Assembly: GCA_038049695.1 (NCBI GenBank)
Contig: CP142453.1
Span: 36,679,501-36,743,500 of the forward strand
Direction of reading: 5' to 3'
From: Cinnamomum chago
Taxonomy: Eukaryota > Streptophyta > Magnoliopsida > Laurales > Lauraceae
DNA: 64,000 nucleotides
Below the pieces are notes generated by a model that had not been told where the DNA came from, searched no databases, and saw only the letters and a list, made by a program, of their open reading frames with translations. Below are positions 1-64,000 of the stretch, one piece after another. Both the position numbers and the translations under genes were made by a program. How positions within the stretch are numbered: the first letter of the stretch is position 1; the number at the start of each line of letters is the position of its first letter.

Positions 1-62
1 TGGTTCCTTGTGAGTTCTAACCATGAAAAGTTGGAAGTTGACATTTTACATGTCATTCATAG

Positions 63-3000
63 GTTGCTATCAAGAAAATGAAGAGAAAGTATTACTATTG
101 GGAAGAGTGCATGAATCTACGTGAAGCTAAGGTATATTACCATCTTACTCATTTGTGGATGAATATGGGCTTTTTCAATAGATATGCATGTTTAATATAA
201 TGTTTACTCCTGCAGGCCCTCTGTAAAATGAATCACCCCAACATTGTCAAGTTGAAGGAGATTGTTCGGGAAAACCATGAGCTTTTCTTCATCTTTGAAT
301 TCATGGTCAGGATTTGAGTTTTTGGACTCTCTGTGTGTTGTGTGTGTGTGTTGCCATAACATTGTGATCTACAAAGGGAAGAGTAATCAATGATTACTCT
401 CCAAGACAAAGCTTATAACATAATCACATTCAGATTTCTTGGTCTCACACCAACACATTCATGATTCAACACAGATCACACATGATTTGACTTATATTTC
501 CTCTCCTTAATCTTGGTTATCAAATCCTAATTACTAATTGCATACAGAAATCTAGAAGTGAGGTGCAAATTGAAAAACTGTGGAGATTCATTGATTAAAG
601 GGAACATTTACTATAGTTAAACATGGGATGTTTGTATTTTCTTTTCATTGATGTTAAACATGGGATGCTGGGGAATATTCTATGACCTATAAAAGGACTT
701 AAATGTCATTAGGATCAGGGGTAAAAATTGTAACAACTACAATTGCATTAGAACAAAAGGAAGGGTAATTTGTGTGTCATTAGGCCGATGAAAATGATTC
801 TTTCTTCTCCCTTGATGGGCTTCCAGTTTATCTTCTTCTCCTTGTCATTTGCTAGATTGGATAGATGAGAGTCAGCTTTTTGTATCAGTATGGTGTTTCT
901 TTTTCTTTTCTTTTTTTTTTATAAGAATATTTTCTCCACATATTGCTTTGAGGAAATTATGGATGTGAATATGCGGTTAGGATAGCTACAGTAGTGATTT
1001 TCATGAACTGCAAAGTCGCTGACTGTGTTTCTTATAATCATGAAATGCTAGACCATAGGTGGGAAAGCTTCTCGGCAATTTATTTACTGCATTAGTGTCA
1101 TTTTCTTGTATTTTATATATTGACCACAGTAACTATTCATTTTCAGTGTTATTTAGTCCATAGATGACTTACTATTATCTGTTCTCTTTTACACGACTCA
1201 GGAATATAATCTATACCAGAAAATGAGAGATAGGCAAAGCCCCTTTCCAGAGGCGGAGATACGGAACCTTATGTCTCAAGTACTCCAGGGGCTTGCATAT
1301 ATGCACAGAAATGGATATTTTCATCGTGACTTGAAACCTGGTATTGTTGTGTTCCTGTTCTGGCCTTTTTCATCATAGTTCGTGCAAAAAACGTTTGCCC
1401 TTATGTTTTCATTGAATAAGCATGCATCAGTTATGATATAATATCCTTTGGCTCCTAGAGAATTTACTTGTCACGGAAGACATTATTAAAATTGCTGATT
1501 TTGGACTGGCAAGAGAAGTGATGTCCAAGCCTCCTTATACCGATTATGTTTCGACGCGGTGGTTAGTAACTTAATCGGCATCCTATATGCCTTTTATCTT
1601 TTAACGATATACATGTCTTGCAATTTCCTGAATGTATTTTACTTGGCAAAACTGAAAGTTGTGCTTTGTTTACATGTGCTAGGTACCGGGCCCCAGAAGT
1701 CTTGTTGCAATCTTCATCATACACCCCTGCAATTGGTATGATATGCTTGCCTTTTCTTAAATAAGGAAAAGTTGATTTTTTTGCTTATTTTTATTAAAGA
1801 TACGGAGGAATCACTTCAGTAAGAATTTTGACTGTGCTGGCAAGGATATTTAAACCATAGAAGAGATGGTTTAGCTGTATTATAATCTATTTTATGCAAT
1901 TGAATCTTTGTTCTGTGGTTGGGTTCAATTTATACGTAAATGTATCCTCATTTTTTTGCATATCATCATAACAATTTCCTATTATTAAACAATAAACACT
2001 GTCCAATTAAATTTCATTTTGAAATTGGAGGCAAACAATGTTGCCATCAACCAATTATTTGCGCAACCCAAGGATCAAAATAGCGGTTGCGGTAGGTGTA
2101 GTGGTGATGCAGGACAAGCCCATGGTCCCCCATGGGTTGACCCTCCAACGGGCCCAACCCAATTATCTTGTCCAAGCCTTTGGGCCCAGCCCATTTATTT
2201 TATATTATTTAGGCCTTTAATTATGTTTTAGGTTGCTTACTTGGATGTTTTAATTCTGGCCATCAGTGTGTTTGGATGGCCCAGATTAGTCTTAGGGTTA
2301 TTTATTTTCCTATATAATGATGTAAAGCCTCTTTGGCTAGGAAAATGAATGATTGATGATTAATGAAAATGAGTTTTCTTTGAGCTCTCCTCCAAGAAAT
2401 TCATAACGCCTCCTGGGTTGGAGTTTGGTGAGAGCCCAATTTCTGAGTCTCTTGAGCCCTAACTTGCTCATCTGACGTAACGCCTTCGGATTGGAGTTTG
2501 GTCAGAGCCCAATCAAAGGTATCCTCTTCTCTTTCTCTATTTCTTTTCCTATGAGCTATCTCCCTGCAGTAACCCTAAATCTCCATTTAAGATCATAATC
2601 ATCAGATCTGCGACCCTTGTCGCTGGATCTCAACCCCAAGTTTTTCCCATTTGTCTATCTCACCCAGCCCTTGCCCAGATAATCACAAGAAATACGAGTT
2701 TTGCACAATTGGGCATTCCCTAAGTATTTTTGAAGTTCTATCTTCCATTGAGATCCTGCCCATTCATCCCTATCACCCTCCCGCATCTCTACCTCTACTG
2801 TTCGCACCAAGCGGCCAATGGCCAAAATGCTACGTAGAGGGCGATACATAAAGGTTGTGGCGATACGTAGCGGCGTGAATCTTGTATAGCAACCAATCTT
2901 GTGTTTTTTTTTTTTTAGTGATTTGGGACCATGTAAGGGTAGAGATAACTTTAAAAAAGGCTATAGAGGAGAAGAAATAGGAAAAACAGTGTTTTAAATT

Positions 3001-3527
3001 GAAACTGCATGACTTTTCTAGGTTTTTAGACCGTAGCGCTGCTTTTTTTTTTAAATGGCCTCCACCGCTACGGCTGATAATGCGGCCACTATGTGCTATT
3101 TTGAACCATGGCGCAACCAACATTTTATTCGAACTAATATTTCAATTGATTTTTTTTTTTATGAATGATAATATTTCAATTGATTTATATTTTCACATTC
3201 GCCACTGTCTTTACACTGATAAGAAAATCCTATTTCATGATGAATGATGATGATTCAGAAATAGTTTTACTCATTACTATTGTACTCATTGTATACCACT
3301 TACGCAGAATTCTTTTGGTTGCCGCCAGACTACTGTCTTGTATATTTAGATTGGATAGCTATAACCTAAATCTCAATGTATTATTCAGACCAGCGTAGCT
3401 GACCATTATCATTGTTACTGTCATCATTGTCACCATTACTGTCATTATTTTTCAGCATTTTCATATTGTTAAATTTCATTTAAACTTATTTTGCATCTTT
3501 TGAAATTATGGTATAAAAGGATAGGGT

Positions 3528-3560
<33 letters not shown>

Positions 3561-6539
3561 CTTTTCTCATCTTTCAAAATTTCCCTCTCATGGATTAATA
3601 ACTAATATGAGAAGTTCCTGCAGACATGTGGGCAGTTGGTGCTATACTTGCTGAGCTTTTTACCCTGTGCCCTCTTTTTCCTGGTGAAAGGTAATATTCA
3701 TCAACCCCCGATGGAAGTAAATAGCAGATTGGAAATCATTTTCTTATCTCCTTTCTCACTGATCTTTTATAATCATGCACATAGAATCATTGGATTTGCA
3801 TCAGCAAATATTTTATTGAATGCTTTTGCATAAACTATATTAGAAGAATGCTTTGATTAGCAAATCTGTTATCAGATTGGCACAACGATGCCTCATTGGT
3901 AACCACAGCGCTTTAGTTTGTGGGTTTATTTTAATTTGTGAAAGGATTTCATCCAAGATGCCTACTTTGCAGGAATTCTGCAATAAGTAAAAGTTATGCA
4001 GATTTGCTTTAAGTCATGTGTGGATTATAGAAAGCATTTTGTTAAGAAAATATGCTCTCCTTTTTTCTTGATTGGTAACAGTGTATATCACTTGGAAGGA
4101 GAAACTACAAAGGAAACAATATGGCCAATCCAACTGACCAGAGACTTTCCTCAAATGCAAATTCTGGCCTGGCATTTTGGTTTCAGACCGATTTGAGGCC
4201 GAATGTGAAAACTTAATTTGGATCTGGGTCAAGTTTAGGTTTGGGTTGAAGTTGGGTAGGGATTGGGTATATTATAAAACTGCAATATAAGCTAGTTGTG
4301 CTGTCAACGGGCAGGGCATACCTAAGCACGAGTCTGAGTCTGGACCTGATAAGGATCGAAGGGACCGAGTCCAAGTCTGGGTTTGTTAAGGACCCTAGAC
4401 TCCTAGACCCCAGGTCCAAGGCGGCCTGATAGGATATATTTTTTTCTGAATGGTAGCCTGATAGGAAATATTGGAGGCCTGACTCTGTTACAAGTTTGTT
4501 AAGTCAAAGAGCTCTCTACAACTCAAATAATTACTTAAAAAGAAGCATATGATATACATTTCTATAAATGGAGATGGTATATATGTACATATATATACCT
4601 AGATGTATATATTTAACATTCTACAATTTAAAATATATTCTAGTCCAATTGGCCCAGTTTCCAAGGCCCCTTTATGGCCAATTAGGAATACGAACCCTAA
4701 ATTGGATCCAGGCTGGTCTATTGATCCTGTTGGACAGACTGAATCCTCAATTATTGAACTCAGACTGGGTGCATTCAGGCCGGACCTGAGTGCACTGACG
4801 ACACTATAAAGTATGGGAGAGGGTTCAATTCAGGCATGCCCTTCCAGAATTTAGGTTGGGTTCTGATTGGCCCAAAACCTGACCTATTCAATCCAAGCTG
4901 CACTCCTGTTGTGTAGTTTCTTTTTCCCTCGATAATTACATTATTGGTGCACAATTTGTTGTTCATCACAGGTTGGCTAAAAGACTTATGGAACCAGCAT
5001 AAAATTGGAGTAGTTCCGATGCGAAACCAGAATGTAATTGGAGTAGAATCACATTTGTCTGTCCTGCTTTGATTTTTCTTTGAACTGTTAATCTTGGTGA
5101 TCAATGAAGCAAATGTCTTGACATCACTAAACTGTTGTTGTCCTGAGGAAAAAAGGCAAACAATTAACTGGTATTGTTAATCATTGTTGAAGGATGCAGT
5201 TAATTTGTTGCTGATCAGTACCTATAAGAAAATAATAAAAGAAAGTAATGAAGCAAGAAAATTGGGATTGCTTATTCAGAATTTTGTTATAATCCACCTC
5301 GATGCTCTCACCTCATTTTGTTAGATTCAGTAGAAAAATTAAAAGAGACCGAGAGGTCTCTGCTCGTTTTTAAGAGGTTGAATTAGTGACTCTTTCATGA
5401 TGGGTGATTCTTTTTGGTTTGCTTGTAACCTGGGATGTGGGCTGGATTATTGATTATTGTTTTCTCATGGGGTATGCCCCATTTGGATTCTCTAGTCTCC
5501 TTCTCGATTGTGAGGATTTGAATGGATGAAGTTCCCTTCTCTTGTAAATTATGTTTGATTACAAAATGAAAGATCTTTACAAAAAAGAAGAAGAAAAGAA
5601 AGTAAAGAATTATTGCTGATCAGCATCAGCACGTTTCCATTCTTTTAAGTTTGCTTCTTAATGATTCATCTAATGAACACTTAAGAGTACTTCAACCTAT
5701 TGATTTATAAAGGTCTATAGGCGCACATAATTAAATACTGTTGTGAGGGTTTTATCTTTCACTGAAAATATGGTTCTTTTTTCTCCTTGTGCAGTGAAAC
5801 AGACCAATTATACAAAATTTGTTATGTTCTAGGAAGCCCTGATTCCACTACATGGCCTGAAGGGATGAACCTTTCACGTTCGCTTAATTTTAGTTTCTCA
5901 CATGTAAGTTTTCTGTCACAGCAGGTTGCTGCTTCTTAGGTTCCATTTTACTTAAGTTCTCTTTTGTTCCTTTAGATCATGCCAGCCAACCTTTCTGATA
6001 TTATTACGAATGCTAGCTTGGAAGCAATTGACCTAATCATGGTATGTGTTTGTTTATAACATTGATTTACATTTTAAATGCATATTGTTTTTTTCTTATT
6101 TTTTGAAATGTTAAATCTAATAATTTTCATATTTAGTTAGACACATGTACTAGGCTGAACTCTGAAGCCTGAAGCTTCTAAGTAGCTTATTTGTAATTGA
6201 TCCAAATATTTAAGCCTTGATCCTTCCAGCATTCTTTATGCTATAAGACCTGGAGCCTATTTGTATCCAGTCTCATTCATGTTAAACATGAAGGTCTTCA
6301 GGCTGACATAATTTGCTTAATTCTCTGGCCAGAAATTCATGCTTAGTCTCATTTAACATACCTAAGGTTCGAATGGTCTTGGCTGGTCCATTCCTTCTAC
6401 CACCCTTATTCAAATTACAGTGAATTGTTTAGGCTGTGATCTAATTTGTATATGACATTCTTTCAGCGACTCTGCTCCTGGGACCCACTGAAGAGACCAA
6501 CTGCGGAGCAAGCGCTGCAACATCCCTTCTTCCATGTAA

Positions 6540-6622
<83 letters not shown>

Positions 6623-9600
6623 ACATGTCTGACATGTCTTCACAACAGGTAGGATCGTGGATTCCTTATCCACTTCAAGACCCTTTCCAGATGAGGCCAA
6701 ATAACGGTGGTGAGTTACTGATCTAATTGATGCTATGATATGTTATTTCTTTTTTCTTTTTATTTTTGATGTGCTCATAAATTCATAATCCTTGGCAGTT
6801 TCAGGTCACTTCCTGAACTTTGCGCGCACAAAGCCAAAGCTTGAACTGAATCTATGGGATTTTGACACTGAAACTGATGATTGCTTCCTTGGCTTAACAC
6901 TGGCAGTTAAGCCTAGTGCCTCTAACTTAGGTAATGATGCAATGTCCCAAGTATATATGATCTCATTGGACTTGGCTTGTACCAAATGTGGGATTTTGTG
7001 TAAACCTCGCTTCAGGATCAATCTAGACATTTGCATAATAGTCTGTTCTAACAATGAGGTGGCAGGTTTGATCCCCCGCTTATGTTTACCCATACAGCTA
7101 TGTACGAAACCATGCACTAGCCCAAAAGCTTAATCGTTGCTCTTGTGTTTACATGGTATCAGAGCGGGTTTCGATCTCATCGTTCTTGTGTTGCCCATGT
7201 GGCTCTTGTCATTCTTGTCTAGCCCTGTTGGCAGGCCCATCCATGAAATCTGTTGGGCCTTCACATGAGGGGGAGTGATGGGAAGTCCTACATCCCACAT
7301 CGCCCAAGTCCTAAGTTGGACAGGGCATCATATACCTGTTTGGGCCTTCCACCTATAAGCTTAAGCTTTTGGGTTGGTACATGGTATCTTACAAGCTACA
7401 GTGAAGGAATTTGATAATTCTTAGCCCAAAGACATATAATAGCATTCTCAGCTATGATGCCTAGATACGGAATGGATACGGCAGGACACACCATGCTAAT
7501 GACAAGGACACAGATTTTACACATAAAAAGTGAAGTATTGGATACAATGCGACATTATACGTTGCGCTTATGATCGGGGTACATGGTTTGGTGATCCAGT
7601 CTATCCAGTCTTTTGACCTGCACTGGCCATGGATCAATCATGCCCCAGCGTTGTAAATATTGATGATGGCCTGCTGACTAATGGCTAGCAAATAGATGGC
7701 TTAGAAATACACCAACAGCCGCCTACATTCAGTCCAAAGGAGGCTTAGTAATTGGTGTCTAGGATATTCCAGTTGAGGTTACTTCCAGGTGCATTCTGAT
7801 CATTGTGATAGATCATGAACCATCCACACTTTAAATCCTGCTACTATTATGCATCTAATAAAAAACCTCTTTAAATAGTGTGTCCACATAAAGTCAATAT
7901 TTTATAAATGGAGACCACCTCAAAACAGCTTCACCATGAAAGGTTGTAATGTGTTTTCTTTATGCAGAGGATGTTCCTAGGGCCCCTCAATGTGCCAATG
8001 AGGTAAAAGCTGCTTGTGAGCTTTCATGTGCTTATGATCGTGTAATGCATAGATGTATTGAGAGGCTACTGTTACAAAAATGGTAATTACCTTACATTCT
8101 TTTTGCTAACTTAAAAAATGCAGGATATATTGTTCTACTCAGGATTTGAGGACCATCCAAGGCAATCAGGTAACTTCTATCCCATCCTTCTTATAATTTT
8201 CAAACAGTTAATTAAAGATAGTTTGAACTCCTATGTATTCTATGCAAATGATGCAGTTCAAAAGTGGCTGCCTGTGGCAGAACGAGCTTTGTACAATGGG
8301 TCATATCCCAGGACTCATGGGCCATGCTCATGTCAAGTGTGCCCAATCCTGGGCCCACAACTAGTCTAACAGGGTCAACCCAACTATGTGCAGAAAGTCA
8401 ATGGGTCCAATAAGGCAATAAATGATATGTTCTTGGATATTATCTCTATTAGAACAATTATCTTTTTAAGTATTTCCCTTCAATATAGTTTTTCTATATT
8501 ACTAGTGTCTAGATTCAATACATTTTTTTATTTTAATGAATAAGGAAAATATCTTCTTTGGGAATCTCAAGGGTCTATTTGAAGACCCTTGGAACAATTG
8601 TGTAGGCGTGCCTACTTTTGGGTAGATGCTTCCAGCAATCTGGCTGCATTGGCAAACAACTAAGCCCCTTAATGTGTTGAAATCCAAATTGAGGGTAGTT
8701 TGTGTTGAGTTGATTTTAGTTGAAATGCCAAAATTCAAACTGAAATGCCATGACGTCCGGATACAACATACAACTGGCACACCATGGATTTGGCTGGGTC
8801 ATGAGTTCTAATATACAACTGAAGTATAAGAAATGGCACTTATTTGATACATTGTCTATTTTCAACTATCCTGGTCCTAAAATATATGTAATTATTTCAT
8901 TTCAAATAGTGAGCAACATGAAAAGCTTTAGCCATTTTGGTTGAAATGAATTGGAATGACGACCATGACCAGTAAAGGAAAATACTTGTAAAGCTAGCAT
9001 GGCTTACAGTCCAAAATCCTACCAACATGAGGGCATCATCATCATCATCATCAAAGCCTTGTCCCAATTATGTTGGGGTTGGCTGCATGAATTTTATTTC
9101 TCCATTCCGATCTATCATGAGCCAAATCGTTAGATAAGTTGGACATTTTCAAATCTATTTTTACTACCTCTATTCACGTCCTCTTCGGCCTACTACCCGT
9201 TGGTGGGCCATCATTATATATAGCCAAGCTTTTCCTTACCGACGCCATTTATGGCCTGCATTGGACATGACCAAACCATTTCAAACAGGTTTATCTAATT
9301 TTATCACTTATTGATGCTATCCATAAATGCTCTTGAAAGCGCTCATTTCTAATTCTATCATTCCTAGTTTTACCACACATGCACCACAACATTTTCATCT
9401 CTGCTACATCCATTTTATGCATATGTTGCTTTTTGATTGGCCAACATTCTGCTCCATTGGTCATAGCTGGTCTAATCGCTAGTTGCAGCTCGAGATCCTC
9501 TTAGATTTAGGGCTTTATCAAGGAGTGTCAAGGAAATCTCGAGGACAAAGAGAGTGGAAAAGAAGAACGAAGAAGAAATTGACAAAACCCCAGAACATTC

Positions 9601-12600
9601 GAATAACCTATTAGGCTAGACAACCCTTGTTTTATTATTATTTCACTATTTTTGAGAATTGCAAAAAAGCCCCTCAAATTTTTAGTATTCACATAGAAGC
9701 CCTTGACTCACCACAAATTATAAATAAGTCCTCTAATATGACTCTCAACATCGCTGTCCTGTAAAATTCTTCCTTAAATCTTGTTGACATGTGTTGATCA
9801 CAAAGAACTCTAGAATCAAGTCTCCATTTCAACCATCCTGCTATCCCGCTTTTAATCATATGTCTGACATCTTTATCAATCTCTTCATCCTTACTAATTA
9901 TTGAGCAAGGTAATGGAATGAATTTTTTTGTGGTATCATGGGCTTCAATTCTCATAGTAGTTTTAGCTCTTTCTATATGCCCATTGAAGTTGCAATCCAT
10001 ATATTTTGTCTTTTAATGGCTTATATTAAAGCCTTTATATTCTAAAGCCTCCTTCCATCTCTCAAGTTTTGCTTTCACATCATCTCTTAATTCATCCACT
10101 GGCATTATATCATCTACAAACAACATACACCAAAGAACCTCCTCTTGAATATTAGCAGTTAACTTATCATAATCAATGCAAAAAGAAAAGGGCCTAGAGC
10201 TGATCCCTGGTGCAAACATGTGGTCATTGAGAACTCACATGTCTCTCCATTGGTAGAATTTCAATATAACCTCCTAGAACATACCTTTTATTTAAAACCG
10301 ACCAAATTAAATTTCTAGGTACCCCGTTGTAACCTAACAGCATGAGGACATCGATCCAATAATACTTTTATAGTTTCCATGTTGAAAATATCAAACAATG
10401 CGGAGAATTGGTTAGGATCTTAATGATATCTTGTGATATATGTGGTGGTCCGTTTCACATAATTATTGGCAATATCTACCGTCGTGGTTGATATTTTCAA
10501 TATAAGGATCATAAGGATCATAAGGGATGTAATGAGAGAGAGAGAGAGAGAGAGTCGCTCTCTCCTCTCTTTTTTTCCCCCCACAGAAAGGAGGGAATTC
10601 TTCTTATTTTTCTGTCACATGAAGAAGGGAAAATGCCCTAGACGTGGCCTTTTTCTTTTCTTAAAGTGTCTGATCCCCTAAGGCTAGAACACAAAATGAT
10701 TTGATGACTCATGAGGCTTGCATGTGGGCCCATCCATAAAATCTAATTTCCTCAAAATGAATGAATGGTCCTCTCTTTTAAGAGACGGGCTGGAGTTTCA
10801 CTCCAATATGCTTTGGACCCATCATAAGATTGATTATCTATAGAACACATGAATAAAATATTAAAAAATTCTTTAGTGTTATACATGATCAGTGGGGGAG
10901 GCCTGTCTTCTATTAGAGTGAAATTTGATCGGGGCCCATACATGAGGGGAGAATTTATTTTGAATGTTTTAGATATTCAATAGGTGGGGCCCTACACCTA
11001 TCATGAATTTTTTTTTTGCCAAGTTGGACTACTGGTCAGGAGTGAAACTTTTAAATTTGAAGACCCTAGATCAGATGCTTAGGCATGTGTGTGCTACTAA
11101 GGTGCCAACACCACTCAAACATGAGTGTGTTGGCTTTCATGAAAATTTTGGTCTATATCCCACTAGAAATAAAATCTGGCCAAGGCCCCTGTCGGGGTGA
11201 GGGTTGGGGTTTTATTTTGGGTGCTCAGATTTTTACTTGGCGGACCCCATTGTAGATTTTACAAACTTTCTGCTAACTTTTCTTCTTTTTTATATTTAGA
11301 TTCTAACCCTCTTATAGGGCCCGCACCTATGAAAATTCCAAAACACTCAAAATAAATGCCCATTGATACATGGGCCCTTAACAAATTTCACTTCAATTGA
11401 AGTCGTTCTTACTATTAAATTGATCACTCATAAAACGTGTTAATAAAATATTAAGAAAAAAATTCAACTGTTTTTTAGTGATCAATAAGATATCAGATCC
11501 AAGTCTTATTAGAACATCTGTTGGACATGATTTCTTATAGATAGGTAGATCCTAAAGTCTTTTATCCAGTATGCCAATGATTATAATCATGTGAAGTAGT
11601 CAATTTTATGATGGTCACACTCCAGTTGGAAAGAAAATTTTCACATAGCTCATATAAGTGGGTGATTATTATTTTTTGTGGTTTTAGATTTTAGATAACC
11701 GCCACATTGATGGATTTATGAATTATAAACATGGCCAAATAATTAAAAACTAAAACTTAACATATTTAACACTTAAAGGTTGAGTAGCACTACCAGATGT
11801 TATAATCTAGGGGGATTGATATTTTCTTTTATAGTAGGCTAATAAAAAAAATATTATTTGCTACCATTTTCATTATTCTTGATTTTCTGTTAAAAAAAAT
11901 TTGGGGTAGAAAAAAATCACGGCGCAATGGGCCTCAACAACTGAGAACTGCGACTTATCTCTTTTTAGGGTTGACCGTGACGGCGATTATGACCACAATT
12001 TGAACCGTTATAATTTTCCTAAATGTCTATAATATGGTGGATGGCCCTTGGGTTGCATTCTTTTCCTTTTTCTTTCCATTTTTTAAGAGATATGTTAGAG
12101 TTTCTAATAGGAATAAAGATGTGGGCACCTAGAGGGTCCACTTGTAATATGGTTTTCTTGATTGAATGAACATATGCTTCTCTTTTTATTGATTGTTTGA
12201 ATCCATTAAATTAAATGAAATAAAATGGTTATTTCCTATTGTAATTATTCATCAACTGAGTATTATAGTGCACATTTATTCCTTCTTTCCTTTTCCCTTT
12301 TCTTTTTATTTTTTTTATATAGGTAGCATGACTTTATACTATCCTCATGAATGTGTGTCGCATCAGATAATGACTTGTGCTATGCTGGCTGGCATGAAAA
12401 TTATTTGTGTTTTGTTTTCAGTGTTTTGGCCCTTATTATCCAATCAAAGTGCAAATGATGTTCCGACAATGTCTTCCTTGGCGGCGTCATACATGAACAA
12501 GTGAGAATTCTCTTAGTCCATGTCATATTGCCAGTTACTTTATTTTCCTATAATTTTGCATAGATGTGGAACACATGTTGGGCCAACTCTTTACCTGCAC

Positions 12601-15046
12601 GGCCTTACCCGACAAAATGTGAAATTTGGGTTGGGCTGTTCGGGTTTGTGTTGGGCTTGGGTGTGGATTTTGAAACCCATGTGACAGTTGGACCATGTTT
12701 GGATTTAGGGCTTCGGGTAGTGGTTGCCTTGGAAGAGTGATGCATTGTAGTGATATGCAATGTTCGCGGTCATCACTGTCTGTTATGGTGTGATACTTTG
12801 ACCCAAACAAAAAATTCAAGAAATTCATTATATTGAGAAAATGTAGATTATTATTATTATTATTACTAAGGTACAACTTAAGGTTGTAGCAAAATTCCCT
12901 GCCATAGAGGTCCTATATTCCTATTTAACTTAAATTGTTGAAACAATTGAAATGTAAGGATTGAATCAGATGTATTTCAAGGAATTTACGTCATTCTAAG
13001 CTTGTCTAATTTTATCTGTAATGATGATCATATATGCATGAGCTTTTGAAGTAGTTTTTTTTTTTTTTAGGGCATCCCTTCATCCATAATGAACCGTTCA
13101 CATTCCACATTGTATTATGATTGATAATAGCATTGTTGTTAAAATCCTAGGATCCATTTTGAATCAAGGGAAAATTTTTGTATCTACATAACGAATCTAA
13201 TTTACAGTTAAATCTTAGGATTAAGTGTGAATCTTACATTTACAAAAAAAACAAAGTGTGAATCTTATAATTCAGTATTTGCTTTATCAAATCTATGATT
13301 CAAGTGATTTGTCTCGGCAGGAATATATAGTCAAATGGCTAATCTTATTAGTATTTTATTCTTCATTTTTCAAAATTTTAGTGTTTCTATAATTTTGGAG
13401 AGATTTTAGAGAAATAATGAAGATGCATGTGACTGGAGCATTCAACTCTTTCATTGTTTATTTTTCTTAATTACTTTTTTCAATATTTTCATTATGAATC
13501 TTTAGGCTACACATTTTAACCATTTAGTGTTAATGATTTGGATTTTATTTTTATCTTTCGATTGAAAGAGGAAGAAAACTACAATTAGTTTTTCCCTTAA
13601 AGATTGATATTTTAAACTACCAATAAAAAAAGATAGATATCTTAGACATAGTTAACTTTTCACAAATACATTTTACATCATTTGAAATATGTTTTTAATT
13701 TCAATATGTTTTTCATATGATTGCTTCATAGTCATTATTTTGTCACTGTATTGATGCCAGTATGGATGTATTGAACAACTCCTTATTTATTTATTATTTT
13801 TTAAACAAAAATTAGATGTCCTACAATTCACAATAAGAATTGCGATGTGATTACCATTTTAAGAACAATAGCCTCAAGTACCCCACAAAGTAAACCCCAA
13901 AAGAGAACAACACTATATTTGGTCTTTGTATCACATAAAGAGCACGTTGCCTGATTGTTGTTGAATTCTTGGGAATTCTCATAGTACAGAGGATTTTATA
14001 AAACCAATCACCAAAAAAAAAAAAAAAAAGGTTTTTATAAAAGGAGTATTAGAGAGTCGAAGAATGGGTTTAAGATGTAGGTTTAGGTGGGATAATTACT
14101 ATAATAGGATTTGATTTACTTAGGTTAGGTAATTATTTCATATCAAATGTGGGATCTTTTAATGGCCCCTTGTGTGGTTTTTTTTTTTTTTTAACCTTGA
14201 ATCCTTTAGTTTTAACCCGTCCAATGTAAGAGTATGATTTAGAAATCCAACAGATTCAACCCCTATAAAAATTGAAAGATCCCAAATGTTACAAAAAATA
14301 AATAAAAAAATAAAAAATAAAAAATTGCAGCCATTAGAGCTGTAGCAGCTGATAATATCAGTTGTAGGCCATGGCAGCTGTTGCAACCAATATTATCTAT
14401 GGATATTGTCGATATTTATTGATACCGTGCTAACATCAAAATTGTGTATTGGTGGCAGCGGATACACAGTTTGTTGTGATTTAAACCATTCTAAACGTGT
14501 CTTTGTAATTTATATTTTATAAGTACCTCTCCTGATATAAGTATCTCATGGTTTGCCTTGAGAACTTTTTTACCACCATCTTGGGCCTTTCGAAAAGCTA
14601 GTTAAACCCTTAAGTTTGGCTGGCCAACCCGACCAAAGTGGACCTGAATTGCACTTAGGTAAGACATTTCCAATGTGGGTCACGCTGAGATTGAGTATGT
14701 TAGTGTTTGGGTTTTATTTGGGTCGGGACTTACAATGCAGGTGGGGCTTGGGTTGAACCATTATCTGACTTAATTCCTGCTCTAATTCTGCCAAATTTGT
14801 GTAATCAAATGTTCTTGTAACATAAAGGTGGTGTCTGTAATCTATTGAATGCAATGAAATGCAATGCAGTGTGGATAAAGTTTTTGGTTTCTTTGCTCTT
14901 GCAGTCAAGTCTCACAGCCGCCACTCGGGGTGTCTCAGTCTGCCGGATTCACCTTTGCTACTCTGCAGCCCAATAATATACTGGAGAACCACTCGTTTGG
15001 GTCAATGATGGCTATCCCTTCATCTTTCCAGCGAGGTCATGTATGA
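63..15046 (+). CDS. MHK: MHK-type serine/threonine protein kinase (RCK/MAK family), 5' end outside window
   Basis: Exons read by splice sites and frame: 63-131, 216-305, 1202-1340, 1459-1561, 1683-1735, 3624-3690, 5795-5903, 5976-6041, 6467-6535, 6649-6709, 6799-6930, 7968-8002, 8124-8169, 12422-12500, 14905-15046; all phases agree and the last ends in TGA. Visible motifs: VAIKKMKRK (the ATP-binding lysine), HRDLKPENLL catalytic loop, ADFGLAREV with DFG, activation segment [19 protein letters not shown] with the MAPK-like T-x-Y, and kinase end [19 protein letters not shown]. The C-terminal tail contains [19 protein letters not shown], which is characteristic of plant MHK. The Gly-rich loop exon is missing to the left. 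Known of the family: CMGC kinases related to animal MAK/ICK and yeast Ime2; the plant role is poorly defined. Large introns (1736-3623, 8170-12421, 12501-14904) are filled by repeats. No break seen in the coding exons. Confidence 0.93.
2100..2645 (+). mobile_element. LTR-like fossil fragment in MHK intron
   Basis: Within the 1736-3623 intron. A GGGCCCAACCC-rich start is followed by a TATA-like CCTATATAATG (about 2308), and then by a leader with two similar segments reading 'GGTTGGAGTTTGGTGAGAGCCCAA' style text near 2415 and 2490. This looks like the U3-R-U5 layout of a plant LTR, with no internal coding region next to it, so a solo LTR or fragment. Family not determined. Moderate to low confidence because both ends are not defined. 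Confidence 0.35.
2820..3125. repeat. Degenerate hAT-like repeat with GC-rich 'GCGGCCRC' ends
   Basis: Short stretch carrying GCTACGTAG, CGTAGCGGCG, CCGTAGCGCTGC and ATGCGGCCACTATG blocks separated by A/T-rich sequence, ending near GAACCATGGCGC. Similar wording appears at 11925-12010 and 37000-37860. It resembles the subterminal repeats of non-autonomous hAT elements in plants, but no target duplication was found. Confidence 0.3.
3535..3561. repeat. (CT)n(AT)n microsatellite
   Basis: About 10 CT units followed directly by about 9 AT units in the MHK intron, some 60 nt before the acceptor of the exon that starts at 3624. Confidence 0.85.
4186..4900. repeat. Degenerate interspersed repeat in MHK intron
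   Basis: Stretch rich in GGTTTGGGTT, GGACCTGA and GGCCTGA motifs (4200-4440 and 4640-4880), like the subterminal parts of low-copy hAT-type repeats also seen at 12560-12760 and 14600-14760. No ends or target duplications could be defined. Confidence 0.3.
5219..5612 (+). mobile_element. Short retroposon (LINE tail or SINE) with 11-bp target duplication
   Basis: TTGCTGATCAG occurs directly before (5208-5218) and after (5613-5623) a 394-bp segment that ends in an A/G-rich tail (about 5560-5612). That is the signature of target-primed insertion. No reading frame; the body (…CTTGTAAATTATG… then A-rich tail) fits a 5'-truncated non-LTR retrotransposon 3' end. It lies in the MHK intron 3691-5794. 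Confidence 0.6.
6536..6648 (+). repeat. CT/GT compound microsatellite filling a small MHK intron
   Basis: The 113-nt intron between two kinase exons begins with GTAAC and is then almost all (TC)n (about 6540-6567) followed by (TG)n (about 6568-6620), before a short tail with a duplicated GACATGTCT and the acceptor CAACAG. The donor lies only about 5 nt from the repeat, so length change here directly alters the intron. Confidence 0.9.
7030..7400 (+). mobile_element. TRIM-like LTR retroelement fossil
   Basis: In the MHK intron 6931-7967. TGGTATCAGAGC at 7155-7166 is the classical primer-binding site complementary to initiator tRNA-Met. About 100 bp later a purine tract GAGGGGGAG (7268-7276) precedes TGATGGGAAGTCC and CCCACATCG, the usual start of small plant LTRs. 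The short distance between primer site and purine tract with no coding room indicates a terminal-repeat retrotransposon in miniature. Incomplete and old. Confidence 0.55.
7445..7580. repeat. Dispersed repeat, second copy at 47335-47460
   Basis: The sequence around GACACAGATTTTACACATAA and AGTGAAGTATTGGATAC is repeated with roughly 80% similarity at 47335-47460 inside the GTP cyclohydrolase intron, in the same orientation. Family not known. Confidence 0.6.
9028..10420 (-). mobile_element. RTE-clade LINE, 5'-truncated and decayed, minus strand
   Basis: The 3' end is at 9028-9053, a (TGATGA)n tail on the minus strand, typical of plant RTE LINEs. Reading upward on the minus strand: [19 protein letters not shown] and [12 protein letters not shown] (about 9330-9450), then [19 protein letters not shown] (9800-9900; here [14 protein letters not shown]), [11 protein letters not shown], then the reverse-transcriptase core [12 protein letters not shown] (10115-10150, the FADD-type box) and [17 protein letters not shown] (about 10180-10250). 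About 250 bp of unrelated sequence (roughly 9490-9740) interrupts it. The order is right for the C-terminal half of RT; the endonuclease part is absent. Several frame breaks. Confidence 0.8.
9490..9740. repeat. Unclassified insertion inside the RTE LINE
   Basis: The LINE reading frame stops matching at about 9480 and resumes at about 9740. The intervening text has CTCGAGATCC and AATCTCGAG near its left part and a T-rich, low-coding body. No family recognised and ends are approximate. Confidence 0.4.
10527..10553. repeat. (GA)n microsatellite
   Basis: GAGAGAGAGAGAGAGAGAG run just after ATAAGGATCATAAGGATCAT, a short direct repeat. Confidence 0.85.
10905..11390. repeat. Foldback remnant in MHK intron
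   Basis: An arm at about 10910-10995 (TGAAATTTGAT, GGGGCCCATACATGAG, GAATTTATTTTGAATGTTTT, TAGGTGGGGCCCT) is matched in reverse complement by 11310-11395 (AGGGCCCGCACCTATGAA, AAACACTCAAAATAAATG, ATACATGGGCCC, AAATTTCACTTCAA). Spacer about 310 bp. It looks like a degenerate MITE or foldback element; no target duplication identified. Confidence 0.5.
11925..14880. other. Remaining MHK introns, repeat-derived, no other gene
   Basis: Apart from exon 12422-12500, this stretch has only low-coding AT-rich DNA with homopolymers (for example 13054-13069 T-run, 14012-14029 A-run, 14179-14192 T-run), an ATT/AAT run at 12845-12866, and degenerate GGGTTGGGC/ GGGTCGGG repeats at 12560-12760 and 14600-14760. 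No RNA gene or further exon was supportable. Confidence 0.6.
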
Positions 15047-16674
15047 GCAGATTCCTCGAGTTGTATTCTGGGGTGATCTTTTTTTTTTTTATCCCTAAAA
15101 CTCACTTCCTTATTTAATAAGAACTGCGGATATCATTGTAAATTAAAAGGGGTTATATACATATACTTCACTGAAATTCCAATTCAATCAAACTAGTCAA
15201 TAAAATTTTGGTAAATTTCTTCTGTAATCAGATGTAAGATCCATCATTCCAGCCACTACCATGTGCTTTGTTCATCATCAGCTTTGGTAGATTTCCAGTC
15301 CAGCAGACTTTATGCTATTTTAAAGTAACTGTTTTGCGGAAGCTAATTAACTGGAAGCTCCATCCCTCTTTGGATAGGGTGTTAGAAAAGTTCTCTAGAA
15401 CTTAACATGAGCTAGGCAATCATTCCCCTATAAAAGTGTGCCCCTTTGATTAAAAGCCAAGAAAAGCCCGTTTACTGAGAATCATTGCAAAGGCAAACAA
15501 GAAAGTTCAGTGTGCAGTGGGAGTGCTGATGTGAATAGTTTTGGTCCAGACAATGCCCTAGTCTCTTCTACAGGGATCTACTGCCAGTCTGTCTGTTTGT
15601 GATTAGATTCTGTTCTGAGTATAAGGGATGCTTGTTTTGAGGGTGGTTTCTGATGAGACAGACAGCCTGGATCTTGTTAGAGATTGCATTCTTCTGAAGA
15701 AATCAATCTATTGCTTACATTTCATGCAACCAAAATGCACTTTATTTGTTATAGATTATTTTACAAGACAAATCAGATTCAATCAATAAAAGGGACTACT
15801 AGGGTTGCCAATGGGGCTGTCAAAGGTCCCGGCTTTCCTTATCTTGTGTGGGCTGGGCTCAAGGCAAGCCAAAGTGCTCGGAGGGCCTCCATTACCTAGG
15901 TCATTACCCTACACTAACGGGCTAGGTATGGACCCAGGGGCTGATGAGAATGAAATCAAATTTTCTTTTTACTAAAAAAATAAACAATTTAAATTCTGTA
16001 TACTTATTTTCACTAAAAAAAAAATCCACATTTGTATATACCAATCACTAGAAAAATACTCATTTCTAAATGCAATTACAAACCATCCATGTTGTGCAAC
16101 ATTATGAAGGGATTTTACTAAATATCAAATTATCTTATCAAAGGAACAAGTTTCACTATCAGTAGTAGTTTGTCCATGAATATAAGTGCTAAGATGAACT
16201 ATGATCCAACACTACGGTGGATGGACCAGTCATAACATCTCACTGATTAGCCTTGATCGATAATGTGGTTAAGAAACAAACACAATAACATTGACAAGGT
16301 GAAAAAAATGTCATGCATTGGAGTAGTTGGGATTGTCCACTTCTGGTTTTTTTTTTCCTCCAAATGATCAATCTTTAGTGGGGCTCATCAGATAAATAGT
16401 TTGGAAGAATGGAGTAATGAACCCATTTATTCAATAAACCAGGATCCCACAACGAGTGAGTGTCCGGAACAAGACATAACATTAGGTCAAGCCTCACGAA
16501 ACTTAATCATCAAAACCATTTGATGGAGTCCATAATAAGAGAGCTCCAGAACAAATAGTAAGCTTTACATTGTAGGAATCTCATACATAGATTCTGGAAT
16601 AAGATTTTTGAAATTACCTCTAGATCCACTATTAGAGAGGAAAATAAATTGGCATTTTAGTAAATTCTGTAAGG
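15047..16674. other. MHK 3' flank, no gene seen
   Basis: Follows the kinase stop codon. A likely 3' untranslated region occupies the first few hundred bases (AATAAA-like signals at about 15112 and 15200). The rest is AT-rich, with a short GC-richer repeat fragment at 15790-15945 and no coding signal. Confidence 0.6.
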
Positions 16675-16682
16675 CAAGCGGC

Positions 16683-17190
16683 TAGGGTTGCAAATGGAAC
16701 GGTTTCGGATCGGAACCATAATGGACCTGAACCCGGACCTGGACCCGATCTAAATAACGGTTCCGGATCCCCTTTTTGACTCGGAACATGTTTTGTTGGT
16801 TCCAAACTCGGTTCCGACTAAAATCTAGTTTTAAAATTTATTCTAATTTCTCGTTATTCTTCATTTTTTTTCTTAAAATAAGCATACCATTCAACTTATA
16901 ACAGTGTATCAAGTCTACTACCTTCAATATTATACATAAAATTGTTATAAAAAAAAAAGGAAGTTAATTTTGAGTTACAATTTGCCATATCAGGACTCAT
17001 ATGCCGGGTCCCAGGTCCACAGGTCGGAACCTATATGGATTCGGAACCGGACCCATTTTTCAATCAGAATCTAAATTGGATTTTGGACCCGGACTGTTTA
17101 TGAATCGGAACTGAAATAGTATCCAGGCCCGGTTTTTGCTGGTCGGAACTCCTGGGTATTTGGAGAATCGGATACCCATTTGCAACTCTA
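16683..17190. mobile_element. Non-autonomous hAT element (508 bp) with perfect 8-bp target duplication
   Basis: The ends are TAGGGTTGCAAATGG (16683-16697) and its inverted partner CCATTTGCAACTCTA (17176-17190), differing at one base. The flanks carry the identical 8-mer CAAGCGGC at 16675-16682 and 17191-17198. Subterminal regions are rich in CGGAACC/GGACCC motifs in both orientations, as expected of transposase-binding repeats in hAT elements. No coding capacity. Ends and duplication are directly visible; intactness of the duplication suggests a fairly recent insertion. Confidence 0.9.
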
Positions 17191-17198
17191 CAAGCGGC

Positions 17199-18183
17199 TA
17201 GCCTTAAAAATTTTTGTCCAAGTTCAGCCATCGGGATTTATTCTTTTTTTTTTTTTTTAAATCCCCCTCATTTTGTGAGGTTTTTGAGAGCTGCGTAGGG
17301 TACTTTAGAGTGGAGGGATTTGCCAATAATAGCTTTATTAGATGAGTCATTACTTCAAGATGGGATCTACATGCCTTCCATAATTCGGCTGCTTAAACTT
17401 GATTTCAAACCCATTAGCAATTCACCCGCGTCAAACACTAATTGGACCTTGGCTCCATCTTGCAACTAATTTTCACTTAAGGGGTCGTTCATTTGCATTC
17501 ATTACATTGCACATCAATAACACTTATGCATATTGCACTCACATGCTTGAATAAGGTTTGAGAGTAGCGCGTAAATAAGGCCATTTTTATATGAAAATTC
17601 CTACACCCAAAAAGGTACAAAAATGGATATTGCCTTTTTCATTAGAAGGGTGTTTAGTACGGTTTCCTCCTTAAGACATGTTGCAGGATCAAATTAGGTC
17701 ATAAAATATTCACAAATCTTGAGGTAAATTAAAATTTTAGATATGTAATATGAACCTTCAAGTTTACTCATACGAAAATGGTGTTTTCATCCCTTTAGAT
17801 CCCGTGAGAAATGCTTAGATCTTATTATAGACACCATAGAACTGTTGGATGTAACAACTAATTCCATCTATTGTTAATTTGTTCGTTTTGTATACCGACT
17901 CAGAATAAATCTTGGTCCACTCATCTAAAACTGTTGATTTTGTTAGAGATAAATATTAAGTTGGTTGGTTAGTAATTTTAAGTAATTTAAATTTTGAATA
18001 ATCAACTAACGGTCTTATTGGTTTCCATAAATTGTAAGCATTTCCTTTAATGAAAGACACGATGTACCAAAGTATCAAATACTAGCAATCACCCACTAAA
18101 CTCTAACTTATCTCAACCCATGCCCTAAAAATATTCTAGTGTCTTTTTTAACTTTGGAGTTGCTTATGTTCTGATACCAAACC
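17199..18183. other. Intergenic DNA beside LTR fossil, no gene seen
   Basis: AT-rich DNA without coding signal. The right part (about 17960-18183) probably is the internal region of the minus-strand LTR element whose primer-binding site lies at 18171-18180. Confidence 0.5.
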
Positions 18184-18383
18184 TGTCGCATCTCAAAATT
18201 GGATATCCTTAATGACTTCAATTTCGTGACGCAACTAGCGTAGGTATCCAAGTCCTTTCAACTTCAATAAAAAAACTTATCCTCACACTATACCTACAGG
18301 ATATAACGGGGTAAGTTTAACCTTTATATTTTCAAACTTTTCCTACGAAAGCATTTTAAACAATAACAAAACTATATATATAT

Positions 18384-19649
18384 GGGGATTTAACGGGAAA
18401 AACCCTCTAAAACAGGCTATTAATGAATTTGGCCCCAATAGAAAAGGTCAGACATAATAGGCCCTAAATTGATGTTTCTCTTTTCTTTTTTGTCTTTTAG
18501 CGCTATAGTCGATATCGACGCTCTCGCCTGAACATTCATTCGTCTCTTCCTCTCTCTCTTATTCTCTCTTGCTCTCTGCAACTGATCTCAAATCATAATC
18601 TTTGAGAAGGGGGAAGAAGGAAAGAGAAAGCTGGTAGGTGTCTGCAGATGAGATGCATGGAGATGGAGGTGTGCGCAGGGGCTGTGAGGGCGGAGTGCAG
18701 CAGTGAAGGAGGGGGAAACGAGAAAAGAAGAGGAGGAAAGAAAGAGAAAAAAAAAGGAAAGAGAGGGAGAAGGAAGGAAGAAAGAAAGGACGTGTGCATT
18801 GGCGTGGAGTGCAGTGGGTGGCAAAGGGTAGTGCAGGGAGAAAGGAGAAAGGAAGAAAGAAAGAAAGAAATGAAAAAGGAGGAGAGCCATCTCAGTGGGG
18901 TATGCAGGTGGGTGTGCGGTGGCCCATCACGGCTCATCTCCTTCATCTCATCTTCACCATCCCAGGACGCAGACGGCAGACCTCTGCCTCCTTCTCCTTT
19001 GTCCTCTCCGGCCAGCCAACCCACCACTCCTTCATCCTTTCCATCTCCCTCCCATCAACCTCCATCTCACCCTATCCGTAGCCCTCACGCATCTCCCTTA
19101 TCTCCACGCAGCCCATCATCAGCTCTTCTTCATCTCCATCTCCACGAGGAATGGAATGCAAGTTCGGAGTCCTTAAACCGATCATTTAATTGTATCCATA
19201 TCAAGCTGGAGGTGTTTTCAAATAAAGCCCATGAAGGTGTTCGATGAAATGACGAAGAGAAAGGAGAAGGAAATTTCACGCTCATTTCTTTTATTTTTCT
19301 CATGGGAAAGAAGTCTGCTGCTGTTGTGGGGTTTGTCCTTCCTTGATTTTGCTCACTAGGAGATATTGGATGAAAGGAATTAGAGAACATGAGTGGGGTT
19401 TTCATTTCTTGATTTTTGTAATTTTCAAACATATTTCATGTATATATATTTTGAAATGTAAGGTCAATACATAATGAACTTGTAATGTTGTGAATGGTTT
19501 CCCCCTATTTGAGATGTTTGAAATGTGTTTGAGATGTCTGAAACTCTTGAGCTTTTGAAATGTCTGAGTGAAGGACTGAAACCTTCCCCACCAAAACTTT
19601 CAACTATGACGTTCAAGGATGAAATTGGTATTGGCTAAATCAGTGGAAG
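18384..19649. repeat. Left terminal inverted repeat of the 4.35-kb Mutator-like element
   Basis: Pairs with 21456-22731. It contains one half-copy of the palindrome found in the internal array (TAGTCGATATCGAC at 18506-18519), a strongly GA-rich tract (18600-18890) and open frames up to 199 codons. Those frames are low in complexity and occur in three overlapping phases, so they are not taken as genes. Confidence 0.85.
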
Positions 19650-20365
19650 TTGCGAAATGAGTCGGATGAAACCTTCCCCACCAAAACTCTATACTAATTT
19701 TTCCTCATTACTTTCATGTAGTACCCATCTTCATTAATATCTGTAGCATTGTGTTTTATTAACAAACATCTCTTTCATGTAGAGATGATGAACTAGCCAG
19801 TATTTGTACCATGGTATCTAGCAACGATTTAAATAAAGTACTGGACGAATCCATTTTTATGGACTATCCTGTTTAAAGAAGACATTCATCATCAAGACAA
19901 TTGTAATCACTACGAAGTTTTCACTGTGGCATTCGCAGAGCATTGTGTTCACTGTCGTCCTATCACATTTACACAGTCTGACATCCCTTACTTCCGTAGC
20001 AGAATTGTCATTGAGTTATTTAAAAGAAGTTGACAAGTGAATGCTAGTTTGATGTAATTCTCTTAACTGGTTAGAAGAAGTTTTGTGAAGGTTTTTTGGG
20101 CAGTAGAAGGAGAGGCCAAACATAGATACTTACTTTCTTTACTTCGTAATTAAAATTGTGGAACTTGTGGGCAGTGGTTGTGGAACTTCTATAGTTTTGG
20201 GCAGTTGGATTTATATTGTGAAACTTCATGTATAATTATTTGAAATTGAATGGTATGTTAATGTATGGTTGTTAATTGAATGTGTGAATGGAATGCACCA
20301 ATGTATTCAGAACAATGTTTAGGACAATGGAATGTATCATTCTCTGGTTTGTTTAATACGACCAA

Positions 20366-20645
20366 TAGTCGATATCGACTATTTAGCTGAAGCCTAAAAA
20401 ACACAGTTATAGTCGATATCGACTATTTAGCTGAAACATAAAAAACACAGTCATAGTCGATATCGACTATTGTCATAGTCGATATCGACTATTTAGCTGA
20501 AACATAAAAAACACAGTCATAGTCGATATCGACTACTGTCATTGTCGATATCGACTATTTAACTGAAACATAAAAAACACAGTCATAGTCGATATCGACT
20601 ATTTAGCTGAAACATAAAAAACACAGTCATAGTCGATATCGACTA
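20366..20645. repeat. Array of eight 16-bp palindromes TAGTCGATATCGACTA
   Basis: The palindrome (16 bp, often 18 with flanking A/T) recurs eight times, mostly every 44-46 bp with a conserved linker (TTAGCTGAAACATAAAAAAC, then ACAGTCA), and twice at a shorter spacing of about 23 bp. One copy has a T change (ATTGTCGATATCGACTA). The same core lies once in each terminal repeat, at 18506-18519 and 22597-22610. A shared site in ends and interior suggests a protein-binding site, inferred only. Confidence 0.9.
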
Positions 20646-20829
20646 TGTTATAATACTATAACTTACTAAGTGTAGCTCTAGATGGGGTTTGCTAATCATT
20701 TTCAATAATAAAAGTGGAAAAAAATAAGAAGTCATTAGCGGGACAATACAAACAACCATTATATTATCATAGATAAGTTCTCAACAACATATAACCCCAA
20801 AAAAGGGTGATCTTTATAAAAGGAAAAAG

Positions 20830-21460
20830 TATGTTTAACACTTGTGCCCTTCCAAAAAATGCTTCAACAAAATGTGCAAGCCCATCACGACTACATCTTC
20901 TATCAATTACATTAACATCAAATATTAACACCAATAAAAATGGACATGATGACATTAACATGGGCATCCCGCATCCAAAAAATCTCTTCCATGTAGAGAT
21001 TACATTGTCCAGAAGGCTACATCTTCTATCACATTAACACCAAATACTAACAGCAACCAAAGAGGAGTTCACATTAACTCTTTCATCTCACTTCCAAAAA
21101 ATGCTTCAGTAGACTGTACACTATCCAGAATGGTTGCATCTTCTATCACATTAACACCAAATATTAACACCAACCAAAAAGGAGTTCACATTGACTCTTG
21201 CATCCCCCTTCCAAAAAATGCTTCAGTAGATTGTACACTGTCTAGAACGGCTGCATCTTCTATCACATTAACATCAAATATGAACACCAACCAAAAAGGA
21301 ATTCATATTGACTCTTGCATCCCCCTTCTAAAAAATGCTTCAGTAGACTGTACACTGTACAGAACGGCTGCATCTTCTATCACATAAGCACCAACTACTA
21401 ACACCAACAAAAAAAGAGTTCACATTGACTCTTGCATCACCCTTCCAAAAAATGCTTCCA
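20830..21460. repeat. 117-bp tandem repeat, about five to six units
   Basis: CTTCCAAAAAATGCTTCA recurs at about 20848, 21091, 21209, 21325 and 21442, with a weaker unit near 20975, giving a period of 116-118 bp. Because 117 is divisible by three, the frame 21130-21387 stays open and reads as 39-residue repeats. No known domain; most likely a satellite-like array inside the element. Confidence 0.85.
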
Positions 21461-22731
21461 CCGATTCAACCAATACCAATTTCATCCTTGAACGTCATAG
21501 TAGAGAGTTTTGGTGGGGAGGTTTCGACCCTTCACTCAGACATTTCAAAAGCTCAAGAGTTCGGACATTTCAAATACCTTTCAAACTCCTCAAACACATT
21601 TCAAACATCTCAAATAGGGGGAAACCATTCACAACATTACAAGTTCATTGTGTATTGACCTTACATTTCAAAATATATATACATGAACTATGTTTGAAAA
21701 TTACAAAAATCAAGAAATGAAAACCCCACTTATGTTCTCTAATTCATTTCATCCAATATCTTCTAGTGAGCAAAATCAAGGAAGGACAAACCCCACAACA
21801 GCAGCAGACTTCTTTCCCATGAGAAAAATAAGAGAAATGAGCGTGAAATTTCCTTCTCCTTTCTCTTCGTCATTTCATCGAACACCTTCATGGGCTTTAT
21901 TTGAAAACACCTCCAGCTTGATATGGATACAATTAAATGATCGGTTTAAGGACTCCGAACTTGCATTCCATTCCTCGTGGAGATGGAGATGAAGAAGAGC
22001 TGATGATGGGCTGCGTGGAGATAAGGGAGATGCGTGAGGGCTACGGATAGGGTGAGATGGAGGTTGATGGGAGGGAGATGGAAAGGATGAAGGAGTGGTG
22101 GGTTGGCTGGCCGGAGAAGACAAAGGAGAAGGAGGGAGAGGTCTACCGTCTGCGTCCTGGGATGGTGAAGATGAGATGAAGGAGATGAGCCGTGATGGGC
22201 CACCGCACACCCACCTGCATACCCCACTGAGATGGCTCTCCTCCTTTTTCATTTCTTTCTTTCTTTCTTCCTTCCCCCTCTCCCCCTCTTCTTCTCCATT
22301 CTCCCTGCACTACCCTTTGCCACCCACTGCACTCCACGTCCTTCCTTCTCCCTCTCTTTCCTTTTTTTTCTCTTTCTTTCCTCCTCTTCTTTTCTCGTTT
22401 CCCCCTCCTTCACTGCTGCACTCCGCCCTCACAGCCCCTGCGCACACCTCCATCTCCATGCATCTCATCTGCAGACACCTACCAGCTTTCTCTTTCCTTC
22501 TTCCCCCTTCTCAAAGATTATGATTTGAGATCAGTTGCAGAGAGCAAGAGAGAATAAGAGAGAGAGGAAGAGACGAATGAATGTTCAGGCGAGAGCGTCG
22601 ATATCGACTATACGCTAAAAGACAAAAAAGAAAAGAGAAACATCAATTTAGGGCCTATTCTGTCTGGCCTTTTCTATTGGGGCCAAATTCATTAATAGCC
22701 TGTTTTAGAGGGTTTTTCCGGTTAAATCCCC
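21456..22731. repeat. Right terminal inverted repeat of the 4.35-kb Mutator-like element
   Basis: Inverse of 18384-19649. It lacks a short segment of the GA-rich tract present on the left and has a few extra bases elsewhere; otherwise almost identical. Carries GTCGATATCGACTA at 22597-22610. Confidence 0.85.
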
Positions 22732-22740
22732 TATATATAT

Positions 22741-23535
22741 ATATATTATATACAAAATAACAGAGCATATGTGGTTTTAGAATATTTACAACCCAAAGGT
22801 CTTTAAGTTTATAGAAAAATATTTTATTTACATAGGCCCTGTAGTTTAACTCATCACGCCAAAAACTTTCCCCGGTCCATCTACCACGGATCACTCTCCT
22901 TGTGACGTGCTCTCTTACTCAGATACTCATACTACTCCTTGGAAAGTCCACTTACCTACTCCTTGTATAGTCTCCTGGACCGCCTCGACTTCCAGGGTAT
23001 TGGTAAAGGTGGAGTCTTTTATAACGTCAAAAGTTACATTAGAAAAAGTGAGCAAGTAAACTGATATAATAAAGAGGACCAAGATGTTAAAAAAACTAGT
23101 AATTTGTTAGTAACAATGAATATTAGATAAATAATGAACATAGTAATATAAATAAGAAAATAAGATAAAGCAAAAAAAACTAATAAATTGTTAGTAACAG
23201 TGAGTATCAGACAAATAATGGACAGAGTAATATAAATAAGAAAAATAAGATAAGGCATGTTACAAGAACTTTATTAATAGGAGGGCATATCCACATTAGC
23301 TATATTCTCTCAAAAGAGATCATGATCATGATAATGGAATCTTAGACGATACCATCATATGTCATAGCATGACCATTTATCAAAAACAGGAAAATAGGGG
23401 TACCAAAAAGTATAAATACTCCAATTGATAACATGGACTAAGGGGCAGTTAGTATAATAAAAACAAATACAATCCAACTTTCACCCCATTTAGTTATAGT
23501 AGGATTGAAGCTAAGAGGCGTTAATTCAATATATA
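22741..23535. other. Spacer between two Mutator-like elements
   Basis: Remainder of the LTR fossil, then a direct duplication of about 84 bp (23093-23176 and 23177-23257; both read AAACTARTAAATTGTTAGTA and AATATAAATAAGAAAA), then AT-rich DNA. No gene. Confidence 0.6.
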
Positions 23536-24339
23536 TATATATATGGGACCTGAGGAGAGCCTCAACTGGACAAGCTTGTTTTGCTCGTGTGGGGTTAAAA
23601 CGATTAAAAGGAAGGGGGAGTCTCAGGTTTTCATATTTTCCGCCAAAAAAATTAAAGTTCCCCCTTTCAGACCCCCAAACAAATCCAGCGACGAAGTTGC
23701 CTCGCTCTCTCTCTCTCTGATCTCTCTCCCTTTCAGACCCCTAAACGCAAAGCTTCGCTACGATCTCTCCCCCCCCCCCCCCCCCCCACAATCGCACCGA
23801 CCTCTCTCCCTTTCAGACCCCCAAACGCAAAGCTCTCTTGCTCTCTCTCTCTCTCTAGTGCGAGTATTGCGATCTCTCTCTCCCATCTCGCCCCGTCTTC
23901 TCCATCTCTCCCTATCGCTGATGCGTTGCGTCTCTCCCTCTCTTGCTACTGCTCTCCTGATCGCGTCGAGCGTCTCCCTCTTGCTGCGTCGCTGCTCTCT
24001 CCCCCTCTTGTCGCTGCAACCCTGCCTCACGACCGGTATCATCTTCGATCTCCAACACAGAAAACATAGTAAGAAATGGGTTTTGGTGTTGATATGTATG
24101 TGTTATTCGTTGTTTATTTCTTCCTTTCTTTTTCTAATGCTGAAATTTGTTTGGGGGTTTTGTTTTTTGTTGTTTGGCGTCTTCTATCTGCAAGAATGGT
24201 GAAATCCTCTTGCATTTTTTTTTTTTTTTGTTAATCCTCTTTTTATTTAGGTTTCAAGTAGATAAATAATAATACAGGGAAAATGAGTTCAAGGAACCAA
24301 GTTCAGATGATCTAACCAGGGCATAGTGAATCCCACCAT

Positions 24340-24750
24340 ATGTGGGCTTCGCACTGGCATTCATCTGCCTTTACTAAATTTGGTTCAAAATATGTAATTG
24401 AGTCTTATTTTGATCCTAAAGTCGGCAAGACTTGCAAATTCGATGTAGACTATTGTACATTTTATTTGAAGGACCCTCTTTCTTGTTCTAGTTTGGCCTG
24501 CTTAAGGGTTCCAATAATGTCCTTTGGGGCTCATGGTTGGTTACCCATTCTCTTCATCTGGTTGGATTTAGGTTTATGTTGCCTTTTCAATTATACTTTC
24601 AAGTATTTGTATTGGAGTCTATATTGGTTGGGCAAAAAACTGATGTATTGGCAAAGAAAATTTCATGAATCAGTCTCATTAACAAGATTCTATTATCAGC
24701 TGGAAAAAATTGGTAATAGTTTGCATCAAATTAGTCTCATTAATCATTAG
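24340..24750 (+). other. Unassigned open frame (136 codons) inside the Mutator-like element
   Basis: Open frame between the left terminal repeat and the transposase. The protein is rich in aromatic residues, with a hydrophobic middle (about residues 62-95), and matches no family I recognise. A short repeat (AGTCTCATTAA at about 24672 and 24733) lies at its end. It may be leader or non-coding DNA of the element; coding status is unproven. Confidence 0.25.
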
Positions 24751-25196
24751 CGTGATTCTATTCTGTTTCAGCCATGACACTCCCTGGCTTGTAGCTGTGT
24801 AGTAATGTCTTTACTATGAAAATGTATGAACTTGTATCTCCCTCTTTCACTGAATATGTAACTAAAGATATCAATAACATGCTAATAGATACAACCACAA
24901 CCAGAACTTGTATAATCTCAATTGCATTGATAATAAATATCTCAATTGCATGAGCAAGAATAATTGTGATGCTCAAATGTAGCTACCTGATCTATAGAAG
25001 TATTGGCTAGTGTTTCGGATTGTTTTCTTAATATTAGTATTGACAATGAATGATGTAGATTTTTAATAATAATATAAACAGAGAAGAGTAAAGTAGACTT
25101 ACAAATTAGAATTGTATGAATTTTATTGAGTTTTGTGTGCATTTCATGTTCATATAGAGTACTCCATGTTTTAATGATTTGCGATCCAAGTTGCAT

Positions 25197-28079
25197 ATGG
25201 ATATGGCCTCCTCCTCATCATCAGTTGTACATTATCCGATTGTGGATGAAGACATGACACCAAGATTGGGCATGCATTTTGATAATTTAGACGAGGCATT
25301 TAACTTTTACAATGCTTATGGAAAACTCGCTGGATTCAATATAAGAAAAGAATCTAGTAATAGAGGTAAAGATGGGGAGGTTGTATGGAAGCGATTTGTC
25401 TGTTCAAAGGAGGGTAAAATAGATGAGAAGCACTTGATTGGTAAGGAACTTGTTCAAAGACGTCGAATGGAAACAAGATTCGATTGTAAGGCAAAGTTGC
25501 AAGTTAAAATAGATAAGTTAGGTGGTTATGTGGTATCCAAGTTTGTTCCTGAACACTCTCATGCTCCCGCTACTTTAAGTAAGAGATTTATGTTGAGGTC
25601 GCATCGTGAAGTGCCAGAATCAAAGCGACAACTTATAAACACATATGATTCAGCAAACGTGCAATGCAAACAACAAATGTAAGTGTTTGCATCTCAATCT
25701 GGGGGACTATCCAATGTAAGTGTTTGCATCTCAACAAATGTAAGATTTTCTGCCTCCCTTATCTGGAACCTCCTATCCAAAGACACTGATGCAAAAAGCT
25801 ACAGATTTTTGGCTGCTACCTTCATAGATGTTCTCTACCACCTCTGGAAGGCTCGTAATGAAGCAATTTTCGCAAATCGCAGGCCATCTCTTCCCTACAT
25901 CCAATCTCAGCTAACATAGGCCATCTCACTCTCCATGCAGCAGACGTCTGTCGCTTCTCAAAGCATTCATCTGAGTGTCCTTAGAGAGTCCATGAGAATA
26001 GCCACTTGTGTTAATAGTGGTTCTCTGGTTTAGTGCTCCCTTTCTTTTTCTCTCCTTCCTGGTTTTGTTTTTTTATCGAGCTCTGGTTTTGCTCTGAAAT
26101 GAGCTCCTGGAGCTCTGCCTCTCTCTTGTTTCTTCTATTCTTTCTGGTTTCTTTTTATTTTTTCCTTGTATTTTTGTTCCTCTCTCCCCCTCTTCTCTAA
26201 TACAATTTACCCTTTAGCAAAAAATAAATAAATCTGGGGGACTAAACAAAATTGGATTTACAGATACGGATGCCAAGAATCACCACAGGGATGAAAAGGA
26301 AAAGAAAAGGGGGCTAGATGGACCATTGCTATTTCAATCTTTTGAAAACCGCAAAGAAATGGGAAATGGTTTCACATATACCATTGAGTGAGATGCAGAT
26401 AAAAAGATAAAACATGTGTTTTGGGCAAATGCAACATTTCGTTCGGCTTACAATGTTTTTGGTGATGTGGTGACATTTGATACAACCTACAAGACAAACT
26501 GTTACGAACTTATTTTTGCCGCTTTTTGTAGGTTGCAATCACCATGGGCAAACTACTTTATTTGGATGTGGGTTCTACCAAATGAAAAAACAGAGTCTTT
26601 TGAGTGGTTGTTTAACACATGGCTTGAAGCTTCAGAGTCTTTTGAGTGGTTGTTTAACACATGGCTTGAAGCTATGTCATTTGGTCCACCAAAAGGTATT
26701 ATAATAGATCAAGATCAAGATCTGGCAATGACAAAAGCCATAAAGAATGTAATGCCGAACACTGTTCACCGGTACTGCCTATGGCACATTTTGGATAAGT
26801 TGCCTACGAATTTAGGAGGGGTTAATATTCACAATGAGTGTTTAATAGATCAGATTAAAAAATGTGTTCATAACTCTGATACTACTGATTAATTTGAGAG
26901 TTTTTGGAATCCGATCATAATAGACAATAAGCTTATGGAGAATGATTGGTTGGTGGATATATTTAAGATTCGTCATATGTGGGTTTGGGCATAATTAAGG
27001 GAAACTTTTTTTGGTGGCATGTCGACCACTCAAAGAAGTGAAAGCATGAAAGCATTTGTCAAGCAGTACGTACAGTACAAGAATACCCTCCTTGATTTCG
27101 TATTGCGTTTTGATGCTGGGGTTGAACGTCTAAAGTATCTTGAAAAGAAAAAGGATTTTGAGAATAGCAATGGGAGGCCTAAAACGAAGACATGTTCACC
27201 AATGGAAAAACAAATGGCCGAAGTATACACAGGAAACTTATTTTATAAGTTTCAAGATTTATTCACCACCATGTCAGTTGCAGAAGATATTGTTTACGAG
27301 GATGATGTCACCTGTAAGTTCGTCGTGAAAAATTATTCTGATGAAAAGCAAATTGATAGAGGGGTTTTATGGAAAAAAGATGAGAAGCATGCATATTGTT
27401 CCTGCAAGAAGTTTGAATTTGAAGGCATCACTTGTTGTCACATTTTGTCTGTCTTAAAGAGATGTGCTATACTATTTCTACCCGAGCGTTACATTTTGAA
27501 GCGATCGACGAAAGGTGTTACAAAAGATGCATTTGTAGACGTTGTTGAATCGGGTGGATCTATTGGTGTAAACCCATGCTTGGCTCGACATAATCACTTG
27601 TCATGTATGTTTGCAGGGCTTATTGACATAGCTAGTCAATCTAGAGAAGGTTTCAAATTTTTAATCAGTGGTCAAAAGGAATTGGAAATGAAGTTAAGGT
27701 AGCTGACATTAAACAGCCCATCAAATACAAGCATTGATAAAGGGAATGGACTTGTGGATAGTAACTTGATTGAATATCACGAGCCATCGCATGTTGTGAC
27801 GAACGGACGCGCGAAGAGACTTAAATCGTTGAAGGAAAAGGCAACAAAAAGGCGCCTATGTAAGGGTTGCAACAAGCGCGGTGTATCACATGACAAACGT
27901 AATTGTCCGGTGTTGTTGAACAGGTAAACAATTTAATGCGAGTTTTGTTGTTATCCCCCATGTTTCATATACAAATATTACTTATAAAAAAATATTTCAG
28001 GTTAGTTGATGCTGATCCAAGCCAATCACTGGCCTCTATCGATGGAAGTAGAGAAAGTTCTGATGAAAAAATGCAATGA
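25197..28079 (+). pseudogene. FAR1/MULE transposase, decayed
   Basis: N-terminal FAR1 DNA-binding domain (25260-25600): RLGMHFDNLDEAFNFYNAY, then the zinc ligands C (RFVCSKEG), C (RFDCKAK) and H-x-H (PEHSHAP). MULE catalytic domain 26410-26890 has GDVVTFDTTYKTNCY (first Asp), IIIDQDQDLAMTKAI (second Asp) and HRYCLWHI; GMSTTQRSES (27018-27047) precedes a SWIM zinc finger CSCKKFEFEGITCCH (27391-27435). A zinc knuckle CKGCNKRGVSHDKRNC (27862-27909) and a last exon 28002-28079 follow. Start taken at ATG 25197 because the frame upstream lacks one. Damage: stop after 25679, further stops near 26388, 26890, 26991 and 27700, a local frame shift about 26515-26575, a 42-bp tandem duplication (26597-26638/26639-26680), and an L1 insertion. 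Not functional as it stands. Confidence 0.85.
25710..26230 (+). mobile_element. 5'-truncated L1-type LINE inserted in the transposase, 14-bp target duplication
   Basis: AATCTGGGGGACTA is present at 25696-25709 and 26231-26244, flanking a 521-bp insert that ends in an A-rich AAAAAATAAATAA tail. Its 5' part reads FLAATFIDVLYHLWKARNEAIF then NRRPSLPYIQSQ, the C-terminal region of plant L1 ORF2 (the 'IWKARN' segment), then stop and a T-rich 3' untranslated region. Excising it restores transposase sequence on both sides (…SQSGGL / NKIGF…), so the insertion came after the Mutator-like element. Confidence 0.88.
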
Positions 28080-28457
28080 CTTACATTGGTAATTTATTTC
28101 ATACTTTAAGAATTTTTATCATGATGAAACTTGAAGCTTAATTTTCAGAAGCCTTTTCTATCCATAACTGACCTCATGTTGCATGTCTATTTTAGCTCAA
28201 TGACTGTAATGCAAAGAAGGTGCCATCTTTTGCAATGTTTAACACATCAAGACAGCCATCATGGGTACTGTCATTGAGCTCCTTTTGTTATTGTAGGTTT
28301 GATGAAGAATCACATTGAAGAAATGCAATAACTTGCAAAGAAGAATTGGTTTGATTCAGCTAGTGTAGAGATTGTAGAATGTCACATATGTTTCGAATGT
28401 TTCAATTTTGAGTATGTGTTCTTGTAGTACTTTGATGAATGCATGGAAGTTGTATAG

Positions 28458-29081
28458 TCATGTTTTATGTTGTTGACAAAGCACTTGGATGGAATGGATG
28501 GAATTGGGTTTGAGTATCATGTGACAGTTTGAGTATGTCATCTTGTAGTTCTTTGATGAGGTTTGCAAGGAATGTTGTCTAGTAATGTTGCAGTAATTTT
28601 GTTGTAGGGAATGTAATGCATAGAGGGGATTTTGTTGCATCATCAATATATAGCTACAATAATTTGGGTGTTGCTGCTGAAAATTCTGAGTTTCAACACT
28701 TTCTCTCAAAAATTTGATTTCATGCTTCATCTCTTCAAGTAACGTTATCATTTCATCTTCTCTACTTTCGATTTGCACACGTCCCATACTTCGGACCGGT
28801 GAATATTCATTTGCATCCTCATCCATCCAAATCAACAACCCACAACCTCATTCTCCCTACACACAAATTCATAGCAAAAGAAATATTAATTTTTGAGTGA
28901 AAATACATATTAATTTAAGAAGTTGGAATCTATAAACACTTATGTGTAAATCTAGACATTTCCAAAATCTTCGTCCCGGATTTTGGGCCGTACGAGATGT
29001 CTTTAAAATCATATAACCATACTCACATGGGCACTTTGGAGTCCATTCTAAGTTTCGTACCGAAGATGATGCTGACGACAT
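28458..29081 (-). CDS. GRF zinc-finger protein carried by the Mutator-like element
   Basis: Two exons on the minus strand: 29081-28940 and 28846-28458, joined across an 93-nt intron by GT (28939-28938) and AG, with matching phase. The start ATG at 29081 opens MSSASSSVRNLEW, followed by TPKCPCEYGYMILKTSRTA, NPGRRFWKC, then across the junction CGLLIWMDED. This is the GRF zinc finger pattern (C-P-C, NPGRRFWKC, CG(F/L)xxWxDE). A charged segment EDEMITLLEEMKHEIKFLRESVE about residues 80-105 looks like a coiled coil. About 173 residues. Role unknown; in plants GRF proteins of this small type often ride in transposons. It faces the transposase gene, as mudrB faces mudrA in maize MuDR. No stop inside the joined frame. 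Confidence 0.7.
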
Positions 29082-30414
29082 TTGTACGGCTATTCCCATT
29101 ATGGAAAGAAAAAATAAACAAAAAGTCTTTATTGAAAATGTTAACATCAGATAAAAGAAAATGCCAACTGCAAACTTGAGAGGACTGAGTATTTGCTGAT
29201 ACATTGCATTTACATACATACAACATGAATACAAATCCAACCAACATTCAGAATTAAATCTCCACTTCCATTCTATGTGCAACAATATAATCATTGCACC
29301 AAATAAATGGGCTAAATTCCATTTACATTCATACAACAGGAATAGAAATGAACGACAACATCCAGAATTAAATCTCCACTTTTGTTTTGTGTGCAACATC
29401 ATAAGCACTCAATTACAACCCACCACACAAAATAGGCAGCACTCCAACATCTAATTGGACAACATTCCAACAGACTCATACAGTTTATTAGAATTACATA
29501 ACTTCAGGATTCCACTTGTAGACTTTGGGACCCCTATTAGAAATACATAGCTTGTATATTGACGCCTACATCATTATACTATTTTCAAAAACTGTATATA
29601 ATCAAGCCTGTTATATCATTCAAAAATTGTTTATCATTCAAACCAGTGATGAGCTTCAAACTATAGCATTCAAACATCAATCATAACCCACCAAACAGAT
29701 TGCCCATAAAACCTTTTTTGCTCAGAAAAAAAGGCAGCAAAGAACAAAACCCCCAAACAAATTTCAGCATTAGAGAAAGAAAGGAAGAAATAAACAACGA
29801 ATAACCCATACATATCAACACCAAAATCCATTTCTTACTCTGTTTTCTGTGTTGGAGATCGGAGATGATACCGGTTGTGAGGTAGGGCTGCAGCGACGAG
29901 CAGTGGAGAGATGCAGCGACGCAGCGAGAGGGAGACGCTCGACGCGATCAGGAGAGCAGTAGCGAGAGAGGGAGAGACGCAGCGCAGCAGCGACAGGGAG
30001 AGATGGAGAAGATGGGCCAAGATGGGAGAGAGAGAGATCGCAGTACTCGCACCAGAGAGAGATCGGAGCGATTGGGGAAGAGAGAGAGAGAGAGATCACA
30101 TGGGAGCTTTGCGTTTGGGGGTCTGAAAGGGAGAGGATCAGAGCGATTGGGAGAGAGAGAGAGAGAGAGAGAGAGAGATCGCAACGAAGCTTTGCGTTTG
30201 GGGGTCTGAAAGGGAGAGAGAGCAGCTTCGTCGCTGGATTCGTTTGAGGGTCTGAAAGGGGGAACTTTAATTTTTTTTGGCGGAAAACATGAAAATCTGA
30301 GACTCTCCCTTTTAATCGTTTTAACCCCACACGAGCACAACGAGCGTGTCCAGCTGAGGCTCTCCTCAGCTGCAGTTGAGGAGAGTCGGTCCCTATATAT
30401 ATATATATATGAAA

Positions 30415-30489
30415 AATGCTCTTATGAGAGTAATGCTCATGGTACCCTCACCCTTACAGTATCGTGAGAGTTACTCTCATAGGAACATC
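30415..30489. mobile_element. Small MITE-like hairpin
   Basis: GCTCTTATGAGAGTAA (30418-30433) is inverted as TTACTCTCATAGGAAC (30471-30486) around a short loop; TA-rich repeats flank it on both sides. About 75 bp. This type of GAGAGTTACTCTCA hairpin is a common short repeat in plant DNA. It lies immediately outside the right end of the 6.85-kb element. Confidence 0.55.
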
Positions 30490-30494
30490 TCCAT

Positions 30495-33400
30495 ATAAAT
30501 ATATATATATATAATCGAATGAGTATTTTCTGAAAACAATGCATAGCATATATACATTACAAGATATCTGAATTTCAGAAATAAAGATATACAGTAATTG
30601 AAACCTAAATTTTAAATAACCAAAGCTCTCTAAACAATTTGGAATATTCAAAAATTACCATTAAGCAACATGTGTATCTTCAGGGTTAAGAACATTGGTG
30701 TTACTAAATAAATCCGATAATAAAAGACTTAGAATTACACATTACTATTTAATAATAATTATGTGAATTTAAGGTAATCGGGGAGTTAATGTTTGTATTA
30801 GACATCATGTACAATGATTTCCTAGAGTTTTAGGGTTATTGAAATACTATAGAATATCTTTCCAACCTAGAAATCTTGATTTAGAAATTGAATAGTGAAA
30901 AGAAGGTCTTACGGTTGCCCTCACGGTTAGCCGTGGAAGACGACTTTTCAGCATTAAATATATCATAGTATTAAAAAATTATATTAGTTGTAAGTTATAA
31001 AATTTATTTCAAGTTAAAAATCATCATCATAGTTGTTGTAAACTTTATTTCTAGGAAATCATCATACTTAAAACTTTTATTTTTTTTATTTGTAAGTTTT
31101 TCTAAAGTCAGAATTATCATCAAACTTCTAAATTTTATTTGAAGTGGGAAATTATCATCAAAGTTGTTGTAAACTTTATTTCAATAAAATTATCATACTT
31201 AAAAGTCTTAATTTTTCATTTGTAAATTAGCATCAATGTTTGTGCATTTATTGTATTGCTTTCAACTTTATTTCAAGTTGGAAACCGAAGTCTCTAAAGT
31301 CCTTTTCAATTTATATAATAATAAGATTTTCAAAAAAAACATATACTTAAAAGAATTTATAAAAAGGAGCCCATGGGCCGGCTCGGAGTATGGCACGACT
31401 CAGGCCTGCACGTGTGCTGGCAGGGCCCATCATGGCACAACCGGGGTCATGCCTGTGGGCCGACCCCTTCCGTCCTTAGCACAACAAGGCCCGGCCCAAG
31501 CAGGGCTGGCCAAGCCTGTGCATGTCTCTCCAAGGAAACAAGAAGAAATTTCAGAGTAGTTCTTTCTGCCTTTATGTTGTTCCTCGGAATTGATCTTAAC
31601 TATTGATTTTTGCTCTGGTTTCTTCTCTGTTTTGCATAGCTGTAATAGCTCCTCAGTGTTGTATAGTTGGTCATGGTTTCTGGGTTTTGGGCCCTGGCCC
31701 ATTCTTTTGTCTATCTTGTACACTTTGTTACATGATATGCTGTTTGGGGGGTTTTTTCTCCCCTTTTAATATATCTTCTTTGCCTCCCTGTGGAAAACCC
31801 ACGTTTGGCAGTTGTAAATCTACGAAGACTTGGATCTATGGAAATCTTCATTTTTAGGATTTTCAAGTCCGACATACCCTCATAAGTTTTAAAAATCCTA
31901 ATTTTCGCAGCAATATGCACCTTGATTTGAAATCCTCTGTGAGGAATCTCTCTATTCTAGGGGCTGTGAGAAATTCTCAGATATGCGGTTACCGAGTATG
32001 CTCTTCAATATGCTCAAATCCACATCCTATAATCCCATTCCACCCCTAATTTTCTCTTCTGAGATCCTCGTACAAGTCAGCTACTTCAAATTATGAAGAC
32101 AACTTCTACCCTACGCAATGAGACTTCTATGACTTGGATTTGGGCTCCAAAAATTCAGATATGGTAATAATGGTCTTCGATTTTGGACCCACCTGCCACT
32201 CGGTCCAACTCGGGTTCAAATATTATGGACCTGTTAGGCCATAGTCCAGTCATGTCTATACATAAATGTGCAATTATGAAATACCAGGCTGAACTTTTTT
32301 TTTTTTTTTTTTTTAAACGTAAGCAGGATTGGGCCTATTATTTTAGACAAAAGGTGGGGACAATTCGTTGAAGGGTTTGGCTCGCCGAAATCTAGTATGG
32401 GCCCTATTTGGGCCAGACTGTAAATCGGTCGTGGTCCAATGTAACAAACTTAATTGGGTTCAAGTTGAGCATGGTTTTAAATAACGGCCAACAAGTGCAA
32501 GAACCCGACAAGAATATTGGAATGACACTTGATTCTCACCTGTATTGGCACACATTGCTGATGGAGGGTTACAACTAACAATGGCCAATATAGGCTGATA
32601 CAGTTAGTTATTTTGTTTTTAGCTGAAAGTGAAATCTCACTGATAAGGAAAATACATGGAGATACTATAACTTAAAATGAAATCGGCTGAGTGGCAAACA
32701 CAGTTATGGAGCTTCAAAGTTCTTCGGACAAAGACTCCCTCAAATCTTCACTGTGAAAAAGAACGTCTTATAGACCAAAATGCTGAGACAAGAGAAGAAG
32801 ACAATACACTCAATTAACTGGTTAACCAAAATGACTGGACCACAGAAAAAAGGACATGGGCCCTGATTTTCAACCAATTGCAACTGGATCTGGGTTCCAT
32901 CCTGCAGTTAGGATAAGAGTTTTCGAGTGGGTCCAGATTCTAATCTAACATATTAATCAGGTGTGCATCCAGTCTCACCACAATGCCAACCAAAACTTGA
33001 CCAATGCATATCCTTTGATGCCACGGTCGGAGAAACTAAGGCCCACCAGATGAATGACCTGGATAACTGAAGAGAAGGCCTGTTGAATTGCAATTACACA
33101 CCACTCCTCCTTTTGCAGGTCACGTTTATGGTAGATAATAAAAACTTTCAGATTCCTGATTAGAACACGGCTAACAAAAACATTGAGCTCTGATTGATAT
33201 TCCATAAAGACAGCATTCCATGTTACATGATAATGGTTAATATCAGCAATCTTATTCAGCTTTGAAAGCACATTAAAAATAGGAAACAAATTAAATTAGC
33301 AGAAAATGGATTCTCAGCTTTTGTATGTCCTGCTTTTCCTCCTGCCTCTATTTAAACGAATAACAGATCGCTATCTGGTCATCCAAGACTTGTCTCTCCT

Positions 33401-33519
33401 TTTGATCTTGTTCCTGCCATGCCTGTTCGACCCAAAGAATAAAAAGGCAACTATTTCAAATAAATATGAAATTGGAAACTGAAACATTTGAGAAAAATCT
33501 ATATATATATTCATCCTTC
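30495..33519. other. Intergenic region with repeat fragments, no gene seen
   Basis: AT-rich up to 31360; imperfect duplication at about 31015-31100 and 31145-31215 (TCATCAAAGTTGTTGTAAAC type text). A GC-rich repeat fragment with GGCCCGGCCC motifs lies at 31365-31530. A T-run of 21 is at 32298-32318, and a fragment with TGGCCAATATAGGCTGATAC at 32470-32620. The last 200-300 bases should hold the 3' untranslated region of the minus-strand GTP cyclohydrolase gene. Confidence 0.55.
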
Positions 33520-34754
33520 CTAAACCCTGCTGTTTGAAATGGCCTGTAGAAACATCGCCTTCACTGATGGGTCGGTTGAAAATCGACCAATTACGGCGAT
33601 TGTTGCCGTGCTACTTGCAACCTTCTCAATCCCTCTAGAGATCATGCAGATGTGGTTGGCTTCCACCACCACCATTACACCTCCTCCAAACATGGAAGCA
33701 ACAGTCTCTGCAATTTGGCGAGTGAGCCTTTCTTGCACTTGGAGCTTGCAACCATGGAAATGTACTATCGACTCCAAAATGGATCTTTCAATGGTTTTAG
33801 CTCCTTCATGGTAAGAGAATCCAATATGTACTACTCCATAGAAGGGAAGAAGGTGATGTTCGCATTGAGACCAAAAGGGCAGATTCAGCTCGGAATGGAT
33901 CCTGTTTTGGTCCCAATGGTCATCTCCACCTGTTTTCTTACGCATCAAACTGAAATTGCACGGACTCGTTTTACCATTATTGAAACTGTTCAACATCACT
34001 TCCATATTGCACCTTTTGAAGTTCATCAGCCACTGCACAAAACGTTGGGGAGTCCCCACTAACTCTTTCCTCAATGGATCTTCACCCAATGAACAGAGAA
34101 TTGAAGTTACTGCAGCTATCATGGCAGGCTGAGGGTGCCCCAACCCTGCCTTGGAAGGAATTCTACTGCTATGCCCATTGCAGGCCACCACCTCTAGAGG
34201 CTTGGATGGGCACCAACACTGGCTAGAGTACTGTTTGAAATTTCTCTCCATTTTCACACCACTAAGCATTAGAAGTGTAGAGAAGTCACCCCAAGCATCA
34301 CTATTTTCATTTTCAAACACCCCAGAACTGGAACAGACAGAAATCTGTGCCCATCCTTGCATATCAACTTTGGAAGAAATAGTTCGGTTGAACATTGTTG
34401 GGAACTGAATGTGCCAGCATTGAAGGAAGACAGCAACACCAGCTGGCTTGATGCTACTGTGCAGTGCTCTACAGACTTCATCCGCTAGACGCTGTGGATC
34501 TTGAAGCCTCTTAGCAAATACATCTGCAACCCTGGATAGCTTGCTGAGACCTACCACACGTTGCCCAGATGGGATGTAACCCACATGGCACTGGACCTTG
34601 AAGGGAAGCAGACAAGATTCACAATATGAGAAGAGGTCAATGTCTCGAACAACCACAAGCCCTCCAGCCCCTCCTGCATGGCCTAACCCACCATCCAAAC
34701 CAGCTTCTGGAAACAGAGCCCCTTGAACAATATCTTTCACTTTTTGTTGGTAAC
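33520..34754 (-). CDS. GCH1: GTP cyclohydrolase I exon 2
   Basis: A single 1235-nt exon holds most of the N-half (from YQQKVKDIVQGALFPEAG) and the whole C-half. An acidic or irregular linker with CSSSGVFENENSDAWGD separates the halves; the second half begins about HPQPAMIAAVTSILCSLGEDPLRKEL. The phrase pair 'LGEDPNREGLRKTP' (exon 1) and 'LGEDPLRKELVGTP' (here) shows the internal duplication. Frame is open throughout; no damage. Confidence 0.95.
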
Positions 34755-37700
34755 CTGAAAAGGGCATCAAAGAAGTATTGACAGTCAATATCCACACTCA
34801 CTATATTAACTGAGAAAGAATCATTTCAATATGAGATGACGGTTTGAGCAAATCAGATATGTGTTATATCAAGAAAGCAGCATAGTATGTACATGACAGA
34901 ATCTTGTAGCTCCAAAATTAGGCATTGAGATATTTCAGAAGGTTTGCATGACCCAAATCACAAGCAGATAGAATAAGCATTGGGGGCAAACCGTATTAGA
35001 TGGGATACTGTTCTTCTGCCTTTCCTACTCTGACTCAATGACAACTCCAAAACCCTGCCGGTTTGGGAAGGACAAGTCAGAAAATTAGTGTCCGCTTAAT
35101 GCGGCTTCTGATTTCCATGCTGCTCCCAAATGCAACGGAATGGATGACCATCCATTGTGCTAACATATTCAAATTGTTTAAGATAAGCCAATTAGGGAGT
35201 ACACCTTTTGGCAATAAACTAATCCCACATGTTCATAGGTATCAGGTCTCTGCATTTATAAGCTGATATTCTCTTCTTTATTTTGAAACAGCAACAACCA
35301 ACAATATGTAAAGCTAACAGATCTTCCATTCTGGTTTTTTTTTTTTGGTCTTTTGTCTTTTTAAAGGTCAATCCATGGTAGGTCCATCAGATAATGATAT
35401 GGATCACCAAACCATGGCCCCACATGTACAAAGATTAAGGAAACTCTGCTTCTATTAAATTTATGCTGCAGAATCTAAATTGCTGTACGCAACAAAGATA
35501 TTTATGCTTTGGTGTGATCAAACCATGAGCAATGAAAAAGTAAAAATAAAAACGAGTAGAAAATATAATGAGTGCCTCAAACAAACACATTAGCCATTCC
35601 CTTCATTTTCTTTTCTGTAAGTAGCATATAAAAATTCCTTACATTTTCATTAACTATTTTTAAACAAGACACCATCAATTTTGCATATGAAATTATTGAG
35701 AAATAGGTATTCCTCAATGTTCCTTTCCTTTCATTGATGCAAATTCATTGAGACAAAATGAGGGTACTATCTGCTCTCTTACATAGTGCAATATGTTAGA
35801 TCTCCTAAAATATCTTGAGCTTGAACCTATAATCTGCGCATGAAAAATCAAGTCCGTGCATGGCTTGTTATCAATACTAGTGAATGCTTTAGAGAAACTC
35901 ACCACAGTACCAAAGCATTGACAACATAGAGAGTAGAGATCAAAAGGTAAATAGGCACCAACTGGTTGGAGGACTGACCAATATACAACATATCAAACTA
36001 GAATATGAAATTTGAACAATATACAATGTATCAAACTAGAACATGAAACTTGAAGTGTAAAGGGACTGTTTGTTTACAAGAACAGAAAACCTTGCATTTC
36101 CCTCAAATCATTACATTTCTTGCTTAATTCTTTTGAATGTGGAGATAAAATATTTGTTAAGATGTGAAGTGATGATCCAATCCATAGCCTTGGAGGAACT
36201 AAAGGCCCTGCACCTATGAGACCAACCCTTTTAGGTTTTTGTGCCTAGTGCAAGTTCAGCTCAGTCATACATTGCTACATCTTAGAGTTCTAATTGCCAT
36301 CCCAGTTGTCAATAGTTTCACATAGTTCAAGAGTTCTTGTCATCAAATTGACCATTTCAATGGTCCTAGCTGTTATTCTATGTCAAGAAAGAGAACCCCA
36401 ATTTCTAATAATGTTTAAATTAGGGAAGTTTCTAATCTGGTTAACTAATCTTGTAAGAGATTTTCCATCCTTAGCACAGAACTCAGAAAAATTGTCGACG
36501 TGTTTTTCATCACATCACCCTAATGGAACAATTCACAATTCAGTTACTTTTCAGAGATCTGGATGTCTCCCTATATTTTGGTCAATGATATGAAATCACC
36601 ATAACTTAGAAGTCCATGTCTTCAAATTGTTAGTTCCAAGAGCCCTAGCTTTTCTTTTATGTCATGAAAGTCAAAGGCCCAAGTTATTGTGAGTTTTAAT
36701 AGTGTTTACACTAGGAAACTCTCTAAGGTGGATGACTAATCTTTAAAGGGATTCTCCATCCCTTCACACGATAATAAAAAAAATAAAAAATTGTCTATGT
36801 ATTTGTAATCATAAGACCCTAAGGGAAAAAACTCAATTACTTCTTCAAAAAACATGAATTTTCTCCCTCTATTTTGGTGATGGTACGAAGTCATCATCCT
36901 CTCTCCTGGTTAGAAATTATGGGGGCCTACTCATGATGGAGAATACTTGAGTGTGATTCCAAGGGCTTCTCCGCATCAAATGAGATGCTTACATGGCTAA
37001 AAATCGCAGTTGCGGTTGCGGTTGCCATCGCAGTAGACCCTGAAAACTGTTATGACGCTGCACCGCGTCTCAGTTTGTGATTATTGCGGTGCAAAATTTT
37101 ATTTTACCCCAAAAAAATCAGAAAAGAATATCCAAAAAATCCAAAATATTATAAAGTGATAGAAAACAATGTCTTTATTCCATTAGTAAACACTAATAAA
37201 GCAAAATATCAACCCTCCTAAGTCATAATATCTAGTATCGTTGTTTGATCTGAAACTTGTAAAGTCTGTTTTGAATTAAATAGATTTACATATATATATA
37301 TATATATTAAAACAAGTTGAAATATCACAAATTTTATATTATGCATTGCAACCATAATTTTGAACTTACCATTAGTGTTAAACAGTCAAGAAACTAGTAC
37401 TAGTAATATAGTTCTCAATTACCAAGTAAGTTGAGAGTGAATATCAATTTTTAAGTAACATTTACAATGACACCAAGATGAATTAATTAATGAAAGTAGT
37501 AGAGCATGGACATAGGGGTATTGTGGTTGAGAGAAGACGCCTACATATGAGAATCCACCAAAATCTTGCAAATCATTTGAATTTTTGTGAAAAAAAGAGG
37601 CTTGGGAAGCTCTATCACAGTCTCAGGAAGCTCCAAAGATGGTTTTAGAAAGAAAGAAGTGAAAGAAAGAAAGGGAAAGAAAGTTAAAAATAAAAAATAA

Positions 37701-40700
37701 AAATGCCCAGCCGATATTTTGACTATTATTTTCAAAATATCAGCCATTATGACTGTTATATTCAAAATAACAGCCGTTATGGAACGATTTTTTCACTTTT
37801 TTGATACCATGACCATTATACTGAAAAAAATGTAACAGCATAGGCCACCATTTCATAACGGCAGTTTTTTTTAACCAAAGATGCTTATCCATTTAACTGT
37901 AACGATGCATGAACTCCAGTGAAACAAAACTTACTCACCAGGTCTACAGTGACTCTGACTCGACTCAAGTAAATAAAATAAAATAAAACAAGAAATTCAT
38001 TTTAAATAGAGGGGGACAGGGGGGGGGAGGAGGAGGAAAGGAAGGGGGGGCGGGTATTATAAAGGTGTACATTATGGAGAGACAGAAGGCTAGAAGCAAG
38101 GAGACAGAAGTCCCACCTGTATACCAAGTGGTCTTGATCAGAATTAGCCATTGGGTAGATCTGATCCTATTTTTTTTCAATTTTCTGTAATGTCGATGCG
38201 ATGGTGGCCTTTTTGTTGCTCTCTATTTTTTCTTTCCTTGATTTGTTCTAGTGTTTCTCACCCCTCCAGAGAGAGAGGGAGGGAGGGAGGGGGGTTTGGA
38301 GAACGGAAGAATGTGTGTTATTTAGGATAAATCTCCTTTGTGATGTTTTTTGTTATGACATCATATTAGTCATACAAGAAGGCAACTGATTAGTTGTAAC
38401 TTGGAAAAAAGATTTTGCGTCATATAGGTTAAAAACTAACTATAAAGGCTGAAAAATTAGGTATGTTTATTTGATTTTAAAATTAAGTATAAATATTGAA
38501 TAAGCATGTTCATTTGATTGAAAATTAACTACAAATATTGAACATGCATGTTCATTTCATTGAAAATTGACTAGAGACTTGCATTTCTGTGCAAGACCCT
38601 ACATGTTACATCAATAATTTAAGAGACTCCCCTTTTTACGGTAAATCATTATTAGATACAATGCAGTACTGAAATCTCTTACTCATATTACAGACTGGCC
38701 AGGCATCTTTTAGGACCGTGACAAGATCGTACTGTAAAGATGCTGCAGTTGTTCTCCTGGTTTATAATATTACCAGGTACTGTCCATGTTTGAACTGTTT
38801 TGGTCAAGTACATTAATGAAATCTTGTGTGAAAAAGTACTATTATTATATAAGTTCATTAAAATGAGGAAGCAAGTACAAAAAAAGTATGGCTTTTTCAT
38901 TAAGGTTTGTCCTGCGGGTCTTTGTTGTTTGGTTGTTTTCCACATCCCTCTTTACATTGAATTAGAGGGGTACATAACTTCAACTGCTGAATGGAAAAAT
39001 ATATATATTTTTTTGAAAGGTTTGATTTTTTTTAAAAGGTTTACATTTTTTTATTTTTTTTTTGACAGGTTGATTGGAAAACATTTCTCACCATTGGATG
39101 CAGTTATTGGCCTATTGCCTAAATTGGATTGGGTTTTTTCAAGATGTGGTGGAAATGGAAAAGGATGTTAATGTTTTTATTAGGAATACCCATAGCAAAG
39201 GTGCATAGGTGATGTAGGCTGAGCCCATCACCGTGGGCTTCAAGGCCATGACTCCTACTCATACACCCATAGTTTTATATGTTGCATATCAGCTGATACT
39301 TATGGTATCTTGACAAGTCGGCCATGTGCGACACGTGGACTGCATGTGTAGCATCCACTGTAAATAAATATTGCCAATATAGTCAATTATACCGGTCTAT
39401 ATGATTGATTCACAGAGTAAGTTTACCTTTTGGGTAAAAAAATGCATTTCAAGATGGTGCACAATAGGCAAAAAAGGATGTAATTGTTACCAGAACTACC
39501 CATGGTAGAGAAGGCAGAGGTGATGCAGGTTAAGCGCATCATATTGTGTCTCAAGGTCCATTTGCCATGCCTTGGCTCATGCCACACCCCAGCCAGGCGG
39601 CACATGTACACTTGGAGGCCCAAGGCCATGGTTGTGCACCTGTTGTTTTCAATTTTAGCTGATACATTACTTACCTGTAAATGCATATGGTTTATTGACT
39701 AGCAGATATGAGGTACAAGTAATACACATTAACCACGTGTATTGGACATAAAAGATACATAACACCAGCCACCAATAAAGCCAGTGACTGTATCGGCTGA
39801 TATGTTCGAATGTATAAATTTAAAGATGCTTCGGAAAGGTATCGAGAAACCACGGCTTACAAGGAACCAAGCACTTAAATCTTTTAGCTGAACACTGTTG
39901 GTAAATAAGTTGTTCTTTATTTTTATGCCTATAATTGGCGTCTTTTTTTTCCATGTGGACCCACTTATATCCAATCCTTTCACTCAATGTTTTGAAAAGG
40001 GAGAGGCGCATCAAGAGGCTAAGGTCTCCTGGGGCATAGGCGCTAAGGCGCGAGGCGAGGGTCAGGCTTCATTGAAGCGATGCGTACATTGTAGATGAAA
40101 AATACATATTTTGGTTTAGACAGATAATTCAAAATTCAACATTGGCAAAGTGAAAATAATTCACAAATTATAACAAAAAAGGCAAGGAATATTAGAAGAA
40201 TTCTAAAAGTCATAAAAGCATCCATCACTCTAAATGCTAAACATTCAACAAAAGTACAAAAAAACATCAAACAAGCCATACAAAAATACCCCTCAACAAA
40301 GAAGCGATACACTAACACGATACTGACCAACAATGGGAAAAGACCAATTCAATTCAAAGGTTTCTCCTCAAACCTTGAACGCCACAAATGGGTAAAAACA
40401 ACAAAAAGATGTCCAGCAGTACAAAAAAAAAAAACCCCAGAAAGGGGGCAGCAGTAAAAAAAAAAAAAAAAACCTCTGAGAAAAAAAAATGGGCAGGAGC
40501 AGCACCATCTGAGAAAAAAAAAAAAAAAAGGTACCTGATGTGTAGATCTACTCTCCACAAGCATGCAGACGAAAACAGATTCGAAATCTGATGACAGACG
40601 ACTCCAATAACGCGAAAAAATAGCTGGGCCCTCAATCTGGTCAAATCTTCCTTGATCAATCTGCAGTGCTGCTGCTATTTTCTGGGCCTGAGAAGGAGGC

Positions 40701-43700
40701 GATGCTGCTGTAGTGCTGCTGCTTCTCTTGGTCAATGATGACAGGAGTCGGTGGAGAACTGGAGATGACTGGAGGAGACCAGGTATGCTTTGCTGCTGCT
40801 GCTCCTCTTCTTCTTCGGTCGATGCTGATGCAGCTTTTTTTTTCTGTGTCGATGGAAACAAAGGTTAGGGCCCTATTGCCTTCACTACTCTTCTTCTTCT
40901 TCTCCTTCTCCTTCTTCATTCGATGCCTGCTGCAGCATTTTTTTTTTTTTTTCCGATGGAAACAAAGATTAGGGCTTTTGGTGCCCTTTAAAGAGTAAAA
41001 ATAAATTACATTTAGCCCCCTTAACAGTTTTTATTTTATTTTAAGACATAAAAAATTACGTTTAGCCCCTTAAAGTTTTTTCCTAATTTTAATCCAACCA
41101 CATGAATGTGAAGAAGCTCTTGCTTCGTGAGCCTTGCGCCTGGAGCCAAGGAGCGCGCCGAGACTGTGCCTCATTGAAAGCACCTTGCTTTGAGGTATTA
41201 GAGGCGCAACAATGGGACTTCGTTGAGCCTTGCGCCTAGGCGCGCCTTTGACAACCCTACTTTCACTAACATCTACCCCTTTGAATTGGCACTCATACTA
41301 GTTTAGCATTGAGCTAGGCATTAGTCAAGTGTTGGATTCCATCATAATAAATTTGCATGATGTGTAGCAATTAATGGGGCTCATCTATTAGTGGTTTAGG
41401 CGTTACATCAAAATACTCTGTGTTATAATGCATCAAAACCTAATAATCTTTGTGGTTTAGGTCTCTGAAAAGGTTGGTCCATTTGTATATAGTGCTGAAA
41501 GAACAGAACAATTTTGCATATACTATATTTCCTCATTATTATTCATTTTCAAGAGGGAAACTCTTAACATTAAAAGCTGGTAGGAAGTTTGAAGGTGGCA
41601 TGCGGATTCTAAGTCGATGATCACACTTGTTAGTAATAAGTGTGATCTTACTAAAGGAAGGAATGTGTGCACCGAGGAGGGTCAAGAATTTGCCAATTGA
41701 CATAGGCTTGGCTCAAAAGCTTCAGGAATGACTAGTGAGAATGTCGAGGAGGTGATGACCCTTTAAACTATCCAATTGCCAAGGAATCATGGTTTTATTT
41801 ATTGATTCTAATTTAAAGCTTTGGTTGTCTTCTCGTTCCATGAAAACCTTTTTAGGTATTTGAAAGTTTGACAAAAGAAATTTATGAGAGGATACAAGAA
41901 GGGGAGCTTGATGCTCTGATGAGGTTAGCTTTCTTTTTCTTCACTCTTGTGCATGTGGTATTTTGTTTTTCTCTTGTCTTTGTTTAAGAAACTCTTTCCA
42001 TTAAACATGTGTGTGTTAACACATTGCTATTGCTTGCCTTTGGAATAGACTAATTGCTAGCTTCGGACTATAAACCACCAGGAAGAATACGTTCAAATCA
42101 ATACAATTGCTGACACTATAGTTACCCTTGTTGGTCCATTAAAGTGATATAAGGTTGTGACATAGATTCCTCCATACTTATTAAGGTGATATAAGGCCGA
42201 CCACCCAACTGGGTTGTCCAATGTGGTCAATACACTATCTCTAGTCTAGGGTCATCTTATTCCCTCAACATTTGATCCCAGAGACATGTGAGTGTATTTA
42301 CATTTGATCACATTGACCACCCAATTGTGTAGTCGGCCTTGTATCATCTTAATAATAATGGAAGGAATATAGGTCACTACCCTATATAACTTTAATGGAC
42401 CAACAAGCATGACTACAATGTCAGCAGTCATATCGTTTTGAAAGGTGTTCTTCCTAGTGGCTTTTAGTCTAAAGCTAGCAATTAGGTTATTCCAAAGGCG
42501 AGCAATAACAAGGTGTTCACACACATTTTTAATGGAAAGACTTTCCTAAACAAAGACGAGAGACAAACAAAATACCACATGCATGAGATAGATGAAAAAG
42601 GAAGCTAACCTCATCAGTAGCATCAAGTTCTTCTTGTTTCCTCTCATAAATTTCTTTCGTCATGCTTTAAAATACCTAAAAAGGTTTTCATGTAATGAGA
42701 AGAAAACCAAAGCTAAAATTTAGAATCCATAAATAAAACCATAACTCATTGGCAATTGGATAGTTCAAAGGGTCATCACCTCATATCTCACTAGTCATTC
42801 CTAAGCTTTTGTGGAGCTAAGCCCATGCTCATTGGAAATTTTTTTGACGACCCTCCTCGGTGTAAACATTCATTCCTTTAGTAAGATTACACTTGTTACC
42901 AACAAGTGTGATCATCAACTTAGAATCCGCATGCCGCCTTTAAACTTCTAATCAGCTTTCAATGTTGAGAGTTTCTCTCGTGAAAATGAAGAATAACAAA
43001 AAGGAAATATAGTATATGCAACATTGATTTGTTCTTTCAACACTATCTGTACATATGGATCAACCATTTTAGAGACCTAAACCACAAAGATTATTAGGTT
43101 TTGATGCAATATAACACAGAGAGTATCATGATGTAAGGCCTAAACAATTGGAGCAACGATGGAAAAAAAAGGATGGGAACGGGTTTCCAGCTTCAGCGAG
43201 AGAGATGTCTCTGTTGCTGTTGTAGAGAGAGAGGTTCTGCTACTGGCCTATTGTTGTTGCAGTGTTGCTGCTTTATTGCTATGTTGTTGTTGCTGCAGTG
43301 CTCCTTGTACGCAGGTCTTCTTCTCTTTTCTTCTTTTCTTTTTTTTTTTACTTTCTCTTCCTCTCTTTTTCCAGTCGGCTGGGGCTGGAGTGGACTTTCC
43401 TTTTTTTTTTTTTTACTTTTTTTTTACAATTTCTTGGGTATTGCTGTGGATGGATCCCGACTTGGCTGAGTCCCATGTGACTCAGCTGCGTCGGGCGAGT
43501 CGACTCAAACTTGGCCCTAGCAGAATCGGGTCCCAAGTCTAGTTTTTTAAAGCATGTTCCTCACCTCTTGAGGATTTCACAGATATTTCAGTTTTTCATC
43601 AAAATTCACAGGGTTCAATAGAATTTTCTAAATGGAACATGCATAGCACATAAAAAGCCATACATCACATTCTGACCTGACCCCAGCTAACTACACCTAA

Positions 43701-46700
43701 AAGATATTTTAGGACATATAAAATCCATGATAAACAGATACTTCAACAAAAGTGATGTCTCTTTTCTATCATGTTACACATTTCGATTTTATGTGCAAAG
43801 GCCACATCCTTGCTACCCCCATGGCATGTCCTGGTCGTATCTGGGACTCATAGCATAGAATGTACATATAAAATCGCATAGATAAAAGCCAAAAAGAAGT
43901 GGCCATCAAAAGGGAGTACTTTGGCATTTACATGTCAACTTTATGAGTTACGTTTCCTAAATATAGGTACAACTATAAAGTGTGGCAAGGATTGGATAGA
44001 GTGGATCCTCTAAATCCCTAATTCCCAGTATACAAATATGGTTGTTACTACTCATAAGTATAGCCATGATAAAAAACAGTTGCAAAGAATAATGGCATCT
44101 AGGAGTTGTAAGCTATAGAACTAAAAATCAAGTTTAAAGTTTAAGTTTTAATTAATAAGGGGTTTCTTATCTTTACCCTCACCAAGTATCCATGACACTG
44201 ATCTGATTCCTTGGGAGATCCAAAAGGGAAGGTCATGCTGAATGCACAAAAGTAGGTGTTTTCTAGAGAATACAGGGATGTCTCCATGGATAGGACTCCC
44301 GCTCACATCATACCTCGCAGGGATTGATCCCTGGTCTGATAGCTTTAGATAATCCCCCTTTGCCACTAGGCCAAGTAATTAAAAAAAGTAAGCGTTTTCT
44401 ATGCTTCGCAGAAAAATGCACGGGCCAAGTAGTTGTTTGTTATTTCATCTATATCCTATTATAAGAAGTGTTCAATTAGTTAGTCTTAATTAGAATAAGT
44501 TGTATATAGAAGTCTTTTAGGTCCAACTAGAAATCCAAGTTGTGTTGAGAGTTTAAATTAGAAAATTTTCACATGGACAAGAATTAGTTGACCAAGAGTC
44601 ATAAGAGTTCAATTGATGCTTATTCTGCGGGAAATCATTTGCATGTTCTATAGGTGTGGCGTTATAACATAGTTTCTTCCCAGTGTGGCTCCAAAATATC
44701 CTATAGCAGGTTGAAGACCAAAGTGAGATTCCTAAGAATCTCATCCTGGATAGTATCAGCCAGGGTAAGTTCACTGAGGTTTTCTCATTCCGTGCATCAC
44801 TGTGCTTAAATTCTTACTAGTAAGAAAAGATGGAAATCTATTCTGAAATATATAAGATAAAAATCAAAATTTATTCACTTTGAAAAAAGAAAAAAAAATA
44901 AAAAGATGACCCCCTTGACAAGATATTCCAAAAACATAAATCATCCTTGGAAACTATTTGGACAAACATCAAACCAGAGACAAAACAATTGAGCTCTGGA
45001 AGGTTATTTGGACAAACATCAAACAATTGAGCTCAGGAAGGGTTACAACTTCAATCACATAAAACATCCTGTAAGTTGTATGAGATTGAAGTAGTTACAG
45101 CTTACAGGACGTGTAATCCTGAAAATGCCCACTAGAGAAACAATCTCATACAAACAAGAATCTTTTGTTCCAAAATATACAATGATCGTATATTTTCACC
45201 TCCTTTTAAACACACAAGCCTACTAAATATAACCATTTTATTCCAAATAGGAAAAAAAGAGCAATGGCACAACTCATGCAATTGACATCCTTGAATTGAG
45301 ATATGGGTCAGTCAACTCACTTGGTGGGTCGCATCTCAGCCATTGTCAAAAGCTGCATTATTCCTTCTGGATTAGAGAAAATTTGCCTTCAAGTTTGTAA
45401 GCGGTGCCATTGTCCTCCTGGTTTGAACACTAGGCAAACAAGGGCTCAGCACTGCAGTTGCCTTTCTAATAAATATTTCACCATAGACGGTAATAGGATC
45501 CCATTTCCAACAGTTTAGTTTCAACTGCGGTCATTGGTAAATGAATGATTTAAGCATGGGCACCATCGAATGACCGAATTTCTCCATATAAGCCATTAAA
45601 TTGCTTGGTTAAATATTTATTTCCAACTGACAATTGGGATCAAACGTGTTCCCAACCAACCACAAGATTCATTGTCAACGCTGCCTTTCTAATAAATATT
45701 TCTCCATAGATGGTAATAGGATCTCATCTCCAATAGTTTAGATTGGATTGCAGGCATTGGTGAATGAACGATTTAAGCATAGGCACTGTAGAATGGTTGA
45801 ATTTCCTCCATGTAAGCCATTAAATTGCTTGGTCAAACATTTGCTTCCAACTAACCATTGGGATCAAAGGTGTTCCCACCCGACCACTAGATTCATTGTC
45901 AGCATCAGCAGAACTAGTGGGCGCCAGGGGGTGGCCGTGGTCACCCAAAATTTTTCTAGAAACCCTCTGTATTCTCTGAAAATTTATGTATATTTTACAT
46001 ATGCACCCCCACTTCCCTGCACCCTGCCCCCTCCCTCCCTCCCCCTCTCCAAGAAAAATCTCCTGGGTTCGCCGCTGATTGTCAACCATGATGTCTGTCA
46101 TTGTAGATTGGATGTCACATTGTCACTCTTAATTTCCAGCAATAAAATCAATCGCTATTCACTTCCGATGGCAATATGAATCTCAATATGCTGATTAGTA
46201 GATTGCAATAAGATGACAATTTCTGAGGATAGATCGTTGATCACATGATCTTCATAAGAATCCTTTATTGGCCTTTAAGGAAGATCATATGTAGAATTTT
46301 CTTCCTATAAGTCTTCCATCCGATTTACTTTGTAATGTAATATATATGTACCTAAAGCTTAATCTTCTAATGCGAGATTAACCACATGAATACTATTCGT
46401 GCTATTTCCTGAGATTTCATTCTGCTGAGTTCCTTTAACTTGGAATGCAATCCTGCTATAAAAATTCAGAACCTATTAGTCTATTTAAGAATTGACAAAT
46501 GTCATCTTGAGTGCCATTATTCAGTTACATGTTTCTTGCAACCATCGAGCTAAATACCTATATTAATTCTAACTGTTCTAAGGACAAATTCGTGCTTTGA
46601 CCAACATTTTCTTATGAGTCATTTTTCTTGACAACCTGGTGGGATCAAAACTCTCTCTACTACCAACTGATGCAATTGAAAGGCCAAACAGCCTACATGA

Positions 46701-49700
46701 GGATATTATTCTCGATTGTATGATCAAACTCCACAAAACATACAAATGAGACAACCTGAATAGGTAGACCTCTCCAAGATCCATCTTGAACGGTCACATG
46801 ACCAACCTTTCTACAAGGCACACCCAACTAGAGAAACAGTTTCACAAAGAAAATCTTATTCCAAAATCTGCAATGATTGGAAATTTGTACACCTTTTATA
46901 AAAAACACAAGCCTACTACATATAAGCATTCTATTCTAAATAGAGAAACTCAATCCTAGTTGTAGAAGAAAGTAGCAAGATTAGTTTCTTAAAAGAGTGC
47001 TATCCAGGAGGAAAAAAAAAAAAACAATGGAAATAATCAGAGAATCCATGAGATTTAAAACTTTTGAACTCAAGCAATTGTTATCTTTGGATTGATATAT
47101 CAGATATTGGTCAGTCAACCTTTGGTGGATCCCATATCAGCCCTGGTCCAAGGAATTCATCAGAGGTGAGGTCAATGCTTCAGGAATCTCTGTAAAACAA
47201 ACAATGGCTTCCACCCTCTTCATATATACACTGAATCATTTAGCAATTGCATTTTTTTTGTAATTGCTGGTCAAATTTATAGAATACTAACTTCCGGATT
47301 GGGCACATATTCCTTTGAGATGGTCGACTATGATTCCCAGATATGGCATGAATACGGTAGGGAGACGCCATGGACATGGTATGGACACAGATTTTACACA
47401 TAAAATGTGAAGTAACGGATATGACACAACAAGATACATTGTCCATTTTGAAGTATATGTGCATCATAGGTGGTCTATAAGGATCTGTGCATGAAGGTTT
47501 TCTATGACAAAATAAAAAAATTTGATTCATTTTCAATAAGGCCTTGATGTGCACCTTTGCGGCTTTTACTTCCTAGTTAAATATTAAAACTTGTACTGTT
47601 TACCCGATTATGCATATAGTAATAAGACTTTACGTCTGACAACATTTTTTACTTACCATCACCAACACATCACACATCAAAATGAAGTAAAAAATTGCAT
47701 TGGAGTGACGACCAAATGGCAGATTGCACTCATCCATAAGCTAGTTACTGATACAAAGGGTAAATAAATGTAACCCACATAAAAAAATAAAAAATAAAAA
47801 ACCTGAAAAATTGGGACCAAATGCAGTACAAGATTTGAGTACCATCAAAGACAGACGGTGTGTTTGGTTGGGCTTCTTAAAAGTAAAAAAGTACATTCTG
47901 AAAAGTAGTAGTTTTGAGAAGTTACTTATTCAAAATAACTTTTTGGAAAAATAGGAAGTTTGGTTTAACGCAAGTTTCGTGCTTGCTCTTGGGGGCAACC
48001 AAGGTTGTTTGGTTAACACATAAAAAGTAAAAAGTTTTTAGCATATCATCATCACCACCACCACCACCACCACCATCATCATCAAAGCCCTACCCTAACT
48101 CCGCCTATTTAAACTTTGCTAGTTTTTACTGCCGGTCCCAAGCCCGGTAAAGGATGGGGGTTGCGCTAGGTAGGTGACAACAAATATTAAACTTTTGTCA
48201 CAACTCAAACATGAATTTTGAAAAACAACATTCCATAATCATGCTAAGGCTTCCCCGCTATAAGTGACACATTGCAGTGGCATTCATTTGTTATGAAAAG
48301 TACGAAAGGGTTTTGGGATCATGCTAGGGTTTTCCAAACTACAAGCGATGCACTGCAACGGTGCCTAGTTGCATTTAAAAGTAAGCAAGGGCTCCAGCAC
48401 CAATTTGAATGAGTGTGGATAAAGAAGTTAATTCAAAAGAAGAAGAAGATTCAACTTGCTACTTGGAATAGGCAAGGGCATGGAGTTGGTCGATAAAGCA
48501 AAGGAGCTCACTAATGGCAACATACTCTCCTACGGAGGAACGAACAATACCACAAATAGAGTAGGTATATGGTAATAGATAATGATGTGAAAGAAAAGAC
48601 TATTGGAGCAAAGAGATTGAGTGATAAAGTAACATCAATTAAACTAGTATTAGAGGAAAAATATAATACATATCATTAGTGCCTATGCACCCTAAGCTAG
48701 ATTGGATAAAGGTGTTAATAGAAAATCTTGAGAGGAAATGGATGGCTTAATATGAAAAATTCCAACTAGTGAAATGACTTTCCTAAGAGAGGACTTATAA
48801 GGGCATGTATGAAAGGACAGTAGAAGGTATGAAGGAGTGGATGGAAGACAAGGATTTATAGAAATGAGTGAGTTAGGAGACCTTCTAATAGCAAACACCT
48901 ACTTTGCAAAGAAAGACGGCATTTAACTACCAAGAAGAGTGGAACTAATAGGAGTTAAGACTTTTTCGTACCAAGAAAACATGACCAACTAGCTTGTAAT
49001 GACCATAAGGTTATTCTTGGAGAGAGTTTGACCACACAACATAGGATAGTGGTTTTAAATGTTTGCATTAGTAGTAGAAAGACATGGATTGTAGATAAAA
49101 AATGCTCTAAAACAAGGTAACAGGATTTGAAAGGAGAAAGGCAATAATATTTAAGCATAAAGTGATTGAGGGGGGAGAATGGAGAAACTATGGTGATTTA
49201 GAATCAAAGTAGCGATTGTATGAGAAGGAGTGCAGAGAAGCTGCTTAGAGAGTTGAAGGAGAATAGACTCTCTAATTTAAAAAAAAAAAAAAAAAAGCAC
49301 TTGGTAGTGGAATGTAGAGGTTCAAAAGAAGCTACGTGAGAGATAAGATATAGCTACAAGTTTGGCAGGGGACTAGGAATATGAAAATTATGAAATCTAT
49401 AAGTAAAGAAAAAATTTAAGAAAGAAGTAAGGGATGCAAAAGCCAAAAGCATATGATGACCTAAATAAGAATAAGTTGGGAATAAGAGAAGAAGAGATGT
49501 TTTCCAGCTTGCAAAGATAAGCAAAAAGGACAAGTAGAGACTTAAATCATGTCAAATGTATAAAGAGCGGCGACCAAAGGATTTTAGTGAGGGACAATGA
49601 TATTAAAGAAAAAAAAAAGGAGAAAATATTATTAACAAACTTTTAAATGAAGATTTTATAGGAGAATGGGAACGAGTGGATACCTCATCAGCAAGACATA

Positions 49701-51536
49701 CCATTTACCGCAGAATTAGGGTTGTAGAAGTGAAAAAAGTGTCAACAAGAATGAAGACATGAAAAGCTATAGGGCCAGATGGCATTCTGATAGAGGCTTG
49801 GATAGGCTTAGGGGACATTGGATAGGTTTGGTTAATTAGGCTCGAAAATATTGGATGAATGGAGTTTTGTGTTATAGGTTAATACATGAACAAAGGAAAT
49901 GCACAAAGTTACACTAATTATTGTGGGATTAAACGTACGAAACACTATAAAATTATGGAAGAGAGTAATAGAGCAAAGACTTAAACAAGTGACCAACATA
50001 TCTGAAATCAAGTTGGTTTCATGCCAGAGAGGTCAGTTATGAAAGTTATCTTCTCACTAAGGCAAATAATGAAAGAATAATGAGAGGAGGAAAAATCTCT
50101 TCATTGATCCAGGAAAAGACTTCAACAAATTTAGTATATAACTACAAAAAAAAATATTAAGATTTCAATAAAAAATAATATATTAAAATTTCATAATAAA
50201 AATTATTACAAATAATAGATAAATAAAATGGGCCCATAAAATGTCATTCTACGTGGGTCCCCACCAAAATAACTTGGGGATTTGCCAAGAAATAATTTCT
50301 AAAGATACGCATGATAATACAAATTTTACCAAAGAAATAAGAAAAAAAAAGTGTGTAGATTTCACACATGAAGATTATGCATAATTTCTTAACAAAAACT
50401 TACAATAGGCATGTGCGGATTTATTATTATTATTATTTTTTTTTTTTTATATTCCACCGTGTTTGTATATCAAAACTTCTTTTTGAATAACATATCAACA
50501 GTTTTTTGACATGGCTGAAAGTTAATAACATAATTATCAATTTATAAAGAAAATGAAATAACAAAAAAAGGAAAAAAAGAAAATCCTCTACATCAATTTG
50601 CCCAACATAAACATACAGACACAACATATACATTATAGAGTCCTGCTCTATGGGGCCCACCTTCGAACGGTGTAAGCCTGTTTCAAAGTCCTATCCACCA
50701 TTAATCCGGCAACATGCCTAATTTTAAGCTCGTCTAACATTTACTCACGGTTGGATTGAAATCTCAGTACAAAATCTATAGTTAAAAGACCATTAAAATT
50801 TAATGCTGATAAAACAAGACTATGGAACTCTAATGGGGCTGATTTTAATCCACAAAAAGAGACATTTCCATATATCCTACTCCTAATGATAGGAATGCAT
50901 CCAAGAGGGCTCCACAAGCTAGACCTTTATCCTTAGAAGATATCTTTTCATATATATATTACCTCCAATGATAGGAATGCATCCAACTGCTCCCCATGCA
51001 ATATGCTCGTAGAGGTTGGAAAAAAAAAACACACACAAAAAGAAAAAGAAGAATCTCACGTTGTTTCCTATGGATGCTTTCTGCAAAAGCAAGCAAGTGC
51101 GTTTCCTAAAAGTGTCTTTATTGCTTTTTACTGCTTGTAATATGATTTTAAAAGTTTATTAACAGAGCAAACTTTTTGAGGGTTTTAAGTTTTTGAAAAG
51201 CCAAGGAGACTTTAAGAAAAGTGCAACCAAACATCCAATCCTCATTTTTCTGCAGGTACAAAGACAATAACAAGAGACAAGAGACTTTAATAAGCAATAG
51301 AAATCTTCAGATATATATTCACCTGTGGTTCCTTCCCTAAAAGCCTTGGCAACACGCAGAGGTGTCTTCCTAAGACCTTCTCTGTTGGGGTCCTCTCCCA
51401 AACCCTGCAGCAGAACCTTCACAGCATCCTCAATAACAGCAGTTTCCGAATCGTCCCCCAGACCCAGCTCAAGAAATCCTAACTTCACTCTATTCTCCAG
51501 CTCTGCATCGAGATGCCCCTCATCCAAAGCGCCCAT
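33520..51536 (-). CDS. GCH1: GTP cyclohydrolase I (plant two-domain type), two exons with a 16.6-kb intron
   Basis: Exon 1 51536-51323 and exon 2 34754-33520 join in phase (split Gly codon, CACAG|GT donor and TTTTCAG acceptor) to a 482-residue protein ending in TAG/TGA-type stop at 33520. It converts GTP to 7,8-dihydroneopterin triphosphate, the first step of the pterin branch of folate synthesis in the plant cytosol. The plant enzyme has two cyclohydrolase-like halves, each lacking part of the active site; this one shows the same. N-half: CESCLLPF instead of the zinc motif, but GLSKLSRVADVFAKRLQ kept. C-half: QCEHHLLPFYG and ANHICM give Cys-His and Cys zinc ligands, plus QVQERLTRQIAE. Length is slightly above the roughly 460 usual. 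The start MGALDEGH is the conserved plant N-terminus. Confidence 0.95.
34755..36300. other. GTP cyclohydrolase intron, 3' part, no feature
   Basis: AT-rich intron DNA; near-duplicate phrases CTAGAATATGAAATTTGAA/CTAGAACATGAAACTTGAA at 36000-36050 and a GGTCCATCAGATAATGATATGG fragment at about 35380, typical of dispersed plant repeats. Nothing coding. Confidence 0.6.
36320..36895. repeat. Diverged tandem duplication, unit about 280-290 bp
   Basis: Copy 1 (about 36325-36600) and copy 2 (about 36605-36895) share ATGTCAAGAAAGAG/ATGTCATGAAAGTC, GAGATTTTCCATCC/GGATTCTCCATCC, and TCCCTATATTTTGG/TCCCTCTATTTTGG in the same order at a constant offset. No coding signal. Confidence 0.7.
37000..37870. repeat. 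hAT-like repeat remnant with GTTGCGG/ CCGTTATGG subterminal motifs
   Basis: Begins with AAAATCGCAGTTGCGGTTGC (about 36998) and ends with TTTCATAACGGCAGTTTTTT (about 37850). In between are ATTATTGCGGTGC and AACAGCCGTTATGG motifs and AT-rich DNA. Similar in style to 2820-3125. Ends are imperfect and no target duplication was found. It holds an AT microsatellite at 37288-37305. Confidence 0.4.
37871..39165. other. Intron DNA, low-complexity, no gene
   Basis: G-rich tracts (38010-38050, GGGGGACAGGGGGGGGGAGG) and GA-rich tract (38265-38290) are adjacent to T-rich DNA. Short repeated phrases GTTCATTTGATTGAAAATTAAC/ GTTCATTTCATTGAAAATTGAC occur near 38500-38570. No gene. Confidence 0.55.
39165..39710. 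repeat. Diverged tandem duplication, unit about 310 bp
   Basis: 39168-39300 and 39478-39670 share in order GGATGTTAAT, ACCCATAG, AGGTGATGTAGGCTGAGCCC/ AGGTGATGCAGGTTAAGCGC, CAAGGCCATG and AGCTGATAC. Clear but old. Confidence 0.6.
39985..41259. mobile_element. Non-autonomous hAT element (1275 bp) with 8-bp target duplication
   Basis: CTTTCACT at 39977-39984 and 41260-41267 flanks a segment starting CAATGTTTTGAAAAGG and ending GCGCGCCTTTGACAACCCTA. The ends are inverted imperfectly (TTTTGAAAAGG against TTGTCAAAGGC). Both subterminal parts are packed with AGGCGC/GCGCCT motifs (left 40005-40070, right 41100-41250). The middle has A-, T- and GCT-rich low-complexity tracts (40420-40950); a 170-codon minus-strand frame there (40861-40349) with poly-Glu/Gln and poly-Phe is probably spurious. 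Insertion in the GTP cyclohydrolase intron. Confidence 0.8.
41394..43145. mobile_element. 1.75-kb foldback element with arms of about 0.85 kb
   Basis: The arm 41394-about 42232 is repeated in reverse complement at about 42300-43145. Outer pairs GTTTAGGCGTTACATC against the inverse of GATGTAAGGCCTAAAC; then AAACCTAATAATCTTTGTGG, TTTAGGTCTCTGAAAAGG; inner GATATAAGGCCGACCACC. Arms look about 85-90% alike. The loop is short (42233-42299). Each arm contains an exon-like piece (see separate entry). Such a structure fits a foldback or Mutator-like element with captured sequence. No target duplication recognised. Confidence 0.8.
41856..41926 (+). other. Exon-like fragment in the foldback arm (inverse copy at about 42610-42680)
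   Basis: After CCTTTTTAG, an open stretch reads VFESLTKEIYERIQEGELDALM(R), followed by GTTAGC-type donor text. The other arm keeps a diverged inverse copy. Splice-like borders and a protein-like helix suggest a captured exon from a host gene that I could not identify. Only about 23 codons, so low certainty. Confidence 0.3.
43159..43560. repeat. hAT-like repeat fragment with GACTCGGC motifs
   Basis: Starts with a pyrimidine/GTT-rich stretch (GTTGCTG repeated), T-tracts at 43342-43350 and 43403-43428, and ends with GACTTGGCTGAGTCCCATG, GACTCAGCTGCGTCGGGCGA and GTCGACTCAAACTTGGCCC, the type of subterminal text found in plant hAT repeats. The 127-codon frame here is Cys/Leu/Phe-rich by composition and not credited. 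Confidence 0.4.
43561..44140. other. Intron DNA, nothing recognised
   Basis: AT-rich intron sequence of the GTP cyclohydrolase gene with no repeat borders or coding signal that I can support. Confidence 0.5.
44145..44381 (-). mobile_element. tRNA-derived SINE, minus strand
   Basis: On the minus strand a head ACTTGGCCTAGTGG (44377-44364) carries an A box (TGGCCTAGTGG, 44373-44363). It is followed about 33 nt on by a B box-like GGATCAATCCC (44330-44320). The spacing suits an RNA polymerase III promoter. About 235 bp in all, ending in AT-rich DNA. The B box deviates from GGTTCGANNCC, so the copy is old or from a divergent family. Confidence 0.6.
44940..45120. repeat. Short direct and inverted repeats
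   Basis: GGACAAACATCAAAC occurs at 44961 and 45011 with AATTGAGCTC following each. Then TACAACTTCAATCACAT…CATCCTGTAAG (45047-45076) is inverted as ATGAGATTGAAGTAGTTACAGCTTACAGGA (45080-45109). Possibly a small decayed MITE. Confidence 0.45.
45457..45905. repeat. Tandem duplication, period 223 bp
   Basis: Copy 1 (about 45457-45680) and copy 2 (about 45681-45905) start TTGCCTTTCTAATAAATATT / CTGCCTTTCTAATAAATATT and end ATTCATTGTCA. Similarity is roughly 80-85% throughout. Not coding. Confidence 0.85.
45906..46078. repeat. Short GC/C-rich repeat, possible hAT-like MITE
   Basis: Begins CAGCAGAAC…GGGCGCCAGGGGGTGG and ends CCCTCCCTCC…GGGTTCGCCGCTG, so the ends are roughly inverted (CAGCRG against CGCTG). 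ATTGTCA occurs shortly before and directly after it (45894 and 46078). About 170 bp. Confidence 0.4.
46079..47330. other. Intron DNA, no gene
   Basis: Besides the second direct-repeat copy (46825-47160), nothing coding or structured is seen. Confidence 0.5.
47335..47460. repeat. Dispersed repeat, second copy of 7445-7580
   Basis: Shares GACACAGATTTTACACATAA and GTGAAGTAACGGATA with the copy in the MHK intron. Same orientation. Confidence 0.6.
48042..48084. repeat. (CAT)n/(CAC)n trinucleotide tract
   Basis: CATCATCATCACCACCACC…CATCATCATCAAAGCCCTACC. The text after the repeat resembles that at 9053 (CATCATCAAAGCCTTGTCCC), the end of a minus-strand RTE LINE, so it could be the stub of another, oppositely oriented RTE copy. 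Confidence 0.6.
48085..50140 (+). mobile_element. RTE-clade LINE, 5' half, plus strand, decayed
   Basis: Begins with the leader text CCGGTCCCAAGCCCGGTAAA (about 48132) common to plant RTE elements. Then come an apurinic endonuclease-like region (GKGMELVDKAKE about 48475; KRLSDKVTSIKLVLEE about 48608-48660; 'ISAYAP'-like text at 48682), and a linker (LKTRGDNDIK-type text about 49590). RT motifs follow: KAIGPDGI about 49760, 'YRGIK'-like about 49920, and a FMPERS-type motif about 50020, with text resembling DLEKAYDRV near 50110. Sequence after 50140 is unrelated, so the polymerase core and 3' end are missing. Many frame breaks. A (CAT/CAC)n run at 48042-48084 just before it resembles the inverse of an RTE tail. 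Confidence 0.75.
50141..51320. other. First part of the GTP cyclohydrolase intron
   Basis: AT-rich intron DNA. Two similar phrases ATCCTACTCCTAATGATAGGAATGCATCCAA-type text occur at about 50876-50910 and 50958-50985 (a short direct duplication with AATGATAGGAATGCATCCAA). The donor GTGAATATATATC of the gene's only intron is at 51322. Confidence 0.6.
51323..51536 (-). CDS. GCH1: GTP cyclohydrolase I exon 1
   Basis: Codes residues 1-71: MGALDEGHLDAELENRVKL and VIEDAVKVLLQGLGEDPNRE, then GLRKTPLRVAKAFREGTT, ending one base into a Gly codon before GTGAATA. GEDPxREGLxxTPxRVAKA is the N-terminal signature of GTP cyclohydrolase I. No transit peptide is apparent, which agrees with the cytosolic location known for the plant enzyme. 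Confidence 0.95.
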
Positions 51537-51869
51537 TGACAGGAGGAGAATTTATTAGAAATGACTCAGACCCAAATCAGGGAACTGAAGAAGATTAAAA
51601 AGAAACTTAAGAAAACCAACAAAGTAATCAAAGATAAACGTTCAAAGAATCAAAGAAGACTGAAAAAAACCCAAGTGCCCAATCACAGAACAAAAAAATT
51701 CTTCACCAAAAATAATAAGAAGATCAAAAGCACCCAGATGAAGTAGTAGTCCCAAGAAAAATGATAACGGTAGAGAGATACAGAGAATCAAACAAGACAA
51801 TAGAAAAGGCACAAACAAAATTTCACAAAAACGGCATCGACCCAGATCAGGAAATCGAATCAAGATTGG

Positions 51870-51903
<34 letters not shown>

Positions 51904-52575
51904 AAACGCAACCAATGAAGAAACAAAAGGACTGAAGGAGATTGAAACACCGACTCTACCGGAACGAAACCGACCCAGGTCAATATAGCACTGACCCAGA
52001 TCAAGAAACCCCGAAAAGATCGAGAATTTCAAAGCCCCAGATGAAGAAATCTGAGGAAAGTGTGAGAGATAGAGAGGGTACCAAACAGGACTGCAATATG
52101 AGGAAGGGTAGAGAGAGAGGGACGCCGATAGGCTATAGAAGGGAGGGAAAGGTTAGGTCAGGGAGATGGGGATTGCAAGGCTGCCGTTGCTCTTGGAATG
52201 TGTGGATCATTCAAAGTGGTGGGGCACACTGATCAACATTCTATGGAAGTGTAGGAAATGCAGCTTTCTGGTGGGACCATTTGGTGCACTTTTTGGGAGT
52301 TGCCAGTTGCTTGGTGGAAAATTTGAGCACGATGGTGGCTGGAGAGAAAGAGGTGGGATACAGAGGCTAAGGTGGGGCCCACTTGTAGTGTTTTGACCCT
52401 TTCGTTTGTTTGGTTTTTTTTTTTTTCCCCTTCTTGGTATAATATACACATCTAGATCCGCATCTTACTGAATTAATTAGAGGGGGATTGATGAGAGCCT
52501 AAAAGATACATTTTAGGCCCCTTAATGAGGACTTGGTTATACCATCAGAAGAGATTAATTAGCTTAATCATGTTA
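51537..52575 (-). promoter_or_regulatory. Upstream region of the GTP cyclohydrolase gene
   Basis: Pyrimidine-rich on the gene's strand. No clear TATA box could be fixed and no other gene begins here. Frames in this stretch are short and low in complexity. A T-run is at 52418-52429 (+). Only the position supports the promoter assignment. Confidence 0.4.
51870..51901. repeat. 32-base A tract upstream of GTP cyclohydrolase
   Basis: An uninterrupted run of 32 A on the + strand (T on the coding strand) about 335 bp upstream of the ATG. Long poly(dA:dT) tracts disfavour nucleosomes and are common in promoters; here a promoter role is only inferred from position. The run length may be imprecise in the assembly. 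Confidence 0.8.
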
Positions 52576-52579
52576 TTTT

Positions 52580-53900
52580 ATTGTTTGTAGGTAGTACAGA
52601 TGCAAGGAGCGAAATTCAGAACTAAAATGGAAGAAATCTCATAAAGCATGACAAATATGGGAAGATACTCAAATAAGAAAGCAAAGCAAGAGTCCAACAT
52701 GCCTTGGACGTCCAACATGGGACCCACTCACCCCATAGCATGCCAACATGGAAGTTCCTTTAATTGCACCATTATTCTCGAAATTTTCAGGGGCAATAAA
52801 TTTAAATGGTCATAACTTTCAACTTGAGTGTCGGATTAGTGAGATCTACATACTGTTGGAAAGCTCTTTTCGAGTAGATATCTATAGAGTCCAAGATTGT
52901 ATAAATCGGAGCTATATCGAGGGAGATATGACCTCCAGAAGTTCGCTATGATGACTAGTACCCGGAAGCCACTGCCTCCGGGCATCTGGAAGCTGGTGTC
53001 TGGACGCCTGGCCACAGAAAAAAAACCCGAAAGCCACTACTTCCGAGCGTCCGGACGCCCGGATCGTACAAGAGTCCGTCTCATGTGCGTTTTGACGAGG
53101 TTTTTCATTCCAAAACTTATAAATAAGAGCTCAAACTCGTTTTTGGGGAGATACACATCTTGGGAGAAGGTCTGGAGCAAGGTTTTGGAGCTTTTGGAAG
53201 CGCGTCAATGGGGATTTCATCAGAGATTCTTCGTCAATCGTCTTCCATGCGTAACTAAACATTTATCTTTGGGTTGTGATGAAGCTCTAATCTCTTATTT
53301 ATGATGATGTATAGGTTTAGGGTTTTATTTTAAACGCTTTTGATTATATGACAAGATGTTAATCCATTGATTGGATTTTATGAATGTAATATCTCTTTCT
53401 TTGGTATTTTAATCTTGTAGATTTGAATACTAAGTCATATAATATGCTTGAATGAATGTGTTTGTTAGATCTAGGATATTCTATATCATAGAGATAGGTT
53501 ATGCCCCAATTTACATCCACATCCCTTATTTGTTGACTCTGAAGGTTTGTAACCAAGACGAGTCTCTACAGCGTTGACAGTAAAACCCTAGACCTATACT
53601 TGCCATTATGCGAGGCTAGAGTGGATTCGTACCCTTAGATCTTTTCTCTGATTGAATCAACCTTGTCTTTAATTTGTTAATTTAGAAATCAAAACTCATC
53701 AAACCAACACTTCGCTTTCTAATAGGATTAGTTTAATAATCAGAACTTTGTCTTCTACTAGGATTAGTTTAGGAATTTAGGAAACAACACAACTTAACCT
53801 TTTTGTCTCAGTGGATACGATACTCGGTTAACATCTCTGCTTTTTCAAGCAGAGATAATAGCGGAGAATAAATTATATTTGCAACCCTGTTTTAGGATTG
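52580..53900 (+). mobile_element. LTR fossil, probably Ty3/gypsy
   Basis: A TATA-like ACTTATAAATAAGAGCTC at about 53114-53131, a leader, TAGGGTTTTATTTTAAACGC, and near its end CAGTGGATACGATACTCGG (about 53811-53829), a phrase typical of LTR ends in plant gypsy elements. Contains a block (52803-52935) shared with the LTR at 54969-57000. No flanking coding region was found, so a solo LTR or fragment. Borders approximate. Confidence 0.55.
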
Positions 53901-54636
53901 GTCAAGGATGGTTGGTACCAGCAAACGTAGTTGTGGGAGTAGTTATTTACCTAACTCTGGTAATGTGGGCCAGCTTTGGTTGATTGAATCCAGACCCTTT
54001 ACTTTTGAGATTAGGACAAGTTTTGTTTTACATGATGGTTTGACAATTAGTCAATGCATTACATCCCAGAAGCGATGTGCTCAACGGAACGTGGGTATAA
54101 GTTAATGAACCAGAGGAGAGCTGATGGAGAGGACTCATCGCAGATGAGGGAGATAAAAAATAAAAAAAAATCACAAGATTATTCCAGCCCTTAATTTAAC
54201 AGCTTTAAAACTTAATTGAATCATAATATTATATTTTCTTGAAATTCAATCCGATGGTAAGTGAAGAAAGTCCAATGACTTTAAAATTGAGCCTAATGCA
54301 AGACGATGGTATGGAAAGAGTATCAAATAAGCTGCATTGATAAAAGGTGGGCTCCACAATGTTGACTACACTTGAAGTTGCTCGTAAGAGAACTTTCCCG
54401 ATTTTATGATTTTAAGAGAACGTTCCCCATATTATGATTTTAACAGCTTCTCCTACATGGAGGTTAACAATAAACTACACATGGTGTGGTAGAAGATGAA
54501 AATGGGTGGGGGTATTTTTTTTTTTCCTACAATGATCTACGCATACACCATCTCATAAACATACATATTTCTATTGCTTAACTTATTTTAAGATTTTAAC
54601 AAACATTGGTGTTTAAATTAATTTATTTATTTATTC

Positions 54637-57600
54637 AAGAGGAATATACTGGAAAAATTCCCTTAGATACACTGTAGACCAAAAAAGACCTAAAAGATAT
54701 GAATCGACCGTAGTAGTCCCAGGGGCCCTTTTTTTTTTTTTTTGTTTATTGTTTAACCGAGAAACAATATCTCCGCTCACCTGCATATACGAGCAGGGTT
54801 ATCCTCACTCGTTTTTTTTTTTTCTTCTTCACAATTAAGTGGCGATATCGCCATCCAAGTCAGATTCACAAAAAATTAAATCTTAAGTGATATCCCTGTT
54901 TACTTGCATATACATGAGGGGATATCCTCGCTCGTCTATTCTTCTTCCTCCTTCTTTCTCTAACTCCTTTGATAAGTCCATAAAATCGGGTAAAAAAGCC
55001 ATCATTTCATGTGCATTTGTGGACTTAATTAGGACAAATTACATCATAATTTCATGCATATGAGCATAAATTTGGAATTTCAATCAAAATCAATCAAAAC
55101 CATTAATCTTGCATGAATTTGTAAAATTGATGATTTGTATCACCTCTAGGTCCCACCAATTAGACTCTAAGCACGGTGGCACCATTGCATAAAGTCATTA
55201 GGCACAAAATTGCATTGCATAGGTCCCATGCTGAGCATGCATGCATATCATTTGATTTATTGTTAGTAATTTAGTTATTTCATCTTTGTAGAAAATTATC
55301 ATGCAATGGGGGCCCACATCGAGAGATAATTTGGAAGAAGAATAAAAAGAGAAGAAAGAAAGAAATAAAAAGAGGGAACCACATCCACACTAGGCGTGAA
55401 CCCCCATGTACCCCCAATGATGGCGTGGGATGGCGTGGGTCCCATAGTTGTTGCAAGTTGGGATAATCCTCTCTTCCTCTCCAGTTTCCAAGAACTAGAA
55501 GCTTCCTTCATCTCTCATCAAGATTCAAAATTCAAACAAGGAAGGAGACTTCTAAATTAATGAAATTAGAGATAGAGTCTTAGTTGGAAAGCTCTCTTAG
55601 AGAGATTTGACTCAGCCAAAGAGATAGAGTTCATTGCAAATCAAAATTAAAAAGTCAATCCCATTTTTTCTTAGGACAGCCTATCATAAAATGGCTGTAA
55701 CTTTCAATCTGACCGTCGGATCGGTGGAGTTTACCTACCACTGGAGAGCTTATTCGGAGTAGATGTCCGTGGAGCCCAAGATCATGCAAATCAAAGCTAA
55801 ACCGACTAAGTTATGAGCCTGAGACATTTTATGTATGTTTTTAGGCGGGATTGCAATTAAATCCATACCATTAATGACTCATCTTTCCACTGCATGAGAA
55901 GATCTCCGATGGGGTACAGTAATGAAAGATCTGCACAGCAAAGGGTTTAAAATGAGCAGGAGATCAATCCGAATTTTAAATCATCTTTGATAAGATAGTT
56001 GCTTGGAGTGCAAGCCAAGTCAGAGAGCCCAAGAAAGAGACAACTCAAGCCAAAAGGAGAGAAAAAAAAATTATAAATAGGGACTTCCCACATAAGGGAC
56101 GTCCAAGCCATGCTCTCCTAGGTTTAGGGTGGGATGTCCCACAATCCTCTCCCCTCTCTCATCTCTTTCCCCTCTTCTTCTCTCCTCCCTTTTAGATCTA
56201 GGTTCTCCACTTTATTACTTTTTTTTATAAAAGAATTGTAGCTTTGGTCCTTGTCCAAGCAAGACGTAGAACTAGGAAGGAGCAAAATGTTTGTACTAAA
56301 GACATGCTATCAATGAAAAAATCAGTTTTCTTTTGTGCAATGGCTAGTTAGATTTGCAATCGAGGTTAAGGAAAGTATTCCTAACCCCTTTTTCTCGTTA
56401 ATCCTTGTTTGATTGAGCTATTGATGTGCTAATATGATGCATTAGTAGGCTTGTCTTCGTACTAATTGATACCTTCCATATGATATTTCTTAATGCTAGA
56501 GCAAGCTTTTAATTATCTATGCTTATATTTTTTTATAGATCATGCTTAGGGTTTTTTTTTTCTCTTTGATGGTCTATGCTTAGATTTGATGGGTAATTCC
56601 TGGGTAGCTTTAGTAATTTAATGAAGGGAAGGAGGTCTTGGGTATTTGATTAATTTTGTAGGAAAAAATAAATTTGTTTTGAAAAATTGGTTTTAAATGC
56701 TTTATCATTCAGATTTGGGTGCCTTGATTGGATCTAGATCTGAAGTTATAAAACTGATCAAACAGTTGTTTTCAATAAGAAAGTGACTCTGGATTGCTTA
56801 ATGGATTCTGATTCCTTGATCAATTTCGTTTTCTTTCTTATCTCATTATCTCATTTCTTTAGTCAGTTTTCTGCATTTTTAATTATTTTGTGACATCATC
56901 TCTCTTAATTAGTAAGTTTTGTTCTTGAATGTTCTCTATGGGTTCGACCCGTACTTGCAGCTGTCTATTCGTACACACCTGCGCACTTGCGGTATTTTTT
57001 TATGATTGACTGAGATCACATCATCTTTTCACCTCTTCCAACTAACCCCTAACCCGCACGATATTTTCCTTCATAATATGCTGGCCTCAATGGTCGTGGA
57101 ATTGTGCAGGTGGAAGCTTGTTACCAAAACACCCCAGAATGACATATAGTCATCTAAATCCATCAACTTCCTCATCCCCCTTTCTCCCACAACCTAAACA
57201 AACTCATTTGAGCCCATTCTTCCTCTTCCAACCAAAGACATAAAACTTCACCCCTATCTCTCAAAACTTACATTATCTCTCTCTCTCTATCTTTCTATTT
57301 ATCTCTCACTCTCTCTTTCTTGAACCTATCTTTTTCTCTCTTGTTTTTCATTTTCTTCTCCTCAACCGACCATTTTCAGCATCTTTTTCTCATCTCCTTG
57401 AACCTCCTCTGCCCACATCATCATCTCATCTCATTCGCTCTGCATCTCCTTCCTTACCGGCTAATTAAATTCACAACACCTAAACCAGCCTCATAGTTGC
57501 AACCGATACTCATCTCTCAAATCTTCCTTTCACCATCATCTTCAACTTCACCCCATCATCACCATCTAGCCTCCATCACTCATCATCATCATCCAGCCTC

Positions 57601-57872
57601 CATCACTAGGCGACCACCATCCAAAAAAAGAATGATTTTCTTTTTCTAAATCTGACTTGGGTGTCAATATCGCAGCTTAACTGTGAAGAAGAAGAAAAAA
57701 CGTGTAGGGATATCCCTGCTCATATGTGTAGGTGAGCGGGGATATTACTGCTCGGCAAAACAATAAAAAAATAACATAAAGGGCCCCTGAGACTATTTCA
57801 GTGGAGTCATATCTTTTAAGTCATTTTTGGCCTATAGTGAATCTAAGGGGGTTTCTTTGGTAAAATCCTCTT
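54637..57872. mobile_element. Terminal-inverted-repeat element interrupted by an LTR
   Basis: The left arm (54637-about 54960) starts AAGAGGAATATACTGG and contains CCCTTAGATACACTGTAG, CAGGGGCCCTT, ATCTCCGCTCACCTGCATAT. The right arm (about 57620-57872) holds these in inverse order and ends in CCTCTT. TATTC directly abuts both ends (54632-54636, 57873-57877). An imperfect palindromic unit GATATCCCYGCTCA…TGAGCRGGGATATC lies in each arm, twice on the left (54767-54812, 54890-54935). Between the arms lie an LTR (54969-57000) and CT-rich unique DNA (57000-57600). Possibly a Mutator-like or foldback element; class uncertain. Confidence 0.65.
54969..57000 (+). mobile_element. LTR fossil nested in the inverted-repeat element, probably Ty3/gypsy
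   Basis: Begins TGATAAGTCCATAAAATCGG (a common start for plant gypsy LTRs) and ends near GGTTCGACCCGTACTTGCAG…CACTTGCGG (56940-56992), text usual at the end of such LTRs. Contains TTATAAATAGGGAC (about 56070), a TATA box with a leader ATCTAGGTTCTCC following. Shares a block (about 55690-55825) with 52803-52935. No internal coding region, so a solo LTR or fragment; it is younger than the element it interrupts. Confidence 0.6.
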
Positions 57873-60800
57873 TATTCAATTTTGGATGTTAAAATGATTT
57901 GCTTTTAAAAACCTAATTGTTTATACTTATTTGTTAGATGGTTATGGAAACTTGCTTTGAAAACAGTCAATATTTCAACACTTTGGATGGATGATACATT
58001 GATACAATGTTGAAGTTTTTTATCGAGCTAATAAATTCAGAGAGTACACACAAAATACTATGGTTTGGTTACCCTTTTATCATGTTATTTACTTAGGTAC
58101 TTGCAGTTGGGAGGGCATGACACATCTATATTACTAAGGGAATGTAGTCTCCCTTACATGAAGACACATGTCATGTTATCCTCTTTGTCCACTCTCCAGA
58201 CACCTGTCAACGTTATGCTCTCTCTCCACTCTCCACTCTCCTCTAACCGCATAACTTCCACAAGGCTGATCTAATACTGGAAATATAGATAACGTTGGAA
58301 AAAAAAAGGGGTTGTTAGAAGAGAAAAAGAAGAAGAAATAGAGGAGTAGCAGAAAGGAAGAAGAAGAGGGCGATGACTCTGATTTTTTAGAATACAAAAC
58401 AACAACGAAAGGCACTCCAGCAGCACCATCACTCTTAGTGGTCAGCCTGCAGCTCCATCTTCGTTGTAGCTACAGCGCCTCTACCATCCGTTTTCATCTT
58501 AGAGTAAGTAAGAGATAAACCTTTCCCCTCCCTCTACTCGCGCACAAGTAATGAGAAAAAATATGTATGGTTTCCATATAAACAGTTTAGTGATTCCTTG
58601 CATTTGATTGATCTCGTTGAAGATGATTTGGGAAAAGTTACCACTAATTGGAGATTTGCACCGTCCACATCGGCCATGTAGATAGGCGATTTGAAACGGC
58701 AACCCACATATCTGTGATTTGATATGGATGGTGAAATCTACGAGCATAGGGGAAAAAGAATTTTCCCCTTGTCATGGTCTGTTCATGGTGGGGCTTATTG
58801 GATGGATGGTTTGGATCACCTCATGGTGTGCAATGCAAGGGGTGAGCAATGGACACTGTGTTTGATGGATTGCATTTTGTTCTCCCAGTTGCAGCATGGA
58901 TGAGTTGCATGAGCTCAGTTATTAATAAAGACTCTTTGTATGCATTATGTGCCTTTTTTTTTCTCAATCTAATCTTTCCTCATTTTGTAGGAGCCCTGGC
59001 TGATTGGCTTAATATCATTCCATGTCCTGTTGCTGTTGACAGTCGTCATGACAAGAAGAAATCTTAACTTCCAAATGTGTTTGTTCCTCATGGCATGTAT
59101 GTTACTCTACTCCCATATTAGAATTATGATTATTGCTAATATTTTTGTACTGTTAAGTTAATGCTGAAATTTTGTAAAAAGAAATGAAAAAATGGACAAT
59201 GACAAAGATGGCAAATTTGATATGAACATTTTGTGACGTGTTCATAACCTCAAAGAGCATGTTAAGATTAGGAATTTATTTTCTCTTAGATCATGGAGTA
59301 ATAAATACTTGCAGAATCCCGATTGATGTCTTTCACCTTAAATAGCATTTATATTGCATCTTAGTTAGAAAGCAAGTTTATAGTTTATAAGACAACTTAG
59401 CTTCTATAGTAAATTAGTAAAATTCTTTAAGCGGATCCCAAATTGTTGAGATAAGGCTAAAATGATGGTGGTTGTGGTTAATGATACTTGAAGTAAAAAT
59501 CACTCATGTGATATTTTCTTTGATGGGATGATTCTTATCATCTTCCATTCTTTATAGTTCTTAAAACATAGATAATAACATAGATAATATTCCTATTATA
59601 TTCTTCCCCACTACCTACTTATAATTTTATTTCTAGACTCCTTGCATCCTACGGCATTTGAGCAACTCGGTATCATTTCACATTTATTGAATATCACCTC
59701 CTACATTATTTGGTATAATATCAGATTGGTGTTAGCAATATTTCGTCCTGCGTTACTAAAGGGATGAGATCGTATTTTCTTTGAACCAATTTAGAGATCA
59801 AAACTCATAATGGAAGGTGTCTCCTCTCATTGAAACAACGTCAACAAATTTTTATTTTTTATTTTTGGTTTTTCTTTTTGAATGATAGAAGTTAATGTTT
59901 CATACAAAATTAATACAACAGCAACAAGACAGGGAAAACCTGATCTGAAACAGAGGATGAGCCTCAATTCAAAGCCCCCGGAAATAAGTTAAATACCCCT
60001 ACCACCATCAACATTGGTCAGGTCCCCTAATTTACGTTAGGATTTTCTTTTCCCTATAGTATTAGATGGCGGATATCTTTGTATCCCGATTTAGTGCCAA
60101 ATATGTTAACTTCTTAACTGCTTCTTAAAATACGTACTCTCCCTCTCTTTGATGAGATGCTGGAAGGTGGGCCAAATAGGGCCCACCTCGCAAGGGTCCA
60201 GCTCCTACTGGGTCGCCTGTGGGTCTTCCTTCGGATCCACCGATCAGATGGGTTATCGGGTGGCCCACCTGGATCCCGGTATCAATGCAAGAAAATCAAG
60301 CTGAAGAGGTGTAAAACTGAATGCCCCAAAAAATGACTGAAACTTAAAAAAAAAAATTCCCACATCTTAATTGCTTCCTAAAACTGATGAATCTAGAGAA
60401 ATCTTGCCTTCATTAACATAATCCCAAATCCCTAGCTACGATCGGTGAGAAATGACCGAAAAGAAGTTGCATAAAAGCGGAATCAAACGACGAAGAACAG
60501 AACACGAGAGAGAATCAGAAACTATGACAAATATGCAATAAATTGGAAACAGAAACTTTCTAAAAGTTTTTATAGGTGACAGCCTAAAATTTTTAGGCTA
60601 TCACCCCGAAAAGTAGTCTTGATTTAAAAAGTGGCAGTGACCTCTGGTGTGTGAAAAAATAAAAATTGCATCCATGTCATGTGTCTTGGTCGAGTCTGGC
60701 ACATTGCATAGGGGACCCAAAATCTGCCATACAGGTGGGGCAAGATCCTGCCATCAGGCCATTTGTGTGGTACATACATTGACATGAACGACTAAATGAC

Positions 60801-62150
60801 AAGACTCATGTGATACCTCTCAGGCTCTTTTGTCCGTTTTGTGGTCCAACTGTTAGAAAAACAAAATGAAAAGTTAACTACGTGCCTTTGTAGGTTATAA
60901 ATAAAAGGGCCTTTTGAATTGCCTGGTGGGAGTTGAGCAATGTAGGTTGCTATTGATTATTGAGATTTCATCAAGACACCATTTGGTTTATATTTGTTTG
61001 TAGGGATTTAGAGCATTTTTATTATCATAATTTTTTTTAATTCTTTAAATATTATCCTCAACATGTTTTTCAAATTTTCCAATGTATCTAAGCATTGAGA
61101 ATATTGAAATTCAAAGGATTAGAAAGATTAAACTTGACATTTCAAAAAGATTAACTTCAAACATCTGAAACTACTTGCACCTAAAATTTCTAGGATGTCA
61201 CCCCGAAAATTAGTCTTGATTTTACGCAAGAAGAGGATAACAACTGTTAATTTGGCAATAAGCAGTAGAGGATAATAAAAATGCTCCAAAGATATCGTAA
61301 GGTTATATCATTCAAACATAAGCCTTATATCATCTTTAGAGAGTCTGATGGGTCGCCTTATACTTAGTGAAGACAAAATGCTCTACAAGTCACAAGACAT
61401 GGTGAAGCTCCGTGGATCAAACAAATCACATGACATTCATATGTAACACATCTCTAGTTCTCTTTTACCCATTTTTGGTTTGATTAATTTGATCCAGTTA
61501 ATAAGAGAGTCTGATGGGTTAGGCAAATTAAGGCTGATACCCATTACGAACCGGCTTGAGCACATCTCCCACGGGTAAAGCACCTGCCACAAATTGGAAT
61601 CCTTTGAGTGTACTTATGCGTGGTGATCTAGGCTGCCGCGTCGCCGCATGGCACAATTTGTATTAAAACTTATATACAAACATTCTGAAATTCTCAAGCT
61701 TCTTATTTAATTTTAGGAACGAGTTGGCCACAAATTTGCCCCTTAAGCTGATCAATATACCTCTTCAATGCTCTTGCAAACCACTAAAGTCCGGCCTTGC
61801 TACATAAACTACAACTGTCAACGAGCTCCAAACTTCTATCGAACAACAAAAGGGCACAATCGTTATTTTCAAAATCTTGGGGTACTTTTGACAACCTGCT
61901 TCGTCTTTATTTTCTTACTGAAATTTCTTTAAAATTTCATTCCATGCTTATGTTTAAGAAATATAAAATTTTATTTTGTGAACTCCAATTTCGAACAAAT
62001 CTATTATTGCCGGTGGAAAAAGAATGTCATGTTAGTATCTTTCTCTCCTTTTGTTTTGCATGAATTCTATCATGTTAGTATCTCTCTCTCTCAACTTCAT
62101 CTTTGTTTCATTGATCCCAATTCTTTCTCATAATCTGCTAATTTATGTTT
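57873..62150. other. Intergenic DNA, no gene supported
   Basis: AT-rich with CT-rich (58160-58250), GGGCCCACC-type repeat fragments (60160-60290) and a duplicated phrase around CACCCCGAAAAGTAGTCTTGATT (60602-60625) and CACCCCGAAAATTAGTCTTGATT (61200-61222). Frames here are short. A possible splice acceptor before GGAGCCCTGGCTGATTGG (58990) was considered but no gene could be built. Confidence 0.5.
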
Positions 62151-62154
62151 TGAA

Positions 62155-63035
62155 ATTCTTGGATTTAGTGCCTTTACAAATAATTTGGTACTTGGTCTAA
62201 CTGCAAGCTTGTGATTAATTACAGACTTAACCATGATATTAGCCACACTAATTTATATTTTTGAATTTCTTGGATTTAGTGTCATTAAATTTTTTTAAAA
62301 ATTATTGAATTGGGTACTGGGTCTAACTGCAAGCCTGTGATTAATTAGAGATCCAATCATGATATTAGGCCCACTAAAAATGATATAAGGCTTATGTTTA
62401 AATTTTTGTATCTTTCTTGGTGTGTTTTTTTTTTAAACTTCATTCCATGCTTATGTTTATGAAATATAAATTTTAATTTTATGGACACCAAAAAATAGCT
62501 CTTGATCTCATCCCAATTCGAAGTTTAGGTTGCTAAATGTTTACTGTTGATAAACCAAAAATGACATAGGATTTAGTGCCTTTCAAAAAAAAAAAAAACA
62601 ACTTAAGGGGTTGGGTACTGGATCTAGCTACAAGCCTGTGATTAATTAGATATCCAGGCATGATATTAGGCCCACTAATTTATTTTTTGAGATTCTTGGA
62701 TTTAGAGCCTTTCCAAATAAAACAACTTAAGGAATTCGGTACTGGGTCTAACTGCAAGCCTGTGATTAATTAGCGACCCAAGCATGATATTAGGCCCGCT
62801 CATTTAATTATGGGTTTTAGTTAAAAATTATGATGATTACAATGTAGTAATAGGGTTTAGTTATGAATGCTAGAAAGTCATAAATTGCTCAAGATTAATG
62901 ATCTTTAATTTCTATATATGAACTGAATAAAACAACTTAATGAATAGGGTACAATGTCTAATTGCAAGTCTGTGATGAATTAGAGACTAAAGCATGATAT
63001 TAGGCCCAATAACTTATATTTTGTAATTCTTCATT
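62155..63035. repeat. Five-copy spaced repeat family
   Basis: A unit of about 110-120 bp reading GGATTTAGTGCCTTT, then GGTACTGGGTCTAACTGCAAG, CCTGTGATTAATTAGAGA, GCATGATATTAGGCCCACTA recurs with CTGCAAGC cores at about 62200, 62328, 62629, 62752 and 62962. Spacings 128, 301, 123 and 210 show that other sequence has entered some gaps. All copies are in the same direction. Non-coding; function unknown. Confidence 0.85.
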
Positions 63036-63547
63036 TAATATATTTTCTTGTCGAAAGCAGAAAAAATTAATTGAGCTGTAACCAAAAATAAAATTCACTA
63101 GATAAAAATATACATAAATAAAAAAATAACTAAAAATATGTACAGGGGCAATAATAAACAAATTACAACTGCATTTAGGGGTTTAGGTAGTTAATTACGT
63201 GTGATTTATTTCTAAATTATATAAGGGATGTTATAGGGCCTTCTAATTGTGGTATGCAACAAGCCACCAATTCTCACAATGGCTACCGTTTTATTCATAC
63301 AATAATCGGTAAATATATGTCTTCAACATCTACATAACTCGTTATCGTATCTTTTTTATAATCTACAAAAATAATAAAAAATTGCGACCACTCAATTCTG
63401 GGTGCAAATACACAAATGTGAGCCACATCAGTCACTCGATGCAAAACGAACAAGATCAAGCAGGGAATATGAAAAGAATCATGCAAATGGAGGCAAGACG
63501 TGTAAGATCCACAATCTTGCGTTCAAAGTGACGACATCATTCTAATT

Positions 63548-63638
63548 CCAATGTGACGTTGGGCAACAAAATGGCTTTAACATCTTATTCCAATGTGACG
63601 TCGGGCAACAGAATGGCTTCAACATCAAGTACTGAATA
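63548..63638. repeat. 44-bp tandem duplication
   Basis: TTCCAATGTGACGTTGGGCA and the following AACAAAATGGCTTTAACATC recur immediately (from 63591) as TTCCAATGTGACGTCGGGCA, AACAGAATGGCTTCAACATC. Each unit contains a TGACGT core. Confidence 0.85.
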
Positions 63639-63752
63639 TTATTTTTAACTACTCACTGTTATTAGCCGACAATGCTAAGTTTTTTAAGGCCGATAAAAAG
63701 ATTAATTACATGAAATAATATTGTATTCTGCTTAAGGAGAAAAAATATCTCT

Positions 63753-64000
63753 ATGCATTGGAGCTTCGGTTCCAAAGTTGCAATATGCTCTCACTGTAGA
63801 GCTATTATGTGGCTTGATGAAAGAATCAGAGACAGCTCAATTTCAAAACCAAAGTTTAGCCTGTGCTGTCATGGAGGAAAGGTGATGCTGCCACTACTAC
63901 CAGACACACCTGAATTTCTACAAAATCAATTCATTCAATCTAGATTCATGGAGAAAATAAGAACATACAATTCAATGTTGTCCATCACGTCAGTGAGTGG
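63753..64000 (+). mobile_element. Helitron replicase-helicase, N-terminal part, runs off the window
   Basis: An uninterrupted frame from ATG 63753 to the window end reads ICSHCRAIMWLDERI, SKPKFSLCCHGGKVMLPLLP, and FMEKIRTYNSMLSITSVSG. This is the start of the Helitron helicase-like (Rep) region: C-x2-C-x(4)-W…E(R/K), FSLCC-x2-GKV-x-LP, and (F)R-x-(I)R-x-YN-x(3)-(S/A)-(F)TS. In intact Helitrons it precedes the rolling-circle HUH nuclease and a PIF1-type helicase, which would lie beyond the right edge. 82 codons are visible, with no stop. Start is uncertain since the true N-terminus may be in an upstream exon. Confidence 0.75.

What the first reader, a model, noticed from the sequence alone, without database searches (positions are those of the whole stretch)
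18384..22731. Young Mutator-like element that carries an internal array of the same palindrome found in both ends
TAGTCGATATCGACTA occurs eight times in a regular array (20366-20645) and once near the outer part of each 1.27-kb terminal repeat (18506-18519 and 22597-22610, each about 122 bp from the end). Two symmetric sites plus an internal cluster suggest a binding site for the transposase or a host factor, possibly bringing the ends and centre together. I know of no described plant element with this layout.
Basis: partly seen in the sequence, partly recalled or inferred. Interest (0 to 1): 0.7.

Follow-up and report, generated by a model that had tools for sequence, protein, structure and literature searches.

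The report
Jumping genes with switchable palindrome tags
A family of plant jumping genes carries the same short palindrome near both ends and in a cluster in its middle, and a sister family has swapped the palindrome for another at all of these places, as expected if the element makes a protein that reads it to recognise its own kind.

Summary
In detail: ten palindromes in the window, 0.13 expected. In the 1.06-Gb genome the element is a short derivative of about 12-kb Mutator-like elements. These encode a MURA-type transposase and, facing it, exons with a plant mobile domain (PMD) and a C48/Ulp1 protease domain; the array lies between the two genes. Of 130 exact termini found without using the palindrome, 115 carry it at about the same depth. 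Putatively autonomous copies identical over 4,000 bp beside the array have 9, 10 or 12 array sites. The main new result: a sister family (transposase 71-73% identical) has the same layout with another palindrome core, CCGATATCGG instead of TCGATATCGA, in both its ends and its array. Ends and array thus switched together, which argues for one element-encoded reader of both. I favour a VANC-like anti-silencing role for the PMD-C48 protein. The transposase as reader is nearly as likely; binding and function are untested. The layout resembles VANDAL/VANC target arrays, but the motif is palindromic, sits at a set depth in both ends, and accompanies a different protein domain.

The parts
18384..22731 (.). 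Non-autonomous Mutator-like element (element A)
   Evidence: Inverted arms and 9-bp flanking duplication; a 96.8% identical full copy at C1:2378300-2382696; 16 pairs of facing exact termini 3.1-5.4 kb apart among the 100 places listed
18384..19649 (+). Left terminal inverted repeat
21455..22731 (-). Right terminal inverted repeat
18375..18383 (.). Left 9-bp target duplication TATATATAT (register ambiguous in a TA run)
22732..22740 (.). Right 9-bp target duplication TATATATAT
18506..18519 (+). Palindrome copy in left end, 122 bp from the end
   Evidence: 115 of 130 exact family termini have it within the searched range, mostly at base 124-125 by the listing
22597..22610 (-). Palindrome copy in right end, 122 bp from the end
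20366..20645 (.). Array of eight palindromes spaced in multiples of 22 bp
   Evidence: matches the intergenic array of the 12-kb elements
19695..20196 (+). Relics of the PMD-C48 gene region (element positions 1312-1465 and 1459-1813 match positions 6042-6199 and 6746-7119 of the 12-kb element, 85% and 73%)
20847..21458 (.). 117-bp tandem repeats matching the DNA just 3' of the transposase frame in the 12-kb element (its positions 7969-8388, about 70-76%)

Best explanation
The palindrome is the recognition site of a dimeric, sequence-specific DNA-binding protein that the Mutator-like element itself encodes. One site lies about 124 bp inside each end and a variable cluster lies in the noncoding DNA between the two genes. 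In this view it binds its own family's ends and intergenic array, keeps them free of silencing, and so lets the transposase be expressed and reach the ends. The window's 4.3-kb element has lost both genes but kept all target sites, so it can be served in trans. SHOWN: the layout, its presence in four diverged families, array copy number varying between otherwise identical copies, and the joint difference of motif in ends and array between sister families.
For: Terminus-first test: 115 of 130 exact termini carry the palindrome (CpG-decay forms allowed) 88-118 bp inside the 22-bp terminus; reversed control 0. Sister family II: 86 of 95 exact termini carry GCCGATATCGGC in the expected range and 0 carry GTCGATATCGAC. 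The two family II elements read carry 16 and 15 CCGATATCGG and no TCGATATCGA in the 4.5- and 4.3-kb stretches with the array; seven family I stretches have 5-14 TCGATATCGA and no CCGATATCGG. So a symmetric double change separates the families at both ends and the array. End palindromes begin at base 124-126 in the elements measured and 87 of families I-IV (one end each for III and IV) although the ends have diverged. The array lies between the convergent transposase and PMD-C48 genes; 37 of 52 scored transposases have a PMD exon within 15 kb, all 37 convergent. Three copies identical over 4,000 bp have 9, 10 and 12 array sites, like the dynamic VANC target repeats (PMC5735166). Three non-autonomous size forms keep both end sites and the array. 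PMD in MULEs was already guessed to serve anti-silencing (PMC5418596, passages). Some VANC genes carry a Ulp1 domain, and such VANDALs are reported to be hypomethylated motif-specifically (PMC13317346, passages).
Against: No binding, methylation or expression data. PMD is called a domain of unknown function (PMC8616336, passages), and Pfam finds no DUF1985, the VANC domain, in the exons scanned. The VANC21 motif is not palindromic. A site at a set distance from each end is as natural for a transposase, and MURA and Spm TnpA are themselves said to cause hypomethylation (PMC10398659, passages). Three near-identical transposase copies with no PMD exon among the 144 scored PMD hits (of 3,058 candidates) still keep a nine-site array. 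The three non-autonomous forms share deletion junctions, so they are not independent. In family I the outer flank of the end site resembles the array spacer (up to 17 of 24, null 95% point 13; both are A-rich), so the array may once have been copied from an end. 15 family I and 9 family II termini lack the expected palindrome and were not examined.
Confidence: 0.45

Rival explanations
1. The palindrome is the transposase's own site: MURA (or its SWIM/MuDR DNA-binding part) binds subterminally as a dimer at both ends, and the internal array is a second landing place that titrates the protein, represses its gene or recruits it to the element.
For: Set position, mostly about 124-126 bp from both ends. 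Kept in non-autonomous forms, which need the transposase. Kept in three near-identical transposase copies without a PMD exon among the scored hits. The switch would equally be explained by transposase change (71-73% identity). Aedes Muta1 has subterminal tandem repeats in its ends (PMC5225508, passages).
Against: Inference: an internal array of 9-12 sites far from the ends, between the 3' ends of two genes, should not be needed for transposition. Families I and IV differ almost as much in transposase (76%) without a core switch.
Confidence: 0.32
2. A host DNA-binding factor (activator, silencer or insulator protein) reads the palindrome, and the element exploits it.
For: The core GTCGATATCGAC also occurs, with other flanks, in short repeats that are not obviously this family. 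About 1,600 hits per strand genome-wide against 2 and 0 for the reversed pattern.
Against: Sister families in one genome use different cores, each consistently in ends and array; one host factor would not impose that. The other repeats were not classified and may be further derivatives.
Confidence: 0.1
3. No reader: the sequence is a product of slippage and copying. Palindromes in an array expand by themselves, and ends and array are homogenised by gene conversion, which also explains the joint switch. The RNA or DNA fold may matter (terminator between convergent genes, hairpin siRNA).
For: Array copy number changes fast. In family I the outer end flank resembles the array spacer. Spacing is in 22-bp modules.
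Against: In family II the outer flanks of the end sites match array flanks in at most 10 of 24 positions, below the null 95% point of 13, so only the palindrome itself is shared there (one inner flank reaches 16, probably because of a second, palindrome-like stretch beside it). The position is kept while neighbouring bases diverge. Folding needs do not require the same palindrome in ends and array.
Confidence: 0.13

Closest known systems
Arabidopsis VANDAL21/VANDAL6 MULEs with VANC anti-silencing proteins (PMC5735166 parts 1-3 of 6; PMC10398659 passages)
   Same: MULEs with a transposase plus further genes; short motif in dynamic tandem arrays in noncoding DNA; related families have different motifs; terminal noncoding DNA is also a target; some VANC genes carry a Ulp1 domain (PMC13317346, passages).
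   Different: VANC motifs (YAGTATTAY; AGTTGTCC/AC) are not palindromic; the text seen describes them in introns, intergenic and terminal DNA, not as one site at a set depth in each end. Second gene here is PMD+C48, no DUF1985 found in the exons scanned. VANDALs are called non-TIR MULEs in PMC13317346; these have related ends. Binding and demethylation are shown there, not here.
PMD-carrying MULEs of grasses and Amborella (PMC5418596, passages)
   Same: A Mutator-like element carries a plant mobile domain; the authors guessed at an anti-silencing use.
   Different: There PMD-C is described as fused to the transposase; here PMD and C48 exons lie on the opposite strand, facing the transposase. 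No target motif is mentioned in the passages seen.
Maize Spm/En with TnpA (PMC2613891 and PMC10398659, passages)
   Same: Element-encoded protein reads repeated subterminal motifs; linked to both transposition and demethylation; motifs diverge between CACTA subfamilies.
   Different: CACTA superfamily; motifs clustered at the ends, no central array mentioned in the passages seen.
Aedes aegypti Muta1 (PMC5225508, passages)
   Same: MULE whose long TIR holds repeated subterminal motifs; many non-autonomous derivatives; 8-9-bp target duplications.
   Different: Nine 12-bp repeats inside the TIR plus a 10-bp imperfect palindrome at the very end; no internal array and no second gene mentioned in the passages seen.

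Membership tests
Mutator-like elements (MULE) | MULE-type transposase in the autonomous partner | tested here: met
   PF10551 E 6e-19, PF03108 E 4e-13, PF04434 E 7e-9 in an 869-aa frame
Mutator-like elements (MULE) | 8-9-bp target site duplication | tested here: met
   Perfect 9 bp in the two 12-kb family I copies, two family II copies, L079 and L080; one mismatch in L081; ambiguous TA run in the window
Mutator-like elements (MULE) | Inverted terminal repeats | tested here: met
   Window arms 1.27 kb; left and right ends of a 12-kb copy agree fully over the first 20 alignment columns, then partly to about column 140
VANDAL/VANC anti-silencing elements | Family-specific short motif in dynamic tandem arrays in noncoding DNA | tested here: met
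VANDAL/VANC anti-silencing elements | VANC-type gene (DUF1985) | tested here: not met
   Pfam hits in the facing gene's scanned exons are PMD and Peptidase_C48 only; not every exon was located. So it is not filed as a VANDAL; the claim is only that it may work like one
VANDAL/VANC anti-silencing elements | Encoded protein binds the motif and removes methylation | not testable with these tools
   No binding or methylation data
PMD-carrying MULE | PMD domain inside a MULE | tested here: met
   PF10536 E 1e-41 and 7e-10 in two frames inside the 12-kb element; 37 of 52 scored transposases have a PMD exon within 15 kb
PMD-carrying MULE | PMD fused to the transposase | tested here: not met
   PMD frames are on the opposite strand, convergent, in the 12-kb copy and in all 37 pairs

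The most novel reading that the evidence does not exclude
The plant mobile domain is a sequence-specific DNA reader, and this palindrome is its first known target. PMD-C48 MULEs tag their ends and centre with a dyad address code that sister families rewrite in concert with the protein, so that each family protects and mobilises only its own kind.
Probability: 0.3. Interest if true: 0.85.

Novelty: new variant of a known kind. Interest (0 to 1): 0.7.

Why it matters
What the plant mobile domain does, and why MULEs carry it, is open (PMC5418596, PMC8616336, passages). This genome supplies a natural test: two co-resident families with the same layout but different palindromes in ends and array, and near-identical copies with open frames. 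Binding of each PMD-C48 and each transposase to each palindrome is a two-by-two experiment. A motif that differs jointly in ends and a remote array between sister families is also unusually direct comparative evidence that both are read by one element-encoded protein.

Tried and rejected
Element B next door (23550-30369) as the autonomous partner: rejected, it has other ends, FAR1, MULE and SWIM frames and no palindrome. Common satellite: rejected. Printed name for the motif: none of the 20 listed of 31 papers holds the 16-mer; two list GTCGATATCGAC, on a bacterium and a fungus by title (titles and abstract starts only). Among the papers listed (some lists capped; titles and abstract starts) I saw none describing this layout; a paper whose title is close, Sasaki 2022 (PMC9016345), is not held, so it may describe parts of this. 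Rfam and tRNA scans of the window: nothing. Family I termini with the family II palindrome: not completed. A C48 search and a genome count of GGCCGATATCGGYC also did not complete. No structure prediction or fold search was run.
Full report
OBSERVATION. The palindrome TAGTCGATATCGACTA (up to 3 mismatches) occurs ten times in the 64-kb window, against 0.13 expected from shuffles. Eight copies form an array at 20366-20645 with spacings 44,44,22,44,22,44,44 (seven exact, one with one mismatch). One 14-bp copy lies 122 bp inside each end of an element at 18384-22731 whose 1.27-kb arms are 93% identical with gaps. The flanking 9 bp are TATATATAT on both sides.

GENOME CONTEXT. The window lies at C3:36679501-36743500 of a 1.061-Gb assembly in 14 contigs. 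TAGTCGATATCGAC occurs there 1,603 times on one strand and 1,590 on the other, against 2 and 0 for the reversed pattern. A perfect 16-mer is counted on both strands, so there are fewer sites than hits. A 96.8% identical copy of the whole element lies at C1:2378300-2382696. Among the 100 places listed (of 130) for the exact terminus GGGGATTTAACGGGAAAAACCC there are 16 facing pairs 3.1-5.4 kb apart. In 15 of these 16 both ends carry the palindrome (read off the listing; the exception is C4:3815452).

AUTONOMOUS PARTNER. Two elements of 12,054 and 12,091 bp, at C1:12396538-12408591 (target duplication TATTTTTTA) and C1:28366129-28378219 (TTAATGAAA), have palindromes starting at base 124 and 125 from their ends and arrays of 9 and 10 exact sites at about 7.35-7.75 kb. 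On the minus strand they encode an 869-aa transposase frame with MuDR DNA-binding, MULE and SWIM domains. On the plus strand, facing it, the 12.4-Mb copy has frames with a plant mobile domain (PF10536) and a C48/Ulp1 peptidase domain (PF02902). I take these to be one gene, as their order and strand suggest; splicing was not modelled. The array lies between the 3' ends of the two genes. The window element is a deletion derivative: pieces of it match the C48 gene region (85% and 73%), the array, the DNA just 3' of the transposase (about 70-76%) and the outer 140 bp (84%) of the 12-kb copy. The rest of its long arms, between about 140 and 1312 bp, has no match there. In the search with the transposase, 52 of 4,850 candidates were scored; 19 are full length at 98% identity or more, 18 of them without a stop. 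Two transposase pairs and one terminus pair on C3 recur at a constant offset of about 261.4 kb, so some copies are duplicates of a larger segment or of the assembly.

TEST WITHOUT ASCERTAINMENT BIAS. The ends aligned had been found through the palindrome, so their agreement proves little. I therefore searched for the terminus alone: 65+65 = 130 places. Of these, 57+58 = 115 carry GTYRATATYRAC (palindrome or its CpG-decay forms) 88-118 bp further in; the reversed control has 0. In the listed rows the palindrome mostly starts at base 124-125, with outliers such as 112 (C1:74440080) and 138 (C4:35038663). The remaining 15 termini were not examined.

ARRAY DYNAMICS. Eight transposase loci all carry the right-end palindrome and arrays of 11, 9, 10, 12, 12, 11, 11 and 10 exact sites. 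L054 and L055 are identical to L053 over the 4,000 bp beside the array, yet these three have 10, 12 and 9 sites. In eight family I arrays (sites with up to 3 mismatches), 92 of 94 spacings lie within 2 bp of a multiple of 22. About two helical turns would put sites on one face of the DNA; simple duplication of 22-bp modules explains the same fact.

OTHER FAMILIES. I name the families I-IV for this report. All five more distant transposase loci whose downstream DNA I fetched have an array there. C11:8.78M, C6:23.3M and C5:21.8M (87-90% identity over most of the transposase; N-terminal part of the C11 and C6 copies 72-74%) have mostly TA-flanked cores. Family III (C8:3.76M, 72%) has a degenerate array: 12 sites with one or two mismatches, none exact, TCGATATCGA kept in two; its flanks are TT/AA-like, and three loci with similar TT-flanked sites hold 2-5 exact TCGATATCGA each, assigned to it by sequence resemblance only. 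Family IV (C3:3.89M, 75% over most, 47% over the N-terminal part) has five sites, four exact, with mixed TT/TG flanks. Across ten arrays the 12 core positions hold 1.30-1.93 bits and positions four or more away hold 0.86 or less. The sites were chosen by similarity to the core, so this contrast is inflated. Family III and IV ends have other sequences but carry a palindrome starting at base 126 (one end each).

THE JOINT SWITCH. Family II is a sister family with at least 95 exact termini (PMD exon 73% identical at the two loci read, transposase 70.6-73.4%, C48 61%). In C1:9778700-9790169 (target duplication TTTATTTAA) and C9:35203786-35215231 (TATTTAAAA) the intergenic region holds 16 and 15 copies of CCGATATCGG and no TCGATATCGA, in units of about 95 bp containing pairs 22 bp apart. 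All four of their ends carry GGCCGATATCGGC, its GCC at base 124-125. Genome-wide, of 50+45 = 95 exact family II termini, 46+40 = 86 carry GCCGATATCGGC in the expected range and 0 carry GTCGATATCGAC. The converse count for family I termini did not complete, but 115 of those 130 carry the family I form. A symmetric double substitution therefore separates the two families in the left end, the right end and the array. Families I and IV, and family III in its end and part of its array, have the TCGATATCGA core; family III, whose C48 is closest to family II (74%), is among them. The simplest reading is one switch on the family II branch; no rooted tree was made.

WHAT THE SWITCH MEANS. One protein reading all sites, encoded by the element and changing with it, predicts this pattern. 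A host factor does not, because both families live in one genome. Copying by gene conversion could in principle spread a change between array and ends. In family II, however, the outer flanks of the end sites show no similarity to array flanks (at most 10 of 24; null 95% point 13), so only the palindrome is shared. One inner flank scores 16, probably through a second palindrome-like stretch beside it. In family I the outer flanks do resemble the array spacer (14-17 of 24; both are A-rich), so the array may have begun as a copy of an end.

WHICH PROTEIN. 37 of 52 scored transposases have a PMD exon within 15 kb, all convergent (given 67 of the 144 PMD hits, which are 144 of 3,058 candidates). 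At least two of the other 15 have PMD or C48 remains nearby (L066, L062). The association therefore does not separate PMD-C48 from the transposase. For PMD-C48: the array lies between genes far from the ends; the architecture parallels VANC targets, which lie in intergenic, intronic and terminal noncoding DNA, form dynamic tandem repeats and differ between related families (PMC5735166); some VANC genes carry Ulp1 (PMC13317346, passages); an anti-silencing use of PMD by MULEs was already suggested (PMC5418596, passages); and part of the genes that need the PMD proteins MAIN and MAIL1 share a promoter motif (PMC7156037, passages). For the transposase: the subterminal position, and that MURA and TnpA are themselves linked to hypomethylation (PMC10398659, passages). 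Three near-identical transposase copies without a PMD exon among the scored hits keep a nine-site array, which is neutral or slightly against PMD-C48. I give the PMD-C48 anti-silencing model 0.45, the transposase 0.32, a host factor 0.10, and no reader 0.13.

NON-AUTONOMOUS FORMS. Elements of 3.1, 5.4 and 4.5 kb (L079-L081) keep both end sites and arrays of 7, 6 and 9 sites with up to two mismatches, although they differ in arm length (about 1.07, 1.96 and 1.35 kb) and deletions. They share internal junctions with the window element, so they are one lineage with later rearrangements. Retention of the array fits a role in cis but does not prove one.

VERDICT. A real, functional-looking and family-specific recognition system in a lineage of PMD-C48 Mutator-like elements. 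It is a new variant of a known kind (self-encoded reader plus motif arrays). Its palindromic site at a set depth in both ends, its concerted switch and its link to PMD are the new points.

Noticed in passing
window 23550-30369: A second, unrelated Mutator-like element: inverted arms about 620 bp (23550-24172 / 29735-30369), FAR1, MULE and SWIM reading frames at 25158-27702 (+) and a weak GRF zinc-ribbon match, below Pfam's cut-off, at 28869-29408 (-); also beside TA runs.
   Followed up: partly
window 33520-34797 (-) and 51159-51551 (-): GTP cyclohydrolase I gene (425-aa frame, E 1e-61) and a partial second match (E 1.5e-7) about 17 kb away.
   Followed up: no
G000 C3, about 28.37-28.83 Mb: Two transposase pairs and one terminus pair recur at offsets of 261,435-261,439 bp: a large segmental duplication or an assembly duplicate.
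   Followed up: no
L041, L042, L044, L047, L048, L049: Short repeats with TG-flanked or TA-flanked palindromes, often about 74 bp apart, near T-rich or A-rich stretches, not obviously family I-IV elements; may be further derivatives or another user of the same site.
   Followed up: partly
L034:515-1129 and relatives L060, L062, L070, L071: The C48 domain reads FYNS in all five that cover this place, where I recall an Asp in the Ulp1 catalytic triad; His and Cys are kept in these five (Cys is lost in L037). The protease may be altered or inactive.
   Followed up: no
G000, paired hits: In 13 of the 21 transposase-PMD pairs under 98% identity the PMD exon has diverged more than the transposase (for example 82-85% against 94-95%); in 7 it has diverged less, in 1 equally. 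VANC is reported to vary more than VANA.
   Followed up: partly
L033:6162-6440: The frame between the PMD and C48 frames holds tandem peptide repeats of about 17 residues, recalling the repeated variable regions reported in VANC proteins.
   Followed up: no
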